From assembly GCF_024519435.1 (NCBI RefSeq), contig NZ_JALJRZ010000013.1:1-64000 (forward strand): a DNA stretch of 64,000 nucleotides, in the 5' to 3' direction. Within the stretch, counting starts at the first letter, position 1, and each line of letters opens with the position of its first letter. Both the position numbers and the translations under genes were made by a program. The notes below the pieces were generated by a model that was not told the origin of the DNA, did not search any database, and worked only from the letters and a program-made list of their open reading frames with translations. Positions 1-64,000 of this stretch are shown here, piece after piece. Source of the stretch: Terrabacter sp. Ter38 (GTDB taxonomy: Bacteria; Actinomycetota; Actinomycetes; Actinomycetales; Dermatophilaceae).

Positions 1-32
1 CTGCCCAGCATCAGAACCCAGGACACGGCAGA

Positions 33-637
33 CTAGAAACCACGAACCGGTGGCCTCGATTTAGAACGTCGGATCGGCCTCATTTTCGAGCGTTGTCGAC
101 ACCATCCCACTCTCGTCGGCCGACGGGGGGACCCGACGGTGTCGAGCCTTGGGCCGGAACGGTATCGGGACTCCCGAGCGGCACAGGTCTCGGGCCGCAT
201 ACCGACGCGCTCCATCAGCCGGCATGAGGCGGTGTTGTCCGCGAAGGCGTTGGCCAACACCCGGCGTACGCCAAGATCCTCGAACGCCAGGCGCAGGAGC
301 GCGCAGACCGCCTCGGTCGCGTACCCATGGCCCGTGCGCGCCGGATCGAGAACCTAGCCGATCTCCGCCTGCTGCCCGCGCGCCCGATCGGGAACGTCCT
401 CCTCCTGCACCCGGGCATCGTCGACCCGGAGCATGTAGTCCCGATGAACGGGCCGTGCAGCTCCACGATGATCGTGCCGCGAGGCGGATCGGCCCGGGGA
501 AGGTGGCTCGGTGCTGGTCCTCGTCGGTCGGCAGGTCGGTCAGCCACTGACCAGACGCCCTCCAGCCGGCGGGACGCGGAGGTCGGCTGCGCGTCCTGAG
601 CCGTGCCACCGAGAAGGGTGAGCCGCCCCGTGCGCAA
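33..637 (-). pseudogene. Decayed GNAT N-acetyltransferase
   Basis: No single frame is intact, but minus-strand pieces in different frames reassemble into one actinobacterial RimJ/RimL-like GNAT acetyltransferase. An N-terminal piece reads QWLTDLPTDEDQHRATF, the middle reads GTIIVELHGPFIG and then, after a shift, DYMLRVDDARVQEEDV. The acetyl-CoA-binding part reads VLDPARTGHGYATEAV, followed by FADNTASCRLMERVGMR. I see at least two frameshifts, one before GTIIVE and one after GPFIG, plus an in-frame TAG where the family has the Trp of GWVLDP. The gene is therefore broken several times and presumably dead. Its neighbour on the other strand is the intact ArsR operon. Exact ends are uncertain. Confidence 0.75.
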
Positions 638-693
638 CGATGCGCTAGGGCCGGTGTAGGGCTCGACGGCCGGGGATCGCCGGCCAGCTGGAC

Positions 694-713
694 AGGCAAG
701 TATCTACTTGCCT
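694..713. promoter_or_regulatory. Perfect palindrome, probable ArsR operator
   Basis: Arms AGGCAAGTA and TACTTGCCT are exact inverted repeats with a 2-bp spacer. The site ends 8 bp before the GTG of the ArsR-type regulator gene. ArsR/SmtB dimers bind such imperfect or perfect 12-2-12-like palindromes, so autoregulation of the three-gene operon is the likely role. That assignment is inference; the palindrome itself is seen directly. Confidence 0.7.
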
Positions 714-721
714 ATCTTGGG

Positions 722-997
722 GTGGTGGGAGATGTGTACCGGGCGCTGGCAGATGCCACGCGACGTCAGATCCTCGATGAGCTGTTCGACCGCGATGGCC
801 TGACGCTGTTCGACATCTGCGCACGCCTGGCCATGAAGCACGGAAACTCATCAACGCGACAGGCGATCTCCCAGCACCTCGCGGTCCTCGAGGACGTGGA
901 CCTCATCCGGTCGCATCGCGAGGGTCGAACGAAGATCCATCACCTGAACACCCGGCCGCTACTCGAGATCTCGCAGCGGTGGCCGACAACCCGATAG
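722..997 (+). CDS. ArsR-family helix-turn-helix regulator
   Basis: This 91-residue protein is a winged-helix repressor of the ArsR type. It opens VYRALADATRRQILDEL, the typical first helices of the family, and contains RQAISQHLAVLEDVDLIRSHREGRTKIHHLN, which covers the recognition helix and wing. I see no metal-binding Cys pair (CVC), so it belongs to the non-metal ArsR branch often paired with VOC or SRPBCC enzymes. The GTG start lies just 8 bp after the palindrome at 694-713 and no clear Shine-Dalgarno is present, so the message may be leaderless. It is followed by the VOC gene after 10 bp, and the two are probably co-transcribed and self-regulated. Confidence 0.85.
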   Translation: MVGDVYRALADATRRQILDELFDRDGLTLFDICARLAMKHGNSSTRQAISQHLAVLEDVDLIRSHREGRTKIHHLNTRPLLEISQRWPTTR

Positions 998-1007
998 GAG
1001 CGGCATC

Positions 1008-1400
1008 GTGCACGCACGCCTGCATGTCACCAGTGTCCTGGTCGACGACCAGGACAAGGCCCTCGCCTTCTACACCGACCGGCTCGGCTTCGTCCCGAAG
1101 ACCGACGTGCCCCTCGGACGGCATCGCTGGCTTACGGTTGCCGAGCCCGACGCCCCTCACGGTGTCGAGCTGCTTCTTGAGCCGGACGAGCACCCGGCCG
1201 CGAAGTCCTTCAAGGATGCGCTGGTCACCGACGGCATCCCCTACACCTCCTTCGCGGTGGACGACGTCGGAGCCGCACACCGCGAGCTCGAACAGCACGG
1301 CGTCCGATTCATTCAACCCCCGACCGCGATGGGCGACATGGTCACGGCGATCCTGGATGACACCTGCGGCAACCTGATCCAACTCATCAGCCCCGCATGA
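1008..1400 (+). CDS. VOC-family (glyoxalase/bleomycin-resistance fold) protein
   Basis: The 130-residue protein has a single vicinal-oxygen-chelate domain: LHVTSVLVDDQDKALAFYTDRLGFVPKTDVPLG at the start and MVTAILDDTCGNLIQL at the end. Family members bind a metal through His/Glu residues and act on varied small molecules or sequester drugs; the substrate cannot be told from sequence. The GTG start is preceded by AGGAG about 8 bp upstream, which fixes it over internal alternatives. It sits in an ArsR-VOC-MORN operon, and its stop overlaps the next ATG by 4 bp. This ArsR-VOC pairing is common in actinobacteria. Confidence 0.85.
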   Translation: MHARLHVTSVLVDDQDKALAFYTDRLGFVPKTDVPLGRHRWLTVAEPDAPHGVELLLEPDEHPAAKSFKDALVTDGIPYTSFAVDDVGAAHRELEQHGVRFIQPPTAMGDMVTAILDDTCGNLIQLISPA

Positions 1401-1747
1401 GCTCGGATGACCGCCCCAACTCCTTCGACGCCGCAGGACGTAAGTCAGGGCGATGGTCCGAACCTGACCCCCATGGCGGAACCATGACCGGGGAGTATCT
1501 CGACGGCGAACGGGTCGGGCGCTGGTGCCACTTCGCCGGCGATGGTCGTCTCCGCTCGGAAGGCGGATACGACCGCGGCGAGCTGCACGGAGTCTGGACC
1601 TGGTACCGAGCCAGCGGGGTGCTCCTCCAGAAGGGCGCCTTCGACCAGGGCTCCAAGGACGGCGCCTGGGAACGATGGGACGCAAAGGGCCACCACCTGG
1701 ACACCACCTGGTGGAAGCAGGGACGCAAACACAAGCCGAACGGCTGA
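1397..1747 (+). CDS. MORN-repeat protein, YwqK-like
   Basis: This 116-residue protein is made of MORN-like repeats (consensus xGxxxGxWxxxxxxG): GGTMTGEYLDGERVGRWCHF, then GGYDRGELHGVWTWYRASG, then KGAFDQGSKDGAWERWD. The pattern is that of proteins labelled YwqK-family antitoxins. That label comes from the Bacillus YwqJ/YwqK pair; no toxin gene is adjacent here, so an antitoxin role is doubtful. It starts inside the VOC stop codon (ATGA) and so is translationally coupled to it. It has no signal peptide or membrane segment and is likely cytoplasmic. Exact function is unknown. Confidence 0.7.
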   Translation: MSSDDRPNSFDAAGRKSGRWSEPDPHGGTMTGEYLDGERVGRWCHFAGDGRLRSEGGYDRGELHGVWTWYRASGVLLQKGAFDQGSKDGAWERWDAKGHHLDTTWWKQGRKHKPNG

Positions 1748-2235
1748 ATGCCATCCCGCACCGGTCGCGCGGGCCTTGAAGTGACGGCCAGGCACGATGA
1801 GGTCGCGTTCGGGCGCGAGTGTCGTGGTCGTGACAGCACCCGGGGTCGCGGGTGCGCGCCAGACGTGCAGCCCGAGAGACCGAGCCCGAGTGCCAGAACG
1901 GCCACGGCGGCCAACCGGCCCGGCTCGCGTCCGCCGACCCGGAAGCTGGCGTCGTGGCCACCACCGACCCTGACTGATGTGCGCTGGCCAAGCATCACGG
2001 TCGCCTTTGAAACGGAGCCTCAATGGCGGGTGCTGATCCGTCCAGTGTCGCACCGGGCCAGGCCGCTGGTCGGTCGATCGGCGACATCCCCCTCTCGTCG
2101 GTGCGCCCGTCCGTTCGGCTATGGCGAACGGGGAGGGGCGTGCCCGCGGGCACTGACTCGGACGGAGCCGGCCCGTGCGGAGCCGGGAACAGACTTGGCC
2201 TTGCCGGCGCGCGGCAACTGCCGATGGCCCGGGCG
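1748..2235. other. 488-bp gap without a convincing gene
   Basis: The only open frames here have Arg/Pro/Gly-rich composition and no family resemblance. On the minus strand a frame starting near 1998 encodes a short signal-peptide-like run, RLAAVAVLALGLGLSGC, with a lipobox. After it the frame degenerates into low-quality sequence antisense to the MORN gene. It may be a remnant or chance. No repeat or terminator is obvious. Confidence 0.4.
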
Positions 2236-4206
2236 TCACCACACGCGGATGCGGGAGGTGCCTGACGACAAGGTGGCGATCGGGCCGGCCGGGTAGGACG
2301 CGTTCGGGTCCTTGCGCGCCCCGAGGAGATCTCGGTCGATCGTCACCGGCGAGCCGTCACGCTCCTCGAAGTCCGCGTCGACGAACCGGACCCTGGGCAG
2401 GTCCGCACCGGTGACGACGCCGACCTGGAGCCCGTCGAACGACTCGGGGAGGACGGCGTCGAGGGAGACGGTGTCGCCCTCCTCGACGACGGTGAAGGAT
2501 GCCGAGTCGAGTCGCAGCGGAGTGTCCTCAGCGGCATACGGGGTGGCTGCTCCGGCGTACGCGTTGTGGTGGATGTAGACGGGCTGTGGCACGTCGGGGA
2601 AGCGGTTGTGGTCGCCCGGGGGCTGGGCGTCGACGAGCGCGAGGTAGTCCGCGAAGGTGGACGGGTGGCCTTCGTAGCCGGCGGTCCCCACCCAGGCGCC
2701 GTCGAAGGTGTGGGCGTCCGTGTTGTAGGCCGCGTCGATCTCACCGCCGGCGAACACGTTGCCGATCCAGCGGTCGTCGGCGCCGTAGATCACGGCGTAG
2801 CCGGCGACGTGAGTGCTGTGGGGACGGTGGTAGGGGGTGGCGCGGTCCATCACCCGGATCAGGCCGAGGGTGCCGCACACGAGGTTGCCGACGTAGGCGC
2901 CGCCCTGGCTGAAGGACTCGATCGAGACCGGGGAGGCGAGCACGTTGTGGTCCACGACGTAGGGTCCGTGGCTCACCTCGACGAAGAGGTCGCGCGAGTT
3001 GCCGTAGAGGACGTTGCGCGCGACCCGAGTCCCCTGGGTCTGCCAGTCGAGCCAGATCCCGAGCGAGCAGGAGTGGATGCGGTTGTGCGTGATCTCCACG
3101 TCGATGGCCGCGTGCAGCTTGATGCCGGCGATCTCGTGCCCGTAGAACTCCCGCTTCAGGGCGATGCGGTGGATGTGGTTGTCCTCGATCGTGGAGAAGA
3201 CACAGCCGAGATGGCCTGCGATGGCGCACTGCCCGCAGTCGTAGATCGTGTTGCGGCGGATGACGTGGGAGCCGATGTGCTCCTTGTCCCAGCCGATCTC
3301 TCTGGCGGAGAAGACGGACTCGAGCTGGTACTGGTAGCCGGGCTTGTCGCCGCGGTTCGTGTAGTTGTTGTCGCCCGTCGAGGCCTCCTTGCCGATGGAG
3401 ATGGCGACGCACTTGGCGTCGTGGATGACGTTGTCCTCGATGACCCAGCCCTTGGCCCAGTTCGGCCCGATGAGTCCCGGCTGGTCCGCCGTCGGCGGGG
3501 CCCACGGTGTCGCCGCCTGGCACAGCTCGAAGCCTCGGACGGTGATGTAGTCGACGTGGTGCTCGGTGGGGTAGAACACGGACCGTCGGACGTTGATCTC
3601 GACGAGTCGCTCGTTCGGGTCGGCGTCGTGGAAGTTCGCCCAGATGATGGTCGCGTCGGGGTCGACCTGTGCGTGCCACACGTACCGCGTCTGGTCGGCG
3701 TCGGGGACGGGGACCGTCTTTCTCGTCCAGTCGTCGGTGACCTCGTCGCGGCGGGCTGGGTGTGACACCTCATCGGGGCTGCCCACCTCGTAGAAGCTGC
3801 GGCCGTCGAGGTACACGTCACCGAGGTGCTTGCGCTGACCGGCCTCGATGGGGCGGACCACCCAGTCGCCGACGACTTCCTCCGCGAAGGGGTTGAAGGA
3901 GCCGAACAGCTCGTTGGGCACGCGCACCGTCCAGACCCCACCGCCCACCTGCTGCCAGTCGGTCACCCGCTCGGAGCCCTTGAGGACGACGTGCTCGCCC
4001 GGCGCCGCCTCGTAGGTGATGCGACGCGCGTCGCTCAGCCCCCCCCGAGGTGGCGCGACCCACTCGCGGTACTCGCCCTCGTGGACGACGACCCGGTCGC
4101 CGGGCCGCGCCAGCTCTGCGGCGCGTCCGATCGTGCGGAAGGGACGGGACTCAGACCCGTCCGCCTGGTCGGAGCCGGCGGGGGCGACATGCAGCACGCT
4201 GGTCAC
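2236..4206 (-). CDS. GH120 beta-xylosidase-like glycoside hydrolase
   Basis: The 656-residue product is a right-handed parallel beta-helix protein that matches, along its whole length, what I recall of the GH120 beta-xylosidase XylC of Thermoanaerobacterium (638 residues). Shared stretches include EYREWV, GLSDARRITYEAAPGE, GSFNPF, VEINVRRS, ATPWAPPTADQPGLIGPNW and EVSHGPYVVDHN. The two GH120 catalytic positions are kept: Asp387 in IWLDWQTQG as nucleophile and Glu410 in LFVEVSHG as acid/base, each offset by 5 from XylC. There is no signal peptide, so it should cleave imported xylo-oligosaccharides in the cytoplasm. The GTG start has GAGGAC about 8 bp upstream; an upstream ATG at 4341 would add an unrelated N-terminus. 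It stands alone, with no transporter or regulator beside it. Confidence 0.88.
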   Translation of the reverse strand: MTSVLHVAPAGSDQADGSESRPFRTIGRAAELARPGDRVVVHEGEYREWVAPPRGGLSDARRITYEAAPGEHVVLKGSERVTDWQQVGGGVWTVRVPNELFGSFNPFAEEVVGDWVVRPIEAGQRKHLGDVYLDGRSFYEVGSPDEVSHPARRDEVTDDWTRKTVPVPDADQTRYVWHAQVDPDATIIWANFHDADPNERLVEINVRRSVFYPTEHHVDYITVRGFELCQAATPWAPPTADQPGLIGPNWAKGWVIEDNVIHDAKCVAISIGKEASTGDNNYTNRGDKPGYQYQLESVFSAREIGWDKEHIGSHVIRRNTIYDCGQCAIAGHLGCVFSTIEDNHIHRIALKREFYGHEIAGIKLHAAIDVEITHNRIHSCSLGIWLDWQTQGTRVARNVLYGNSRDLFVEVSHGPYVVDHNVLASPVSIESFSQGGAYVGNLVCGTLGLIRVMDRATPYHRPHSTHVAGYAVIYGADDRWIGNVFAGGEIDAAYNTDAHTFDGAWVGTAGYEGHPSTFADYLALVDAQPPGDHNRFPDVPQPVYIHHNAYAGAATPYAAEDTPLRLDSASFTVVEEGDTVSLDAVLPESFDGLQVGVVTGADLPRVRFVDADFEERDGSPVTIDRDLLGARKDPNASYPAGPIATLSSGTSRIRVW

Positions 4207-4619
4207 GGCGGTGTGTCCTCTATCTCGAGCGGTGGCAGGAGGCGCCCGTCCGGTGGTCCTGCGCCATTCATGGCACGAACAGAGCGTGCGACCGACACTA
4301 CGCAAGTTGCACTCGGGCATGAGGATTTCGCGGTTCTCCATGGCGACCGCTTGCCCCTCGGAAGGACAGGTCGCCGGGCCTCACCCACCTGGCCGAACGA
4401 GGTCGGCCACGACCGTGAGCCGCAGGCACGACCGTCGTCAGCTGTGACCCGTGGATCCCGTCCGTCGTCCTGTCATTCGAAGAACGACTCCACCGGTTGG
4501 TGTCGCCGTTCGTGGACCCACATCGATCTCACAGCGCATGCGGGACCTGCTGACAGTTTCGTGACTCCACACTGTGCCACCGGCCGCTGTGGCCGGCCTG
4601 ATCACGGTGAGGGTGCCAC
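4207..4619. other. 413-bp divergent intergenic region
   Basis: This lies between the divergent GH120 and protease genes and must carry both promoters. GGTGAGGG at 4606-4613 is the ribosome-binding site of the protease. I see no clear palindromic operator or terminator. Confidence 0.5.
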
Positions 4620-6023
4620 ATGTCGGTCCAAGGCGATGCAGGTCAGAGTGGCGGCTCGACGTCCGGGTCGTCATCGGGCGCGCCGGACCCGTGGACCTCC
4701 ACGTTGTGGGCCCGTCCCGAGACGGTTGGTGGCTACGCCCCATCGACAGCCGTGATGCCCCCCGGGCCTCCGCCACCGCCGCCCCCGCTGCAGCGGCAGC
4801 CCCGCCGAGGGCTGCTCGTGATCGCGGTCGTTCTCTTGGTGGCTCTGCTGGCCGGCGGCGCAGCGCTGGCCGGCACGCTGCGGTCCGGGGGTGACACCTC
4901 GGCGGCACCGCCGACGCCGTCCGCGACCGTCGTCCTGCCCCCTGCGCCCACGCCTTCGAGCTCACCGTCACAGCCCACCCCGAGCGCTCCGCAGAGGTCC
5001 GCGCCGGCCTCGCCCCCCGGGGTCGTGCCGGGGTCGCCGCCGAACGCGGCTCAGCAGCCCGAGACGCTGACACCGCAGCAGGAGGCGGCCGCTGCAGCGG
5101 TGTCCAAAGGCCTCGTCGACGTCAACACGAGCATCGGGTCCGACGGCTCGCAGGGCGCCGGTACGGGAATCGTGCTTTCCGCCGACGGTCTGGTGCTCAC
5201 CAACCATCACGTCGTGGCCGGCGCCACAGCCATCAGGGCGACCGACGCAGGTAATGGGCAGACGTACGACGCGACCGTGCTCGGCTACGACAGCACGCAC
5301 GACGTTGCGGTCTTGCGTCTGAAGGGTGCGTCGGGGCTGACGGTTGCGCCGCTGGGCTCGTCATCGACCGTGCACGTGGGCGATGCCGTCGTCGCCGTCG
5401 GAAACGCCGGTGGGGCCGGTGGGACGCCCAGCTCGGTCGCCGGAACCGTCAGTGCGGTCGGTCAGCCGATCACCGTGCGGGACGAGACGGACGGCTCGGA
5501 CCACACGCTCACGGACCTGATCCAGTTCGAGGCAGCAATCCAACCGGGGGACTCCGGCGGCGCGTTGGTCGACGCCGCGAGCAAGGTCGTCGGTGTCGTC
5601 ACCGCGGGATCCGCCGCCGCTGCATCGACGGACGTCAGCGCGGCGACCGACGGCTTTGCCATCCCGATCGACCAGGCGCGCTCCATAGCCCAGCAGATCA
5701 TCGAGGGGAAGGGGTCGGAGACCGTCCACATCGGTGCAACCGGGTACCTGGGCATACAGGTCACTCCCGGCGGTCGGAACGGCTCGTCACGGCCAGGTGT
5801 GCCGGTGGGGGCTGTCGTGCCCGGGTCTCCTGCAGCACAGGCAGGCATCCGACGAGGAGACGTCATCACCGCCGTGGGCGGCCGAACGGTGACATCCACC
5901 GGCGAACTGCACGCCGCCGTGTCCGCGCACCGCCCTGGCGACACCGTGTCGGTCTCATGGACAGACGCAGCCGGCCAGAACCACACCGCCTCGATCGGCT
6001 TGGGCACCGGCCCGGTCGGATGA
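4620..6023 (+). CDS. Membrane-anchored S1C (HtrA/DegP-like) serine protease with PDZ domain
   Basis: The 467-residue protein has a Ser/Pro-rich cytoplasmic N-terminus ending in a polyproline run, one membrane segment (about 66-86) and a long Pro/Ser linker. A trypsin-like domain follows, with catalytic His197 (LTNHHVVAG), Asp228 (STHDVAVLRL) and Ser312 (QPGDSGGAL). A C-terminal PDZ domain (about 375-462, GYLGIQV to AAQAGIRRGDVITAVGG) completes it. Such proteases degrade or refold damaged envelope proteins. The orientation places the protease outside the membrane. The ATG start is supported by GGTGAGGG 7 bp upstream. It precedes moxR by 28 bp in the same direction, so it may be the first gene of that operon. 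Confidence 0.9.
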   Translation: MSVQGDAGQSGGSTSGSSSGAPDPWTSTLWARPETVGGYAPSTAVMPPGPPPPPPPLQRQPRRGLLVIAVVLLVALLAGGAALAGTLRSGGDTSAAPPTPSATVVLPPAPTPSSSPSQPTPSAPQRSAPASPPGVVPGSPPNAAQQPETLTPQQEAAAAAVSKGLVDVNTSIGSDGSQGAGTGIVLSADGLVLTNHHVVAGATAIRATDAGNGQTYDATVLGYDSTHDVAVLRLKGASGLTVAPLGSSSTVHVGDAVVAVGNAGGAGGTPSSVAGTVSAVGQPITVRDETDGSDHTLTDLIQFEAAIQPGDSGGALVDAASKVVGVVTAGSAAAASTDVSAATDGFAIPIDQARSIAQQIIEGKGSETVHIGATGYLGIQVTPGGRNGSSRPGVPVGAVVPGSPAAQAGIRRGDVITAVGGRTVTSTGELHAAVSAHRPGDTVSVSWTDAAGQNHTASIGLGTGPVG

Positions 6024-6051
6024 CCCACCCCACGCACGAGAGGACACCCCA

Positions 6052-7119
6052 GTGACCCAGTCTTTCCAGTCCCCGGAACCGACACCCGCAACCATCCCCG
6101 CCGCCGACCATGCGGCCGTGCTCGCCGACGCGCTCTTCCAGGTCAAGAAGGTCATCGTGGGCCAGGACCGCCTCATCGAGCGGGTCATGGTGTGCCTCCT
6201 CGCCGACGGCCACTGCCTCATCGAGGGCTTCCCCGGTCTGGCCAAGACGCTGACGGTGTCGACCATGGCGCAGGCGGTGGGCGGCGACTTCACCCGGCTC
6301 CAGTTCACTCCGGACCTGGTGCCCGCCGACCTCGTCGGGACCCGGACCTGGCGGCCGTCGCAGGAGGACTTCGCGATCGAGTGGGGCCCGCTCTTCGCGA
6401 ACGTCGTGCTCGCGGACGAGATCAACCGTGCACCCGCCAAGGTGCAGTCCGCCCTGCTCGAGGCGATGGCCGAGCGGCACGTGACGATCGCCGGCCAGAC
6501 CCGGCCCCTCCCGAGGCCCTTCCTCGTCCTCGCCACGCAGAACCCGATCGAGTCCGAGGGCGTGTACGCCCTGCCGGAGGCCCAGCGCGACCGTTTCCTC
6601 ATGCACGTCATGGTCACTCACCCGACCTACGAGGAGGAGGTCGCGATCGCGCACCGAATGTCCGGTCCGCCGCCCCGAGCCGAGCAGGTGCTGAGGAGCG
6701 GACAGCTCGTCGAGCTTCAGGGCATCGTCCGTGACGTCTTCGTGCACCACGCCGTGCAGGACTACGCCGTCCGCCTCGTCATGACGACCCGCGAGCCCGC
6801 CCGCTGGGGCCAGGAGGACCTGTCGCGGCTCATCGCCCTCGGTGCGAGTCCCCGCGGCACGCTGGGCCTGCTGATCTCGGCTCGGGCCCTCGCCCTGCTC
6901 CGTGGCCGCCGGTACGTGGTCCCACAGGACGTGTACGACATCGCGCCGGATGTCCTGCGTCACCGGATCACGCTCACCTACGACGCGCTCGCGGAGGGTG
7001 TGCACCCCGAGGCCGTGGTCGAGAGACTGCTGCGTTGCGTGCCCGCGCCGAGCATCTCCCCGCAGCAGGCGGTCTACCCGAACTTCGACGTGACGCTCCC
7101 GATGGAGGCGACCGGATGA
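6052..7119 (+). CDS. MoxR-family AAA+ ATPase
   Basis: The 355-residue protein has a MoxR AAA+ core: Walker A GFPGLAKT at 59-66, Walker B VVLADEIN at 118-125, and sensor 1 in LATQNPIESEGVY. MoxR ATPases act as chaperones that insert metal or cofactors or assemble complexes together with a von Willebrand A-domain partner. Here the partners follow directly: a DUF58 protein and a VWA membrane protein, each overlapping the previous gene by 4 bp. A GTG start is used. What the module matures is unknown, although the upstream HtrA-like protease suggests an envelope-stress setting. Confidence 0.92.
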   Translation: MTQSFQSPEPTPATIPAADHAAVLADALFQVKKVIVGQDRLIERVMVCLLADGHCLIEGFPGLAKTLTVSTMAQAVGGDFTRLQFTPDLVPADLVGTRTWRPSQEDFAIEWGPLFANVVLADEINRAPAKVQSALLEAMAERHVTIAGQTRPLPRPFLVLATQNPIESEGVYALPEAQRDRFLMHVMVTHPTYEEEVAIAHRMSGPPPRAEQVLRSGQLVELQGIVRDVFVHHAVQDYAVRLVMTTREPARWGQEDLSRLIALGASPRGTLGLLISARALALLRGRRYVVPQDVYDIAPDVLRHRITLTYDALAEGVHPEAVVERLLRCVPAPSISPQQAVYPNFDVTLPMEATG

Positions 7120-8090
7120 GCGCCCCACTGCTGTCGATGGCCGCACCCGACGCGGCGGCCAGGGCGCAGGTCCTGCGGCGCCTCGAGCTGGCCATCACGC
7201 GCCGGCTCGACGGCCGCGACACCGGCGACCACGCGAGCTTCGCCTATGGCCCGGGCAGCGAGAGGGCCGGGGCGCGACTGTATGCACCCGGGGACGATGC
7301 GAGGCTCGTGGACTGGAACCTGACGGCACGCTCGGGGCAGGTGTGGGTGCGGCAGACAGAGGCCGACCGCGAGCTCGAGACGTGGGTCGTCGCGGACCGA
7401 TCGGCCAGCCTCGACTTCGGGACAGCAGCATGCGAGAAGCGCGACGTCGCCCTCGGCGCGGCCGCGGCATTCGGGATGCTGACCTTGCGTGGCGGCAACA
7501 GGTTCGGCGTCCTGGTCGCCGGCGCCGACCGTCTGGGCCACATCCCCGCGCGACGCGGGCGGAGCGCGTTCCTGGCGGCGCTCGCTGCCGTCCACGACTC
7601 CGCACGTCGGGAGAGCGCGCCCGGCGGCGGCGCCACCCTGGCCGCGGCACTGCGGCGGCTGCCCCTCGTGCAGCCGCGTCGCTGCCAGGTCGTGGTCATC
7701 TCGGACTTCCTCGACGACGACGGCTGGGCGAGCGCGCTGCGCCGCGTGGTCCGTCACCACGACGTGGTGGCCGTCCACGTGACCGATCCGCGCGAGCTGG
7801 CTCTCCCGGCGGTCGGCGTGCTGGCGGTGGTGGACACGGAGAGCGGTCGGCAGCGCTACATCCAGTCGTCCTCACCTGGGCTTCGCGCCAGGTACGCAGC
7901 GGCTGCGGCCGAGCGCCATCGTGACATCAGGTCCCGGATCGACGGCTCGGGCGCGGCATATCTGCACCTGTCCACCGACCGGGACTGGCTGACCGACACG
8001 GTCCGGTTCGCCGCAGAGCTGCACCGGGCCAAGCGCGCCCGCCCGTCCGACGAGGTGCTCGCACGGTTCGGCTCGGCGGCGACCCCATGA
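7116..8090 (+). CDS. DUF58-domain protein of a MoxR/VWA module
   Basis: The 324-residue protein carries the DUF58 signature GARLYAPGDDARLVDWNLTAR, followed by a VWA-like fold with VVADRSASLDFG in place of the metal-site motif. It is translationally coupled to moxR (ATGA overlap) and to the next VWA gene. DUF58 proteins nearly always occur with MoxR ATPases and are thought to be substrate adaptors or co-chaperones; the molecular role is not established. No signal peptide or membrane helix is visible. I chose the ATG at the overlap because the upstream extension is only the shadow of the moxR tail. Confidence 0.9.
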   Translation: MSAPLLSMAAPDAAARAQVLRRLELAITRRLDGRDTGDHASFAYGPGSERAGARLYAPGDDARLVDWNLTARSGQVWVRQTEADRELETWVVADRSASLDFGTAACEKRDVALGAAAAFGMLTLRGGNRFGVLVAGADRLGHIPARRGRSAFLAALAAVHDSARRESAPGGGATLAAALRRLPLVQPRRCQVVVISDFLDDDGWASALRRVVRHHDVVAVHVTDPRELALPAVGVLAVVDTESGRQRYIQSSSPGLRARYAAAAAERHRDIRSRIDGSGAAYLHLSTDRDWLTDTVRFAAELHRAKRARPSDEVLARFGSAATP

Positions 8091-9055
8091 CCTTCCTGTC
8101 CGCCTGGCGGTTGCTGCTCCTGGCCGTGCCCGTCGCTCTGCTCGTCGCGTACGTGCTCGTCCAGCGACGCCGCCACGTCCAGGTGTTGCGGTTCACCAGC
8201 GTGGACCTGCTCGACTCGGTTGCACCACGCCGACAGGGATGGAAACGGCACCTCCCAGCGGCGGCCATGCTCCTCACCCTCGTGGTGCTCACCCTTGCGT
8301 TCGCCCAGCCGGCCATGGCGATGCGCACGCCCAAGGACCGCGCGACGATCATGCTCACCCTCGACACCTCGGCGTCCATGACCTCGACCGATGTCGCACC
8401 GAGCCGGCTGGATGCGGCGCAGGCCCAGGCGACCACGTTCGTCCAGGACCTACCGCCAGGGATCCAGGTCGGCCTGGTCAGCTTCGACAGCACCGCTCGG
8501 CTGCTCGTGCCGCCCACCACCGACCGAGCACAGCTCATCGCGTCGATCGAGTCGTTGTCCGTGGGCAGTGGCACCGCCACGGCGCCCGGGCTGCGCGAGT
8601 CGCTCGCTGCAATCGCGGCCGTGCCCAGCGGCACCAACGGGAAGCCGGCGCCGGCGGCGATCGTGTTGATGAGCGACGGCTCACCGACGATCGGCGACGG
8701 TCAGCTGTCTCCATCGGAGGCCGCCGACGCGGCGGCGCAGGACGCACAGGCGCGGGGGGTGCCGGTCGACACGATCGCCTTCGGTACGTCGTCCGGCGTG
8801 GTGAGCGTACAAGGCCAGGACGTGCCCGTCCCGTACGACCCCCAGTCCATGGCTCGCATCGCGCAGGAGAGCGGCGGGCGGTCCTTCTCAGCGCAGAACT
8901 CTGACGAGCTCGGCTCGATCTACGCCCAGATCGGCCGGGACATCGCCTACACCGTGCAGACCCGGGACCTGACCGCAGCTTTCGCAGGCATCGCCCTCCT
9001 GGCCGCAGCCCTCGCGGCCGCCGGGGCGCTTCGGTGGACCCAACGTCTGGTCTGA
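8087..9055 (+). CDS. Membrane VWA-domain protein (BatA-like)
   Basis: The 322-residue protein has membrane helices at about 8-25 and 56-75, a von Willebrand A domain, and a C-terminal helix at about 296-315. The metal-ion-dependent adhesion site is intact (DTSAS, residues 93-97). It resembles BatA of MoxR-linked Bat operons. The set ends here: no BatB/C/D or TPR genes follow. It overlaps the DUF58 gene by 4 bp (ATGA) and is the last gene of the operon. Confidence 0.88.
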   Translation: MTFLSAWRLLLLAVPVALLVAYVLVQRRRHVQVLRFTSVDLLDSVAPRRQGWKRHLPAAAMLLTLVVLTLAFAQPAMAMRTPKDRATIMLTLDTSASMTSTDVAPSRLDAAQAQATTFVQDLPPGIQVGLVSFDSTARLLVPPTTDRAQLIASIESLSVGSGTATAPGLRESLAAIAAVPSGTNGKPAPAAIVLMSDGSPTIGDGQLSPSEAADAAAQDAQARGVPVDTIAFGTSSGVVSVQGQDVPVPYDPQSMARIAQESGGRSFSAQNSDELGSIYAQIGRDIAYTVQTRDLTAAFAGIALLAAALAAAGALRWTQRLV

Positions 9056-9404
9056 GCTGTCCCACGGGCCCTGTCGATGCCGCGCATGGCCGGCGTGTTC
9101 GGACCTCGACAAGCCTCCCCTCAACGGCCAGGCAGATCCAGTCCGAATGCCGTGGCCATCGAGGGAGCGGCCGCGGCCTCGCCGAGCGGCTGTGCCGCCT
9201 CTGAACAGCGGAGACGGTGGTCGGAGACCACTGCGGTTCATCTTGTCTTGACGTCGAGATGTCGTGCGACAACTCGTGCGACAACTCGTGCGACAACTCG
9301 TGCGATAACTCCGGCGATAACTCCGGCCGACAGCGGCGTGTCGCGGTCATGACGGTCACTCGGCGGCGGCAACAGACGAGGGAGTGCGGCCACCAAAGAA
9401 CGAC
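9056..9404. other. 349-bp gap containing a short tandem repeat
   Basis: No gene is convincing here. A small open frame (about 9217-9429) only translates the tandem repeat as SCDN units and runs into the terminator of tRNA-Phe. The repeat is listed separately. Confidence 0.5.
9262..9321. repeat. 12-bp tandem repeat, five units
   Basis: The unit TCGTGCGACAAC occurs three times exactly. A fourth copy has one change (GATAAC) and a fifth has TCCGGCGATAAC. There are no spacers, so it is not CRISPR-like. It lies 80-140 bp downstream of the tRNA-Phe 3' end, past the terminator. Confidence 0.85.
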
Positions 9405-9440
9405 GAAACCGCAGGTCAGAGGCTTCTGACCTGCGGTTTC
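9405..9440 (-). terminator. Terminator of tRNA-Phe
   Basis: Perfect 16-bp arms starting GAAACCGCAGG and ending CCTGCGGTTTC enclose a GGCT loop. The hairpin begins 3 bp beyond the encoded CCA end of tRNA-Phe. Being symmetric, it could also stop transcription from the VWA operon. Confidence 0.85.
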
Positions 9441-9443
9441 GGG

Positions 9444-9520
9444 TGGTGGCCAGGGGCGGGGTCGAACCGCCGACCTTCCGATTTTCAGTCGGACGCTCGT
9501 ACCAACTGAGCTACCTGGCC
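9444..9520 (-). tRNA. tRNA-Phe (GAA)
   Basis: A 77-nt cloverleaf starts GGCCAGGTAGCTCAGT, has the anticodon loop CTGAAAA (anticodon GAA), the T-loop GGTTCGACCCC, and ends with a genomically encoded CCA. The acceptor stem GGCCAGG pairs with CCTGGCC. The other tRNA genes in this window lack an encoded CCA. Confidence 0.97.
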
Positions 9521-9535
9521 GCGACAACGAGTGGA

Positions 9536-9566
9536 ACTATAGCCGACCCCTCGGGGCATCAGGCAA
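9536..9566 (-). promoter_or_regulatory. Promoter of tRNA-Phe
   Basis: On the minus strand a TATAGT -10 box lies 15 bp before the tRNA 5' end, with TTGCCT 19 bp upstream as a -35 element. The spacer is slightly long. The -10 is identical to that of the tRNA-Glu/Asp unit. Confidence 0.6.
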
Positions 9567-9757
9567 ACCGCCCGCGGCCGGCGCATCGCGCACGTGTGCG
9601 GGATCGTCGGGGGGATGGAGAGGACGGCCGGCGGGGGCTGTGGGCCGGGACTCCGTGCACCGCACGTGCCAACGAACGAGGCGACAGTGAAAGCTTCAAG
9701 CACCCTGGGTCGTGAGAAGATGCCGCGACTCATCCATCGACCCGCAGGGGAGAGACC

Positions 9758-10324
9758 ATGACCGACCACGGATCCGCCTTGAGCGGGGACTGGGACTTCG
9801 ACCCGGCCCACACCCGTATCGGCTTCTCGGCCCGGCACGCGATGGTGACGACGGTGCGCGGCTCCTTCAACGACGTGACCGGCCGCCTCTACGCCGACCT
9901 CGACGACATGGCCAAGTCCTACGCCGAGGTCGTCCTCAAGGCCTCGAGCGTCGACACCCGCAACCAGCAGCGGGACGACCACCTGCGCAGCGCCGACTTC
10001 TTCGACGTCGAGAAGTGGCCCGACATCCGCTTCGAGAGCACGCAGATCGAGGAGGTCGAGGAGAACGCCTACATGGTCTCCGGCAACCTGACGATCCGCG
10101 ACGTCACCAAGTCCGTCACGATCCCGATCGAGCTCATCGGCGTGCAGACCGACGCCATGGGTGCCCTGCGGGCCGGCTTCGAGGGCTCGCGCCGGATCAA
10201 CCGTCGCGACTTCGGCCTCGAGTGGAACATGCCGCTCGACGCCGGCGGCGTCCTCGTCTCCGAGAAGATCTCGCTCGAGTTCGAGATCTCCGCCGTCAAG
10301 CGCGGCACCGACCAGCAGGGCTGA
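9758..10324 (+). CDS. YceI-family lipocalin-like protein
   Basis: The 188-residue protein is a YceI beta-barrel: GDWDFDPAHTRIGFSARHAMVTTVRGSF at the start, RDDHLRSADFFDVEKWPDIRFES in the middle, and LTIRDVTKSVTIPIEL. YceI proteins bind polyisoprenoid or other amphiphilic molecules in a hydrophobic pocket. Many are periplasmic, but this one has no signal peptide and should be cytoplasmic, as is usual in actinobacteria. The ATG has AGGGGAGAG upstream. It is monocistronic and convergent with the next gene, only 1 bp apart. Confidence 0.92.
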   Translation: MTDHGSALSGDWDFDPAHTRIGFSARHAMVTTVRGSFNDVTGRLYADLDDMAKSYAEVVLKASSVDTRNQQRDDHLRSADFFDVEKWPDIRFESTQIEEVEENAYMVSGNLTIRDVTKSVTIPIELIGVQTDAMGALRAGFEGSRRINRRDFGLEWNMPLDAGGVLVSEKISLEFEISAVKRGTDQQG

Positions 10325-10846
10325 TCAGGCCCCCGGACCCTTCGTGCGCACGTCCGCGACGTGCGACATCGCCTCGCGCAGCTCGCCGAGCCAGTCGCTC
10401 TCGTGCTGCGCGACGAGCTTGACGCACCAAGCCAGCGCCTCGGCGCGGGACCTGGCGACGCCGGCGTCGACGAGCGTGTCGAGGACGCGTCGCTCCGGCT
10501 GACGCAGCCGGGTCATCGCCGGCGCGGCGACGTGGGTGAACAGCTCCGTGCGGTCGCCGACGCGGACGGCCCACGACACCTTGCGCTCGAAGCGGTGCTC
10601 GGCCTCTCGGGCGATCTCGATACGACGACCGCGGGTGTCCTCGCGGAACGCCTTGGCGCGCCCGGCGCGGGCCTCGTCACGCTCGGCATCGCTCGACCCG
10701 TCGGGCAGGTCGACGTCGGTGACGGTGAGGACGACGGTGATCTCCTCGCGGTCGACGGTGATCTCGGGCGGCGTGCTGCGCCACTCCTCGGGCAGGCGGC
10801 CGACGAACCAGCCGCGCACCCGCTCCAGTGCTTCATTAGTAATCAT
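10325..10846 (-). CDS. Conserved protein of unknown function
   Basis: The 173-residue product begins MITNEALERVRGWFVGRLPEEW and has a basic, helical C-terminal half (LDTLVDAGVARSRAEALAWCVKLV) that looks like a ribbon-helix-helix or small helical domain. I recognise it as an actinobacterial conserved protein but know no function. It has no signal peptide or membrane segment. Its start codon is embedded in a cluster of GTAATC half-sites, suggesting tight control, perhaps by itself. The ATG is the only start consistent with those sites; no good Shine-Dalgarno is seen. Confidence 0.7.
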   Translation of the reverse strand: MITNEALERVRGWFVGRLPEEWRSTPPEITVDREEITVVLTVTDVDLPDGSSDAERDEARAGRAKAFREDTRGRRIEIAREAEHRFERKVSWAVRVGDRTELFTHVAAPAMTRLRQPERRVLDTLVDAGVARSRAEALAWCVKLVAQHESDWLGELREAMSHVADVRTKGPGA

Positions 10847-10868
10847 GTAATCAGGATTACTCGATTAC
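10839..10868. promoter_or_regulatory. Cluster of four GTAATC/GATTAC half-sites
   Basis: Two GTAATC and two GATTAC hexamers occur within 30 bp, overlapping the start codon of the minus-strand gene. Read on that strand, one pair forms GTAATC-CT-GATTAC, a clean dyad. The stretch is strikingly AT-rich for this genome. It looks like an operator array; the binding protein is unknown, and the adjacent gene product is a candidate. Confidence 0.55.
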
Positions 10869-11007
10869 CAACGATCGTCAACGCCTTACGCCTGGGGCAG
10901 AGCGCGAGGACGTATGCCGCTGGGCGGCGTGCGGACGGCATACGGCCTCGGTGGAGGGGCGTGGCCTGGCCCGAAGGGGCCGTAGTGGCGGAGTGGCGCG
11001 AGCCGGC

Positions 11008-12030
11008 TCAGCGCCGGCGGACCCGGATCGAGTAGGCGCCGGTCCCGCTCGGCCGGTAGTGGCGCACCTGGGCCACGTAGCGGCCGGGGGTCAGCCCGGC
11101 ACGCACGCGCGCGTTGACCCCGTAGCCGCTGTCGTCGTCCTCGCCGACGAGGTCGGTGTCGCTGGTCGGTCCGAAGAGCGAGAGGTAGACGTCGGTCGAT
11201 CCGCGGGTCGTCACCTCGTAGAGGCCGTCGCTCGCGACGTCGAAGGCGTAGAGGTCCTCCTCGCCTGCGGCGCCGATCGAGCCCTCGACCTTCGGGCCGT
11301 CGACCGTCAGCGTCGCGGCGTCGGTGACGACGGGAGCACCCTTGGGATACATGGCTGCTCCCGCGACGAAGGCCTTGTCGAGAGACGACAGGACGTCGTT
11401 CGCGTGCGTCGCGACACCGTTGAGGGTCCACGTCGCCGGGAACGCGTAGAGCATGATCGAGTCGGGGTCGAACTGCGTCCCCTTGATCTGGTCGAGGGCG
11501 TACTTCATGAAGACGTTGTGGCGCACCTTCGCCTCGTCCCAGCGGTTCGGCGGGCCCGCGAGGGCCGCGATGACGACCGGCTCGTTCCACCGGATGCCGC
11601 CCTGCGGGTTCGAGTGCTCGTGGGCGAGCCCGATGGCGTGGCCGAACTCGTGTCCAGCCGTGCCACCGTCGAGGAAGCCGAGGTTCATCGTCGCCTCGTT
11701 GCTCGGGATGCCCTTGTTGTCGGTGCCGACGTAGGACCACGCGCCGTCATTCGGGTCGAAGGACACCCGGAGGTCGGCGTTCGGGTGGTCACCGAAGTCG
11801 AAGGAGATGTTGCACGCGGCCTGCCACCACGCGGCCTGCTCGCGCGCCTTCGCCTGCTGCGCGGGCGTGCCCTCGAGGAAGCGGACGGTGAGCGTCGTGC
11901 CGTTCATCCACGCCTTGCCGATGGGCGAGATCGCGCGGTCCGCGCCGTCCGGGCCGCGCTCGCGCCGGTGAGGGCGCATCAGGTCCTTGGGAAGGATCCG
12001 GTCGAAGCACACGTGCGGTGCATCCGTCAT
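11008..12030 (-). CDS. Metzincin zinc metalloprotease with C-terminal PPC domain
   Basis: The 340-residue protein has the zinc-binding motif HEFGHAIGLAH (127-137, HExxHxxGxxH) and a downstream Met-turn SIMLY (191-195), which together define a metzincin. The N-terminal half resembles matrixin/astacin-type bacterial proteases. After about residue 235 a beta-sandwich follows (DLYAFDVASDGLYEVTT to YVAQVRHYRPSGTGAYSIRVRR) that fits a pre-peptidase C-terminal domain, usually found on secreted proteases. No signal peptide is visible at the ATG chosen (MTDAPHVCFDRILPKDLM), which is odd for such a protease. Longer starts upstream only give low-complexity shadow sequence. It is a single gene. Confidence 0.85.
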   Translation of the reverse strand: MTDAPHVCFDRILPKDLMRPHRRERGPDGADRAISPIGKAWMNGTTLTVRFLEGTPAQQAKAREQAAWWQAACNISFDFGDHPNADLRVSFDPNDGAWSYVGTDNKGIPSNEATMNLGFLDGGTAGHEFGHAIGLAHEHSNPQGGIRWNEPVVIAALAGPPNRWDEAKVRHNVFMKYALDQIKGTQFDPDSIMLYAFPATWTLNGVATHANDVLSSLDKAFVAGAAMYPKGAPVVTDAATLTVDGPKVEGSIGAAGEEDLYAFDVASDGLYEVTTRGSTDVYLSLFGPTSDTDLVGEDDDSGYGVNARVRAGLTPGRYVAQVRHYRPSGTGAYSIRVRRR

Positions 12031-12220
12031 GGCGTTCCCCCAATCGGTCCGGGGCGCAGTCGCGTCCACCGTCCATCGTCCTCCCGCGCGCGCTCGCGCA
12101 CAGCCGAACGGGCGTATGCCGTGTGGTTGCCCTCGTGGGCCGCTGCGGGCCGGTTGACTCCTGCACGAGCGACAGCCCAGGATGGATGATTTGGGGCACC
12201 CCGAAGCAGAGGAGAGCGCC

Positions 12221-12453
12221 GTGGGCACGGTGGTCATGTACGGCTCGGTGTCGGTGGACGGCTTCGTCGCGGACGAGAACGACCAGCCCGGACCGCTGTT
12301 CGACTGGTTGTCCGACGGTGACGTCCCGTTGGACGAGAGTGGCGAGCTGCAGGTGTCGCCGAGCGGGTGGCACCGGATCGGGCCCCCGGCTGCGCCTGCG
12401 CGTCGCTGCCCCGTGCCCGACGCGCCACCCGACATCCAGCTGGCGACGACCTC

Positions 12454-12463
<10 letters not shown>
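12221..12463 (+). pseudogene. Truncated dihydrofolate-reductase-like (RibD C-terminal) gene
   Basis: The first 50 codons read VGTVVMYGSVSVDGFVADEN, then DQPGPLFDWLSDGDVPLDES, the standard start of actinobacterial DHFR-family/RibD C-terminal proteins (normally about 190-210 residues). After SPSGW the sequence loses all similarity and stops, overlapping the tail of the convergent MMPL gene. A GTG start with GAGGAGAG upstream is intact. So about 70% of the gene is missing at its 3' end, probably by deletion at the junction with the transporter gene. Confidence 0.7.
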
Positions 12464-16228
<3,765 letters not shown>

Positions 16229-16230
16229 CG

Positions 16231-16290
16231 ACGGCGCCCGACGGCGCCCGACGGCGCCCGACGGCGCCCGACGGCGCCCGACGGCGCCCC
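16231..16290. repeat. 10-bp tandem repeat ACGGCGCCCG, six copies
   Basis: Six head-to-tail copies begin right after the guaB1 stop codon; the last ends in C instead of G. Each unit contains the palindrome GGCGCC. Two more bases of the unit occur just before the first copy. It probably forms a variable-number repeat. Confidence 0.9.
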
Positions 16291-16411
16291 GTGTCAGCGG
16301 CGGACGTTCGGCGCGGGACCTGCCGCATGAGCCGCCGTCCAGTGCGGTGATCACCCCACCGAAGCGCGGATCTTCACGCGGTCACCGCTCGGGAGGCGAC
16401 GGCATACACGA

Positions 16412-17104
16412 TCAGTGGCGCTTGCGGCCGACCTCGACGATGCGCCAGCCGCGCTCACGGGCGAGCTCTCGCAGCTCACGATCGGGGTTGACCGCGACGG
16501 CCTCGCCGACGCGCTCCATCATCGGCAGGTCGCTGACCGAGTCGCTGTAGGCAACGGACCGCGCGAGGTCGTAGCCGCGCTCGGCGGCCAGCTTCTCGAT
16601 CTCGATGACCTTGCCTGCGCCGTAACAGAACTCGCCGGTGAGGTGCCCGGTGTAGCGACCCTCCTCGTCGAGCTCGCTGCGCGTGGCGACGGCGCCCTCG
16701 AGCCCGAGCGCGGCCGCGATGCGACTGACGAGCTCGATGGGGGAGGCCGACACGACGATGCGGTCGTGGCCGGTGGCGCGCGCCTCGGCGAGCAGGCCCA
16801 TCGAGGCCGGGATGGCCTTGCGCACGATGCCCGGCGTGATGGCGTCGGTGAGGTGGATGATGTCGGACTGCGGGATGCCGGCCACCGCCCGGAGGATGCG
16901 CTCGCGCAGGGCCTCGGAGCCCTCGTCGGTGGATCCCCTGCGGTGGAAGGAGATCGCGTTGACGGTGTCCTTGACGAGGTCCTTCCAGGGCACGTGACCG
17001 CCACGGAAGGCCGCGATCGCCAGCGGGTAGTTGGCGGAGCCTCTGATCAGGGTGCGGTCGAGGTCGAAGAAGGCGGCCGTCGGCACCGGTCGTGCAGACG
17101 ACAT
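16412..17104 (-). CDS. HAD-IB family phosphatase (SerB-like)
   Basis: This 230-residue protein carries HAD motif I, FFDLDRTLIRGS, with the nucleophilic Asp. Motif II is VVSASPIE, motif III is the Lys in GAGKVIEI, and motif IV is YSDSVSDLPMM. It matches the HAD-IB subfamily (phosphoserine phosphatase-like), whose actinobacterial members act on phosphoserine or on phospholipid intermediates; the substrate is not certain. I chose the ATG with GAGG 7 bp upstream, located inside the end of the desaturase gene. A GTG 18 bp further upstream would overlap that gene by 11 bp. It is probably co-transcribed with the desaturase. Confidence 0.85.
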   Translation of the reverse strand: MSSARPVPTAAFFDLDRTLIRGSANYPLAIAAFRGGHVPWKDLVKDTVNAISFHRRGSTDEGSEALRERILRAVAGIPQSDIIHLTDAITPGIVRKAIPASMGLLAEARATGHDRIVVSASPIELVSRIAAALGLEGAVATRSELDEEGRYTGHLTGEFCYGAGKVIEIEKLAAERGYDLARSVAYSDSVSDLPMMERVGEAVAVNPDRELRELARERGWRIVEVGRKRH

Positions 17105-17111
17105 GGCCGCC

Positions 17112-18398
17112 TCAGCCGACACCGGCCACCATCGGCAGGGCGGAAGGCCGCGGCGGGACCGGGGCGTTGACGGCGCGGGCGGCGTTCTTGGGCAGCGGTC
17201 GCGGCCGGTTCGGCAGGGCGAGGCGGAAGACCTTGGCCCACGCCTGGTAGACCTGCTTGGGCAGCGGGCCGGTCGTGTAGGGCAGGCCGTAGCGCTCGCA
17301 GATCTCGCGCACCTCGACGGCGACCTCGTGGTAGCGGTTGCTCGGCAGGTCGGGGAAGCAGTGGTGCTCGATCTGGTGGCTGAGGTTGCCGGTCATGAGG
17401 TGCATGAGCTTGCTGCCCGAGATGTTGGCCGAGCCGAGCATCTGTCGGATGTACCAGTCGCCGCGGGTCTCGCCCTCGATCTCCTCCTCGGTGAACGTGT
17501 CGACGCCGTCGGGGAAGTGGCCGCAGAAGATGACCGAGTGCGCCCAGACGTTGCGGATGGCGTTGGCCGTGAAGGTGCCGATGAGCGCCTGCTTGCCCGA
17601 CCCGAAGGGGACGGCGGCGAGCGGGGTCGCCGCGTAGTCCTTCGTGAACTGGCGAACGACCTTGCGGCCCATGGCCTTGAGGTCCTTCTTGAGGTCATCC
17701 TTGGACTTCTCGCCGTCCTTGACGGCCTCGAGCTCGAGGTCGTAGATCGCGATGCCCCACTCGAAGAAGGGCGCGAGGATCATGTTGTAGAGCGGGTTGC
17801 CGAGGTTGCCCGGGTGCCAGGGCTGGCCCTCGTCCATGCGCAGGATGGAGTAGCCGACGTCCTTGTCCTTGCCCAGCACGTTGGTCCACGTGTGGTGCAG
17901 GTCGTTGTGCGTGTGCTTCCAGGCCGCCGCCGGGGTGACGAAGTCCCACTCCCACGTCGTGGAGTGGATGTCGGGGTCGCGCATCCAGTCCCACTGGCCG
18001 TGCAGGACGTTGTGGCCGATCTCCATGTTCTCGAGGATCTTCGCGACGCTCAGCATCGCGGTGCCGGCGACGAACGCCGTCCGCTTCTTCGAGAAGAGCA
18101 GCGTCGCGCGCCCGGCGACCTCCAGGGTGCGCTGGACGCGGATGACGCGGCGGATGTAGGCCGCGTCGGCAGCACCGCGCGACGCGATGACGCGGTCGCG
18201 CAGGGCGTCGAGCTCCGTGCCGAGCTGCTCGACGTCGGCATCGCTGAGGTGCGCGGCGGCGCTCGGCCGCTTGGCCGGGCCGCCGGACGCTGCGAGGACC
18301 GGCTTCCGGTTCCGGGTCGTCGGGGCAGTGCCCTCGGCGACACCGGTGGCGGCGGCCTCGAGAGGCGTCGTCGTCGGTCGGTTCGTGGTGGCTGTCAT
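17112..18398 (-). CDS. Membrane fatty-acid desaturase (DesA3-like)
   Basis: The 428-residue protein has the three histidine boxes of membrane desaturases: HNVLH (129-133), HNDLHH (about 164-169) and HQIEHH (341-346). Hydrophobic segments lie before box 1 and between boxes 2 and 3. It should introduce a double bond into acyl chains using a di-iron centre and electrons from a ferredoxin-type reductase. The gene directly upstream encodes just such a reductase, the same pairing as mycobacterial Rv3229c/Rv3230c. The ATG has GAGAAGGGA upstream. The order reductase-desaturase-HAD on one strand suggests an operon. Confidence 0.9.
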   Translation of the reverse strand: MTATTNRPTTTPLEAAATGVAEGTAPTTRNRKPVLAASGGPAKRPSAAAHLSDADVEQLGTELDALRDRVIASRGAADAAYIRRVIRVQRTLEVAGRATLLFSKKRTAFVAGTAMLSVAKILENMEIGHNVLHGQWDWMRDPDIHSTTWEWDFVTPAAAWKHTHNDLHHTWTNVLGKDKDVGYSILRMDEGQPWHPGNLGNPLYNMILAPFFEWGIAIYDLELEAVKDGEKSKDDLKKDLKAMGRKVVRQFTKDYAATPLAAVPFGSGKQALIGTFTANAIRNVWAHSVIFCGHFPDGVDTFTEEEIEGETRGDWYIRQMLGSANISGSKLMHLMTGNLSHQIEHHCFPDLPSNRYHEVAVEVREICERYGLPYTTGPLPKQVYQAWAKVFRLALPNRPRPLPKNAARAVNAPVPPRPSALPMVAGVG

Positions 18399-18411
18399 GG
18401 TGGTTCCCTTC

Positions 18412-19482
18412 TCAGATGTCCAGGTGGACGGGTCCGGCGGCCGCGTTGACACAGGTCTGGATGAGCTCGCCCTCGTCGCCGTGGACCTCGCCGGTGCGCA
18501 GGTCGCGGACCTTGCCCGCGACGAGCGGGACGAGGCAGCTGCGGCAGATGCCCATGCGGCATCCGCTCGGCATGACGACGCCGCAGTCCTCGCCGGCTTC
18601 GAGGAGGGGGACGTCGCCGCCCGCCTCCACCTCCTTGTCGGACTTCTCGAACGTCAGCAGTCCGCCCTCGCCGCCGGAGCCCTCGAGCAGGACGGGCGCG
18701 AAGCGCTCGATCGTGAGACCTGCGTGCGTCGCGTCGTCGCCGTCGCGCTCCCACAGCTCGGTGGCCGCGTCGAGGAAGTCGGTGGGTCCGCAGGCGTATG
18801 CCGCCCGCTCGCGCCAGTCGGGACAGAGCGTCTCGAGGTCGGTGACGTCCGACAGGTCGAGCCGGCGGCCGCCCTCCTCGCGCGTGAACCAGTGACGGAC
18901 CGTGAGGCCGGGGAACTGGTCGGCGAGCTCGAGCAGCTCGTCGTGGAAGAGCGCGTCGTCGCGGGTGCGCGCCGAGTGGACGAGGACGACGTCGGCGTCG
19001 GGTCGGCGGGGCACGAGCGTGCGGATCATCGACATGACGGGCGTCAGGCCGCTGCCGGCCGTCAGCATGAGGAGCGGGCGGGGGTGCTCGGGGAGCACGA
19101 AGTCGCCCTGCGGGGTGTCGAGGAAGAGGATGTCGCCGACCTTGGTGCTGCGGGCCAGGGCCGTCGAGACGAAGCCGATCGCGGTGACGGTGATGGCGGG
19201 GTCGTGGCCGACGGCGGCCGACAGCGAGTAGCTGCGCCACTGGCGCACGCCGTCGATCTCGACGCCGATGCGGGCCCACTGGCCGGCGGCGTGGGGGTTC
19301 CAGCCGCGGCCGGGCCGGAAGTGGATGGTCGTCGAGTCGGGGGTCTCACGGACCACCTTCGTGACGACCCCGCGCAGCTGCCGGGCCGAGGCCAGCGGGT
19401 TGACCAGATTGATGATGTCCTCGGGGGCGAGAGGGGTCGTCAAGAGCGACGCCACACGCCGGAGAGCTCTGATCTGGGCCAT
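18412..19482 (-). CDS. Ferredoxin reductase, electron donor to the desaturase
   Basis: The 356-residue protein has an FAD-binding domain (RQWRSYSLS), an NAD(P)H-binding domain (MLTAGSGLTPVMSMIRTL, then AYACGPTDFLDAA) and a C-terminal plant-type [2Fe-2S] domain. The cluster ligands are visible in SGCRMGICRSC, with the fourth Cys in LIQTCVN. This is the layout of Rv3230c-type desaturase reductases. It lies 13 bp upstream of the desaturase gene and divergent from a PucR regulator, which may control both. I chose the ATG with GGGACC upstream, giving MAQIRALRRV. Confidence 0.92.
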   Translation of the reverse strand: MAQIRALRRVASLLTTPLAPEDIINLVNPLASARQLRGVVTKVVRETPDSTTIHFRPGRGWNPHAAGQWARIGVEIDGVRQWRSYSLSAAVGHDPAITVTAIGFVSTALARSTKVGDILFLDTPQGDFVLPEHPRPLLMLTAGSGLTPVMSMIRTLVPRRPDADVVLVHSARTRDDALFHDELLELADQFPGLTVRHWFTREEGGRRLDLSDVTDLETLCPDWRERAAYACGPTDFLDAATELWERDGDDATHAGLTIERFAPVLLEGSGGEGGLLTFEKSDKEVEAGGDVPLLEAGEDCGVVMPSGCRMGICRSCLVPLVAGKVRDLRTGEVHGDEGELIQTCVNAAAGPVHLDI

Positions 19483-19581
19483 GGTCCCATCGTCCTCGTC
19501 CCAGGGCCTCCGGATCTTGGGGTGGCGCGTACTCTTTGCGAGAGGAAACTGTTGCGTGACGACAAAAGGCAGGAGGTCCAA

Positions 19582-20784
19582 GTGGCGCACGCCACGTCCG
19601 ATCCGCCGTGGTTGTCTCTGCCCGCCGAAGTGACGACCGTGCTGCGTCCCGTCGTGACCGACATCGTCGAGGCGATCATCGAGGGCATCCCGCGCGACGT
19701 CCCCGTCTACGCCATGCCCATGGAGGGCCGCTTCGGGCAGGGCGTCCGCCGCGGAGTCACGGTCGCGCTCAACCGTTTCCTCGACCTGCCGGGCACCCGC
19801 CTGCCGGCGCTGTCCGAGGACGGCAAGTGGGTCTACGAGAACCTCGGTCGGGGGGAGGTGCGCTCCGGGCGGAGCCTCGAGTCCCTCCTCGCCGCCTACC
19901 GCTACGGCGCGCGGGTCACCTTCCGGGCGATCTCGCGCACCGTCGACGTGTCGCAGCTGGCGCCCGACGTGCTCCTCTCGCTCGGGGAGTCGCTCTTCGC
20001 CTACATCGACGAGCTGTCCGCGGCCAGCGCGCAGGGCTACGCCCAGGAGCAGTCCGAACGCGCCGGCGAGCAGCTGCGGCTGCGCGGCGAGCTGCTCGAG
20101 ATGATCCTGCGCGGCGACTCGAGCGACGGCGGCGTGGCGCGTCTCGCGGCGGCCGTCGGCTGGACCCTGCCCGAGGTCGTCGTCGTCGCCCTCGTGCCCT
20201 TCCCGCACGTCGACGGGCTGCGCGGCGCGCTCGGTCCCGACGGCCTCGTCGCCGAGCGGGGCACGGACGTCCTCATCGTCTTCCCGTTCGTCAGCCGCAA
20301 GGCGCGTCGTCGCGACCTCGAGCGCGCCCTGCGTGGGCGGCGGGCCATCGTCGGGCCGGCGCGCCCGTGGCAGCAGGCAGGTGAGTCGCTGCACCTCGCC
20401 ACGTCGGCGGGAGCCCACGGCGTCGCGCCCGGGCCGGACGGGCCGGACGGGCCGGACGGGCCGGACGCCGCCCCCGTGTGGGTCGAGGACCACCTCGCCG
20501 AGCTCGTCGTCCTCGCCGAGCCGCTGGCCACCGACGACCTCGCCCGCACCCGCCTCGCGCCTCTCGACGGCCTGCGCCCGGCCGTGCGCGAGCGCCTCAC
20601 CGAGACCCTCCTGTCCTGGCTGCGCCACCAGGGCCAGCGGGCCCCGATCGCGGCCGAGCTCTTCGTCCACCAGCAGACCGTCGGCTACCGCGTGGCTCAG
20701 CTCAAGGAGCTCTTCGGCGAGGCGCTCGACGACCCCGAGGTCCGCTTCGAGCTCGAGCTCGTGCTGCGCGCCGGCCACCGCTGA
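19582..20784 (+). CDS. PucR-family helix-turn-helix regulator
   Basis: The 400-residue protein has a central GGDEF-like/PucR region and the C-terminal PucR HTH: LTETLLSWLRHQGQRAPIAAELFVHQQTVGYRVAQLKELFG. The N-terminal part (VTDIVEAIIEGIPRDVPVYAMPMEGRFGQGV) is that of RsbT-co-antagonist-type PucR regulators common in actinobacteria. The GTG start follows a strong AGGAGG. It is transcribed divergently from the ferredoxin-reductase/desaturase operon with a 99-bp shared promoter region, so it likely regulates that operon. A (GPD)4 linker near residue 285 is encoded by a 9-bp tandem repeat. Confidence 0.88.
   Translation: MAHATSDPPWLSLPAEVTTVLRPVVTDIVEAIIEGIPRDVPVYAMPMEGRFGQGVRRGVTVALNRFLDLPGTRLPALSEDGKWVYENLGRGEVRSGRSLESLLAAYRYGARVTFRAISRTVDVSQLAPDVLLSLGESLFAYIDELSAASAQGYAQEQSERAGEQLRLRGELLEMILRGDSSDGGVARLAAAVGWTLPEVVVVALVPFPHVDGLRGALGPDGLVAERGTDVLIVFPFVSRKARRRDLERALRGRRAIVGPARPWQQAGESLHLATSAGAHGVAPGPDGPDGPDGPDAAPVWVEDHLAELVVLAEPLATDDLARTRLAPLDGLRPAVRERLTETLLSWLRHQGQRAPIAAELFVHQQTVGYRVAQLKELFGEALDDPEVRFELELVLRAGHR
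20431..20466 (+). repeat. 9-bp tandem repeat GGGCCGGAC, four copies
   Basis: Four exact copies encode Gly-Pro-Asp units in a linker of the PucR regulator. The 9-bp period keeps the frame, so copy-number change would alter linker length without breaking the protein. Confidence 0.9.
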
Positions 20785-20899
20785 GGTCACCGGCGCCCTG
20801 GGCCGGCCGGACGGCATACGCCCGCGGGCCGGTCCTGCGCGACAGCGCGCGGCTCGGTCGCCGGGGCGCAGCGGTGCCGCGCGCTCGCGGGCCGCGCGG

Positions 20900-21856
20900 T
20901 CAGAGCGTTCGGATCGGGGAACCTTCGAGGTATGCGGTGACGTCCTCGACGACGCCGGCCCAGAACGTCGCATAGACGTCACGCGTCACGTAGCCGAGGT
21001 GCGGCGTCAGGAGCGTGCGCGGCGCGGTGCGCAGCGGGTGGTCGACGGGGAGAGGCTCCTCGTCGTAGACGTCGAGGCCGACGCCCCCGAGGTGACCGCG
21101 CCGGAGGGCCGCGAGCAGGGCTCTCTCGTCGACGATCGGGCCACGGGAGGTGTTGACGAGCAGCGCGTCGGGGCGCATGAGCGCCAGTTCGCGCTCGCCG
21201 ACGAGTCCGCGGGTCTCCTCGGCGAGGACGAGGTGGATCGAGACCACGTCGGACCCGGACAGGACGTCGTCGAGCGAGGCCGCCCGGACGCCCGTCTGCG
21301 CGGCCCGTTCCGGCGTGAGGCTGCGGCTCCACGCGACGACCTCCATCCCGAAGGCCCGTCCCACCGCGGCGACCTGCGTGCCGATGCGCCCGAGCCCGAG
21401 CAGGCCGAGCGTGTGGCCTGCGAGGTCCCGACCGATGGTCGTCTGCCAGCCGCCGTCGCGCACGGCCGTGGACTCGGGGACGAGCTGTCGCGCCAGCCCG
21501 AGGATGAGGGCCCAGGTGAGCTCGGCCGGTGCCGTCGCCAGGCTCTCGGTGCCGCAGACGGTGATGCCGGCCGCGGTGGCAGCCGCGACGTCGATGCTCG
21601 GGTTGCGGCGACCGGTCGTCACGACGAGCCGCAGCCGGGGGAGGGAGGCGAGGACCGCGGCCGGCAGCGGCGTGCGCTCGCGCATGACGACGACAGCGTC
21701 GTAGGGCGCGAGCCGGTCGACGAGCGCTCCTGCCTCGCTGACGTGGTCACGGAACACCTCGACCGAGCACGGGGAGGCCGGGTGGTCGGTGACCCGCGAC
21801 CAGTCGGCGCTGGACAGGGCCACGCCCTGGTAGTCGTCGAGCACCGCGATCCGCAC
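20900..21856 (-). CDS. D-2-hydroxyacid dehydrogenase
   Basis: The 318-residue protein has the NAD-binding Rossmann motif GLLGLGRIGTQVAAVGRAFGM and the family signature LALMRPDALLVNTSRGPIVDE. Catalytic Arg, Glu and His lie in the usual places (NTSRGP, GLDVYDEEPLP, TPHLGYVT). It resembles the phosphoglycerate-dehydrogenase-like subgroup seen in many actinobacteria, whose substrate is not defined. The GTG start gives VRIAVLDDYQGVA; longer starts only read back into the tRNA region. It is monocistronic. Confidence 0.9.
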   Translation of the reverse strand: MRIAVLDDYQGVALSSADWSRVTDHPASPCSVEVFRDHVSEAGALVDRLAPYDAVVVMRERTPLPAAVLASLPRLRLVVTTGRRNPSIDVAAATAAGITVCGTESLATAPAELTWALILGLARQLVPESTAVRDGGWQTTIGRDLAGHTLGLLGLGRIGTQVAAVGRAFGMEVVAWSRSLTPERAAQTGVRAASLDDVLSGSDVVSIHLVLAEETRGLVGERELALMRPDALLVNTSRGPIVDERALLAALRRGHLGGVGLDVYDEEPLPVDHPLRTAPRTLLTPHLGYVTRDVYATFWAGVVEDVTAYLEGSPIRTL

Positions 21857-21886
21857 GCGCCCCAGCCTACGAGGACCCCACATGCA

Positions 21887-21920
21887 AGAAGCGCCGCTCT
21901 CTGATGAGAGCGGCGCTTCT
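21887..21920 (-). terminator. Terminator of the tRNA-Glu/tRNA-Asp unit
   Basis: Perfect 15-bp arms beginning AGAAGCGCCGC and ending GCGGCGCTTCT enclose a TGAT loop. The hairpin lies 9 bp past the tRNA-Asp 3' end and 31 bp before the dehydrogenase start. Confidence 0.85.
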
Positions 21921-21929
21921 GGTGTCTTG

Positions 21930-22003
21930 CGACCCCGACCGGGCTCGAACCGGCGACCTCCGCCGTGACAGGGCGGCGCGCTAACCAACTGCGCTACGGG
22001 GCC
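21930..22003 (-). tRNA. tRNA-Asp (GTC)
   Basis: A 74-nt cloverleaf starts GGCCCCGTAGCGCAGTTGG, has the anticodon loop CTGTCAC (anticodon GTC) and the T-loop GGTTCGAGCCC, and ends at discriminator G. CCA is not encoded. It is the second gene of the tRNA unit. Confidence 0.97.
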
Positions 22004-22035
22004 TTACTGGGTGGTGCGTGTCGAACTGTACTGCG

Positions 22036-22108
22036 TATCCCCAACGGGATTCGAACCCGTGCTGCCGCCGTGAAAGGGCGGAGTCCTAGGCCGCTAGACG
22101 ATGGGGAC
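22036..22108 (-). tRNA. tRNA-Glu (TTC)
   Basis: A 73-nt cloverleaf has the anticodon loop CTTTCAC (anticodon TTC), the T-arm CGGGTTCGAATCCCG and an acceptor stem GTCCCCA/TGGGGAT. CCA is not encoded. It lies 32 bp upstream of tRNA-Asp in the same transcript. Confidence 0.95.
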
Positions 22109-22137
22109 CTGCCCGACCTATCCGTTGGGACGTCGAA

Positions 22138-22166
22138 ACTATATGGGAGATTCCGGCACCGTCCAA
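22138..22166 (-). promoter_or_regulatory. Promoter of the tRNA-Glu/tRNA-Asp unit
   Basis: On the minus strand TTGGAC and TATAGT are separated by exactly 17 bp, a near-consensus housekeeping promoter. It ends about 30 bp before the tRNA-Glu 5' end. Confidence 0.8.
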
Positions 22167-22200
22167 ATCGCCTCCGAACGGCCGTCCGGAGCCCCTCCGG

Positions 22201-23247
22201 TCACCCCTTCGCCCAGGCCCGGACCTCGTCGACGGGCCATGTCGTGACGATGCGTTCGGCGGGGATGCCGAGGCGCTCGGCGCGCTCGCAGCCGAGCGAC
22301 TTCATGTCGAGCTGCCCCGGGGCGTGGGCGTCGGAGTCGATGGTGAAGAGGCAGCCGAGGTCGCGTGCCAGCTCGATGAGCTCGTCGGGCGGGTCGCACC
22401 GCTCGGGACGCGAGTTGATCTCGACGGCCACGTCGTGCTCGAGGCAGGCGCGGAAGACCTTCTCGGCGTCGAACTGCGACGGCGGACGCTTGCCCCGGTT
22501 GCCCGTCACGAGCTGGCCCGTGCAGTGTGCGAGGACGTTGGTGTGCGGGTTGCGCACGGCCGCCACCATGCGGGGCGTCATCTCGAACGAGGGCTGCCGC
22601 AGCTTGGAGTGGATCGAGGCGGTGACGACGTCGAGCTCGTCGAGCATGTCGTCGTCCTGGTCGAGCGTGCCGTCGAGGTGGATGTCGACCTCGATGCCCT
22701 TGAGGAGCGTGAACGCCTCGCCGAGGCTCGCGTTGATGGCGTCGACACGCTTCAGCTGGTCGGTGAGGCGGGCCCGGCTCAGGCCGTTGGCGACGGTGAG
22801 GCGTGGCGAGTGGTCGGTCAGCGCCATCCATTCCTGCCCGAGCTCGACGGCCGCGAGCACCATCTCCTCGATCGGGCTGCCCCCGTCGCTCCAGTTGGAG
22901 TGCGCGTGGAGGTCTCCGCGGAGCGCGGCGTAGAGCTCGGCGCCCCCGGTCGTCAGCGGCGCGCCGTGCTTCTCCTCCGCCGAGACGAGGTAGTCCGGCA
23001 GGACTCCGCGCACCGCCTGTCCGATGATCGCCGCGCTCGAGTCGCCGATTCCCTTGATCTGCTTGAGGGTTCCGGCCTCGACGCGCTCCTTCAGCTCCTC
23101 GTCGCCGACGAGCGTGATCGCCTCGATGGTCTTGCGGAAGGCGTCGACGCGGTAGCTGCTCTCGCGGCCGCGCTCGAGGAGGAAGCAGATGCGGCGCAGG
23201 GCGTCGAGCGGGCTGATCGGTGCCTGCGGAGGGGTCGGCTGCTCCAT
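22201..23247 (-). CDS. PHP-domain phosphoesterase with PolX-like helix-hairpin-helix N-terminus
   Basis: The 348-residue protein starts with a helical/HhH region (ISPLDALRRICFLLERGRESSYRVDAFRKTIEAI, then LKQIKGIGDSSAAII). A PHP metal-dependent phosphoesterase domain follows, with DLHAHSNWSDGGSPIEEM and ALTDHSPRL. Further metal ligands lie in GIEVDIHLDG, ASIHS, LAHCTG, VEINSRP and IDSDAHAP. This is the arrangement of the PHP half of family X DNA polymerases without the polymerase core. Related proteins are candidate 3'-nucleotidases or histidinol-phosphatase-like enzymes; the substrate is unknown. It has an ATG start and is monocistronic. Confidence 0.88.
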   Translation of the reverse strand: MEQPTPPQAPISPLDALRRICFLLERGRESSYRVDAFRKTIEAITLVGDEELKERVEAGTLKQIKGIGDSSAAIIGQAVRGVLPDYLVSAEEKHGAPLTTGGAELYAALRGDLHAHSNWSDGGSPIEEMVLAAVELGQEWMALTDHSPRLTVANGLSRARLTDQLKRVDAINASLGEAFTLLKGIEVDIHLDGTLDQDDDMLDELDVVTASIHSKLRQPSFEMTPRMVAAVRNPHTNVLAHCTGQLVTGNRGKRPPSQFDAEKVFRACLEHDVAVEINSRPERCDPPDELIELARDLGCLFTIDSDAHAPGQLDMKSLGCERAERLGIPAERIVTTWPVDEVRAWAKG

Positions 23248-23286
23248 GTCGAGCAGCCTAACCGCGGTGGCCGACGCCGCGCCCTC

Positions 23287-24168
23287 CTACTGCTGCAGGG
23301 GCGGCAGCGTGCTCCCGTCGGGGAACTTGCCCGGGGGGGTCCGGGTCGAAGGGACGACCCGGACGATGTCGCCGTACTGCTGCGCGATGAGCCCGGTCGA
23401 GGAGCCCTCGTCGGCCATCACGAGCACGTGGTCGCTGCGAGCGTCCTGGGTGACGGCGATGATCTCGATCCCCTTGGAGCGCCAGAGCATTCGCTGGTCG
23501 ACGATCTCCTTGGCGACCTTCTCCTTCTCAGCGAGGGTGTGCTTCATGACGACGAACTCCACATCGGTCGGTGATGGCATCGCGGCAGCCACGAAGGCCT
23601 CGAGGTCGGGGTCGTGCCGGGTGACGACGACGGCCACATGGGCACCTGTGGCATCGGCGGCATACGCCCCCGAGAAGACGTCGGGCCAGCGGGCGGTCAC
23701 GGTGGGCTCGACGGCGGTGAAGGCGTTGGTCTGCGGCGTCGAGAGCGTGCCGAACCACCGGGTCGTGTCGCGAACGGGTGGGGCGGACGGGACGAGGTTG
23801 ACGCCCGTGGGCGCCTCGCTGCCGGTGAGGGTCTGGGACGACCGGGCGCCGTTGTCCGCGCCGGCGCTGCCGGTCGCGTCCTTCATGGCCTCGGGCGCCG
23901 AGCCCGCGCTGGCGCTGCTCGACGAACCGCCGTGGTCGCCGAGCGCCCAGGTGCCGCCGACGGCGCCGACCACGACGACGGCGGCTGCGGCGCCGAGCAG
24001 CGTCGAGCGTCGGCGCGAGGTGCGCGCCCGCCCGCGCATCAGGGCGCGCTGGGCGAAGAGGTCGTCGCGGGGTGGTTCGAGGTCGTTCATCGTGGACAGC
24101 GCCTTTCGCAGCTGCAGCTCGCCCTCCTCCGCCGCGGTGCCGGGTCCGCCCGTCGTGTCGTCGCTCAT
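23287..24168 (-). CDS. Membrane protein, probable anti-sigma partner of the upstream ECF sigma factor
   Basis: The 293-residue protein has an acidic cytoplasmic N-terminus, one membrane helix at about 57-77 (LLGAAAAVVVVGAVGGTWALG) and a Ser/Ala-rich linker. An extracytoplasmic domain without a recognised family follows. Its ATG overlaps the sigma factor stop by 4 bp, so the two are made together. That gene order and single-pass topology are typical of anti-sigma factors. No zinc-binding ZAS motif (HxxxCxxC) is present, so it would be an atypical one. Function as an anti-sigma is inference from position. Confidence 0.65.
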   Translation of the reverse strand: MSDDTTGGPGTAAEEGELQLRKALSTMNDLEPPRDDLFAQRALMRGRARTSRRRSTLLGAAAAVVVVGAVGGTWALGDHGGSSSSASAGSAPEAMKDATGSAGADNGARSSQTLTGSEAPTGVNLVPSAPPVRDTTRWFGTLSTPQTNAFTAVEPTVTARWPDVFSGAYAADATGAHVAVVVTRHDPDLEAFVAAAMPSPTDVEFVVMKHTLAEKEKVAKEIVDQRMLWRSKGIEIIAVTQDARSDHVLVMADEGSSTGLIAQQYGDIVRVVPSTRTPPGKFPDGSTLPPLQQ

Positions 24169-24668
24169 GGAAACGCTCCCGCCCCGGTCAGTGGTGGTTC
24201 GGCGAGCCGGTCACGCAGGGCGGCGAGCCCGCGCGAGATCTGGCTCTTGATGGTGCCCTCGGCCACGCCCGTGCACTCGGCGATCTGGGGCACCGTGAGG
24301 TCCTCCCAGAAGCGGAGGACGAGGACGGCACGCTGCTTCTCCGGGAGGTCGCGCAGCAGGTCGGTGAGGGTCATCGCGAGCTCGCGGTCGTGGTCGGTCG
24401 TCGCCGGCTCGGGAGCCTCGTCGGTGAGGACCTCGCGGCGTCGTTTGCGCTGGTCGTTGAGGTAGAGGTTCATCATCGTGCGTCTCGTGTAGGCGGTCTC
24501 GGCTCCGGTGGCGATGCGTGGCCAGGCGACGTAGACCCGCGCCAGGGCCTCCTGGACGAGCTCGTCGCCGTCGGCCCAGTTGCCGCAGAGCAGGTAGGCG
24601 CGTCGGCGCAGCATCGTCTGCCGCTCCTCCACGAAGCTGCGGAACGCCGCCTCGTCCCTCCGTCTCAT
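24165..24668 (-). CDS. SigE-family (ECF) RNA polymerase sigma factor
   Basis: This 167-residue ECF sigma factor contains region 2 (AFRSFVEERQTMLRRRAYLLCGNWADGDELVQEALARVYVAWPRI) and region 4 (LPEKQRAVLVLRFWEDLTVPQIAECTGVAEGTIKSQISRGLAALR). It fits the SigE-like subfamily abundant in Streptomyces and relatives (usually about 165-180 residues). I chose the ATG giving MRRRDEAAFRSF. A GTG 63 bp upstream (MYDTDSQRIG) is also open but has no proper ribosome-binding site. It is coupled to the putative membrane anti-sigma gene. Confidence 0.88.
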   Translation of the reverse strand: MRRRDEAAFRSFVEERQTMLRRRAYLLCGNWADGDELVQEALARVYVAWPRIATGAETAYTRRTMMNLYLNDQRKRRREVLTDEAPEPATTDHDRELAMTLTDLLRDLPEKQRAVLVLRFWEDLTVPQIAECTGVAEGTIKSQISRGLAALRDRLAEPPLTGAGAFP

Positions 24669-24835
24669 GTGCTCCCGCCGGTCCCGGTCGTCATCGGTGG
24701 TGCCGATCCTCTGGCTGTCAGTGTCGTACACCCCCTAGACACGGGGGCGCGGCGAACCGTTGCACTGGGGTCTCGATCCGCTTCGATGGCGTATGCCGGG
24801 TGGCCCGGTCGTCGGGGCGTCGCGGGCTCCCGGGG

Positions 24836-25384
24836 TCAGCAGACCCGCCCGAGGGCGACGAGCGCGAGCATGAGCGCGGCGATCGTCTCGCCGTCGGCGA
24901 TGGCGCCGTCCCGAACGAGACCGATGACCTCGTGGACCGGGACGCGGCGGACGTCGCGGATGCCCTCCTCGGTGCGGGCCTCGGTGTCACCTGCGGCCTG
25001 GGCCGGCGCGAGCCCGGTCGCGAGGAAGACGACCTCGGGCGCGCGGCACACGCCGTTGAGGGCGTTCATCGTGCCGACCTCGCGCCAGTCCCGGGCGACG
25101 AGCCCGGTCTCCTCGGCAAGCTCCCGCCGGGCGGCCACGAGCGGTTCCTCCCCGTCGGTGCCACCGGCCGGGACCTCGATGGAGGTGCCGACCGTGTGCC
25201 GGTCGACCGTGACGAGGACGACCTCGTCGGCGTCGGTGAGGGCGACGACGAAGACGGCAGGGCGTTGCAGCTCGACGACCCCGTAGGTGCCGTCGGTGCC
25301 GTCGGGCCGGGTCACCGCGTCCTCCCGGACCCGGATCCACGGGTTCTCGTAGACGACCCTCGTCGCTCGCACGGGCCAGCTCAC
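24836..25384 (-). CDS. Nudix hydrolase (ADP-ribose pyrophosphatase-like)
   Basis: The 182-residue protein has a complete Nudix box, GGTDGEEPLVAARRELAEETGLVA, within a fold starting VVYENPWIRVREDAVTRPDG. That N-terminal motif is typical of the NudF/ADP-ribose pyrophosphatase side of the superfamily. The substrate (ADP-ribose or another nucleoside diphosphate derivative) is inferred. I chose the GTG with GGAG upstream, giving VSWPVRATRVVYENPW. It is monocistronic. Confidence 0.87.
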   Translation of the reverse strand: MSWPVRATRVVYENPWIRVREDAVTRPDGTDGTYGVVELQRPAVFVVALTDADEVVLVTVDRHTVGTSIEVPAGGTDGEEPLVAARRELAEETGLVARDWREVGTMNALNGVCRAPEVVFLATGLAPAQAAGDTEARTEEGIRDVRRVPVHEVIGLVRDGAIADGETIAALMLALVALGRVC

Positions 25385-25465
25385 GAGGGGTCTCCGGGGT
25401 GCATGTCCCGATCGTGCCACCCGCGCATCGAACGAGCGCCCCGTCCCAGCCGGTGGGAGCCGCGA

Positions 25466-25945
25466 TCAGTCGACGAGCGTGATCAACACGACGGCGCGGC
25501 CGGCCGTGCCGGCGCGCACCTCGTCGAGCGTCGGAGGCCGATCGACGTTGACCTTGAGCGCCACGCGGTTGGCGCGCTTGGGTCCGAGCTCCTCGAGGAG
25601 CCGGTCGAAGATCTCCGCGACACGGTCGGGGTCCTCCTCGAGGACGGCGTGCGCGCGGCGTCGACGACCGTCGATCGTCACGTCGAGGTCGGCGCCACCG
25701 CGCAGGTTGGCGCGCCACGCGCCGCCCCCGTAGGTCATGAGCTGCCCGTCGAGCTCGTGCCGGCCGACGGGGATGTCGTAGACGCGGCCGGAACGTCGTC
25801 CGGTCACGTGCAGCACCAGAAGGCCCTTGCTCGCGATGCCGTGCAGCGGCGACGACAGGAGCCAGCGCAGCACCGGGTTGACGATCTTGACCATCGCGGC
25901 GGGGGCCAGGGCCTCCTCGACCGCGTGCTTCGACGGGTCGGTCAC
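25466..25945 (-). CDS. Deazaflavin-dependent nitroreductase-family (Ddn/DUF385) protein
   Basis: The 159-residue protein has the split beta-barrel of the F420-dependent Ddn family. LLVLHVTGRRSGRVYDIPVGRHELDGQLMTYGGGAWRANLRGGADLDVTIDGRRRRA contains the usual G-R-x-S-G and WxxNLxxxP-like positions. Mycobacterial Ddn reduces quinones and nitroimidazoles with F420H2. Whether this one uses F420 cannot be seen; no F420 biosynthesis genes lie in the window. It has an ATG start and is monocistronic. Confidence 0.82.
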   Translation of the reverse strand: MTDPSKHAVEEALAPAAMVKIVNPVLRWLLSSPLHGIASKGLLVLHVTGRRSGRVYDIPVGRHELDGQLMTYGGGAWRANLRGGADLDVTIDGRRRRAHAVLEEDPDRVAEIFDRLLEELGPKRANRVALKVNVDRPPTLDEVRAGTAGRAVVLITLVD

Positions 25946-26027
25946 GACCTCAGCATGGCACCAGTGCAGAACGCTGGAGGCGGATCACCGAACCGGCCCC
26001 GTCCCACTCGAGTGCCCCCGTCGCATC

Positions 26028-26636
26028 TCAGCCGGCGCTCTCGAGGGCGAGAAGCCGCTCCTTGGTAGGCAGGCCCCCGAGGTAGCCGCCGAGCGAGCCG
26101 TCCGAACGAACGACGCGGTGGCACGGCACGACGATGGGCAGCGGGTTCGTCGCGCACGCTGACCCGACGGCACGCACGGCCCGCGGGCTGCCGGACGCCA
26201 CGGCGACCTCACCGTAGCTCTCGGTCGAGCCGTACGGGATCGCGCTCAGGTGCCGCAGCACGGTGAGCCGGAACCCGCGCGCCAGCCGCAGGTCGATCGG
26301 CACGTCAAAGCCGTACCGACGCCCGGCGAAGTAGTCGTCGAGCTCGCGCGCCAGCGGGTCCAGGCGGTCGCCGCCGCGGAGGACCCGCGAGCCGACCGAC
26401 GAGGCAAGCGACTCGAGGACCCGGTCGTGGCCCTCGATCTCGAAGGCCACGCGCACGACCCCGAGCTCGGTCGCGGCGAGCAGGAGCGGGCCGACCGGCG
26501 AGTCGACGAGGCGGTAGGTCACGTCGACGGCTGACTCCGCCGACGCGCGGGCGACGAGAACGGCATGGAGGGCGGCGAGGCGCTCCTCGTCGCGGGGAGT
26601 GGTCTCCGTCAGGAGCTGGATCGGGTCGTCAGACAT
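26028..26636 (-). CDS. ogt: Methylated-DNA-protein-cysteine S-methyltransferase
   Basis: The 202-residue protein ends in the MGMT catalytic domain: IPYGSTESYGEVAVASGSPRAVRAVGSACATNPLPIVVPCHRVV, with acceptor Cys in PCHRV. It removes alkyl groups from O6 of guanine (and O4 of thymine) in a suicide reaction. Its start overlaps the end of the upstream ECF sigma gene by 8 bp, so the two are translated together. A second, shorter Ogt homologue lies on the far side of the sigma factor. The N-terminal half (DEERLAALHAVLVARASAESAVDVTYRLVDSPVGP) is longer than in the minimal enzyme. Confidence 0.93.
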   Translation of the reverse strand: MSDDPIQLLTETTPRDEERLAALHAVLVARASAESAVDVTYRLVDSPVGPLLLAATELGVVRVAFEIEGHDRVLESLASSVGSRVLRGGDRLDPLARELDDYFAGRRYGFDVPIDLRLARGFRLTVLRHLSAIPYGSTESYGEVAVASGSPRAVRAVGSACATNPLPIVVPCHRVVRSDGSLGGYLGGLPTKERLLALESAG

Positions 26637-27129
26637 GGGCGCTCACCCTTCCGTCGGTGGCGTACGTGGACCGGAGCCGCGCGATGCCGTCGGCAGCCGC
26701 GCGGCGAGCTGCCGCGGGCGTGCCGCCGACGATGCGAGCGACCTCGGGGTGGGGCAGGCCGGCGACGTGGTGGTAGGCCACGCACAGGCGCTGCTTCTCG
26801 GGGAGTGCGGCGACGGCCGTCCAGAGCTCCCCGTCGGGCAGGGCCTCCTCCGGCTCGTCGGCGCGTGGGGCGGTGGCATCGGGCACGACCGCGACCGGGA
26901 CCGCGTGACGGGCGCCCGCCCGGGCGACGTCGACGGCCTTGCGGTGCGCGATGGTGACGAGCCACGCCCGGACGTTCGCGTCGTCGGGGAGGCCGGGCCA
27001 GGCACGCAGAGCCGAGAGGAACGTCTCGGACCACGCGTCGTCGGCCTCGGTCGGGCCGAGCACGGCGCGGCAGACGCGCAGCACGACGGCCCCGTGCTCG
27101 GTGACGGCCTGCTCGAACGGTCGCTTCAT
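26629..27129 (-). CDS. ECF RNA polymerase sigma factor coupled to ogt
   Basis: The 166-residue sigma factor has region 2 (VLRVCRAVLGPTEADDAWSETFLSALRAWPGLPDDANVRAWLVTIAHRKAVDVAR) and a region 4 with LPEKQRLCVAYHHVAGLPHPEVARIVGGTPAAARRAAADGIARLR. Fusion in one operon with an O6-methylguanine methyltransferase suggests it drives an alkylation-stress response, a pairing I have seen in other actinobacteria. I chose the ATG giving MKRPFEQAV; a longer frame adds an unlikely N-terminus. No anti-sigma gene is adjacent. The trigger is unknown. Confidence 0.87.
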   Translation of the reverse strand: MKRPFEQAVTEHGAVVLRVCRAVLGPTEADDAWSETFLSALRAWPGLPDDANVRAWLVTIAHRKAVDVARAGARHAVPVAVVPDATAPRADEPEEALPDGELWTAVAALPEKQRLCVAYHHVAGLPHPEVARIVGGTPAAARRAAADGIARLRSTYATDGRVSAHV

Positions 27130-27256
27130 GCCCTGTAGACGCTCCAGCCCGCGGAAGTGTGAGGTCTCAGTGTGACGGATGGGACGACGAGCCCACCCCG
27201 AGTGGCGCTGGGCGCTCACCCGAGTGGGACGAGGCGCTCACTCGCGGAGAGCGCGG

Positions 27257-27769
27257 TCAGAAGAGGCGGCCGGAGTCGGCCGCCGGGGGTTCCTCGAGCG
27301 CGAGGAGGAAGCGCTTGCGACCCAGCCCACCGGCATACCCCACGAGGGAGCCGTCGGCGCCGATGACGCGGTGGCACGGCACGACGACGGCGATCGGGTT
27401 GCGGCCGTTGGCCGTGCCGACGGCCTGGGCGAGGTTGCGGTCGCCGAGCGCCCGGGCGAGGTCGCCGTAGCTGCGCGTCTCGCCGTAGGGGATCTCGCGG
27501 AGCAGCCCCCACACCTTCTGGTGGAAGACGTCCCCGCGCGGCGCCAGCGGCAGGTCGAACTCGGTCAGGGCGCCGGAGAAGTACGCCGCGAGCTGGACCG
27601 CTGCGGCCGCGAACGGCTCGTGGGCAGGGTCACCGACCTCGCCGAGGACCTCGGGATCGTCGGGGTGGTACTTCGCGGCGTCCATGAGCAGGTGCGTGAT
27701 GGCGCCGTCCTCGGCGACGACGGTGAGCTCGCCGATGGGCGAGGGCAGGACGACGTGCGCACGGCTCAT
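27257..27769 (-). CDS. ogt: Second methylated-DNA-protein-cysteine S-methyltransferase
   Basis: The 170-residue protein has the two-domain MGMT form: MSRAHVVLPSPIGELTVVAEDGAITHLLM at the start and EIPYGETRSYGDLARALGDRNLAQAVGTANGRNPIAVVVPCHRVIGADGSLVGYAGG with acceptor Cys in PCHRV. It is of standard length, unlike the extended paralogue downstream. The ATG overlaps the CDF transporter stop by 4 bp (ATGA), so both come from one message. Two intact Ogt-type repair proteins this close is unusual. Confidence 0.93.
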   Translation of the reverse strand: MSRAHVVLPSPIGELTVVAEDGAITHLLMDAAKYHPDDPEVLGEVGDPAHEPFAAAAVQLAAYFSGALTEFDLPLAPRGDVFHQKVWGLLREIPYGETRSYGDLARALGDRNLAQAVGTANGRNPIAVVVPCHRVIGADGSLVGYAGGLGRKRFLLALEEPPAADSGRLF

Positions 27770-28842
27770 GCGTGGTCGTCGCCTCGCGTCGCCGCCCCGT
27801 GGGACGCGACGATGTCGTCGTGGGTCGGGATGGGGAACTCGGCCGGGTAGTCGCCGTAGGCACGGGGGTCCTCGGACGGCTCGAGGTGACAGGTCAGCGC
27901 GATCTCGCCGAACTCGCGGTGGACGGCCTCCTCGACCTCCTCGACGAGGTCGTGCCCCTGCTGCACCGTCCACGCGCCGGGCACGAGCACGTGCACCTCG
28001 GCGAAGCGGTGGTGGCCCGAGACGCGGGTGCGCAGCGCGTGGAAGTGGACCTCGCGCGTCACGAACCGGGCGAGGATCTCGGCGATCGCGCTGTTGTCCG
28101 CCTTGGGCATCGAGATGTCCATGAGGCCCTCGGTGGACTCGCGGATGAGCTTCCAGCCCGTCCAGACGATGTTGACGCCGACGAGGAACGCGATGACGGG
28201 GTCGAGGCGTGCGATGCCGGTGAGGGCGACGAGGACGACACCGATGACGACCCCCGCGGACGTCCAGACGTCGGTCATGAGGTGCTTGCCGTCGGCCGTG
28301 AGCGTCATCGAGCGGTAGCGGCGACCGGCGCGCAGCAGCACCACGGCCACCGCGCCGTTGACCGCCGAGGCGACGACCGAGATGGCGAGACCGAGACCGA
28401 CGTTCTCGATCGGCTGCGGGTGCAGGAAGCGCTCGACCGCGGTGTACATGATGACGAGAGCCGCGACGAAGATCATCATCCCCTCGACGGCCGCCGAGAA
28501 GTACTCGGCCTTGGTGTGGCCGAAGTGGTGGTTCTTGTCGGCCGGCATCGCCGCGACCTTGAGCGCGATGAGCACGGCGACGGCGGCGACGAGGTTGACG
28601 ACCGACTCGGCCGCGTCGGACAGCAGGCCCACCGAGCCGGTGATGCGCCATGCGATCACCTTGAGGGTGATGGTGACGATCGCAGCCGCGATGGAGAGGT
28701 AGGCGAACCGGCTCAGGTCGCGGGTCTGGGGCGCGCGTCCGGACGGCGCGGGCGCTTGGGGCGGGTCCGACGTGGGACCGACGTTCGCTGACACGACCCC
28801 AGTGTCGCAAAGGGCACCGACGATCGGCGACGTGGCGCTCAT
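27766..28842 (-). CDS. Cation diffusion facilitator (CDF) metal exporter
   Basis: The 358-residue protein has the CDF six-helix membrane domain with metal-site motifs SVGLLSDAAESVVN and HLMTDVWTSAGVVIG, plus HHFGHTKAEYFSA. A C-terminal cytoplasmic ferredoxin-like domain with His-rich VHFHALRTRVSGHHRFAEVHV follows. It should export Zn2+, Fe2+ or similar divalent ions by proton antiport. The start is uncertain: the ATG used here and a GTG 48 bp downstream (VSANVGPTSD) both lack a good ribosome-binding site. It is followed by ogt in a 4-bp overlap. Confidence 0.9.
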   Translation of the reverse strand: MSATSPIVGALCDTGVVSANVGPTSDPPQAPAPSGRAPQTRDLSRFAYLSIAAAIVTITLKVIAWRITGSVGLLSDAAESVVNLVAAVAVLIALKVAAMPADKNHHFGHTKAEYFSAAVEGMMIFVAALVIMYTAVERFLHPQPIENVGLGLAISVVASAVNGAVAVVLLRAGRRYRSMTLTADGKHLMTDVWTSAGVVIGVVLVALTGIARLDPVIAFLVGVNIVWTGWKLIRESTEGLMDISMPKADNSAIAEILARFVTREVHFHALRTRVSGHHRFAEVHVLVPGAWTVQQGHDLVEEVEEAVHREFGEIALTCHLEPSEDPRAYGDYPAEFPIPTHDDIVASHGAATRGDDHA

Positions 28843-28929
28843 CCCTGGACGTCGGGCCGGGTCTGGTGGCGATCGACGGAGACCGGGTAGGGGGAGTGGT
28901 ATCCGACTGACGGCGAAAGGAGCCCTGAC

Positions 28930-29124
28930 ATGGGTACCGAAGACAAGGCCAAGAACATGGGTGAAGACCTGAAGGGCAAGGCCAAGGAAGCCACCGGAAA
29001 GGTCACCGACAACGAGCGACTCGAGGCCGAAGGCAAGACTGATCAGGCCTCGGCGGACCTCAAGCAGCGGGGCGAGCAGCTCAAGGACGCGGGCGAAGAC
29101 GTCAAGGACGCCTTCAACCGCTGA
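28930..29124 (+). CDS. CsbD-family stress protein
   Basis: The 64-residue, highly charged protein reads KAKNMGEDLKGKAKEATGKVTDNERLEAEGKTDQ, the CsbD motif. CsbD-like proteins are small, soluble, general-stress proteins (sigma-B regulated in Bacillus) of unknown mechanism. A strong ribosome-binding site (AAAGGAG) precedes the ATG. Upstream, GGTG-N16-GGGTAG resembles a weak SigB/SigF-type promoter, and a SigB/SigF-type sigma factor is encoded at 49.1 kb; this link is inference. A clear terminator follows. Confidence 0.9.
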   Translation: MGTEDKAKNMGEDLKGKAKEATGKVTDNERLEAEGKTDQASADLKQRGEQLKDAGEDVKDAFNR

Positions 29125-29138
29125 CCTTCCGGAGCGGG

Positions 29139-29168
29139 GTGGGCCGGTCCCGACGGGGACCGGCCCAC
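29139..29168 (+). terminator. Terminator after the CsbD gene
   Basis: Perfect 13-bp arms GTGGGCCGGTCCC and GGGACCGGCCCAC enclose a GACG loop, 15 bp after the stop codon. There is no T-run, as is usual in high-GC genomes. Confidence 0.8.
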
Positions 29169-29315
29169 TGCTCTGTCCGGCCGCGCCTGTCGACGAGGGC
29201 GTATGCCGTCCGGCCCGGTCGCGGGGGCCAGGGACCTTCGACCCCTTGTCAGCAGGGCGCCCGTCGGTGAGGCTCGTGGGGACGCACGATCGCCGACCCC
29301 TCGAGAGGCCCCGCC

Positions 29316-31727
29316 GTGACGACGACCCAGACCCAGACCCCGACGACTGCCACCGTGCCGGCCCCGACCGCCGACGAGATCGCCTCGATGGACGCGTGGT
29401 GGCGGGCCAGCAACTACCTGACGATCGGGCAGATCTACCTCAAGGACAACGCGCTGCTCCGTCGGCCCCTCGTGCCGGACGACATCAAGCCCCGGCTGCT
29501 CGGCCACTGGGGCACGAGCCCCGGGCTCTCCTTCGTCTACACCCACATGTCGCGGGTCATCCGGCACACCGGTCAGCAGACGATCTACCTCACCGGTCCC
29601 GGCCACGGTGGCCCCGCGCTCGTCGCGGCCGGCTACCTCGAGGGCACGTACTCGGAGATCTACCCGAAGGTGACGTGCGACGAGGACGGCGTGCGTCGCC
29701 TCTTCCGCCAGTTCTCGGCGCCCGGTGGCATCCCGAGCCACGTGTCCGTGACGACGCCCGGGTCGATCCACGAGGGTGGCGAGCTCGGCTATGTCCTCGT
29801 CCACGCGTTCGGTGCCGTCATGGACAACCCCGACCTGCTGGCGCTCGCCGTCGTCGGTGACGGGGAGGCCGAGACGGGGCCCCTCGAGGGCTCGTGGAAG
29901 GGCATCTCGTTCCTCAACCCGCGGCGCGACGGCGCGGTGCTGCCGGTCCTGCACCTCAACGGCTACAAGATCGCCGGGCCGACGGTGCTCGGACGCAAGG
30001 ACCCGGCGGAGGTGCGCAGCCTCCTCGAAGGGCACGGTTACGACGTGCTCGAGGTCGAGGGTGACGACCTCCCGGGCATGCACGAGCGCTTCGCGGAGAC
30101 GCTGGCGACGGCATACGGTCGGATCCGCGCCATCCAGCAGGAGGCACGGGCGGACGGCTGGACGATGGGGGAGCGGCCGCGGTGGCCGCTCATCGTGCTC
30201 CGCACGCCGAAGGGGTGGACCGGGCCGGCGGAGGTCGACGGCATCGCCGTCACCGGCTCGTGGCACTCCCACCAGGTGCCGCTCTCGGGTGTCAAGGACA
30301 ACCCAGAGCACCTCGCGGTCCTCGAGACGTGGCTGCGCTCCTACCGGCCCGAGGAGCTCTTCGAGAAGTCGGGAAGGCCGAACGATGTCGTGCTGCGAGC
30401 GAACCCGGAGGGCGACCTGCGAATGAGCGCCTCGCCGCACGCGAACGGTGGCGCGCTGACGACCGACCTCGACATGCCCGACTTCCGCGACTTCGCGCGG
30501 GACGTGCCGTCGCCCGCTGCAGCCCGGGAGGAGTCGACGCGCGCCCTCGGTGAGCTGATGCGCGAGCTCTACGTGCGCAACCCGACGACCTTCCGGCTCT
30601 TCAGCCCCGACGAGACCAACAGCAACCGGGTCGGCGCCGTCTTCGACGTGTCCGACCGGATGACGGCCGAGCGGGTGCTCGAGCAGGACGAGAAGCTCTC
30701 GCACGACGGGCGCGTCATGGAGGTGCTCTCGGAGCACTCGTGCCACGGCTGGCTCGAGGGCTACACGCTGACCGGCCGCCACGGCCTCTTCGCGACGTAC
30801 GAGGCGTTCGCGATGGTGAGCGCGTCGATGACGGTGCAGCACAGCAAGTGGCTGCAGGAGGCCAACAAGCTCGACTGGCGCGCGAAGGTGCCGAGCCTCA
30901 ACATCCTCCTGACGTCGACCGCGTGGCGCAACGACCACAACGGCTTCTCGCACCAGGGTCCCGGACTCATCCAGACGGTGCTCAACGCGCGCGGCGAGGT
31001 GTCCCGAATCTACCTCCCGCCGGACGCGAACTGCCTTCTCTCCGTGGCTGATCACTGCTTCCGGTCGAAGAACTACGTCAACCTCCTCGTCATCGACAAG
31101 CAGCCGCAGCCGCAGTGGCTGACCATGGACGAGGCCATCGCGCACTGTGCGGCCGGCGCCGGGATCTGGGACTGGGCCGGCACCGACGACGGCGACCGCG
31201 ACCCCGACGTCGTGCTCGCCTGCGCGGGCGACGTCGTGACCATGGAGGTCGTCGCCGCGGCCCAGATCCTCCGGGAGAAGCTGCCGCAGCTGCGGGTCCG
31301 GGTCGTCAACGTCGTCGACCTCATGACACTGCCCCGAGCCCGAAGCCACCCACACGGCATGGACGACGTGCGTTTCGGTGAGCTCTTCACCGACCACGTC
31401 GACGTCGTCTTCGCCTTCCACGGCTACCACGGCGCCATCCACCAGCTCGTCCACGGACGGCCCGACGCCGACCGCTTCCACGTGCGTGGCTTCAGCGAGG
31501 AGGGCACGACGACGACGCCGTTCGACATGGTCGTGCGCAACGGCGTCGACCGCTACTCACTCGTCGTGGACGCCATCAACAACGCCGGTCGGCAGGTGCG
31601 CGGGTCGAGCGAGGTCAAGGCCTGGTGCGAGGCTCAGCTCGCGAAGCACCACGCCTACATCGTCGAGCACCTCGAGGACATGCCCGAGGTGCGTGACTGG
31701 GTCATGACGACGGTCGTCGAGGACTGA
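29316..31727 (+). CDS. xfp: Phosphoketolase (xylulose-5-P/fructose-6-P)
   Basis: The 803-residue thiamine-diphosphate enzyme has the usual phosphoketolase length and sequence throughout: GPGHGGPALVAAGYLEGTYSEIYP, LAVVGDGEAETGPLEGSWKGISFLNPRRDG and HLNGYKIAGPTVLGR. The ThDP-binding GDGEAETG and the active-site His/Glu blocks (ETNSNR, HGWLEGYTLTGRHG, NDHNGFSHQGPG) are present. It splits xylulose-5-phosphate or fructose-6-phosphate with phosphate into acetyl-phosphate and glyceraldehyde-3-phosphate or erythrose-4-phosphate. A GTG start is used. It is monocistronic; no acetate kinase is adjacent. It could feed on pentose released by the GH120 enzyme, but the two are far apart. Confidence 0.95.
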   Translation: MTTTQTQTPTTATVPAPTADEIASMDAWWRASNYLTIGQIYLKDNALLRRPLVPDDIKPRLLGHWGTSPGLSFVYTHMSRVIRHTGQQTIYLTGPGHGGPALVAAGYLEGTYSEIYPKVTCDEDGVRRLFRQFSAPGGIPSHVSVTTPGSIHEGGELGYVLVHAFGAVMDNPDLLALAVVGDGEAETGPLEGSWKGISFLNPRRDGAVLPVLHLNGYKIAGPTVLGRKDPAEVRSLLEGHGYDVLEVEGDDLPGMHERFAETLATAYGRIRAIQQEARADGWTMGERPRWPLIVLRTPKGWTGPAEVDGIAVTGSWHSHQVPLSGVKDNPEHLAVLETWLRSYRPEELFEKSGRPNDVVLRANPEGDLRMSASPHANGGALTTDLDMPDFRDFARDVPSPAAAREESTRALGELMRELYVRNPTTFRLFSPDETNSNRVGAVFDVSDRMTAERVLEQDEKLSHDGRVMEVLSEHSCHGWLEGYTLTGRHGLFATYEAFAMVSASMTVQHSKWLQEANKLDWRAKVPSLNILLTSTAWRNDHNGFSHQGPGLIQTVLNARGEVSRIYLPPDANCLLSVADHCFRSKNYVNLLVIDKQPQPQWLTMDEAIAHCAAGAGIWDWAGTDDGDRDPDVVLACAGDVVTMEVVAAAQILREKLPQLRVRVVNVVDLMTLPRARSHPHGMDDVRFGELFTDHVDVVFAFHGYHGAIHQLVHGRPDADRFHVRGFSEEGTTTTPFDMVVRNGVDRYSLVVDAINNAGRQVRGSSEVKAWCEAQLAKHHAYIVEHLEDMPEVRDWVMTTVVED

Positions 31728-31790
31728 CCGCCCGCCCCGACGACAGCCGGCGTATGCCGTCGACCCGGCCGGATGGCATACGTGGTCTCG

Positions 31791-32588
31791 TCAGTCGCGC
31801 CGGGGCGCGATGACGACCTCGATGCCGTTGTCGCGGAAGGCTTGCAACGCAACGGGATCGGCGGACTCGTCGGTGACGAGGGTCCAGGAGCGTGGCATGA
31901 CGGCCCAGGCGTGGAAGGGCGACTGGCCGAGCTTGTCGGCGTGCGCGAGGACGTAGGTGTGCTCGGCCCGGCTCATCATCAGCTCCTTGAGCCGGGTCTG
32001 CTCGAGGTCGGCCTCGCAGATGCCGCGCTCGGCGTGCACGCTGTCGGCCCCCATGAACGCCCGGTCGAAGCTGAGGCGCTGGACGGCGGCCTCGGCGAGT
32101 GGCCCGACGAACGCCTGGCTCAGTGGCCGCAGCCGACCGCCCAGGGCGATGACGTCGATGCCGACGCTGTCGGCGAGGGTGCCCATGGCGCTGATGCCGG
32201 CCGTGACGACGGTCAGCTCGGTCAGCTCCGGCGTCTTGGTGATGGCGTCGGCGAGCGCGCCCATCGTCGACCCGGCATCGAGGAGCACCGTCTCGCCGGG
32301 CTCGATCTGGTCGGCGGCCCAGCGGGCGATGTCGCGCTTAGCGGCGTGCGCCTCGCCGAGACGCTGGCGCAGCGAGGCCTCGGGATGGTGGGCCAGGCTC
32401 ATGACCCCGCCGTAGGTCCGAGCCAGCTTGCCCTGGGCGGTCAGCTTGGCGAGGTCGCGCCGGATCGTCGACGCGGTGACGCCGAGCTGGTCGGAGAGCT
32501 CCTCCACGCTCGCGAGCCCACTCGTGGTGGCGAGGCGGACGATCTCGCCCCGACGCGTCTGTGCGGTGTGCTTCGCCACGCTGGGCAC
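31791..32588 (-). CDS. DeoR/GlpR-family transcriptional repressor
   Basis: The 265-residue protein has an N-terminal DeoR HTH (RRGEIVRLATTSGLASVEELSDQLGVTASTIRRDLAKLTAQGKLARTYGG) and a C-terminal sugar-phosphate-sensing DeoRC domain with LDAGSTMGALADAI. DeoR regulators sense phosphorylated sugar intermediates. It is the last gene of a leftward operon (DUF1537 kinase, PdxA-like, deoR), starting 1 bp after the pdxA stop. It probably represses both that operon and the divergent ABC-transporter operon through the palindrome at 35190-35208, with a phosphorylated sugar acid as inducer. The start is GTG; a second GTG 9 bp downstream is possible. Confidence 0.9.
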   Translation of the reverse strand: MPSVAKHTAQTRRGEIVRLATTSGLASVEELSDQLGVTASTIRRDLAKLTAQGKLARTYGGVMSLAHHPEASLRQRLGEAHAAKRDIARWAADQIEPGETVLLDAGSTMGALADAITKTPELTELTVVTAGISAMGTLADSVGIDVIALGGRLRPLSQAFVGPLAEAAVQRLSFDRAFMGADSVHAERGICEADLEQTRLKELMMSRAEHTYVLAHADKLGQSPFHAWAVMPRSWTLVTDESADPVALQAFRDNGIEVVIAPRRD

Positions 32589-32589
32589 C

Positions 32590-33597
32590 TTAGGCGTCCG
32601 CGGGCCGTGGCGCCATCTCCGCGCCGAGGCGCAGCGCCTCGATCATCGAGCGGTGGTCGGCGATGCCGGTGCCGGCGATGTCGAAGGCCGTGCCGTGGTC
32701 GACCGACGTGCGGATGACGGGCAGGCCGATCGTCACGTTGACGCCTGCCTCGAGGCCGAGCACCTTGACCGGCCCGTGGCCCTGGTCGTGGTACATCGCG
32801 ACGACGAGGTCGTAGTCGCCGCGACCGGCGAGGAAGAAGAGGGTGTCGGCCGGCAGGGCGCCGTGCACGTCGATGCCGTCGGCGCGGCAGACCTCCACGG
32901 CGGGGTCGATCTTCTCGGCCTCCTCGCCGTAGCCGAAGAGACCGTTCTCGCCGGCGTGCGGGTTGATGCCGCAGACGCCGATCTTCGGGGCCGGGTTGCC
33001 GGCGTCGACGAGGGCCTGGTGGCCGCGGCGGATGACGCGCTCGACGAGACCGGGCTCGATCCGGTTGACGGCGTCGATGAGGCCGATGTGGGTCGTCACG
33101 TGGATGACCTTGACCTTCTCGGTCGAGAGCATCATCGAGACCTCGGGCGTGCCGGTGAGGTGGGCGAGCAGCTCGGTGTGGCCGGGGAAGACGTGTCCGC
33201 CGGCATGCAACGCCTCCTTGTTGAGCGGAGCGGTGCAGATGGCCTGGACCTTGCCGGCCATCGCGAGCTCGGAGGCGACGCGGATGTAGTGGTAGGCGGC
33301 GTCGCCGGCGACGGCCGACAGCTGCCCGAAGGGGAGGTCCTCGGGCAGCAGCGCCAGGTCGATGACGTTGATGCGCCCGGGGATCTCGCTCGCCTCCTCG
33401 ACGTCGTCGACGGTGACGATGTCGACGGGGACGTCCGCGATGGCGGCGGCCTGCTTGAGCCGCAGGGCGTCACCGACGACGACGACGCGCGCCATCGTGG
33501 CCACGTGCGGGTCGGCCAGGGCCTTGACGATGATCTCCGGGCCGATGCCGGCGCCGTCTCCCATGGTCACGGCGATGCGGGGAAGGGCGACGCTCAT
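32590..33597 (-). CDS. PdxA-like 4-phosphate dehydrogenase (PdxA2 type)
   Basis: The 335-residue protein is in the 4-hydroxythreonine-4-phosphate dehydrogenase family: AVTMGDGAGIGPEIIVKAL, APLNKEALHAGGHVFPGHTELLA, GINPHAGENGLFG and YHDQGHGPVKVLG with the metal-binding His residues. Its pairing with a DUF1537 kinase (4-bp overlap) points to PdxA2, which oxidatively decarboxylates 4-phospho-D-threonate or -erythronate to dihydroxyacetone phosphate. A vitamin B6 role is less likely, since actinobacteria generally make B6 by PdxS/T. The first motif is GDGAGIGPE rather than the usual GDPAGIGPE. Confidence 0.88.
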   Translation of the reverse strand: MSVALPRIAVTMGDGAGIGPEIIVKALADPHVATMARVVVVGDALRLKQAAAIADVPVDIVTVDDVEEASEIPGRINVIDLALLPEDLPFGQLSAVAGDAAYHYIRVASELAMAGKVQAICTAPLNKEALHAGGHVFPGHTELLAHLTGTPEVSMMLSTEKVKVIHVTTHIGLIDAVNRIEPGLVERVIRRGHQALVDAGNPAPKIGVCGINPHAGENGLFGYGEEAEKIDPAVEVCRADGIDVHGALPADTLFFLAGRGDYDLVVAMYHDQGHGPVKVLGLEAGVNVTIGLPVIRTSVDHGTAFDIAGTGIADHRSMIEALRLGAEMAPRPADA

Positions 33598-35036
33598 GAG
33601 TTCTCCTCGGTGGTCGCGCCGGGGGTGGCGCGGGGTGCGGTGGTGGTCGATGAGGTGTGGCGGGACGAGGCCGGCGGCGGCACGGTGGTGGGCCCCAGCA
33701 GGTGCTCGACGACGCGGACGAGCGAGGTCGGGTCGCCGAAGCTGCCCGGGCGCGTGACGACGAGCCGGCCACCAGGGCGGCGGCTCACGACGGTGCCGGT
33801 CTCGACCTCGGCGACGACCTCGAGGTCGTGCACGTCGAGGCGGTCGAGGACGGCGCGGGCGGTCTCACCGCCGGAGAGGAACGCCGCGTCGAAGCGGTCG
33901 AGCACGGGCGAGACCGCGGCGGACAGGGCCTCCGTCAGGGCACGCGATCGGGTCAGGTCGGCGGGGGCATCGGGGTCGAGCGCCACCACGACGACACCCT
34001 CACGGGCGTGCTCGGCGAGCTGGACGCCTACGGCACCCGGGTCGGTCAGGAGGCGGTCGGGCTGCAGCAGGACCGTGTGCGCGGAGCGCGTGGTCGAGAG
34101 CCGCTCGAGCTGGGCCGGGAGTCCCGGCGCGCGCGAGCCGAGCACGAACAGCACGGATCGGACGGACCCGATGGGCTGGGCGAACCGCACCGCCCCCGCG
34201 GTTTCGGCGCCGCGGCCCTCAGATGGTGCGTTGTCGGTGGCCGGGCCCGCCGTTCGGGGGCCGCGGCGCTGGTCTGGCGGGAGGGCACGGACAGCGGCGT
34301 CGGCCAGGGCTCCGGACCCGACGAGGAGCGTGCGGCCGTCCTGCCCGGCGCTCGCGGCCACGGCGGCGGCGTGGACGACATCGAGGTCGGCGTCCGTCAC
34401 GGCGTCGCAGACCGGGACGAACCCGGTGCGGGCGGCCTCGTGGAGGGCCGCGGTGACCGCCTCGACGCCGCGCAGCACGGTGGTGTGCGGGACGAGCACC
34501 GTGGCCAACGGGTGCAGCGCCGCCGCCACCCGGTCCGGCGCCGGGGTCGGCTCGACGGCCCAGAGGGCGGTGTGGTGCAGCGGGGTGCCTCCGACGTGGA
34601 GCACGCCGTCGACGACGACGCGCTCGAGCGCGGGGTTGGCGACGGCGACGACCGGTGTGCGCTGCAGCTCTTCGGCGAGGGCGGCGACCTCCGCGGCGAC
34701 GTGACCGCGGAGCAGCGAGTCGACCTTCTTGACGACGACCGGTGCGGTCGTGACGAGGGCTGCGGCTGCGCGAACCGCGCGCACGGCCTCTGCGTGGGTC
34801 AGACGGCGCGAGTCGGTGTCGACGGTGAGGACGGCGAGCGGGTGCGCCGCGCCGCCGCTGCCGCCGCTGCCGCCCGAGCTGCTCGCGTCGGGCCGGTGGC
34901 CGGATGCTGGGGCGATGTCCGGCGGCGAGCTCGAGAGAACGACCGTGCTGCGCGAAACACGCACAAGAGCGTGAGAGGCGCACTCTGCGGCGCCGCTCAG
35001 GTCATCGGCGACGATGCCCAGGGCGAGTGCAGTCAC
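33594..35036 (-). CDS. Four-carbon acid sugar kinase (DUF1537 family)
   Basis: The 480-residue protein has both DUF1537 domains. The N-terminal substrate-binding domain shows GIVADDLSGAAECA and VVKKVDSLLRG, and the C-terminal nucleotide-binding domain shows LSGGETARAVLDRL and GSFGDPTSLVRVV. Family members phosphorylate D-threonate, D-erythronate or 3-oxo-tetronates at C4. A Ser/Gly-rich low-complexity stretch (SSSGGSGGSGG) interrupts the N-terminal domain, and the C-terminus has an unusual Thr/Ser tail. The GTG start has GAGGAGGAAACC upstream. It is the first gene of the operon with pdxA and deoR and divergent from the transporter operon. Confidence 0.88.
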   Translation of the reverse strand: MTALALGIVADDLSGAAECASHALVRVSRSTVVLSSSPPDIAPASGHRPDASSSGGSGGSGGAAHPLAVLTVDTDSRRLTHAEAVRAVRAAAALVTTAPVVVKKVDSLLRGHVAAEVAALAEELQRTPVVAVANPALERVVVDGVLHVGGTPLHHTALWAVEPTPAPDRVAAALHPLATVLVPHTTVLRGVEAVTAALHEAARTGFVPVCDAVTDADLDVVHAAAVAASAGQDGRTLLVGSGALADAAVRALPPDQRRGPRTAGPATDNAPSEGRGAETAGAVRFAQPIGSVRSVLFVLGSRAPGLPAQLERLSTTRSAHTVLLQPDRLLTDPGAVGVQLAEHAREGVVVVALDPDAPADLTRSRALTEALSAAVSPVLDRFDAAFLSGGETARAVLDRLDVHDLEVVAEVETGTVVSRRPGGRLVVTRPGSFGDPTSLVRVVEHLLGPTTVPPPASSRHTSSTTTAPRATPGATTEENS

Positions 35037-35189
35037 GGTTTCCTCCTCACGGTACTCGTTGCGCGTGTCATGCTGTGCGACAAGGAGATTGGCGACCCTG
35101 CCGATGGGGGAGAAGGGCGCCGTGGTGCTCTCCGGGAGTGCGCCGGACGGCATGCGATCAACCGTCCCTTCACAAAAAACGCTACAGGT

Positions 35190-35208
35190 ATTGCGCGAAT
35201 CGCGCAAT
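35190..35208. promoter_or_regulatory. 19-bp palindrome, probable DeoR operator
   Basis: ATTGCGCG and CGCGCAAT flank a 3-bp AAT centre. The site lies in the shared control region between the DUF1537 kinase and the ABC-transporter operon, just downstream of an AT-rich ACAAAAAACGCTACAG stretch that could hold a promoter. The deoR gene at the end of the kinase operon is the natural binding candidate. Confidence 0.7.
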
Positions 35209-35284
35209 GGTGCCAAGGTGGTTCAACCCGAGGGGCGCAGCGTGCGCCGCCGACGGGGAGGCCACCGCTCAACGAGGAGTCCCG

Positions 35285-36913
35285 ATGCCCCAGCAGCCCG
35301 CTCTGCTTCCCACGTCTGACCAGCCGACGCGGGAGGTCTCGCGTCGCTCGATCCTCAAGCTCGCCTCGCTGGCCGGCGCCGGAGCGCTCTTCGCTCCCGC
35401 GCTCGCCGCCTGCGCCGGGCCCAAGTCCGCCACCACCGCGAGCACTGCCGGGGCAGGGGCTGCGGGGGGCACGATGAGCATCGTGCTCAACCGCAACCTG
35501 GTCAGCCTCGACAACAAGCTGAACCAGTACGACGCGGCCGTCACCGTCCAGCGCGCCGTGCGCGAGGCCCTGACGAAGATCGGCGACAAGCTCACGCCCG
35601 AGCTCATGCTCGCCGAGTCGTTCGAGCAGACCAAGCCGACCGTGTGGACCGTCAAGCTGCGTGACGACATCCACTACTCCGACAAGTCGAAGGTCACGGT
35701 CGAGGACGTCGAGACGGCGCTCCGGCTCTACTTCGAGGTCAAGGCCGGCTACGTCGCCTCGCAGTTCCCCGAGCAGCCCACCTTCGCCAAGATCGACGAC
35801 CGGACCTTCACCCTGACGACGAAGAGCCCCGTCGTCTCGCTCAACTCGCTGATGTCCAACATCCTGATCACCCCCGCCAAGGACAACAAGGCGGAGGAGC
35901 TCGACTCCGGGCTCGGCACGGGACCCTTCACCGTCGCGAGCTCCGACTCCGGCACCGGCACCTACCGCTTGGTGCGCAACGACAACTACTGGGGCACCCC
36001 CGCCAAGCTCGAGACGGTCAACGTCAGCTACCAGGAGGAGGAGGGCGCGCGGGTCATCGCGATCACCTCGGGCCAGACCGACGTCATCGACACGATCACC
36101 CCCGAGTCCGCGACGTCCCTCAAGACCAACTCCGACATCGACGTCATCGAGACGCCCGGCACGCGCCTGATCCACCTCTTCTACAACTTCCGCAAGCCGG
36201 CCGGCAGCCCGCTCGCCAACCCGAAGGTGCGCGAGGCCCTCACCTACGCGATCGACCACGAGTCGCTCATCAAGGCGCTCATGAACGGCCAGGTCACCTC
36301 GGCCGAAGGCGTCGTCCCGACGACCCTCGCCGGGTTCGCCAAGACGGGTGAGTACACCTACGACGTGGCCAAGGCCAAGCAGATGCTCGCCGACAACGGC
36401 GGCTCCGGCCTCAAGGTGCGGATCATCTGGGAGGACTCCGAGTTCGCCGGTGCCTCGCGCGTGCTCGAGGCCGTCTCGCAGATGTTCGCCGCCGTCGGTG
36501 TCACCGCCGAGCTGAAGATGATCCCCAAGGGCGGCGAGATCAACGCCTGGCGTCGCGGTGAGGCCGGCGACTGGGACATCCTCGCCAACGGCTACGGCAA
36601 CCAGACGGGGCTCGCGCTGACGAACCTCCAGGGCCAGTACGGCGGCACGGCGGAGAAGGAGAAGACGCGCGACACCTACCACGGCTTCGTCGTCCCCGAG
36701 ATCACCGCGCTGCTCGACCAGGCCGCCGCCGAGTCCGACGAGGCCAAGCGCAACGACCTGCTCAAGCAGGCTCAGGACAAGATCTGGGCGGAGTGGCCGG
36801 CCGTGTGGGCCTGGACGCCGAACAACGTCCTCGCCAAGCGCAAGCGGGTGCAGAACCTCAACCTCCGGGCGACGAACTCCTACGACCTCGCCGCCGTGAC
36901 CGTCTCCGCCTGA
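35285..36913 (+). CDS. ABC transporter substrate-binding lipoprotein (family 5)
   Basis: The 542-residue protein starts with a Tat-type lipoprotein signal: SRRSILK followed by a hydrophobic stretch and the lipobox LAAC (Cys at about 43). The body is SBP family 5 (oligopeptide/nickel/sugar type): LAESFEQTKPTVWTVKLRDDIHYSDKSKVTVEDV and LANPKVREALTYAIDHESLIKALMNG. In this locus it probably binds an acidic sugar or oligosaccharide rather than a peptide; this is inferred from its neighbours. The ATG has GAGGAG 6 bp upstream. It is the first gene of the rightward operon and the likely target of DeoR control. Confidence 0.9.
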   Translation: MPQQPALLPTSDQPTREVSRRSILKLASLAGAGALFAPALAACAGPKSATTASTAGAGAAGGTMSIVLNRNLVSLDNKLNQYDAAVTVQRAVREALTKIGDKLTPELMLAESFEQTKPTVWTVKLRDDIHYSDKSKVTVEDVETALRLYFEVKAGYVASQFPEQPTFAKIDDRTFTLTTKSPVVSLNSLMSNILITPAKDNKAEELDSGLGTGPFTVASSDSGTGTYRLVRNDNYWGTPAKLETVNVSYQEEEGARVIAITSGQTDVIDTITPESATSLKTNSDIDVIETPGTRLIHLFYNFRKPAGSPLANPKVREALTYAIDHESLIKALMNGQVTSAEGVVPTTLAGFAKTGEYTYDVAKAKQMLADNGGSGLKVRIIWEDSEFAGASRVLEAVSQMFAAVGVTAELKMIPKGGEINAWRRGEAGDWDILANGYGNQTGLALTNLQGQYGGTAEKEKTRDTYHGFVVPEITALLDQAAAESDEAKRNDLLKQAQDKIWAEWPAVWAWTPNNVLAKRKRVQNLNLRATNSYDLAAVTVSA

Positions 36914-36942
36914 CTCACAGGCGACCAGACCAAGGTGATCCC

Positions 36943-37875
36943 ATGCTCAAGTACGTCCTCAAACGGGTCGGCCAGACGATCCTGACGGCCTTCCTGGCCG
37001 TGGCGACCGTGTTCGTCCTGCTCCGGATGGCCCCGGGCGACCCTGCCGCCAACTACGCGCCGCCGAACCCGAGCTCGGAGCAGCTCGAGGCGATCCGGCA
37101 GCAGTTCGGGCTCGACCAGCCGGTCCCCGTGCAGTTCTGGACGTTCCTGCAGCACCTGTTCCAGGGCGACGTCGGCACGTCGTTCTTCTTCAAGCGCCCC
37201 GCGCTCGACGTCGTCCTGGAACGCCTGCCCTACACGATCACCCTCGCCGTCGCGGCGATCATCGTCACCTCGGCCGTCGCGATCCCGCTCGGTGTGTGGA
37301 TGGCCCGTCGCAGCAACACGGCTCCGGAGCTGGGGGCCAACATCGGCACCATCGCCGGTCAGTCGATGCCCGACTTCTGGATCGGCTTCGTCCTGCTCAT
37401 CCTCTTTGCCGTGAACCTCCACTGGTTCGCGCCCTCGGGGTTCGACTCGGCGGCCTCGATCATCCTGCCCACGGTGACCATCGCGATCCTGCAGATCGCG
37501 CTCATCTCTCGGCTCGTGCGGCGCGAGATGGTCGTCAACCTCGCGTCGCCCTACCTGACGGTCGCGCGGTCGCGCGGGGTGTCGGAGCGTGCGCTGACCT
37601 GGCGCTACGCCTTCTCCAACGCCGCGCTGCCCGTCGTGACCGCGCTGGGCACCCGATTCGCGGCCATGCTCAACGGCGTCGTCATCGTCGAGGTCGTCTT
37701 CAACTGGCCCGGCGTCGGTGAGCTCGTCGTCAACGCGCTCAAGCAGCGCGACTTCCCGCTCATCCAGGCGACCGTCCTCGTCACCGTGCTGCTGGCGCTC
37801 GTCGTCCAGCTGATCGTCGACCTGCTCTACCCGCTCATGGACCCGCGGGTCCGACTCGGAGAGGCCAGCTCATGA
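36943..37875 (+). CDS. ABC transporter permease (DppB/OppB type)
   Basis: The 310-residue membrane protein has six helices and the family signature RLVRREMVVNLASPYLTVARSRGVSERALTWRYAFSNAALPVV, which includes the EAA loop. The N-terminal RMAPGDPAANYA is typical of DppB/OppB. It forms the membrane channel with the next gene, which it overlaps by 4 bp (ATGA). The ATG lies 29 bp after the binding-protein stop. Confidence 0.93.
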   Translation: MLKYVLKRVGQTILTAFLAVATVFVLLRMAPGDPAANYAPPNPSSEQLEAIRQQFGLDQPVPVQFWTFLQHLFQGDVGTSFFFKRPALDVVLERLPYTITLAVAAIIVTSAVAIPLGVWMARRSNTAPELGANIGTIAGQSMPDFWIGFVLLILFAVNLHWFAPSGFDSAASIILPTVTIAILQIALISRLVRREMVVNLASPYLTVARSRGVSERALTWRYAFSNAALPVVTALGTRFAAMLNGVVIVEVVFNWPGVGELVVNALKQRDFPLIQATVLVTVLLALVVQLIVDLLYPLMDPRVRLGEASS

Positions 37876-38825
37876 CCACCTCGACGAACCTCCCCGGCCA
37901 CCCGCAGGTGCCGAACCTCGCCGAGGTGCCCGGTTCCATCCTCGGCCGCGAGTCGGCCGTGACGAAGGTGCTGCTGCGCCGCTCGGCCGCCGCGCGACGG
38001 GCCCGCTACAGCACCATCAAGATCTGGGTCGGTGCGATCTGCGCCGGTGTCGTCGTCATCCCGGTCGTGCTGGCGGGAGTCCTCCCGCTGCCCGACCCGA
38101 TCGTCGGCGCCCTGTCCGAGTCGTCGCTGCCGCCGTTCAGCGCGGGCCACCTGCTCGGCACCGACCCCAACGGACGCGACCTGCTCTCGCGCATCCTCCA
38201 CGGCGGCCAGACGTCACTCGTGATCGGCTTCCTCGCGATCTTCGTCTCGGGCCTCTTCGGCATCGTCGCGGGCGCCGCCGCCGGCTACTTCGGAGGCTGG
38301 GTCGACACGATCATCTCCCGCCTGCTCGAGGCGCAGATGGCCCTACCGCTGCTGCTCATGTTGCTGCTCGTCGTGGCCCTCTTCGGCCCGTCGATCCCCG
38401 TCATCACGCTCGTCATCGCCTTCGCCCAGTGGCCCGAGCCGGCGCGCATCACCCGCGCGCTCGTGCTCGTCGAGCGGGAGAAGCCGTACGTCGCGGCGGC
38501 GCGGGTGCTCGGACTGCCGAAGTTCTCGATCCTCAGCCGGCACGTCGTCCCCAACATCCTCCAGCAGGTGCTCGTCGTCGTGCTCCTGCTGCTGGCCCAG
38601 GCCGTGCTGCTCGAGAGCGCCCTGTCGTTCCTCGGAGCCGGCGTCCAGCGCCCCTACCCCACGTGGGGCGGCATCATCTCGGACGGACGCGAGCTCTTCG
38701 TCACCGGCAAGCCCTGGCTCGTCACCGTGCCGGGCCTGGCCATCGCGCTGCTCGTCGTCGGCGTCAACCTCGTCGGAGACGGCCTGCGCGACCGGGTGCG
38801 CCGCGCGAAGGGAGACCAGACATGA
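37872..38825 (+). CDS. ABC transporter permease (DppC/OppC type)
   Basis: The 317-residue protein has an N-terminal OppC segment and six membrane helices. HLLGTDPNGRDLLSRILHGGQTSLVIGFLAI is the usual DppC opening, and REKPYVAAARVLGLPKFSILSRHVVPNILQQVLV is the EAA loop. It pairs with the upstream permease and overlaps the first ATPase gene by 4 bp. Confidence 0.93.
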   Translation: MTTSTNLPGHPQVPNLAEVPGSILGRESAVTKVLLRRSAAARRARYSTIKIWVGAICAGVVVIPVVLAGVLPLPDPIVGALSESSLPPFSAGHLLGTDPNGRDLLSRILHGGQTSLVIGFLAIFVSGLFGIVAGAAAGYFGGWVDTIISRLLEAQMALPLLLMLLLVVALFGPSIPVITLVIAFAQWPEPARITRALVLVEREKPYVAAARVLGLPKFSILSRHVVPNILQQVLVVVLLLLAQAVLLESALSFLGAGVQRPYPTWGGIISDGRELFVTGKPWLVTVPGLAIALLVVGVNLVGDGLRDRVRRAKGDQT

Positions 38826-39661
38826 GAGTCCTCGAGGTCACGGACCTGCAGGTCGAGCTGCTGACCGGCACCAGCGTCGTGCGCGCCGTCGACGGCGTCA
38901 GCTTCCACATCGACGAGGGCGAGACGGTGACGATCATCGGCGAGTCCGGCTCGGGCAAGTCGACGACGGCGATGGCCATCCTGCGCCTGCTGCCAGACGA
39001 CCTCGCGGTCATCTCCGGCGAGGCGCGCATCGCGGGCCAGGACGTCACGGGCACCCGCACCGTCATCGACAAGCTGCGCGGACGCGCGGTCGCCCTCATC
39101 CCGCAGGACCCGATGACGGCCCTCAACCCCATCCGCACCATCGGCCGGCAGATGACCGAGGCCGTGCGCATCAAGCACCCCGACCTCAACAAGGCTGAGG
39201 CGAAGGCGCGCGCCCTCTCCCTCATGGAGCAGGTCCACATCCGCAACCCCGCGAAGCAGTTCGACGCCTACCCGCACCAGCTCTCGGGGGGCATGCTCCA
39301 GCGCGTGCTCATCGCGATGGCGGTCTCGACCGACGCCGACCTCATCATCGCCGACGAGCCGACGAGCGCGCTCGACGTCACGGTGCAGGCCGGCATCCTC
39401 GACCTGCTCCTCGAGCTGCAGGAGCAGACCGGGATCGCGATCCTGCTCATCACGCACGACCTCGGCGTCGCCCGGCTGATGAGCGACCGCGTCCACGTCA
39501 TGAAGTCGGGCGCGTTCGTCGAGGGCGGCCCGGTCACCGACGTCGTCGACCACCCCCAGCACCCCTACACCCAGAAGCTGCTCGGTGCGATCCCCGAACT
39601 GGGCCCTTGGGAGGACCCGGGCGTCACGGCGCCGCTCGTCAAGGAGGCCAGCCATGGCTGA
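38822..39661 (+). CDS. ABC transporter ATP-binding protein (DppD/OppD type)
   Basis: The 279-residue ATPase has Walker A GESGSGKST, signature LSGGMLQR, Walker B LIIADEPTSALD and the H-loop THDLG. The C-terminal HPYTQKLLGAIPELGPWEDP is the oligopeptide-transporter tail, although the usual Cys cluster of OppD (an iron-sulphur site in some) is absent. It energises the importer together with the next ATPase, which it overlaps by 8 bp. Confidence 0.93.
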   Translation: MRVLEVTDLQVELLTGTSVVRAVDGVSFHIDEGETVTIIGESGSGKSTTAMAILRLLPDDLAVISGEARIAGQDVTGTRTVIDKLRGRAVALIPQDPMTALNPIRTIGRQMTEAVRIKHPDLNKAEAKARALSLMEQVHIRNPAKQFDAYPHQLSGGMLQRVLIAMAVSTDADLIIADEPTSALDVTVQAGILDLLLELQEQTGIAILLITHDLGVARLMSDRVHVMKSGAFVEGGPVTDVVDHPQHPYTQKLLGAIPELGPWEDPGVTAPLVKEASHG

Positions 39662-40502
39662 GGACCTGCTCACCGTCAGCAACCTCGTCGTCGAGTACGG
39701 CACCGGCAAGGACGTCTTCCGCGCCGTCGACGACGTGTCGTTCAGCGTGCCGCGGGGCGGCACCCTCGCCATCGTCGGTGAGTCGGGCTGCGGCAAGTCG
39801 ACGATCGCGAAGGCCCTCGTGCGGCTGCTGACGCCGACGTCGGGCGTCATCGACCTCGACGGCACGGATCTCGCCCAGCTGTCCGAGAAGCAGCTGCGCC
39901 CGATGCGTCACCGCGTGCAGATGGTCTTCCAGGACCCGTACGGCTCGCTCGACCCGCACCTGACGGCCCAGGAGATCGTCGCCGAGCCGATCCGGGTGCG
40001 CGGGGAGAAGTCGCGCAAGGCCCAGCGCGACCAGGCGGCCGCGCTCATCGAGCGGGTCGGGCTGCCGCGCACAGCCCTCGAACGCAAGCCCCCCGAGTTC
40101 TCCGGTGGGCAGCGCCAGCGCATCGGCATCGCCCGGGCGCTCGCGTCCGGTCCGGAGCTGCTCGTCTGCGACGAGGCGACGAGTGCGCTCGACGTCTCCG
40201 TCCAGGCGCAGGTCCTCGAGCTGCTCGCCGACATCCAGGCCGAGACGGGCCTGACCTACCTCTTCATCTCGCACAACCTCGGCGTCGTCCGCGCCATCTC
40301 GCAGGACACGGTCGTCATGCGTGCCGGCCGGATCGTCGAGAGCGGGCGCACCGACGACCTCCTCTCGCGACCGCAGGAGGAGTACACCCAGCGCCTGCGC
40401 CGCTCCGCGCTCGAGCCGGGGCTCATGACCGGCATCAAGCCGCGTCACCTCATCCGCCACATCGCCGCCTCCCGCACGGCCGAGACCGAGAAGGCCTCAT
40501 GA
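39654..40502 (+). CDS. ABC transporter ATP-binding protein (DppF/OppF type)
   Basis: The 282-residue ATPase has Walker A GESGCGKST, signature FSGGQRQRIGIARAL, Walker B LLVCDEATSALDVSVQAQVL and SHNLG. It is the second nucleotide-binding subunit of the importer. GAGG precedes the ATG inside the end of the previous gene, and its own end overlaps the aldo/keto reductase gene by 4 bp, tying the transporter to the metabolic genes. Confidence 0.93.
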   Translation: MAEDLLTVSNLVVEYGTGKDVFRAVDDVSFSVPRGGTLAIVGESGCGKSTIAKALVRLLTPTSGVIDLDGTDLAQLSEKQLRPMRHRVQMVFQDPYGSLDPHLTAQEIVAEPIRVRGEKSRKAQRDQAAALIERVGLPRTALERKPPEFSGGQRQRIGIARALASGPELLVCDEATSALDVSVQAQVLELLADIQAETGLTYLFISHNLGVVRAISQDTVVMRAGRIVESGRTDDLLSRPQEEYTQRLRRSALEPGLMTGIKPRHLIRHIAASRTAETEKAS

Positions 40503-41491
40503 CCACTGCCGCCCTCCCGACCACCGACCTGCCGCGTCTCGACCGACCGCTCTCGCGGCTCGTCCTCGGGACCATGACGTTCGGTGACACCGTCGACGTC
40601 GACACCGCTCGCGCCATGGTCGACACCGCGCTCGACGCGGGCATCACCTCGATCGACACGGCGAACGGGTATGCCGCCGGGCGCAGCGAGGAGATGCTCG
40701 CCGAGATCCTTGCCGGACGGCGTGACGCCGCGACGATCGCGACCAAGGCCGGCATCTACCCCGGTGACGCGGGCGACGCCCCGCTCCTGTCGGCCTCCGG
40801 TCTGCGCTCGTCGCTCGAGGCGAGCCTTCGCCGGCTGCAGACCGACCACGTCGACGTCTACTACCTCCACCAGCCAGACCGCTCGGTCCCGATCGACGAG
40901 ACCGTCGCTGCCCTCGGCGAGTTCGTCAAGGAGGGCACGGTGCGCGCCATCGGCGTCTCGAACTTCTCAGCGTGGCAGATCGGCGACGTCTTCGCTGCAT
41001 GTGACGCGCTCGGCACGCCGCGCCCGATCCTCGCCCAGCAGCTCTACAACCTCGTGGCGCGTCGCATCGAGGCGGAGTACTCCGAGTTCGCCACGACGAA
41101 GGGCCTCGCGACGATCGTCTACAACCCGCTCGGCGGCGGACTGCTCACCGGGCGCCACTCCTTCACCGAGTCGCCGGGAGAGGGCCGTTTCGGCTCGTCG
41201 GCACTCGCGTCGATGTACAAGGACCGCTACTGGAACGCCGAGACGTTCGCGGTCATCGAGGCCCTCGGCGCCATCGCGTCGGAGGCCGGCATCACTCTCC
41301 CCGAGCTGTCGCTGCGCTGGCTGCTGAGCAAGCCGGTCGTGTCGTCGGTGCTGCTCGGGGGATCCAAACCACACCAGCTGGAGGCCAACATCACTGCTGC
41401 ACAAGCCGGTCCGCTTCCCGACGACGTCGTCGCCGCGTGTGACGAGGCGGGCCTGGCGATCGCCGGGTCCATGCCGGGGTACAACCGATGA
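40499..41491 (+). CDS. Aldo/keto reductase
   Basis: The 330-residue TIM-barrel oxidoreductase carries ITSIDTANGYAAGRSEEMLAEIL (catalytic Asp and Tyr), IATKAG (Lys) and VYYLHQPDRSVPIDETV (His), the AKR tetrad. NADPH-binding residues lie in the C-terminal ALRWLLSKPVVSSVLLGGSKPHQLEANI-type stretch. It should interconvert a sugar aldehyde/ketone and an alcohol. Its place between the importer and the aldolase (4-bp overlaps on both sides) suggests it acts on the imported sugar or an aldolase product. Confidence 0.9.
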   Translation: MTTAALPTTDLPRLDRPLSRLVLGTMTFGDTVDVDTARAMVDTALDAGITSIDTANGYAAGRSEEMLAEILAGRRDAATIATKAGIYPGDAGDAPLLSASGLRSSLEASLRRLQTDHVDVYYLHQPDRSVPIDETVAALGEFVKEGTVRAIGVSNFSAWQIGDVFAACDALGTPRPILAQQLYNLVARRIEAEYSEFATTKGLATIVYNPLGGGLLTGRHSFTESPGEGRFGSSALASMYKDRYWNAETFAVIEALGAIASEAGITLPELSLRWLLSKPVVSSVLLGGSKPHQLEANITAAQAGPLPDDVVAACDEAGLAIAGSMPGYNR

Positions 41492-42291
41492 CCGGCGGAG
41501 GCACGGCGATGGAGCGCAGCCGTGAGCGGGTGCTCGACTACGCCCGCCGCGTCCGGGCGCGCGAGACGATCCTCGGCTACTGGGTCATCATCGACTCCCC
41601 GGTGTCGACGGAGCGGCTCGCCCGTCTCGGCTACGACTACGTCTGCTTCGACGCCCAGCACGGTCTGCTCGACTACAAGGGCATCCTGTCCGGAATGCAG
41701 GCGATCGACGCCGGGGGCGAGTCCGTCGGCATGGTCCGGGTCGGCGCCAACGACCCCTTCCTCATCGGGCAGGCGCTCGACGCCGGTGCCGCCGGCGTCA
41801 TCGTGCCGCTCGTCAACACCGCTGAGGACGCCGCCCGCGCCGTGTCGTACGCGAAGTACGGTCCCGAGGGCGTCCGCTCGTACGGCCCGATGCGCTCACA
41901 GCTGCGCGTCGGCCCCAACCCGGCTGACTCCAACGCCGCGACCGTCGTCCTCGCCATGATCGAGACGCCACAGGGCCTCGAGAACGTCGAGTCCATCGCC
42001 GCGACCCCCGGCATCGACGGGCTCTACATCGGCCCGTCCGACCTCCGTCTCGCCGTCGGTGGTGCCACCTCGACCGACCCGGCCGTCGATGACGTCTTCG
42101 AGCAGGCGGTCGACCGGATCCTGCGCGCCGCCAAGGCTGCCGGCATCGCCGCAGGCTTTCACACGCCGAGCGGAGAGGTCGCCGCCAACCGCCTCGGCCA
42201 GGGCTTCACCCTCGCCACCGTCTCGTCCGACCTCATCCACCTCGAGCAGGCCGCGACGGCCCACCTCAAGGCGGCGCGGGGCGAGTCGTGA
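41488..42291 (+). CDS. HpcH/HpaI-type class II aldolase
   Basis: The 267-residue protein is a metal-dependent pyruvate aldolase of the HpcH/HpaI family: GYDYVCFDAQHGLLDYKG, then VRVGANDPFLIGQALDAGAAGVIVPLVNTAEDA. Metal ligands Glu and Asp lie in MIETPQGLENV and LYIGPSDL. Family members reversibly split 2-keto-3-deoxy sugar acids to pyruvate plus an aldehyde. In this locus it may cut a longer keto-deoxy acid into pyruvate and a C2-C4 aldehyde; the substrate is unproven. It overlaps the genes on both sides by 4 bp. Confidence 0.9.
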   Translation: MTGGGTAMERSRERVLDYARRVRARETILGYWVIIDSPVSTERLARLGYDYVCFDAQHGLLDYKGILSGMQAIDAGGESVGMVRVGANDPFLIGQALDAGAAGVIVPLVNTAEDAARAVSYAKYGPEGVRSYGPMRSQLRVGPNPADSNAATVVLAMIETPQGLENVESIAATPGIDGLYIGPSDLRLAVGGATSTDPAVDDVFEQAVDRILRAAKAAGIAAGFHTPSGEVAANRLGQGFTLATVSSDLIHLEQAATAHLKAARGES

Positions 42292-43529
42292 GCGTCGCCG
42301 GGGCCTCCGCCCAGGTGCTCCCGACCGACGGCGTGCTGCGCCCGCGCGACGGAGGTGGGCACACGGCATACCTCCCCACCCCGACGGTGCAGTGCCACGC
42401 CGCCAACCTCGCGTGGCTGCCGAACGGCGACCTCGCGTGCGTCTGGTTCGGCGGCACCCAGGAGGGGGTCAGTGACATCACCGCCTACCTCAGTCGTATG
42501 CCGGCCGGTGCGGACACGTGGCTCGCCCCCGTGCCGCTCAGCGACGACCCGACGCGGTCGGAGCAGAACCCGGTCCTCTTCACGGCCCCGGACGGCGACG
42601 TCTGGCTGCTCTACACGGCTCAGCTCGCCGGCAACCAGGACACGTCCGAGGTGCGGCGACGGGTCTCGCACGACGGTGGTGACACGTGGGAGCCGCCGAC
42701 GGTGCTGCTCCCCGCGACGGGGGCCGGTGGCGTCTTCGTGCGCCAGCCGCCCGTGGTGACCGCTGGCGGCCGCATCCTGCTGCCCGTCTTCAACTGCGTC
42801 ACCGTGCCCGGCGAGAAGTGGGTCGGCAACGAGGACACGTCGAGCGTGTGGTGGAGCGACGACGGCGGCGACTCGTGGACCGAGGCGCCGGTGCCGGGGT
42901 CGCTCGGCTGCGTGCACATGAACGTCGTTGCACGACAGGACGGTTCGCTCTGGGCCTGCTTCCGGAGCCGCTGGGCCGACCACATCTGGGAGACGACGTC
43001 GACCGACGACGGCCTGAGGTGGGCCGAGCCGACCCCGGCCGCGCTGCCCAACAACAACTCCTCGATCCAGGCCGTCGCCACGGGGGACGGCCAGGTCGCG
43101 CTGGTCTTCAACCGGAGCTCGGCGCTCGACGCCACCGAACGCCGTGTGTCCCTCTACGACGAGATCGACGACGAGGGCGTCGTCGACGGTCTCGACGGTC
43201 CGGTCGTCGCGGAGCCGTCGCCCGAGGCGGCCGAGGCAGCGGGTCGACGGACGGCGTTCTGGGGTGCACCGCGGGCGCCCATGACGCTCGGCCTCAGCCC
43301 TGACGACGGCCACAGCTGGCCCGTGCAGGTGGACCTCGAGACCGGCGACGGCTACTGCATGTCCAACAACTCACGCGACGGTCTCAACCGCGAGCTGTCC
43401 TACCCCTCGGTGCTGCCCGGCCCGGACGGCGACCTGCACGTCGCGTACACCTACCACCGGCGGGCCATCAAGCACGTGCACCTGCCCGCCGACGTCGTCG
43501 ACCGCCTCCGCCGGAGCCCATCCCGGTGA
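42288..43529 (+). CDS. Sialidase-like (Asp-box/BNR) beta-propeller protein
   Basis: The 413-residue protein has four Asp-box motifs (SxDxGxxW): SHDGGDTW, SDDGGDSW, STDDGLRW and SPDDGHSW, the mark of six-bladed sialidase-type propellers. No signal peptide is visible, so it would act in the cytoplasm on an imported glycoside. The arginine triad of true sialidases is not obvious, so sialic acid is not a safe guess. Proteins of this PF13088-like class appear in acid-sugar catabolic loci with undefined activity. GTG start, overlapping the aldolase gene by 4 bp and the SDR by 4 bp. Confidence 0.8.
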   Translation: MSVAGASAQVLPTDGVLRPRDGGGHTAYLPTPTVQCHAANLAWLPNGDLACVWFGGTQEGVSDITAYLSRMPAGADTWLAPVPLSDDPTRSEQNPVLFTAPDGDVWLLYTAQLAGNQDTSEVRRRVSHDGGDTWEPPTVLLPATGAGGVFVRQPPVVTAGGRILLPVFNCVTVPGEKWVGNEDTSSVWWSDDGGDSWTEAPVPGSLGCVHMNVVARQDGSLWACFRSRWADHIWETTSTDDGLRWAEPTPAALPNNNSSIQAVATGDGQVALVFNRSSALDATERRVSLYDEIDDEGVVDGLDGPVVAEPSPEAAEAAGRRTAFWGAPRAPMTLGLSPDDGHSWPVQVDLETGDGYCMSNNSRDGLNRELSYPSVLPGPDGDLHVAYTYHRRAIKHVHLPADVVDRLRRSPSR

Positions 43530-44269
43530 CGGCACCGACGCGGCCCGAGCCGGCCCCCGCCCCACCTGACGAGCGTGCGACACGCACCGCGGTCGTCACG
43601 GGGACCAGCTCGGGCATCGGTCTCGCCATCGCCCACGACCTCGTCGGTGCCGGGTGGCACGTCCTCGGGCTCAGCCGCTCACGCGGTGCGCTGTCGGACG
43701 CCGCCACGTGGGTGCCGTGCGACCTGGCCGACGTGATCTCGGCCGACGGGGCCGTGCGCGCGGTGCGTGAGACCGCGACCGGCGGCGTGGACGCCATCGT
43801 CCACGCCGCCGGTCTGCAGTACTCCGCCGGCGTCGGCGACCTCCGGCCCGAGCAGGGCGAGCGGATGTGGGCCGTGCACGTGCGCGGCGCCGAGCTCGTC
43901 GTCGGCGGGCTCGTTGGCGTCCTCGCCGACGGCGGCCGCGTCGTCCTCGTCGGCAGCCGCACCATGACGGGGGTGCCCGGCAAGAGCCAGTACGCCGCCA
44001 CGAAGGCCGCGCTCGCCGCGATGGCCCGCGCGTGGGCGTCGGAGCTCGCGCCGCGACGGATCACCGTCAACGTCCTCGCGCCGGGACCGACGCGCACGGC
44101 GATGCTCGACGATCCCAACCGCGCGTCGGTGCCACCCGTCGTGCCGCCCCTCGGCAGGCTCGTCGAGCCGTCGGAGGTCGCCGCCCTGACCCGCTTCCTG
44201 GTCGAGCCGACCGGCGCGATGGTGACCGGTCAGACCATCGTCGTGTGCGGCGGCGCGTCCCTGCCCTGA
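43526..44269 (+). CDS. Short-chain dehydrogenase/reductase
   Basis: The 247-residue SDR has the cofactor motif TGTSSGIG, catalytic Ser in VGSRTM, the YAATK active site and the C-terminal TGQTIVVCGG. It is a classical SDR, likely NAD(P)-dependent oxidation of a hydroxyl on the sugar acid or its aldolase product. It is the last gene of the rightward catabolic operon. GTG start with a 4-bp overlap. A 16-bp palindrome follows the stop codon directly. Confidence 0.9.
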   Translation: MTAPTRPEPAPAPPDERATRTAVVTGTSSGIGLAIAHDLVGAGWHVLGLSRSRGALSDAATWVPCDLADVISADGAVRAVRETATGGVDAIVHAAGLQYSAGVGDLRPEQGERMWAVHVRGAELVVGGLVGVLADGGRVVLVGSRTMTGVPGKSQYAATKAALAAMARAWASELAPRRITVNVLAPGPTRTAMLDDPNRASVPPVVPPLGRLVEPSEVAALTRFLVEPTGAMVTGQTIVVCGGASLP

Positions 44270-44338
44270 GTCGCGTCGACGCGACGGTCGGAGGTGCGCG
44301 GTCTCAGCTCGGGTGCGCGTTCCCCGCAGGGGTGCGCG
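44270..44338. repeat. Palindrome followed by three GGTGCGCG direct repeats
   Basis: GTCGCGTCGACGCGAC (44270-44285) is a perfect 16-bp palindrome just after the SDR stop. GGTGCGCG then occurs at 44293, 44312 and 44331, exactly 19 bp apart. The function is unknown; the palindrome may serve as a terminator stem. Confidence 0.7.
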
Positions 44339-44476
44339 ATGCAACCCGCACCACGGACGTGAGGGCGCGCTTCTGGGGAGAGGCCGCACTCGGCGCGCGT
44401 CCGTCGGATGGCGCCGCAGGCGGCGTATGCCGGGTGGCTGTGCCTCGCTGGAGGGTCCGGCAGGACGGCGGTCGGC

Positions 44477-45670
44477 TCAGGCGGTGACGTTCTCGAGGAC
44501 GACGGCGAGGCCCTGACCGACGCCGATGCAGATGCACGCGACGCCCCAACGACCCCCGGAGCGCTGCAGGTCGCGCGCCAGCGTGCCGAGGATGCGGCCG
44601 CCCGAGGCTCCGAGGGGGTGGCCGATGGCGATGGCCCCACCGTGCCGGTTGACGATGTGTGGGTCGATGTCACACGCGTCGATGCAGGCGAGCGACTGCG
44701 CGGCGAAGGCCTCGTTGAGCTCGACGACCGACACGTCGGACCACGTGATGCCGGCTCGGGAGAGGGCTCGGTCGGCGGCCTCGACCGGCGCGAAGCCGAA
44801 GTACTGCGGGTCGAGCGCGGTTGCGCCGCGACCCGCGATGCGCGCGATCGGGGCGAGCCCGAGGCGCTCCTGGGCGCGGGCACTCCCGAGCAGCACCGCG
44901 GAGGCGCCGTCGTTGAGCGGCGAGGCGTTGCCGGCGGTGACGGTGCCGTCGTCCGTGCGGAACGACGTGCGCAGGCCGGCGAGACGCTCGGCCGTCGTGT
45001 CGGCGCGGATCGACTCGTCGCGGGCGAGCTCGACACCGGGGACCGGCACGACGAGGTCGTCGTAGAAGCCCTCGGTCCACGCTGCGTCCGCGAGTCGGTG
45101 CGACCGCGCGGCGAACTCGTCCTGGCGCTCTCGGGTCACCCCGTGCCGCTCGCGCAGCTGCTCGGTGGCCTCACCGAGCGAGACCGTCCACTGCGACGGC
45201 ATCCTCGGGTTGACGAGACGCCAGCCGAGCGTCGTCGACGAGAGCTCGAGATTGCCCACGGGATAGGGCTTCTCGGTCTTCGGCATGACCCAGGGCGCTC
45301 GCGTCATGGACTCGACGCCGCCGACGAGCACGACGTCGGCGTCGCCCGTCTCGATCTGCCGCGACGCGATGATCGCTGCGTCGAGGCTCGAGCCGCAGAG
45401 GCGGTTGACCGTCGTGCCCGGGATGCTCGTCGGCAGGCCGGCGAGCAGGGTCGCCATCCGCGCGACGTTGCGGTTCTCCTCGCCGGCGCCGTTCGCGTTG
45501 CCGAAGACGACCTCCTCGACGAGACCCGCGTCGGCGGCGAGGCCGGGGGACCGGTCGACGACCGCGCGCACGACGAGCGCCCCGAGGTCATCGGGCCGGA
45601 TCGCGGCGAGAGCGCCCCCGAAGCGGCCGAACGGGGTGCGGACGGCGTCGTAGACGAACGCGTCGTTCAC
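44477..45670 (-). CDS. Acetyl-CoA acyltransferase (thiolase)
   Basis: The 397-residue thiolase has the acylated Cys in NRLCGSSLDA, GNASPLNDGASAVLLGS, the active-site His in NRHGGAIAIGHPLGASG, and the second Cys in VACICIGVGQG. The tail wording and overall sequence resemble beta-ketoadipyl-CoA thiolase (PcaF) and related degradative thiolases. Substrate length cannot be fixed, and no beta-oxidation or ring-cleavage genes are adjacent. The GTG start has AGGAGG 8 bp upstream. It is monocistronic. Confidence 0.92.
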   Translation of the reverse strand: MNDAFVYDAVRTPFGRFGGALAAIRPDDLGALVVRAVVDRSPGLAADAGLVEEVVFGNANGAGEENRNVARMATLLAGLPTSIPGTTVNRLCGSSLDAAIIASRQIETGDADVVLVGGVESMTRAPWVMPKTEKPYPVGNLELSSTTLGWRLVNPRMPSQWTVSLGEATEQLRERHGVTRERQDEFAARSHRLADAAWTEGFYDDLVVPVPGVELARDESIRADTTAERLAGLRTSFRTDDGTVTAGNASPLNDGASAVLLGSARAQERLGLAPIARIAGRGATALDPQYFGFAPVEAADRALSRAGITWSDVSVVELNEAFAAQSLACIDACDIDPHIVNRHGGAIAIGHPLGASGGRILGTLARDLQRSGGRWGVACICIGVGQGLAVVLENVTA

Positions 45671-45743
45671 GGTCGTGACCTCCTGTCGGAGCGGACGGCA
45701 CACAGCAGGCGCACGCCTGGCGCATGCCGTGGCGTCACGCTCG

Positions 45744-45816
45744 TGGGCCCCGTCGGGCTCGAACCGACGACCGGCGGATTAAAAGTCCGATGCTCTACCG
45801 ACTGAGCTAGAGGCCC
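45744..45816 (-). tRNA. tRNA-Lys (TTT)
   Basis: A 73-nt cloverleaf starts GGGCCTCTAGCTCAGTCGG, has the anticodon loop CTTTTAA (anticodon TTT) and the T-arm GTCGGTTCGAGCCCGAC, and ends GGGGCCCA. CCA is not encoded. Confidence 0.97.
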
Positions 45817-45940
45817 GTGGTCCGACTCGGCGCGTCCGCACCGTTCCGAACCCGCCGTCAGTATGCCCGACCTCCCGACCCCGGCCGAACCCGCGACCCG
45901 CCGAGGCGCGATCGTCCGGCCCACGTGTCGGGTGCGGGTG

Positions 45941-46567
45941 TCAGGTGTGGCGCCCGCGCACCCAGTCCTCGAGGGTGCCGTCGACGTGGCCGCGCATCAC
46001 GAGGGACCACACGAGCACCGAGGCTGCGAACTCCCCGACGGGCGCGGCGGCAGCGACGTCGTCACGCAGGGCTGCGAAGCCCGGACCGTCGGCAGGCCGA
46101 CGGAAGCGCAGACGCGGGGAGTCGAGCACGACCGCGCGTGCGCTCTCGGGGAGGCTCTCGACGGTGGCTGGTCGCGCCGCGGCCACGGCCCGCCGGGCGC
46201 GGATCGCCCTCACCCGGAGCAGGCCGCCGATCGCCATGCCCACGGCCGCGGCGGCCAGCACGACCACGAGACCGAGCCCGAGGTCGGACTCGTCGACCGG
46301 CCAGCGCCACGCGACGGCGGCAGCCGCAGCCGCGAGCACGAGCGCGACCGCGAAGGGCCAGGAGAGGCGCACCCAGGCGGCGTCCCGTTCGAGCCGCTCC
46401 TGCTCGTAGTAGCGGGAAGCCCACTCGCGCACGGCAAAGACCGGGAAGCCGGACGCGCTCTGCGGCGCGGCCTGGCCCGTGGCTGGCGGAGCCCCCGGCC
46501 CTGTCATCCGGCGCGTGGGCCCACGAGGCACCGCCTCGGTGCTGTGCGCTTCTCGCTGCTCGCGCAT
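45941..46567 (-). CDS. Membrane protein of unknown function
   Basis: The 208-residue product has a cytoplasmic N-terminal segment with FAVREWASRYYEQERLERDAAWVRLSW, then two membrane helices (about 64-84, PFAVALVLAAAAAAVAWRWPV; about 90-112, LGLGLVVVLAAAAVGMAIGGL). A soluble C-terminal part follows. I recognise no family. The gene faces away from the lipoprotein gene upstream, which is on the same strand 118 bp away. The ATG used gives MREQREAHSTEAV; an ATG 21 codons in (MTGPGAPPA) is also possible. Confidence 0.6.
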   Translation of the reverse strand: MREQREAHSTEAVPRGPTRRMTGPGAPPATGQAAPQSASGFPVFAVREWASRYYEQERLERDAAWVRLSWPFAVALVLAAAAAAVAWRWPVDESDLGLGLVVVLAAAAVGMAIGGLLRVRAIRARRAVAAARPATVESLPESARAVVLDSPRLRFRRPADGPGFAALRDDVAAAAPVGEFAASVLVWSLVMRGHVDGTLEDWVRGRHT

Positions 46568-46685
46568 CGGACCCCTGTCTGCTTTGTCACTTTTCGTGAC
46601 CTTCAGACTAACGAGGGATGGCCCCGGACGAGGGACGCCCACGCCCAGTCGACCCGCTGCCAGTGTCGCTGCGCCGCCCGGGGCG

Positions 46686-47624
46686 TCAGACGCCGGTGTC
46701 GGGTCCGCCGGTGTCCGCAGCGGCAGCCGGACTCTCGACGGGGCCGAGGGTTGCCCGCAGCTCGCGTCTGGCGGAGTCGATGTTGGCCCGACGGGCCCGG
46801 AACTGGTCGGGGTCGGCCGTGGGGGCGGTCGCGAGGTCGGCTCCGACGGACTCCACGAGGCCGCGCAGGAGCCCCCGGATGTCGGTGGCTCGTTCGGCGC
46901 GGGGTCCGTCCGGCGCCTCGGTGGCCAGGGTGTGGAAGGCCTCGTCGATCTCCAGCAGTCGGGGCTGCGCGGCCGTCCAGATCGGCAGCGCCTCGGCGGC
47001 ACTCGGCCGCTCGAGGACCTGCGTCGTGAGCGAGTCCTCCACCCAGGACGCCTCCTTCTCCGCGGCGGCCAGTCGGTCGTCCCAGGCCTGGAGCTCCGCC
47101 TGTGCCTGGCGCCGGCGGATCAGGAACCAAGCGAGGCCGCCGAGCAGCACGAGCAGCAGCAGCCACGGCCACCACGTCGTCCCCTGCTCCGAGGTGGGCG
47201 CTGCCGGCGCGGCCTCGGTCGGGGCCGGCGTCGGTGTGGGGGACTCGCTCTCCGACGGAGTCTCGGTCACCGTGGCCGTCTCGGTCTGGGTCACCGTGGC
47301 CGTCTGGGTCCTCGTCTCCGTCTGGACCTGCGTCTGGGTCTGGGTCCGTGTCTCCGTCTGCGTCTGCGTCTGGGTCACGGTCTGGGTCTCGGTCGGGACG
47401 GTCCGGGTCGGCAGCTCCGGGAGCGTGACCGCGGGCTCGCTGCTCGCCGGTGTACTGGCTGCCGGTGTGCTGGCTGCCGGCTCGCTCGCGGACGGCACGG
47501 CCGAGCGACTGATGCTCGGCAGCGTCGTCGGCAAGGTGACCGAGCCGTTGCCGGAGCACGCGGCGAGGACCGCGACCACGACCAGGGTGGCCAGCATGCC
47601 GACCAGGGCAGGAATGCGTCTCAT
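46686..47624 (-). CDS. Lipoprotein with Thr/Gln repeat region and membrane anchor
   Basis: The 312-residue protein has a lipoprotein signal ([14 protein letters not shown], Cys at about 22), a long Ser/Thr/Pro region, a TQ-rich repeat ([18 protein letters not shown]) and a C-terminal membrane helix ([18 protein letters not shown]) followed by a charged cytoplasmic coiled-coil-like domain. It resembles actinobacterial proteins with a central transmembrane segment and a C-terminal helical bundle but no named function. The lipobox plus a second anchor would give an outside-repeat/inside-helix topology. The ATG chosen begins at the signal peptide; upstream frames are shadow. Confidence 0.7.
47265..47395 (-). 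repeat. Degenerate Thr-Gln-encoding repeat inside the lipoprotein gene
   Basis: Short GTCTGGGTCT/GTCTCGGTCT-like units (plus-strand view) repeat in 12- to 24-bp blocks and encode TQT, TET and TVT triplets in the extracytoplasmic part. Approximate ends. Confidence 0.75.
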
Positions 47625-47779
47625 GGCCGATTGTCCGCGCACGACACCGGGCACGGGCGTCACCCGCGCGGGGTGAGATGGCGGCAGCCCGCCGCGGTCG
47701 GGGGCGCGCGCTGCGACCGGGACGGCATACGGACTCGGTGGGTATGGTGCAGACGTCAACGACTGAGCAGGAGGACCGC

Positions 47780-48301
47780 ATGAGCCTGGACCGACCGGTC
47801 GCCCCGAATCCCTACGACCTGCTGCCGCAGGTGCCCTCCTTCACGGTGACGAGCGCCGACGTCACCGACGGGGAGGCGCTCAAGGACGACCAGGTGGCCG
47901 CCGAGGGCAACACGTCCCCGCAGCTGTCGTGGAGCGGTGCGCCCGAGGGGACGCAGAGCTACGTCGTGACGTGCTTCGACCCCGATGCCCCGACGCCGTC
48001 GGGATTCTGGCACTGGGTGCTGGTCGACGTGCCCGCCGACGTCAGTTCCCTGGACACGGGTGCGGCCTCGGCAGCCTTGCCGGGCAAGGCTTTCCACGTG
48101 CGCAATGACGGTGGTGAGTCGGGTTTCATGGGTGCGGCCCCGCCCGAGGGAGACATGCCGCACCGCTACTTCTTCGTCGTCCACGCCGTCTCTGAGCGGA
48201 CGCTCGGCGTCGACGACTCGGCGTCGCCGGCCGTCGTCTCGTTCAACCTCGCCTTCAAGACGCTCGCCCGCGCCGTCATCCACGGCACCTACCAGCACTG
48301 A
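47780..48301 (+). CDS. YbhB/YbcL-type PEBP (Raf-kinase-inhibitor-like) protein
   Basis: The 173-residue protein is a bacterial [47 protein letters not shown], then [21 protein letters not shown]. Both PEBP signatures (DPDAP and HRY) are present. Function in bacteria is unknown, perhaps phospholipid or ligand binding. The ATG has GGAGGA upstream, in a frame with GCAGGAGGACCGC. It is cytoplasmic (no signal). Monocistronic. Confidence 0.92.
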
Positions 48302-48361
48302 CGCCTGACGGCGCCGGACGATGGCGTATGCCGGGTCGCTCGCCGGGCGGCCCGGCTGACG

Positions 48362-48955
48362 TCACGCGAAGGTGAAGTGACCCGAGGTCGGGGTCCAGCC
48401 GTCCGGGGGATCCTCGCCGGTGCGCCCGTCGACGGCCTCGCGCAGGAGGTCGGCGTGGCCGGTGTGACGGCCGTACTCCTCGAGCAGGTCGCACAGCAGC
48501 CGGCGCAGGTTCGCGTGCCGTCCGTCCGGCATGGACGCGTGGATGGACTGGGCGAGGCCTCCCGTGTCGAGGACTGCCCGCAGCCGGCGCCGTGACCGCT
48601 CCACGGCCCCGTCGTAGAGGTCGTAGAGGTCATCCGGGGAGTCGCCTGCGGCCGACTCGAACTCCCAGTCGTTGCTGCCGTCCCAGCCCGTCGCGTCCCA
48701 GGGGGCGCCGATCGGTTCGCCGCGGAGCTTGTGCGTGAACGCGTAGTCCTCGCAGGCCGCGAGGTGCTTGAGGAGCCCGGCCAGCGTCAGGCTCGAGGCT
48801 CCGACGCGCGCCCGGAGCGCGGTGCTGTCGAGGTCGTCGCTCTTCCAGCGGAAGGTGGCGCGCAGCCGCTCCAGGGACCCGATGAGCTGCTCGGCCTCGG
48901 AGCCTGCGATCGGTGGCTCCCAGGGTGTGGGACTCGTCGTCTGTTGGATGCTCAT
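48362..48955 (-). CDS. DinB-superfamily protein (DUF664 type)
   Basis: The 197-residue protein has the DinB four-helix bundle with the metal-binding pattern LAGLLKHLAACEDYAF and LLEEYGRHTGHADLLREAVDG. The His-x3-His set matches mycothiol- or bacillithiol-dependent DinB transferases of the DUF664 type, likely to join a thiol to an electrophile. mshD for mycothiol synthesis is present in the same window, which fits. ATG start. Monocistronic. Confidence 0.88.
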   Translation of the reverse strand: MSIQQTTSPTPWEPPIAGSEAEQLIGSLERLRATFRWKSDDLDSTALRARVGASSLTLAGLLKHLAACEDYAFTHKLRGEPIGAPWDATGWDGSNDWEFESAAGDSPDDLYDLYDGAVERSRRRLRAVLDTGGLAQSIHASMPDGRHANLRRLLCDLLEEYGRHTGHADLLREAVDGRTGEDPPDGWTPTSGHFTFA

Positions 48956-49049
48956 GGGACGACGGTAGGAGCTGTCCCGGACGGTCTGCGTCCGAGGTCG
49001 GAGGCCGGTCCTCGGGCGGATGGTGCGTCTGCGGCAGTGTGTCTGTCCG

Positions 49050-49838
49050 TCAGGCGCTCATGAGCTCCGCGGACTCGAGGTGGCCGCGGAGCTCGGCGAG
49101 GACCCGCCGCAGCAGTCGGCTCACCTGCATGGCGCTGAGGCCCATCGTCTGGGCGATCTCGGCCTGCGTCATGTCGTGCGCGAAGCGCAGCTCGACGATC
49201 TCCTGCTCGCGCGGGGGCAGCCGCTTGAGCGCCGTCCGCACCACGATGCCGTCGTCGAGGCCCGGGTCCGAGTGGTGCTCAGCACGGGCGTCGACGAGGT
49301 CGAGAACCGGTCGGCCACCCTCCGTCGTGGTGGCGTCGAGCGAGGCCGGTCGAAGGTTCGTCGAGGCGACCTGTGCCTCCTTGACCTGCTCGAGGGTCAG
49401 CTCGAGAGCCGTGGCCAGGTCGTCCTGGGTGGGCTCGTGGCCGAGCGTCTGCTCGAGGCGCGTGCGGGCGTCGGTGACGAGCTGGCGTCGCTCCTGCAGG
49501 CCGCGCGGGGGGCGGACGAGCCAGCCGTGGTCGCGGAAGTGGCGGCGCAGCTCGCCGGTGATGGTGGGTGTCGCGTAGGCGCCGAACTCGGTGTCCTGGG
49601 AGAGGTCGAAACGCTGGATCGCCTTGAGCAGAGCGAGGAACGCGACCTGCTCGAGGTCGTCCCGGTCGAGACCCTTGCCGGCGTAGCGGTGGGCGAGGGA
49701 CCGGGCCAGTGGCATGTGCAGCCGGGTCACCGTCTCGAGGGCCCGCGCCTTCTCGGTCTCGGAGTCCGAGGTGCGGACGGTGGCGATGAGCTCACGGGTG
49801 CGGGCGTCCTTGCGGGGACCGCGCGAAGGGTCGGTCAT
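49050..49838 (-). CDS. SigB/SigF/SigG-type RNA polymerase sigma factor
   Basis: The 262-residue sigma factor has region 2 (LARSLAHRYAGKGLDRDDLEQVAFLALLKAIQRF and TEFGAYATPTITGELRRHFRDHGWLVRPPRGLQ), region 3 and region 4 (LKRLPPREQEIVELRFAHDMTQAEIAQTMGLSAMQVSRLLRRVL). It is of the stress/development SigB-SigF group, larger than an ECF factor. The Rsb/anti-sigma genes that usually flank SigB are not adjacent here. A 17-bp-spaced promoter lies 50 bp upstream. It could drive the CsbD gene at 28.9 kb, which is an inference. Confidence 0.92.
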   Translation of the reverse strand: MTDPSRGPRKDARTRELIATVRTSDSETEKARALETVTRLHMPLARSLAHRYAGKGLDRDDLEQVAFLALLKAIQRFDLSQDTEFGAYATPTITGELRRHFRDHGWLVRPPRGLQERRQLVTDARTRLEQTLGHEPTQDDLATALELTLEQVKEAQVASTNLRPASLDATTTEGGRPVLDLVDARAEHHSDPGLDDGIVVRTALKRLPPREQEIVELRFAHDMTQAEIAQTMGLSAMQVSRLLRRVLAELRGHLESAELMSA

Positions 49839-49891
49839 GACTGCTCCATCCAGGGAGGTGGGTGGCGGCGCCTTCTTGACCGACGAGAGGA

Positions 49892-49920
49892 ACCCTAGAC
49901 AAAGTCTCAACATTGCACAA
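49892..49920 (-). promoter_or_regulatory. Promoter of the SigB/SigF-type sigma gene
   Basis: TTGTGC and TAGGGT are separated by exactly 17 bp on the minus strand. The transcript would start about 45 bp before the ATG of the sigma factor gene. Confidence 0.55.
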
Positions 49921-49962
49921 GGGCTGGACAGGCCGGTCGGTTCGGACCGGGCCGGTCGACCC

Positions 49963-50277
49963 TCAGGCCGGCCGGTGGAGCACGGCTCCTTCGGGTCTCA
50001 CGACGAGCTCTCCGTCTCCGATCTCGACGACGGTGCCGTCGACGAGGAGCGACCGGTCGCCGGCCTCCCGCGGCGGGAAGACGAGCGTGACGCCGCGGTG
50101 CTCGTCGACGAGGCGCGTGGCCGTCGAGCCGATGCGGTCGACGAGCAGACGATCGCCGTCGAGGCGGGGCCGCACTCCGAGCACGTGCGGCCGCTCCTCG
50201 CCGAGACACACGAGGAACGCGTAGTCGTGGCGCCCCATCGCCTCACCCAGCTCCGACAGCTCGACCTTGACGCTCAT
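49963..50277 (-). CDS. Small pyridoxamine-5'-phosphate-oxidase-fold protein
   Basis: The 104-residue protein (VELSELGEAMGRHDYAFLVCLGEERPHVLGVRPRLDGDRLLVDRIGSTATRLVDEHRGVTLVFPPREAGDRSLLVDGTVVEI) has the split-barrel shape of PNPOx-like flavin or F420 proteins. It is shorter than the classic enzyme and I do not assign an activity. The ATG used lies inside a longer frame of shadow sequence. Monocistronic; overlaps nothing. Confidence 0.7.
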   Translation of the reverse strand: MSVKVELSELGEAMGRHDYAFLVCLGEERPHVLGVRPRLDGDRLLVDRIGSTATRLVDEHRGVTLVFPPREAGDRSLLVDGTVVEIGDGELVVRPEGAVLHRPA

Positions 50278-50345
50278 GACGACCTCCACCGTCGGGGTCC
50301 GCACCCGGGTGGCACGGACGCCTCGACTCATCGTCCACCTGCGCC

Positions 50346-50510
50346 GTGTCCCGGACGACGGGGACGAGCGACTCCGAGCTGAGCCGCGTCGAGGGCATCC
50401 ACGGCCCGCGCACCCTCCACGTCGTCCCCGTCGGCCGCGCCGACGACTACCCCCGGCTGACGGCGTCTGTCGGGGGTAGGCCTGTAGCGCAAGCGATCCG
50501 CAGTGGCTGA
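50346..50510 (+). pseudogene. C-terminal remnant of lutC
   Basis: A short frame reads TSDSELSRVEGIHGPRTLHVV, the C-terminal signature of LutC (lactate utilisation protein C, LUD domain). Only about 30 codons of the usual 200 are left, and the frame runs 25 codons past the normal LutC stop. No lutA or lutB sequence is nearby. The residual length and run-on show it is a dead fragment. Confidence 0.6.
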
Positions 50511-50699
50511 CCACCTCCGCAGCTCGTGGTCGGTGCGGACAACGCCCTCGCCGTCGACGTGGGCGCGGAGGCGCTCGTGGACGGGCGCCCGCGTCCGGTC
50601 GTGCGCCAGAACGTGCCGGTGACCCGGTCGAGGCGCGGCATGAGTGAGCTCGCGAGCGCAGCGTGCCAGCGCAGCGGCGTGGGTGCCGGGGGTTAGCCT
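50511..50699 (+). other. Coding-like stretch without intact gene
   Basis: One plus-strand frame reads LVVGADNALAVDVGAEALVDGRPRPVVRQN-like sequence with typical actinobacterial codon bias, but lacks a start and a recognised family. It may be another decayed gene next to the lutC remnant. Confidence 0.35.
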
Positions 50700-50705
50700 G
50701 CTGGA

Positions 50706-51317
50706 ATGAGTGAGAGCGACCACCGCGCCCACCGGCGGCCCGCCTTCTTCAGCGAGGCGGCCCTCGAGGCGCACGGTCCTGCCTACGACCCCACCGAGCA
50801 GATCCACGTCGCCCACGAGACGGCGCTGGCGCTCGTCCACGCCGGCCGCGCGGCGTCCGACCCGGTCGTGACGCAGAAGCTCGTCGCGCTCGTCGACGAC
50901 ATCGGTCTGTCGACGCTCGCCGAGCTGTGGTCCCAGCGCCCTGCCCGCTCCCTCCCGGGCGCCCTGTGGCGCCTCTACGTGCTCCGTGAGTGGGTGCAGC
51001 GGGCACCCGACGAGGCGAGCCGGGAGTATGCCGCCGGCATCCGTTTCACCGGCCCCAACCACGCCGTGGCCGGTGCCGCCGAGCCGCCCGGACCCCAGGA
51101 GATGGGGCGCGTCATCGACGAGGTGCTGCGCGGCGTCTTCGAGGGTGACCTCGCCGTCGCCCTCGAGCGGGCCTCGGCCTTCTGCCGCGTCGTCTCGGCC
51201 GGCCGCGCCGACACCTCCTCGGGCGACGAGTCCGCCGAGCAGGCGGCGAACGTCCTCGTCATGGCCGAGGATCTCACCGTCTGCGCTCGCCTGTGGCGCG
51301 CGGACGCGCTCGACTGA
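50706..51317 (+). CDS. Conserved actinobacterial protein of unknown function
   Basis: The 203-residue, mostly helical protein reads ALEAHGPAYDPTEQIHVAHETALALVHAGRAASDPVVTQKLVALVDDIGLSTLAELWS. I recognise it as a conserved actinobacterial family often annotated only as hypothetical or DNA-binding. It has no membrane segment or signal peptide. A good ATG start is present. It precedes the structured non-coding stretch. Confidence 0.7.
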   Translation: MSESDHRAHRRPAFFSEAALEAHGPAYDPTEQIHVAHETALALVHAGRAASDPVVTQKLVALVDDIGLSTLAELWSQRPARSLPGALWRLYVLREWVQRAPDEASREYAAGIRFTGPNHAVAGAAEPPGPQEMGRVIDEVLRGVFEGDLAVALERASAFCRVVSAGRADTSSGDESAEQAANVLVMAEDLTVCARLWRADALD

Positions 51318-51385
51318 CCAGGCGACCGACGGGTCTTGCGCCGATGCATCTTTGGTGATCCGTTCGGGCGGCTTTATCCTTGACG

Positions 51386-51545
51386 CGCGTCGGGTCGTGG
51401 TAGCCCCGGGTCCCAAATTCAGCCGCTACGAGCGGCCCAGTGCCGAGAGGCGCTCCCGACCCGACGCAACCTCTTCGGCCAGCAGGCTCGGTGTCGGCCC
51501 CTTGCACGGGGTCCACGTCCCATCTCGTTCGGGCCTTCGGCCCAC
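51386..51545 (+). ncRNA. Candidate structured RNA or leader
   Basis: This 160-nt gap holds nested, perfect stems: GCGTCGGGTCG (51387-51397) with CGACCCGACGC (51457-51467), an inner hairpin GCCGCT-ACG-AGCGGC (51422-51436), CCCC-TTGCA-CGGGG-like pairing near 51498-51511, and GGGCC-TTC-GGCCC at 51531-51543. An alternative pairing, CCGAGAGG with CCTCTTCGG, competes with the long stem. TTTGGT (51351) and TATCCT (51375), 18 bp apart, could start the transcript at about 51386. No protein frame covers the region. It could be a free small RNA or a 5' leader of the small gene at 51577. I match it to no known riboswitch. Confidence 0.5.
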
Positions 51546-51576
51546 CGACCACCAGGCAGCCGCCTAGATTGGACCC

Positions 51577-51777
51577 ATGACGCCCGAGGAGGAGCGGTCC
51601 GGTGACCTGCTCGATGTCGCACTCGCCGACGAGATCGAGCTCGTGAGCGACCTCGTGGTGGCTGCCTCCTCAAGCCCGCGCCATTTCACTCCCGACGAGG
51701 TCGACGAGCTTCTCGGCATCGCGGAGGGCGGCTCCGGCACCCCGTCGGACGCCCCGGCGACGCCGCCGGCGGAGTGA
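51577..51777 (+). CDS. Small acidic protein of unknown function
   Basis: The 66-residue product (SGDLLDVALADEIELVSDLVVAASSSPRHFTPDEVDELLGIAE) is acidic and helical, with codon use like its neighbours. TAGATT at 51565 lies 7 bp before the ATG, so a leaderless transcript is possible; otherwise it would be the target of the structured leader. No family recognised. It resembles small regulatory or partner proteins. Confidence 0.55.
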   Translation: MTPEEERSGDLLDVALADEIELVSDLVVAASSSPRHFTPDEVDELLGIAEGGSGTPSDAPATPPAE

Positions 51778-51948
51778 CCGTTCCCGTCCGCACGCACGAC
51801 CGGATGCTGCGGCATGCTCCCCGCTCGTCGCCCCGGAAGCAGCCAGGCATGTCCGGATGAACGCCGGATCGACGCCGGGTTGCGCCGGAGTGACTTCTAC
51901 GCCGTAGCATCTTCCCCGGACCAGACCTCGATCGACCGGAGCGCCCCC

Positions 51949-52569
51949 GTGGGTTTTCGCCTCACACCCCAGGACACGAGCTTTTTCTCCCTCTTCACCT
52001 CCTCCGCCCAACTCCTCGTCGAGGCGACCCGGGAGCTGACCCGGTTCCTCGAGGTCGAGCCCTCCCAGCGGCAGGCGGTGGCCGACCGGCTCAAGGAGCT
52101 CGAGCACGCTGCCGACGACGCGACGCACGAGGTCATCAACAAGGTCAACAGCTCGTTCATCACGCCCTTCGACCGCGAGGACATCCACAACCTCGCCGCG
52201 TCGCTCGACGACTGCATGGACTACATCGAGGAGACCGCTGACCTCATCGTGCTCTACCGCATGGGTGAGATCCCCGAGGGCCTCGCGGAGCAGTTCGAGA
52301 TCCTGGCCCGGATGGCCGAGGTGACGGCAGAGGCGATGCCGCGCCTCCGTTCGATGAAGGACCTCAAGAGCTACTGGATCGAGATCAACCGTCTCGAGAA
52401 CCAGGCCGACTCCCTCCACCGCAAGATGGTGGCCGCTCTCTTCGTCAACACGCCCGACCCGATCAACGTGATCAAGGTCAAGGCCATCGTGGACGGCTTC
52501 GAGGACGCCGCCGACGCGTTCGAGAAGGTCGCCCACGTGGTCGAGGGCATCGCGGTCAAGGAGTCCTGA
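51949..52569 (+). CDS. DUF47 (PhoU-like) accessory protein of Pit
   Basis: The 206-residue helical protein (SSAQLLVEATRELTRFLEV, DRLKELEHAADDATHEVINKVNSSFITPFDREDIHNLAASLDDCMDYIEETADL) is a PhoU-related DUF47 protein. These sit beside Pit-type phosphate permeases and are thought to adjust their activity. The GTG start has GGAG about 8 bp upstream. It is followed by pit after 7 bp, so both are co-transcribed. Confidence 0.93.
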   Translation: MGFRLTPQDTSFFSLFTSSAQLLVEATRELTRFLEVEPSQRQAVADRLKELEHAADDATHEVINKVNSSFITPFDREDIHNLAASLDDCMDYIEETADLIVLYRMGEIPEGLAEQFEILARMAEVTAEAMPRLRSMKDLKSYWIEINRLENQADSLHRKMVAALFVNTPDPINVIKVKAIVDGFEDAADAFEKVAHVVEGIAVKES

Positions 52570-52576
52570 CCCGCTG

Positions 52577-53581
52577 ATGGACACCACCATCCCCGTCCTC
52601 GGGGTCGCTGCGGTCATCGCACTGGCCATGGGCTTCAACTACACCAACGGCTTCCACGACGCCGCCAACGCGATCGCGACCTCGGTCTCGACCCGGGCCC
52701 TGACGCCTCGCGTGGCGCTGGCCATGGCGGCCATCGCCAACCTCTTCGGAGCCTTCTTCGGCTCCAAGGTGGCGGCGACCATCGGCTCGGGCATCATCGA
52801 GCAGCCCGAGGGCGTCGACGGGCTCTGGCTCGTCGCGGCCGCCCTCATCGGTGCCATCGGCTGGAACCTGCTGACCTGGTGGTTCGGCCTGCCATCGTCC
52901 TCGTCTCACGCCCTCATCGGCGGTCTCGCGGGCGCCGCGCTCGTGGCCGGCGTCGCCGTGAAGTGGGCCGTCATCTGGGAGAAGGTCATCATCCCGATGA
53001 TCGCCTCACCACTCATCGGGCTCGTCGTCGGCTACCTCTTCATGACGGCGATCTTCTGGATCTTCCGCAACGCCAACCCGGGCCGGGTCACGCGCGGCTT
53101 CCGCCTGGCGCAGACCGCGTCCGCGGCCGCGATGGCCTTCGGCCACGGCCTCCAGGACGCCGCCAAGACCGCGGGTGTCGTGCTGCTCGCCCTCAACATC
53201 TCCGGCTACCACAACAGCACGACCGTCCCGATCTGGGTCCTCGTGCTGTCGGCCCTCGTGATCTCCGCCGGCACGTATGCCGGTGGCTGGCGCATCATGC
53301 GCACGCTGGGGCGGCGCATCATCGACCTCACGCCGCCCCAGGGGTTCGCGGCCGAGACGACGGCGGCCTCGATCCTCTACGTCGCGGGTCTCGCGCTCGG
53401 TGCCCCGATCTCGACGACGCACACGATCACCTCGGCGATCATGGGCGTCGGAGCGACCAAGCGGCTCTCGGCCGTGCGGTGGAGCGTGGCGGGCAACATC
53501 GTCGGCGCGTGGGTGCTCACCTTCCCGGGCGCCGGTCTCGTCGCCGTCCTCGCCTGGTACGCCAGCTCGATCTTCCGCTGA
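52577..53581 (+). CDS. pit: Low-affinity inorganic phosphate transporter (Pit)
   Basis: The 334-residue membrane protein has the Pit repeat signature GFNYTNGFHDAANAIATSVSTRAL near the N-terminus and GLPSSSSHALIGGLAGA plus GAPISTTHTITSAIMGVG later. It has about ten membrane helices. It imports metal-phosphate with protons at low affinity. It pairs with the DUF47 gene upstream and is convergent with the high-affinity pst operon, with one terminator between. Confidence 0.95.
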   Translation: MDTTIPVLGVAAVIALAMGFNYTNGFHDAANAIATSVSTRALTPRVALAMAAIANLFGAFFGSKVAATIGSGIIEQPEGVDGLWLVAAALIGAIGWNLLTWWFGLPSSSSHALIGGLAGAALVAGVAVKWAVIWEKVIIPMIASPLIGLVVGYLFMTAIFWIFRNANPGRVTRGFRLAQTASAAAMAFGHGLQDAAKTAGVVLLALNISGYHNSTTVPIWVLVLSALVISAGTYAGGWRIMRTLGRRIIDLTPPQGFAAETTAASILYVAGLALGAPISTTHTITSAIMGVGATKRLSAVRWSVAGNIVGAWVLTFPGAGLVAVLAWYASSIFR

Positions 53582-53626
53582 CCGCCGCGCGACCGCGCCC
53601 ACGGCACACGACCCCGCACACGGCAT

Positions 53627-53670
53627 ACGACCGTGCCCACCGACCTCGAGGGTCAGCTGGGCACGGTCGT
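53627..53670. terminator. Shared terminator between pit and pstB
   Basis: Perfect 13-bp arms ACGACCGTGCCCA and TGGGCACGGTCGT enclose an 18-nt loop in the convergent gap. It may stop transcription from both sides. The left arm partly overlaps a GGCATACG word. Confidence 0.75.
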
Positions 53671-53712
53671 GCGTGGACGGGTCCGGCGGAAGCGGGCCGG
53701 TGGTCCGGCGGC

Positions 53713-54489
53713 TCAGCCGAAGCGGCCGGAGATGTAGTCCTCCGTGGCCTGCTCGGTCGGGTTGTTGAAGATCCGCGTCGTGTCGTCGATCTCGACGAGC
53801 CGACCCGGCTCCCCGGTGGCCTTGAGGTTGAAGAAGGCCGTCCGGTCGGACACGCGCGCCGCCTGCTGCATGTTGTGCGTGACGATGACGATGGTGAAGT
53901 CGTTCTTCAGCTCGTTGACGAGGTCCTCGATGGCGAGCGTCGAGATCGGGTCGAGCGCCGAGCACGGCTCGTCCATGAGGAGCACCTGCGGCTGCACGGC
54001 GATCGCCCGGGCGATGCACAGACGCTGCTGCTGGCCACCGGAGAGGCCGGCACCCGGCTTGCTCAGGCGGTCCTTGACCTCGGTCCAGAGGTTGGCTCCC
54101 TTGAGCGACTGCTCGACGATGCCGTCGAGGGTCTTCTTGTTCTTGACACCGTTGAGCCGCAGGCCAGCCGCGACGTTGTCGTAGATCGACATCGTCGGGA
54201 AGGGGTTCGGCCGCTGGAAGACCATGCCGACCGTGCGCCGCACGGTCACGGGGTCCATCGAGCTGGCGTAGAGGTCCTGGTCGTCGAGCATGACCTTGCC
54301 CTCGACGCGACCGCCGGGGATCACCTCGTGCATGCGGTTGAGCGTGCGCAGGAAGGTCGACTTGCCGCAGCCGGACGGCCCGATGAAGGCCGTGACGGAA
54401 CGGGGCTCGACCGTCATCGAGACGCCCTCGACGGCCTTGAAGGAGCCGTAGTAGACGTTGAGGTCGGTGACGTCGATTCGCTTTGCCAT
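53713..54489 (-). CDS. pstB: Phosphate ABC transporter ATPase
   Basis: The 258-residue ATPase has Walker [10 protein letters not shown], signature [15 protein letters not shown], Walker [23 protein letters not shown] and the H-loop [12 protein letters not shown]. The sequence VFQRPNPFP is the usual PstB Q-loop. It energises high-affinity phosphate uptake. It is the last gene of the pstSCAB operon, 20 bp after pstA. ATG start. Confidence 0.97.
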
Positions 54490-54509
54490 CGTTCAGATAT
54501 CGCTTTCTC

Positions 54510-55475
54510 TTACTTCTTGACGGCGCCGAAGTGCGCAATGACACGGCCGATGACGTTGAGGAGGAGCACGAGCAGGATGAGCGTGAGGGCTGCGCCCCAC
54601 ATCCGCTCGGCCGCGGTGGCGAGCGCGAAGTCGCCGCGGTCCTGGTTGATCATCATCGGCAGCGTCGGGAAGTTGCCGTTGAACAGGTCGCGCTGGAAGT
54701 TCTTCGTGTACGGGGCGAGGATCAGCAGGGGCGCCGTTTCACCCATGACGCGGGCGATGCCGAGAAGGACTCCGGTGACGATGCCGGAGAACGCCGTCCG
54801 CAGCACGATCTTGACGACCGTGGCCCACTTGGGCACGCCGAGGGCGTACGCCGCCTCCCGCAGCTCGTTGGGCACGAGCTTGAGCATCTCCTCGGTGGAG
54901 CGCACGATGACCGGGATCATGAGCAGCACGAGCGCGAGCGCGGCGGCGAATCCCGAGCGGCTGAAGCCGAAGGCCGTCACCCACACCGCGTAGATGAACA
55001 GCGCTGCGACGATCGACGGGACGCCCGAGAGGATGTCCACGGTGAAGCTGATCGTCCTGGCGAGGTGCCCGCGGCCGTACTCGACGAGGTAGACGGCGGT
55101 GAGGATCCCGATGGGCACCGCGATGAGGGCGGTGAAGCCGACCATCTGGAGGGTGCCCTCGATCGCGTGCCGCGCCCCACCACCGAAGTCGTCGGAGTTG
55201 ATGTTGCGCTGGTTGCCGGTCCACCACGTCGCCGTCGTGAGCATGTGGAAGCCCTTGGCGACGACCGTGCCGAGGATCCACACGAGAGGGACCACGGCGA
55301 GGACGAAGGCAGCCCACATGACGACCTTGGCGACGACGTCCTTGACGGCGCGAGCCCGGTGGGGGTTGCTCATCTCGGACAGGGCGTCGCGGCCCGAACG
55401 GCCGCCCGGTGGCGTCGACGTCTCGCCGGGGACGACCTTGTCGTCGGGCGCGCGGCGGTCGGTGGCGGTGCTCAT
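54510..55475 (-). CDS. pstA: Phosphate ABC transporter permease
   Basis: The 321-residue PstA has six membrane helices after a cytoplasmic N-terminal extension (ALSEMSNPHRARAVKDVVAK) and the EAA motif ELREAAYALGVPKWATVVKIVLRTA. YLVEYGRGHLARTISFTVDILSGVPSIVAALFIY is the conserved PstA block. It overlaps pstC by 4 bp. With PstC it forms the phosphate channel. Confidence 0.96.
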   Translation of the reverse strand: MSTATDRRAPDDKVVPGETSTPPGGRSGRDALSEMSNPHRARAVKDVVAKVVMWAAFVLAVVPLVWILGTVVAKGFHMLTTATWWTGNQRNINSDDFGGGARHAIEGTLQMVGFTALIAVPIGILTAVYLVEYGRGHLARTISFTVDILSGVPSIVAALFIYAVWVTAFGFSRSGFAAALALVLLMIPVIVRSTEEMLKLVPNELREAAYALGVPKWATVVKIVLRTAFSGIVTGVLLGIARVMGETAPLLILAPYTKNFQRDLFNGNFPTLPMMINQDRGDFALATAAERMWGAALTLILLVLLLNVIGRVIAHFGAVKK

Positions 55476-56479
55476 TCGGTGAAGGCCTTCCTGCGCTCGA
55501 TGACCACGCGGGCGATGCTGTTGACGACGAAGGTCAGCACGAAGAGGACGAGCCCGGCGGCGATGTAGGCGCCGGTCTTGTTCGGGTTGCTGAACTCCGA
55601 GGCGTTGTTCGCGATCTTCGACGCGAAGGTCTCGCCGCCGTTGAAGAGCGACCACGACCACGGGTTGCCGTCGGCGAGGGCCGAGACGAGGAACGTGACG
55701 GCGATCGTCTCGCCGAGGGCTCGGCCCAGGGCAAGCATCGAGGCGGAGATGACACCGGGTCGGCCGAAGGGCAGCACGGCCGTGCGGATCATCTCCCACT
55801 GGGTCGCGCCCAGCGCGAGAGCGCCCTCCTTGTGGGCCGTGGGCGTCTGGTCGAAGACCTCGCGCGAGAGCGCCGTGACGATGGGCAGGACCATGATCGC
55901 GAGGACGACGCCGATGAAGCAGATCGTCCCGCCGCTGATGCCGGTCGGCGCGAAGAGCGGGAACCAGCCGAGCTTGTCCTGGATGAACGACTGCACCGGC
56001 TTGAACACGGGAGCGAAGGCGATGAGACCCCAGAGGCCGTAGACGATCGAGGGCACGGCGGCCAGCAGGTCGACGAGGCCCGCTGCGGGCCGACGCATCC
56101 ACGACGGCGCGTACTGCGTCAGGAAGAGGGCGACCGCGACGCCGACCGGGACCGAGAGCACCATCGCGATCGTCGATGCGGTCACCGTCGTCCAGAGGAA
56201 CTCGAGGATGCCGAAGGCGGGCTGCTCACCACCCGGCGCCCAGACGCGGCTCGTGAAGAAGTTCGCCGAGTTGTCCATCAGCGCCGGCACGGCCTGGACG
56301 ATGAGGAAGATCGCGATGAGGGTCACGAGCACGATGACGAGGACGCCGGAGACGGTGGCGGCTCCGCCGAAGAGCCGGTCACCCATGCGACCCGTGGAGG
56401 CCGTGTCGGCCTGCAGGGGTCGGCGCCCGTCGGGCCCGGGAGTCTGGTCCGCGGCGGACACACCCGTCACTGTCGACAC
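55472..56479 (-). CDS. pstC: Phosphate ABC transporter permease
   Basis: The 335-residue PstC has an N-terminal helix, periplasmic loop and the signature AAGLVDLLAAVPSIVYGLWGLIAFAPVF with LALGATQWEMIRTAVLPFGRPGVI as EAA loop. A GTG start is used with GGAAGAGGCC upstream. It follows pstS after a 112-bp gap with a hairpin, and overlaps pstA by 4 bp. Confidence 0.96.
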   Translation of the reverse strand: MSTVTGVSAADQTPGPDGRRPLQADTASTGRMGDRLFGGAATVSGVLVIVLVTLIAIFLIVQAVPALMDNSANFFTSRVWAPGGEQPAFGILEFLWTTVTASTIAMVLSVPVGVAVALFLTQYAPSWMRRPAAGLVDLLAAVPSIVYGLWGLIAFAPVFKPVQSFIQDKLGWFPLFAPTGISGGTICFIGVVLAIMVLPIVTALSREVFDQTPTAHKEGALALGATQWEMIRTAVLPFGRPGVISASMLALGRALGETIAVTFLVSALADGNPWSWSLFNGGETFASKIANNASEFSNPNKTGAYIAAGLVLFVLTFVVNSIARVVIERRKAFTE

Positions 56480-56558
56480 GTGGGGGCCTCTTCCTTCGGT
56501 TGCGTGGTACTGGCACAGGGGCGGGCGCCGAGTGTGGCGCCCACCCCTGCGTGGACGA

Positions 56559-56582
56559 CCCTGCCGGATCGCTCCGGCAGGG
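56559..56582 (-). terminator. Hairpin between pstS and pstC
   Basis: Perfect 10-bp arms CCCTGCCGGA and TCCGGCAGGG enclose a TCGC loop, 9 bp after the pstS stop. It may be a partial terminator that lowers pstCAB expression relative to the binding protein, or an mRNA 3'-stabilising stem. Confidence 0.7.
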
Positions 56583-56591
56583 TCAGGCGGT

Positions 56592-57728
56592 TCAGGAGAT
56601 CGCGTCGACCGCGGCCTGGACCTTGGTCGCCACCTCGGTCGGCAGCGGCGCGTAGCCCTTGGCCTCGAGGCCCTTCTGGACCTCGTCCGAGGCGAAGGTC
56701 TTGAGGAAGCTCTTGACCTTCTTGCCCGTCTCGGCGTCGGCGTACTTCGAGCAGACGATCTCGTAGGTCACGAGGACGATCGGGTAGGCCCCGGCCTCCT
56801 TCGTGGCGTAGTCGATCTTGAGTGCGAGGTTGTTGCCCATGCCGGTCTGCTTGGCCGTGGCGATCGTCTTGCCGGCCGACTCGGCGGTCAGCTCGACCGG
56901 CCCGGAGCCCGTGTCGATCTGGGCCATGGGGAGCTGGTTCTGCTGGGCGTAGGAGAGCTCGACGTACGTGATGCCGCCGTCCTGGCCCTTCGTCGCCGTG
57001 GCGACACCGGCCGACTTCTCCTTGCCCTCGCCCTTGCCGGTCCACTTCTTGCCGGTCTCGTAGGACCAGGCGTCGGGAGCGGCGGCCTTGAGGTACTTCG
57101 TGAAGTTCTCGGTCGTGCCCGACTCGTCGGAGCGGAAGAAGACCTTGATCGGCGTCGCGGGAAGCGTGACGCCCTTGTTGAGCGCGGCGATGGCCGGGTC
57201 GTTCCAGGTCGTGATCTTGCCGTCGAAGATCTTCGCGGCCACCTCGGCGTTGAGCACGAGCTTGTCGACGCCCTTGACGTTGTAGGCGATCGCGATGGGG
57301 CCGGTGACCATGGGCAGGTTCCATGCCTCGGTGCCACAGGCGGCCTTGGCGTCGTCGGCCTCGATCTTGCCGTCCTTGGGCTCGGTCTTGAGCGCCGAGT
57401 CGGACCCGGCGAAGTCGACCTGCTTGGCGATGAACTGCTTGATGCCGGCACCGGAGCCGGTGGGCTGGTAGTCGATGTTGGCGTCGGCGCAGGCCGTCTG
57501 GTAGGCCTTGATGGCCTCGTCGATGGCGTTCTTCTGGGCCGAGGAGCCCTCGGCCTTGAGGTCGCCGCTGAAGCAGTCGCCGGCGGCGGTCGAGCCGGCT
57601 GCGGTCGAGCCGGCGGCGGTCGAGCCGGCACCGGGAGTGGCGCCGGTGTTCTCGGACGCGCAGGCCGAGAGCGCAAGAGCGCCGGACAGGGCGATGGCGC
57701 CGAGAGCGCTGATACGCGAAACAGACAC
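56592..57728 (-). CDS. pstS: Phosphate-binding lipoprotein of the Pst system
   Basis: The 378-residue protein has a lipoprotein signal (LSGALALSAC, Cys at about 23) and a (GSTAA)n linker encoded by a 15-bp tandem repeat near 57585-57630. The PstS fold follows: LKAEGSSAQKNAIDEAIKAYQTACADANIDYQPTGSGAGIKQFIAKQVDFAGSDSAL, and FRSDESGTTENFTKYL. It captures phosphate outside the membrane. The GTG start has GAGAGGGATC upstream. A PHO box lies about 115 bp upstream, so expression should rise on phosphate starvation through PhoP. Confidence 0.96.
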   Translation of the reverse strand: MSVSRISALGAIALSGALALSACASENTGATPGAGSTAAGSTAAGSTAAGDCFSGDLKAEGSSAQKNAIDEAIKAYQTACADANIDYQPTGSGAGIKQFIAKQVDFAGSDSALKTEPKDGKIEADDAKAACGTEAWNLPMVTGPIAIAYNVKGVDKLVLNAEVAAKIFDGKITTWNDPAIAALNKGVTLPATPIKVFFRSDESGTTENFTKYLKAAAPDAWSYETGKKWTGKGEGKEKSAGVATATKGQDGGITYVELSYAQQNQLPMAQIDTGSGPVELTAESAGKTIATAKQTGMGNNLALKIDYATKEAGAYPIVLVTYEIVCSKYADAETGKKVKSFLKTFASDEVQKGLEAKGYAPLPTEVATKVQAAVDAIS

Positions 57729-57842
57729 GAGTGTGATCCCTCTCGATGGGGTGTACCTGGTGGTCGTTCGGTCAGATCCGAGCGACGGTGCTGGACATTG
57801 ATCCACGGCGAACATAGGTGGCCTGGATGACGAGTCGTCCAC

Positions 57843-57864
57843 GTGCGGTTAACGCAGGGTGAAC
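57843..57864 (-). promoter_or_regulatory. PHO box (PhoP site) of the pst operon
   Basis: On the minus strand GTTCACCCTGC is followed directly by GTTAACCGCAC, two 11-bp direct repeats matching the Streptomyces/Mycobacterium PHO box core GTTCACC. A TATGTT -10-like box lies 26 bp downstream and the pstS start a further 82 bp. Confidence 0.8.
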
Positions 57865-57998
57865 GCGGGGCGACGTCTTGGGGTGGGGTGCCGGCTCGAG
57901 ATGCGGGGCGGCCCGAGCCGACCGACGATGAAGGATTCGGCAGGCCCGAAAGGGCCGAAAGGGGGGCGGAGGGGGGCCCGGAGCGTCTGCCCCACGCG

Positions 57999-58946
57999 TC
58001 AGGTGTCGATGCGCTCGACGTCGACGACGCGAGCGTCCTCTCCTCGTCCGACGAGGTGGCAGACGAGCACCTCGCCCTTGTGCATGGCCTCGTCCGCCGC
58101 GCCGTGCAGCAGCTCCGCGACGCCCACGCGCTCCGGGGAGTGCGCGACCCGGGTGTGCAGCAGGCGAAGGAGGGTCGGCAGCACGGGCCCGTGGCTGCAG
58201 AGGGCGGCCGGGTCACCGCGCTCGAGCAGGCGCTGGACCTGGGCGACGGCCCCGACAGGACTCTCCTCGAAGCCCTCCTCCGACAGGACGTCCCGGGTGC
58301 GGAGGCGGAGTCCTCGCTCGGCGGCATACGGCTCGACGGTCGAGACGCAGCGCGCGGACGACGACGAGACGACACGGGTGACGCCATAGGCCCCGAGCAC
58401 GGCGGCGACGGTGTCCGCCTGGGCGCGCCCCACGGCGTCGAGCGGTCGTCGCCGGTCGTCGCCCTGCCACTTGCTCCTCGGCGTGGCCTTGGCGTGCCGG
58501 ACGAACACGAGGGGCCACGTGCGCAGCTCGTCGGCCCGCTCGGCGCGCACGAGGGCGAGCAGCTGCTCACGGTCGCGGGCGTAGTCGAGCCGGTCGTGTG
58601 CCGTGCGCACGTCGACCCAGGCGACCTCGTCGATCTCGTGCTCGAGCACGCCGGTCCCGCCGGTGACGCGGGCCGACCAGTAGTGCACCTGCTTCGTGGC
58701 CGGGCCACCGGTCGGGTCGAGGACGGGGTACTCGGCCGAGGGCAGCGGGACCCCGAGGCGCACGACGAGTCCGGTCTCCTCGAGGGTCTCGCGGGCCGCG
58801 GCGACGCAGGGATGCTCGCCGGGGTCGAGCTTGCCCTTGGCCCAGGACCAGTCGTCGTACTTCGGGCGATGCACGAGGGCGACCTCGAGGCGTCCGTCGC
58901 GACGCCGCCAGGGCAGCGTGCCGGCGGCGGGGATCACTGAGGCCAC
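57999..58946 (-). CDS. mutT1: MutT1-like Nudix hydrolase fused to a histidine phosphatase
   Basis: The 315-residue protein has an N-terminal Nudix domain with box GKLDPGEHPCVAAARETLEETGLVV and a C-terminal RHG phosphatase domain (VFVRHAKATPRSKW, then HGPVLPTLL). This fusion is the MutT1 type known from mycobacteria, which hydrolyses 8-oxo-dGTP and diadenosine polyphosphates. It directly precedes ppk on the same strand (74-bp gap), the arrangement seen in mycobacteria. GTG start. Confidence 0.93.
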   Translation of the reverse strand: MASVIPAAGTLPWRRRDGRLEVALVHRPKYDDWSWAKGKLDPGEHPCVAAARETLEETGLVVRLGVPLPSAEYPVLDPTGGPATKQVHYWSARVTGGTGVLEHEIDEVAWVDVRTAHDRLDYARDREQLLALVRAERADELRTWPLVFVRHAKATPRSKWQGDDRRRPLDAVGRAQADTVAAVLGAYGVTRVVSSSSARCVSTVEPYAAERGLRLRTRDVLSEEGFEESPVGAVAQVQRLLERGDPAALCSHGPVLPTLLRLLHTRVAHSPERVGVAELLHGAADEAMHKGEVLVCHLVGRGEDARVVDVERIDT

Positions 58947-59020
58947 GCGCGACAGTCTGCCTGATGCCGGGGCGCTGGGCGCCCCGAGCGCCCAACCCGC
59001 CCGTGAACCGGTCGTGCGGG

Positions 59021-61357
59021 TCAGCGCCGGCGGGCCTTGCGCCGGCGCTTGTCGTGGCGCTCGATGAGCCTCTCCTGGAGGTCGTCGAGCGGCTCGCCGG
59101 CCTCAGACAGGTGGTGGCGCACCCAGCGGCCGTCGGAGCCGAGGTCCCAGCGCGAGGTGGTCTCGGCGAAGGCGAGGTCGATGAGGTCGGCGAGCTCGAC
59201 GACGTGACTCGGCTCGATGATGCGCACGAGCGCCTCGACGCGGCGGTCGAGGTTGCGGTGCATCATGTCGGCGCTGCCGATGTAGACCTGAGGGTCGCCC
59301 CCGTGGTCGAACCAGAAGACCCGCGAGTGCTCGAGGAAGCGGCCGAGGATGGAGCGCACCCGGATGTTCTCGGACAGGCCCTCGACGCCGGGACGCAGCG
59401 CGCAGATGCCGCGCACCCAGATGTCGACGCGGACCCCGGCGATGCTCGCCCGGTAGAGCGCGTCGATGAGTGCCTCGTCGACGATCGAGTTGGCCTTGAT
59501 GACGATCCGGCCGTCCGGCGCGCCGTCGCGGCGCGACTGGTGCAGCTCGATCTCCTCGTCGACGAGGTCGATGAGGCCCGAGCGCACCGACCTGGGCGCG
59601 ACGAGGAGTCGCTTGAACTTGCTCCGGGGCGCGAAGCCCGAGAGGAGGTTGAAGAGGCGCGACATGTCCTCGCCGACCTGCGGGTCGGTGGTGAAGAGGC
59701 CGAAGTCCTCGTAGACGCGGGCCGTCTTCGGGTTGTAGTTGCCGGTGCCGATGTGGCAGTAGCGCACGAGCCCCTCGGACTCCTGGCGCACGACGAGGCA
59801 CAGCTTCGCGTGGGTCTTGAGGCCGACGACGCCGTAGACGACGTGGACACCGGCCTGCTCGAGCTGACGGGCCCACGAGATGTTGTTGACCTCGTCGAAG
59901 CGGGCCTTGATCTCGACGACCGCGAGGACCTGCTTGCCGGCCTCGGCGGCGTCGATGAGGGCGTCGATGATCGGGGAGTCACCTGAGGTGCGGTAGAGCG
60001 TCTGCTTGATCGCGAGGACCTTCGGGTCGTTCGCGGCCTGCTCGATGAAGGCCTGGACCGACGTCGAGAACGAGTTGTAGGGGTGCTGGACGAGCACGTC
60101 CTTCTGGCGCACGGCGGTGAGCAGGTCGATCGCCTTGGCGCTCTCGGTCGGCGCGAAGTCCGGGTGGGTGCGCGGGAAGAACTTGGGGAACTCGAGGTCG
60201 CTGCGGTCGACGTCGGCGACGGTGAAGAGGCCGCGCAGGTCGAGCGGCGTCGGCAGGCGGTAGATCTCACGGTCGCTGATCTGCAGCTCGCGGGCGAGCA
60301 TGTCGAGGACCTTGGGGTCGATGTCGTCCTCGACCTCGAGCCGGATGGGCGGACCGAAGCGACGCCGGGTCAGCTCCTTCTCGAGGGCGGTGAGGAGGTT
60401 CTCGGCGTCGTCCTCCTCGACCTCGAGGTCCTCGTTGCGCGTGACGCGGAAGCTGAAGTGCTCCTGCACGAGCATCCCGGGGAACAGCTGGTCGAGGTGG
60501 CTCGCGATGACGTCCTCGAGCGGCACGAAGCGCTTGCGCGCCACCTCGGCGTCGAGGTCCTCCTCGACGAGGATGAAGCGCGGCAGGCTCGGCGGCACCT
60601 TGACGCGGGCGAAGTGCTCGCTGCCCGTCTTGGGGTTCTGGAGCAGCACCGCGAGGTTGAGCGACAAGCCGGAGATGTAGGGGAACGGGTGCGCCGGGTC
60701 GACGGCGAGCGGCGTGAGGACGGGGAAGACGCGCTCGGCGAAGAAGTAGTGGAGGGGCTCACGGTCGTCCTCGTCGAGGTCGTCCCAGCGCACGACGAAA
60801 ATGCCCTGCTCCTCGAGGGACGGACGCACGTCGTGCTGGAAGACGCCGGCGTGCTGCTGCATCAGCTCGTGCGCGAGCCGGGCGATGCGCTCGATGAGCT
60901 CGCGCGGTTCGAGCCCGGCGGCGGTGCGCACGGCCAGCCCGGTGGCGATGCGGCGCTTGAGGCCCGCGACGCGGACCATGAAGTACTCGTCGAGGTTGTT
61001 GGCGAAGATCGCGAGGAAGCGGGTGCGCTCGAGAAGGGGCACCGCGGGGTCCATGGCGAGCTGGAGCACCCGCTCGTTGAACTGCAGCCAGGACAGCTCG
61101 CGCTCGAGGTAGCGATCTGCCGGCAGGTCGTCCTCGTCGTCGCCCTGCGCTCCCGCGCCGACGAACCGGCCGTTGGGGGCGCGGGCCGGGATGCGGCGGT
61201 TGGGGACGGTGCTCGTGAACGAGCTGACCTCGGCCGACTCGCTCGCCGACTCGCTCGCGCTGTCGGTGGCGGCGTCGGCCGATCTCGCGACGCGGGCTTC
61301 CGCCGAGGCGACGTCCTGCTCGTCCAGGTCGGTGGAGGTGAGGCTGCCGGTGCTCAT
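59021..61357 (-). CDS. ppk: Polyphosphate kinase 1
   Basis: The 778-residue PPK1 has the conserved N-domain ([56 protein letters not shown]), the central head domain and the two phospholipase-D-like halves. [28 protein letters not shown] carries the autophosphorylated His, and [18 protein letters not shown] and related blocks are present. It polymerises the gamma-phosphate of ATP into polyphosphate. It is followed by mutT1 as in mycobacteria. ATG start. An acidic Ser/Ala-rich N-terminal extension precedes the conserved part. Confidence 0.96.
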
Positions 61358-61401
61358 GCGACCATCGTGGCACCGAAAGGCGACGTGGGGGTGAACTCGT
61401 C

Positions 61402-62373
61402 TCAGCCGACGGCGGGCGAGGAGACCCCACCCACCCGGTCCGCCGCGTCGCCCGCCTCGGCCGCCCGGGCGAACTGGCGGTGCACCTCGACGTCCTCGAA
61501 GCCGAGGGCGGCGTAGGTGCGCACGGCCGCGACGTTGTCCTCGTCGACGTAGAGCACCACGCGCGCCAGGCCGAGCGAGCGCAGGTGGTCCAGGCCCAGC
61601 ACCGTGACCGCGCGCCCCAGCCCCTGGCCCTGCCGGTCGGGTGAGACGGCCACGACGTAGACCTCGCCGACGTCACCGTCCGGGGGGTCGACCTTCGTCC
61701 AGTGCGAGGCGACGAGCACGTCCGGGTGGGCGGCCTCGACGACGAGGACGAGCCCGACCGGGTCCCACCACGGTTCGGCCATCCGCTGGTCGAGGTCGGC
61801 CCGGCGCAGCGAGCCCTGTTCCGGGTGGTGGGCGAACGCCGCCGCGTTGAGAGCCAGCCAGGCGTCCTCGTCACGTCCCGGCTCGAAGGAGCGGACGGCA
61901 TACCTCGGGTCGAGCGACGCGGCCGGCCACGGGGGCCCGTCGCGAAGTGAGCGGCCCATGACGTGGAGCGATCGCACCGGCACGAGCCCGGTGGCCCGGG
62001 CGAACGCCGTGGCGGCGTCGGCCGCGGCTCCCGTCGCATGGCTCCACAGGCGTATGCCGTCCGGCAGGCTCGCGAGCAGCGCCGTGCCCACCCCGGACCG
62101 GCGCGACCCCGGCGCCACGACGAGCTCGCCCGACGGTGCCCCCTCGCCCGATCGCGACTGGGCGTAGCCGACGAGCGCCCCGTCGGGCCCGAGCGCGAGG
62201 AGGTGGCCGACCCCGTCGTGCTCGCGGGACCGTGCGGACAGGCGGAACTGCTCCGAGAGCGGCTCCGACCCGTCGGCGGCGGCCGCTTCCGCGGCCAGCG
62301 CGAGGACGGCGGCGGACTCGTCCGGGGTGAGCGGGTTCGTCGTGTCGCGCAGGGCGACGGTGAGGCGCGGCAT
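61402..62373 (-). CDS. mshD: Mycothiol synthase
   Basis: The 323-residue protein has two GNAT domains in tandem, the MshD layout. The second has [56 protein letters not shown], with the acetyl-CoA pyrophosphate loop. MshD acetylates Cys-GlcN-Ins, the last step of mycothiol synthesis, and marks the organism as an actinobacterium. ATG start inside a CATACGG context. Transcribed divergently from the nucleotidase. Confidence 0.94.
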
Positions 62374-62625
62374 ACGGCGATTCCACCACAACGACCCGGC
62401 GGGGGACTCCCGCCGGTCGCCCGCTCCGGCTAGGGTCCGGTCAGGGCTCGGGGGCCCTGCACAACTCACGGCACCGGTCCGGCACTCGAGTCGGCTCCGG
62501 GGTCGGCGTGGTGCCAGCAGTTCACAACTCCGTCACGCGCCAAGCCCCTCCCGGCACCCTCCGGGCACTAGCGTCCCGTGGGTGCCGATGGGCACGCGAT
62601 CCACACCGCTGATCAAGGGGAAGAC

Positions 62626-64000
62626 ATGTCCCGTACCACCCGCCGCATCACGGGCGTCGCCGTCGCAGGGATCTGCGCCGCCGCCCTCGCGGCACCGGCC
62701 CTCGCCGCACCCACCGCGGGGCCAGACACGAGCAAGGCCCCGGGAAAGACGCAGTTCCCGATCCAGATCCTGTCGTTCAACGACTTCCACGGGAACCTCG
62801 AGCCCCCGTCGGGTTCGAGCGGCAAGATCCAGACCGGTCCCGCGAGCACCAACACGACTGACGTCGGTGGCGTTGAGTACCTCGCGACCCACCTCAAGCA
62901 GGCCCGCGTAGGGCACGCCAACACCGTCACCGTCGCCGCCGGCGACATGGTCGGTGCCTCCCCCCTGCTGTCGGCAGCCTTCCACGACGAGCCCACGGTC
63001 GAGGCCCTCAACAGCCTCGGCCTCGAGGCCACGTCCGTCGGCAACCACGAGTTCGACGAGGGCTACAAGGAGCTGCAGCGCCTCCAGAGCGGCGGCTGCA
63101 TCGACGACGGAGACGGCGCGAACAACCAGAACTCCTGCCCGGCCGGCACATTCACGGGTGCGAAGTTCCAGTACCTCGCCGCCAACGTCATCGAGAAGGC
63201 CACGGGCAAGACGATCCTGCCGCCCTACTGGGTCAAGAACTTCAACGGCGCCAAGATCGGCTTCATCGGCATGACGCTCAAGGACACCCCGTCCATCGTC
63301 ACGGCCTCCGGCGTCGCCGGCCTCGAGTTCACCGACGAGGTGCAGACCGCCAACGCGCTCGTGCCCGTCCTCAAGAAGCAGGGCGTCAACGCCATCGTCG
63401 TCCTCGTGCACCAGGGCGGCACCCCGCCGGCCAACACGCCGTACGACTACACGTGCAAGGGCGGCGGCAGCCTGTCGGCCGACTCGCCGATCATCCCGAT
63501 CGTCAAGAACCTCGACCCAGCCATCGACATGGTCATCTCGGGCCACACGCACCAGCCGTACGTCTGCGCCATCCCCGACGCCAACGGCGTCCCCCGCCTG
63601 GTCACGTCGGCGTCCTCGTTCGGTCGCCTCTACAACGACACCGAGGTGACCTACGACCGTCGCACCTCCGACATCGTCCGCCCGACCGAGGCCGACTCCG
63701 TGAACCACCTCGTGACCCGCACCGTCACGCCGGACTCCACCGAGACGAAGCTCATCGCGAAGTACAAGGACCTCGTCGCGGCGATCGCGAGCAAGATCAT
63801 CGGCACGATCTCGGCCGACATCGTGCGGACCCAGAGCCCCGCGGGCGAGTCACCGCTCGGTGACCTCATCGCCGACGCCCAGCTGGCCGACCCCTCTGTC
63901 GTCACGGGCGGCCAGACGCCGGTCGCCGCCTTCATGAACCCCGGTGGCATCCGTGCCGACCTCACCTACACCAGCTCGAAGTACGGCGAGGCCCCGGGCG
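62626..64000 (+). CDS. Secreted 5'-nucleotidase/metallophosphatase, 3' end cut by window
   Basis: The visible 458 codons begin with a Sec signal (ITGVAVAGICAAALAAPALAAP). A metallophosphatase domain follows, with SFNDFHGNLEPP, VAAGDMVGASPLLS, GNHEFDEG and VISGHTHQPY as the metal- and phosphate-binding motifs, then the start of the C-terminal 5'-nucleotidase domain (GTISADIVRTQSPAGESPLGDLIADAQL). The family (UshA/YfkN-like) releases phosphate from external nucleotides. AGGGGAAG precedes the ATG. A weak PHO-box-like GTTCACAACTC-CGTCACG lies at 62520, which would fit the Pho regulon. No stop codon is reached. Confidence 0.93.
   Translation, partial: MSRTTRRITGVAVAGICAAALAAPALAAPTAGPDTSKAPGKTQFPIQILSFNDFHGNLEPPSGSSGKIQTGPASTNTTDVGGVEYLATHLKQARVGHANTVTVAAGDMVGASPLLSAAFHDEPTVEALNSLGLEATSVGNHEFDEGYKELQRLQSGGCIDDGDGANNQNSCPAGTFTGAKFQYLAANVIEKATGKTILPPYWVKNFNGAKIGFIGMTLKDTPSIVTASGVAGLEFTDEVQTANALVPVLKKQGVNAIVVLVHQGGTPPANTPYDYTCKGGGSLSADSPIIPIVKNLDPAIDMVISGHTHQPYVCAIPDANGVPRLVTSASSFGRLYNDTEVTYDRRTSDIVRPTEADSVNHLVTRTVTPDSTETKLIAKYKDLVAAIASKIIGTISADIVRTQSPAGESPLGDLIADAQLADPSVVTGGQTPVAAFMNPGGIRADLTYTSSKYGEAPG

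Follow-up and report, generated by a model that had tools for sequence, protein, structure and literature searches.

A conserved divergent gene cluster in Terrabacter sp. Ter38 predicted to channel a seven-carbon sugar acid into D-threonate catabolism

The gene cluster at positions 31791-44269 of the window (the whole stretch of 64,000 nucleotides of Terrabacter sp. Ter38 DNA analysed) belongs to a conserved set of clusters through which soil, plant and gut bacteria probably consume an unusual seven-carbon sugar acid, the predicted substrate. From gene families and gene context, which form the basis of every step proposed, we give slightly better than even chances to a pathway in which opening of a ketoside yields a 3-deoxy-2-ulosaric acid, an aldolase splits this acid into pyruvate and a C4 aldehyde acid, and the aldehyde acid is reduced to D-threonate and converted into DHAP. 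If true, this would provide a function for a gene set whose propeller gene is found in about a fifth of complete E. coli genomes and on many rhizobial plasmids, explain the return of a rare sugar acid to central metabolism and link a family of sialidase-fold proteins, as yet uncharacterised, to a reaction.

The Ter38 locus and its operator

The two divergent arms and the protein families named in the initial annotation were borne out by the open reading frames (ORFs) and by family profiles, which were scanned on nine Ter38 cluster proteins; permease 2 and both ATPases were assigned by reading. The features are:

31791-32588, minus strand: DeoR/GlpR-family regulator (DeoRC 4.4e-41, HTH_DeoR 3.6e-15)
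32590-33597, minus strand: PdxA-family oxidative decarboxylase, proposed D-threonate-4-phosphate dehydrogenase (family profile)
33594-35036, minus strand: DUF1537 four-carbon acid sugar kinase (SBD_N 2.8e-33, NBD_C 4.5e-16)
35190-35208, no strand: operator palindrome, ATTGCGCGA-A-TCGCGCAAT, in the region separating the two arms (palindrome and recurrence)
35285-36913, plus strand: family-5 substrate-binding protein (SBP_bac_5) of the importer (profile; Tat-like signal and LAAC lipobox by eye)
36943-37875, plus strand: ABC permease 1, Opp/Dpp/Nik type (BPD_transp_1 profile)
37872-38825, plus strand: ABC permease 2 (translation read by eye)
38822-39661, plus strand: ABC ATPase 1 (Walker and signature motifs, translation read by eye)
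39654-40502, plus strand: ABC ATPase 2 (translation read by eye)
40499-41491, plus strand: aldo-keto reductase (AKR), proposed reductase of the C4 aldehyde acid (profile 4.8e-72)
41488-42291, plus strand: HpcH/HpaI (GarL-like) class II pyruvate aldolase (profile 3.1e-34)
42288-43529, plus strand: BNR_2 sialidase-fold propeller (profile; no signal peptide by eye)
43526-44269, plus strand: SDR oxidoreductase (profile)

In the ORF list, successive frames from ABC permease 1 to the SDR overlap by 4-8 bases and the kinase and PdxA frames by 4 bases, as expected of two operons. The kinase start is placed at the GTG at 35036, behind GAGGAGGAA, the listed ORF start (TTG at 35216) being too far upstream; with this start the operator stays intergenic.

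An operator common to both arms had earlier only been suspected. The site is a perfect 9+1+9 palindrome that recurs in the divergent regions of relatives, and across the 4.83 Mb genome its 17-base core has one exact copy. The only copy with one mismatch, at 60435, was rejected as a second operator, since it sits inside a coding ORF that reads as a polyphosphate kinase (named by eye). The operator is present with at most two mismatches in 66 of 71 divergent regions, compared with 0.25 per set expected from shuffles, bearing in mind that the pattern was derived from the Ter38 locus itself, that near relatives among the 71 regions are not independent and that some regions include coding-sequence ends left out of the tblastn match. 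This recurrence makes co-regulation of both arms very probable. In the proposed mechanism, the DeoR regulator would hold both arms off by binding the palindrome until a pathway intermediate relieves repression.

Conservation and replacement of parts

The same cluster was found in dozens of genomes from many genera; it is therefore conserved and not a chance gathering. The loci compared are the best 80 of 396 propeller relatives found by peptide patterns, a set biased to near kin; they span about 10 kb on each side, although several contigs end sooner and one locus (L036) has runs of N. Kinase, PdxA, AKR, aldolase and propeller occur together in 65 of these 80 loci, and ten Ter38 gene types (PdxA, kinase, substrate-binding protein, two permeases, ATPase, AKR, HpaI aldolase, propeller and SDR, with the regulator not required) in 52. 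Relatives of permease 2 were found in 63 and a DeoR gene in 55, the second ATPase being identified by its similarity to the first. These simple counts carry no identity floor, while the pattern table has floors of 43% for the SDR, 45% for the AKR and 80% for the MHS carrier. The thiolase gene at 44477-45703 was rejected as a cluster member, with a relative in only seven of the same 80 loci, all of them close kin.

Equivalent clusters with other types of aldolase, dehydrogenase and carrier occur in Actinomycetota, rhizobia, Azospirillum, Burkholderiales, Pasteurellaceae and E. coli, so that the idea of a new route peculiar to this genome does not hold. The propeller gene is present in at least 1043 of 5426 complete E. 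coli genomes (about a fifth) and also lies on many rhizobial plasmids; genome searches scored only the best first-look candidates, and prevalences are thus lower bounds. Elsewhere, parts are exchanged for unrelated ones: the HpaI aldolase for a DapA type, the AKR for an iron-dependent alcohol dehydrogenase (iron-ADH), and the ABC importer, of the peptide/nickel type by profile in Ter38, for a CitMHS, MHS or SSS carrier. The replacement of unrelated enzymes by one another in similar clusters marks their reactions as those of an aldolase and an aldehyde reductase, and together with the linkage of the aldolase it supports the carbon-carbon cleavage step that the initial annotation had put forward. 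The replacing carrier of Pfam CitMHS type scores over cut-off (1.1e-24 and 1.8e-24). The remaining carriers give no clear sign of a diacid substrate: the DASS score is below its cut-off, the MHS carrier is nearest to a shikimate transporter model (306.7 against a cut-off of 538) and the ABC importer is of the peptide/nickel type.

Among the same best 80 of 396 loci, the aldolase is of HpaI type in 61 and of DapA type in 11, with both in none and neither in eight. In all seven of these eight aldolase-less genomes that were searched (all but that of L051), an HpaI-type aldolase is encoded away from the locus, the best copy per genome being 57-67% identical, and the best outside copies in Streptomyces adjoin a DeoR gene in five of six loci. 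Such Streptomyces, together with a Pantoea locus (L130) having carrier, propeller, YhcH and SDR but no kinase or PdxA within the stretch read, would fit an arrangement in which the two arms, D-threonate and aldolase/propeller, have separate substrates that occur together in nature but a common regulator, the kinase-PdxA pair alone being a known D-threonate route. However, the genes stay linked in different phyla even where aldolase, reductase and carrier have been exchanged, and one operator is common to both arms, which leaves this arrangement improbable. The conserved linkage and the recurring operator instead support the arms as one functional unit, and the C4-acid module appears to form the last section of a longer pathway.

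Predicted steps from ketoside to DHAP

In the favoured single pathway, import of a small ketoside, or of a C7 3-deoxy-2-ulosaric acid with two carboxylates in an anomeric form, would be followed by hydrolysis or opening by the cytosolic sialidase-fold protein; in other bacteria a VOC protein or a YhcH protein, from the NanQ anomerase family, would assist it. In E. coli Nissle 1917, the reading frames of the propeller and of a YhcH family protein overlap. The predicted structure of the Ter38 propeller (pLDDT 88.7) is a six-blade sialidase fold with Foldseek matches to 7lbu (3.1e-17) and 1eur (3.4e-17) at a TM-score of about 0.67 by query length. GH33 sialidases carry a RIP arginine and an Asp acid/base; profile alignments, in which the blade register is uncertain, put the invariant Gln93 and Thr110 at these places, and Tyr372 is also invariant. 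The propeller thus has the fold of a canonical sialidase, but its alignment does not show the usual catalytic Arg and Asp, so that its reaction is uncertain. Of the earlier proposal of a glycosidic substrate longer than C4, the length is supported and the linkage is probably ketosidic.

The pyruvate aldolase (HpaI here, DapA elsewhere) would cleave the ulosarate to pyruvate and 2,3-dihydroxy-4-oxobutanoate, which the AKR (iron-ADH elsewhere) would reduce to D-threonate. His58, Arg84, Glu159 and Asp185 of the aldolase, which we take to be the active-site residues of HpcH/HpaI class II aldolases, are kept in all 62 aligned sequences of at least 250 aa, and the Asp-Tyr-Lys-His of the AKR in all 73 aligned sequences retained (at least 300 aa and 45% identity; Ter38 included in both sets). 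The Ter38 aldolase scores 143-145 bits against the GarL/DDG aldolase models, 134 against HpaI and 95 against the rhamnonate type, far below all those cut-offs (369-441), the best being 145.4 against 393. In DapA, the Arg of the YNxPxR motif binds the carboxylate of aspartate semialdehyde. This Arg is kept in 17 of 21 cluster DapA proteins and in the Actinobacillus DapA control; the remaining four (one with Lys) and a second family control are without it. GarL-like and Arg-bearing DapA-type aldolases suggest that the aldehyde product is an acid.

An unlikely alternative, though a little less so than that of two substrates, is that the aldolase acts on a C7 ulosonic or other 2-keto-3-deoxy acid to give a tetrose or other neutral aldehyde, which the AKR and SDR would oxidise towards tetronate. 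Both enzymes can act as oxidising dehydrogenases and their catalytic residues are intact (for the SDR, Ser-Tyr-Lys in all 40 aligned sequences retained at 235 aa or more and at least 43% identity), and the four DapA proteins lacking the Arg would be in keeping with a neutral product. Against it stand the acid aldehyde suggested by the other aldolases and the nature of the replacing iron-ADHs, whose best models, all below curated cut-offs, include aldehyde reductases of the lactaldehyde, sulfoacetaldehyde and 4-hydroxybutyrate types, alongside a resemblance to choline dehydrogenase and ErcA models. Moreover, no aldehyde dehydrogenase or lactonase family was found among the nine scanned Ter38 proteins. 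In the preferred reductive pathway no step needs an SDR, and several versions of the cluster are without one.

The DUF1537 kinase would then phosphorylate D-threonate to D-threonate 4-phosphate, which PdxA would oxidise and decarboxylate to DHAP and CO2. Their genes are adjacent in Ter38, as in the D-threonate DtnK-PdxA2 module, and the three His of PdxA, presumably metal ligands, are kept in all 73 aligned sequences of at least 300 aa (Ter38 included). The best model for the Ter38 kinase is D-threonate kinase, but both proteins are below the equivalog cut-offs (kinase 92.9 against 450; PdxA 352.5 against 583 for D-threonate 4-phosphate dehydrogenase). The corresponding proteins of Nissle 1917, whose cluster is likewise in two divergent arms, pass both (533.4 and 681.6). 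PdxA identity to Ter38 is 52% in Nissle and 45-47% in the rhizobial and Azospirillum clusters, so that kinase and PdxA specificities could differ between these and the Ter38-type clusters. Relatives whose PdxA is 70-77% identical to that of Ter38 have kinases only 28-46% identical; most of the kinase is lost in Arachnia (L023), and it is present in three of five Pasteurellaceae stretches. The PdxA tree has long branches. In it the actinobacterial, Roseomonas and Comamonadaceae cluster proteins group together (100/99), and it does not settle how the E. coli, rhizobial and Azospirillum groups branch; a single origin of the module is thus not proven by this tree.

Some DUF1537 members reportedly recycle a vitamin B6 side product (Thiaville is said to have described this in 2016), and the Ter38 PdxA scores above the TIGR00557 cut-off. 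Such a role for the PdxA-kinase pair is nevertheless highly implausible and was rejected, as the genome has PdxS and its sole PdxA match lies in an operon context with importer, aldolase and reductase.

More tentatively, and with the chances rather against it, the substrate may be Dha (3-deoxy-D-lyxo-heptulosaric acid, a rare C7 diacid from plant rhamnogalacturonan II). Horizontal transfer would then have spread the route through bacteria of soil, plants and the gut, and the sialidase-fold family would include a cytosolic ketosidase or anomerase activity that is new. A Fischer projection drawn by hand places C5 and C6 of Dha at C3 and C2 of D-threonate; none of the cluster genes names Dha.

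Comparison with known systems

The predicted pathway would begin in the manner of sialic acid use and end like D-threonate use. In D-threonate catabolism, said to have been described by Zhang in 2016, DtnK and then PdxA2 reportedly yield DHAP and CO2; the order of kinase and PdxA is the same here, whereas Ter38 adds importer, propeller, aldolase and reductase and its proteins are below the equivalog cut-offs. Sialic acid use involves a sialidase, the anomerase NanQ or NanM and NanA. Likeness lies in the sialidase fold and in sister clusters with a NanQ-family protein and an aldolase of the DapA/NanA superfamily, but the cluster is without ManNAc kinase or epimerase and its product would enter the D-threonate route. 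In the OtnK/OtnI/OtnC tetronate pathway, OtnI is an isomerase and OtnC a class II aldolase; neither family was found among the nine scanned Ter38 proteins. In D-glucarate and galactarate use, GarL releases pyruvate and an acid aldehyde, followed by the reductase GarR and the kinase GarK. Ter38 has the same succession of HpaI-family aldolase, reductase and kinase, with the differences that the proposed acid aldehyde is one carbon longer, the kinase is of DUF1537 type and PdxA is added, so that the pathway would be a one-carbon-longer analogue of D-glucarate use.

A literature search of open-licence PubMed Central papers found no assigned pathway for the cluster. Its E. coli and S. meliloti equivalents have already been noticed in print, the GR6 region (nagE-glnS) and the pdxA-like cluster of S. 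meliloti 1021 being described with no substrate given in the available part of the paper (PMC12928451). As far as that part goes, both share with Ter38 the kinase, PdxA, an aldolase-family protein, a dehydrogenase and a sialidase-like protein, and GR6 also the DeoR/GlpR regulator; both have a DapA-type aldolase and iron-ADH in contrast to the HpaI type and AKR of Ter38, and GR6 further differs in its NanQ-like protein and CitT-like carrier (PMC12928451).

Layout and conservation of the cluster

In the window, the ORF list shows two divergent arms, and the families of nine of the window proteins were confirmed by Pfam and NCBIfam scans; the second permease and both ATPases, outside those nine, were identified by reading their translations. 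The features are as follows.

31791-44269, both strands: whole cluster
Left arm, minus strand: kinase, PdxA and DeoR genes, with a 4-base overlap between kinase and PdxA
32590-33597, minus: PdxA
33594-35036, minus: DUF1537 kinase (SBD_N and NBD_C)
35190-35208: single perfect 19-base palindrome
Right arm, plus strand: binding protein, two permeases, two ATPases, aldo-keto reductase (AKR), HpaI-type aldolase, propeller and SDR, with overlaps of 4-8 bases between neighbours from the first permease onward
42288-43529, plus: propeller (BNR_2 sialidase-fold protein)

Immediately left of the cluster lies a phosphoketolase-like ORF (29316-31727, plus), and a thiolase-like gene (44477-45703, minus) is convergent to the SDR gene, both named by eye. 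The latter was rejected as a cluster member and is considered a bystander: only 7 of the 80 loci described below, all from close kin, hold a relative.

In the species-genome collection 396 propeller relatives were found; the best 80 were kept and their neighbourhoods labelled by likeness to the window proteins. The nearest of these 80 belong to Terracoccus and Terrabacter (Intrasporangiaceae). The cluster is a conserved unit: AKR is present in 74 loci, PdxA in 73, the kinase in 71, SDR in 66, the permeases in 63, the binding protein in 62, the HpaI aldolase in 61, DeoR in 55 and a DapA-type aldolase in 11. Ten window gene types (regulator not required) occur together in 52/80 loci, and kinase, PdxA, AKR, propeller and an aldolase in 65/80, in genera including Terrabacter, Arthrobacter, Streptomyces, Nonomuraea, Kibdelosporangium and Frigoribacterium. 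The order of the genes is in part rearranged, with the DeoR gene terminal in either arm. No locus of the 80 carries both aldolase types and eight carry neither; in all seven of the latter genomes that were searched (all but L051) an HpaI-type copy lies outside the locus, the best being 57-67% identical, and a DeoR gene adjoins the best outside copy in 5/6 Streptomyces loci. Elsewhere in the genome, three Streptomyces (L151-L153) carry a further AKR-aldolase pair, about 60% identical, perhaps representing a related pathway.

Probable co-regulation through a shared operator

The better kinase start, GTG at 35036, leaves a 248-base gap between the arms. The palindrome lies inside this gap, and its 17-base core occurs exactly once in the 4.83 Mb genome. 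A divergent region (kinase to binding protein, or kinase to AKR) could be extracted in 71 loci, and TTGCGCGNNNCGCGCAA was found at two mismatches or fewer in 66 of them (8 exact, 23 with one mismatch, 35 with two), the remaining five requiring three; dinucleotide shuffles gave an expectation of 0.25 such matches per set. In many Arthrobacter-type regions another copy, frequently a weaker one, lies 23 bases away. Where the arms lie apart (the Curtobacterium loci, Microbacterium L016 and Promicromonospora L018), similar sites are also found before the propeller, and in Microbacterium L019 such a site stands before the kinase only. The divergent gap of E. coli Nissle 1917 holds a different palindrome, TGATTGAATTCAATCA.

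Replaced parts and the kinase-PdxA back end

The sister clusters reveal which reactions matter, since an aldolase and a dehydrogenase are retained while the protein families are swapped. A DHDPS-family aldolase and a CitMHS-type carrier are found in Curtobacterium, Microbacterium, Promicromonospora, Arachnia, one Propionibacteriaceae MAG and Actinobacillus, with a small VOC protein in 8/11 such loci, and an MHS symporter replaces the ABC importer in three Sinomonas and two Arthrobacter-type loci. Plasmids carry a propeller relative in 307 records (128 Rhizobium, 78 Sinorhizobium). Of 11 annotated regions, counted for the plasmids from incomplete gene tables, ten list iron-ADH and a DapA-family protein, nine PdxA and nine a kinase or kinase piece; the one without the first two, Pantoea L130, has no more than a carrier, the propeller, YhcH and an SDR in the part read. 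A long PdxA gene in Caballeronia (2307 bases) looks like a kinase-PdxA fusion. Five Pasteurellaceae stretches all have iron-ADH, propeller and YhcH, four have PdxA and the DapA type, and three the kinase. The Arachnia propionica cluster (L023, 8513-9078 and 10001-11173) looks decayed: its kinase is reduced to short DUF1537 remnants between PdxA and AKR, no SBD_N match was found elsewhere in that genome, and the propeller C-terminus shows a frame change.

In Nissle 1917, the only E. coli version of the cluster that was read, the propeller gene is part of a two-armed divergent cluster in the glnS-nagE interval, with DeoR, PdxA and kinase on one side and iron-ADH, DapA family, TerC, propeller, YhcH and SLC13 on the other. 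The TerC-family membrane protein gene (7118-7876 of that region, L140) stands between aldolase and propeller. The Nissle PdxA exceeds the curated cut-off for D-threonate 4-phosphate dehydrogenase (681.6 against 583) and its kinase that for D-threonate kinase (533.4 against 450). The window kinase and PdxA fall below these models' cut-offs, the PdxA being 52% identical to that of Nissle. Between genera the kinases share 28-46% identity whereas the adjacent PdxA proteins share 70-77%, and a change in kinase specificity is possible. The window kinase also contains an insert rich in Ser/Gly and ends in a tail rich in Ser/Thr. A role of PdxA in B6 synthesis was rejected because PdxS is present in the window genome and the cluster copy is its sole PdxA.

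Front end, candidate substrate and distribution

Class II residues are kept in 62/62 rows of the HpaI-type aldolase, and the window protein scores nearer GarL and HpaI, enzymes of acid aldehydes, than the rhamnonate type, all below cut-offs. The cluster DapA proteins keep the family lysine in 21/21 cases, and at the YNxPxR arginine 17/21 have Arg, one Lys and three neither; of two controls from the Actinobacillus genome one has the Arg and one does not. The predicted model of the propeller has a sialidase fold, and profile alignment places Gln93 and Thr110, invariant across 35 rows, at the positions of the RIP-motif Arg and of the Asp of sialidases. In Nissle the propeller gene is overlapped by that of a YhcH-family protein, whose score does not reach the N-acetylneuraminate anomerase equivalog cut-off. 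In combination these front-end features suggest a ketosidic acid of the 2-ulosonic type, along with an anomerase and an aldolase.

The aldolase would release pyruvate and the reductase would yield D-threonate, steps which together imply a C7 3-deoxy-2-ulosaric acid as substrate. In Fischer projection C5 must point left and C6 right, which, derived by hand, fits 3-deoxy-D-lyxo-heptulosaric acid (Dha); its C4 epimer fits as well, and the stereochemical fit rests on the D-threonate assignment. Dha is a constituent of rhamnogalacturonan II, and the two terms appear together in papers matched by the literature searches. CitMHS-type carriers would suit a diacid; carrier evidence is modest because the DASS and MHS scores lie below cut-offs and the nearest specific model of the MHS protein is a shikimate transporter.

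The propeller gene occurs in 1043/5426 complete E. coli genomes. Strong matches were found in 3/396 Actinomycetota genomes (E up to 1e-100, own included), 11/398 Pseudomonadota genomes (E up to 1e-60, centre included) and 6/121 Pasteurellaceae-family genomes (E below 1e-180, centre included; 27/121 at E up to 0.001). This distribution is patchy and accessory, the pattern to be expected if a catabolic trait moves by horizontal transfer. Searches of open-licence papers listed no assigned pathway for the cluster. The same E. coli region is included in a study of E. coli BEN2908 from 2026 (PMC12928451), which compares it with S. meliloti 1021 and, in the excerpts seen, gives no substrate for it.
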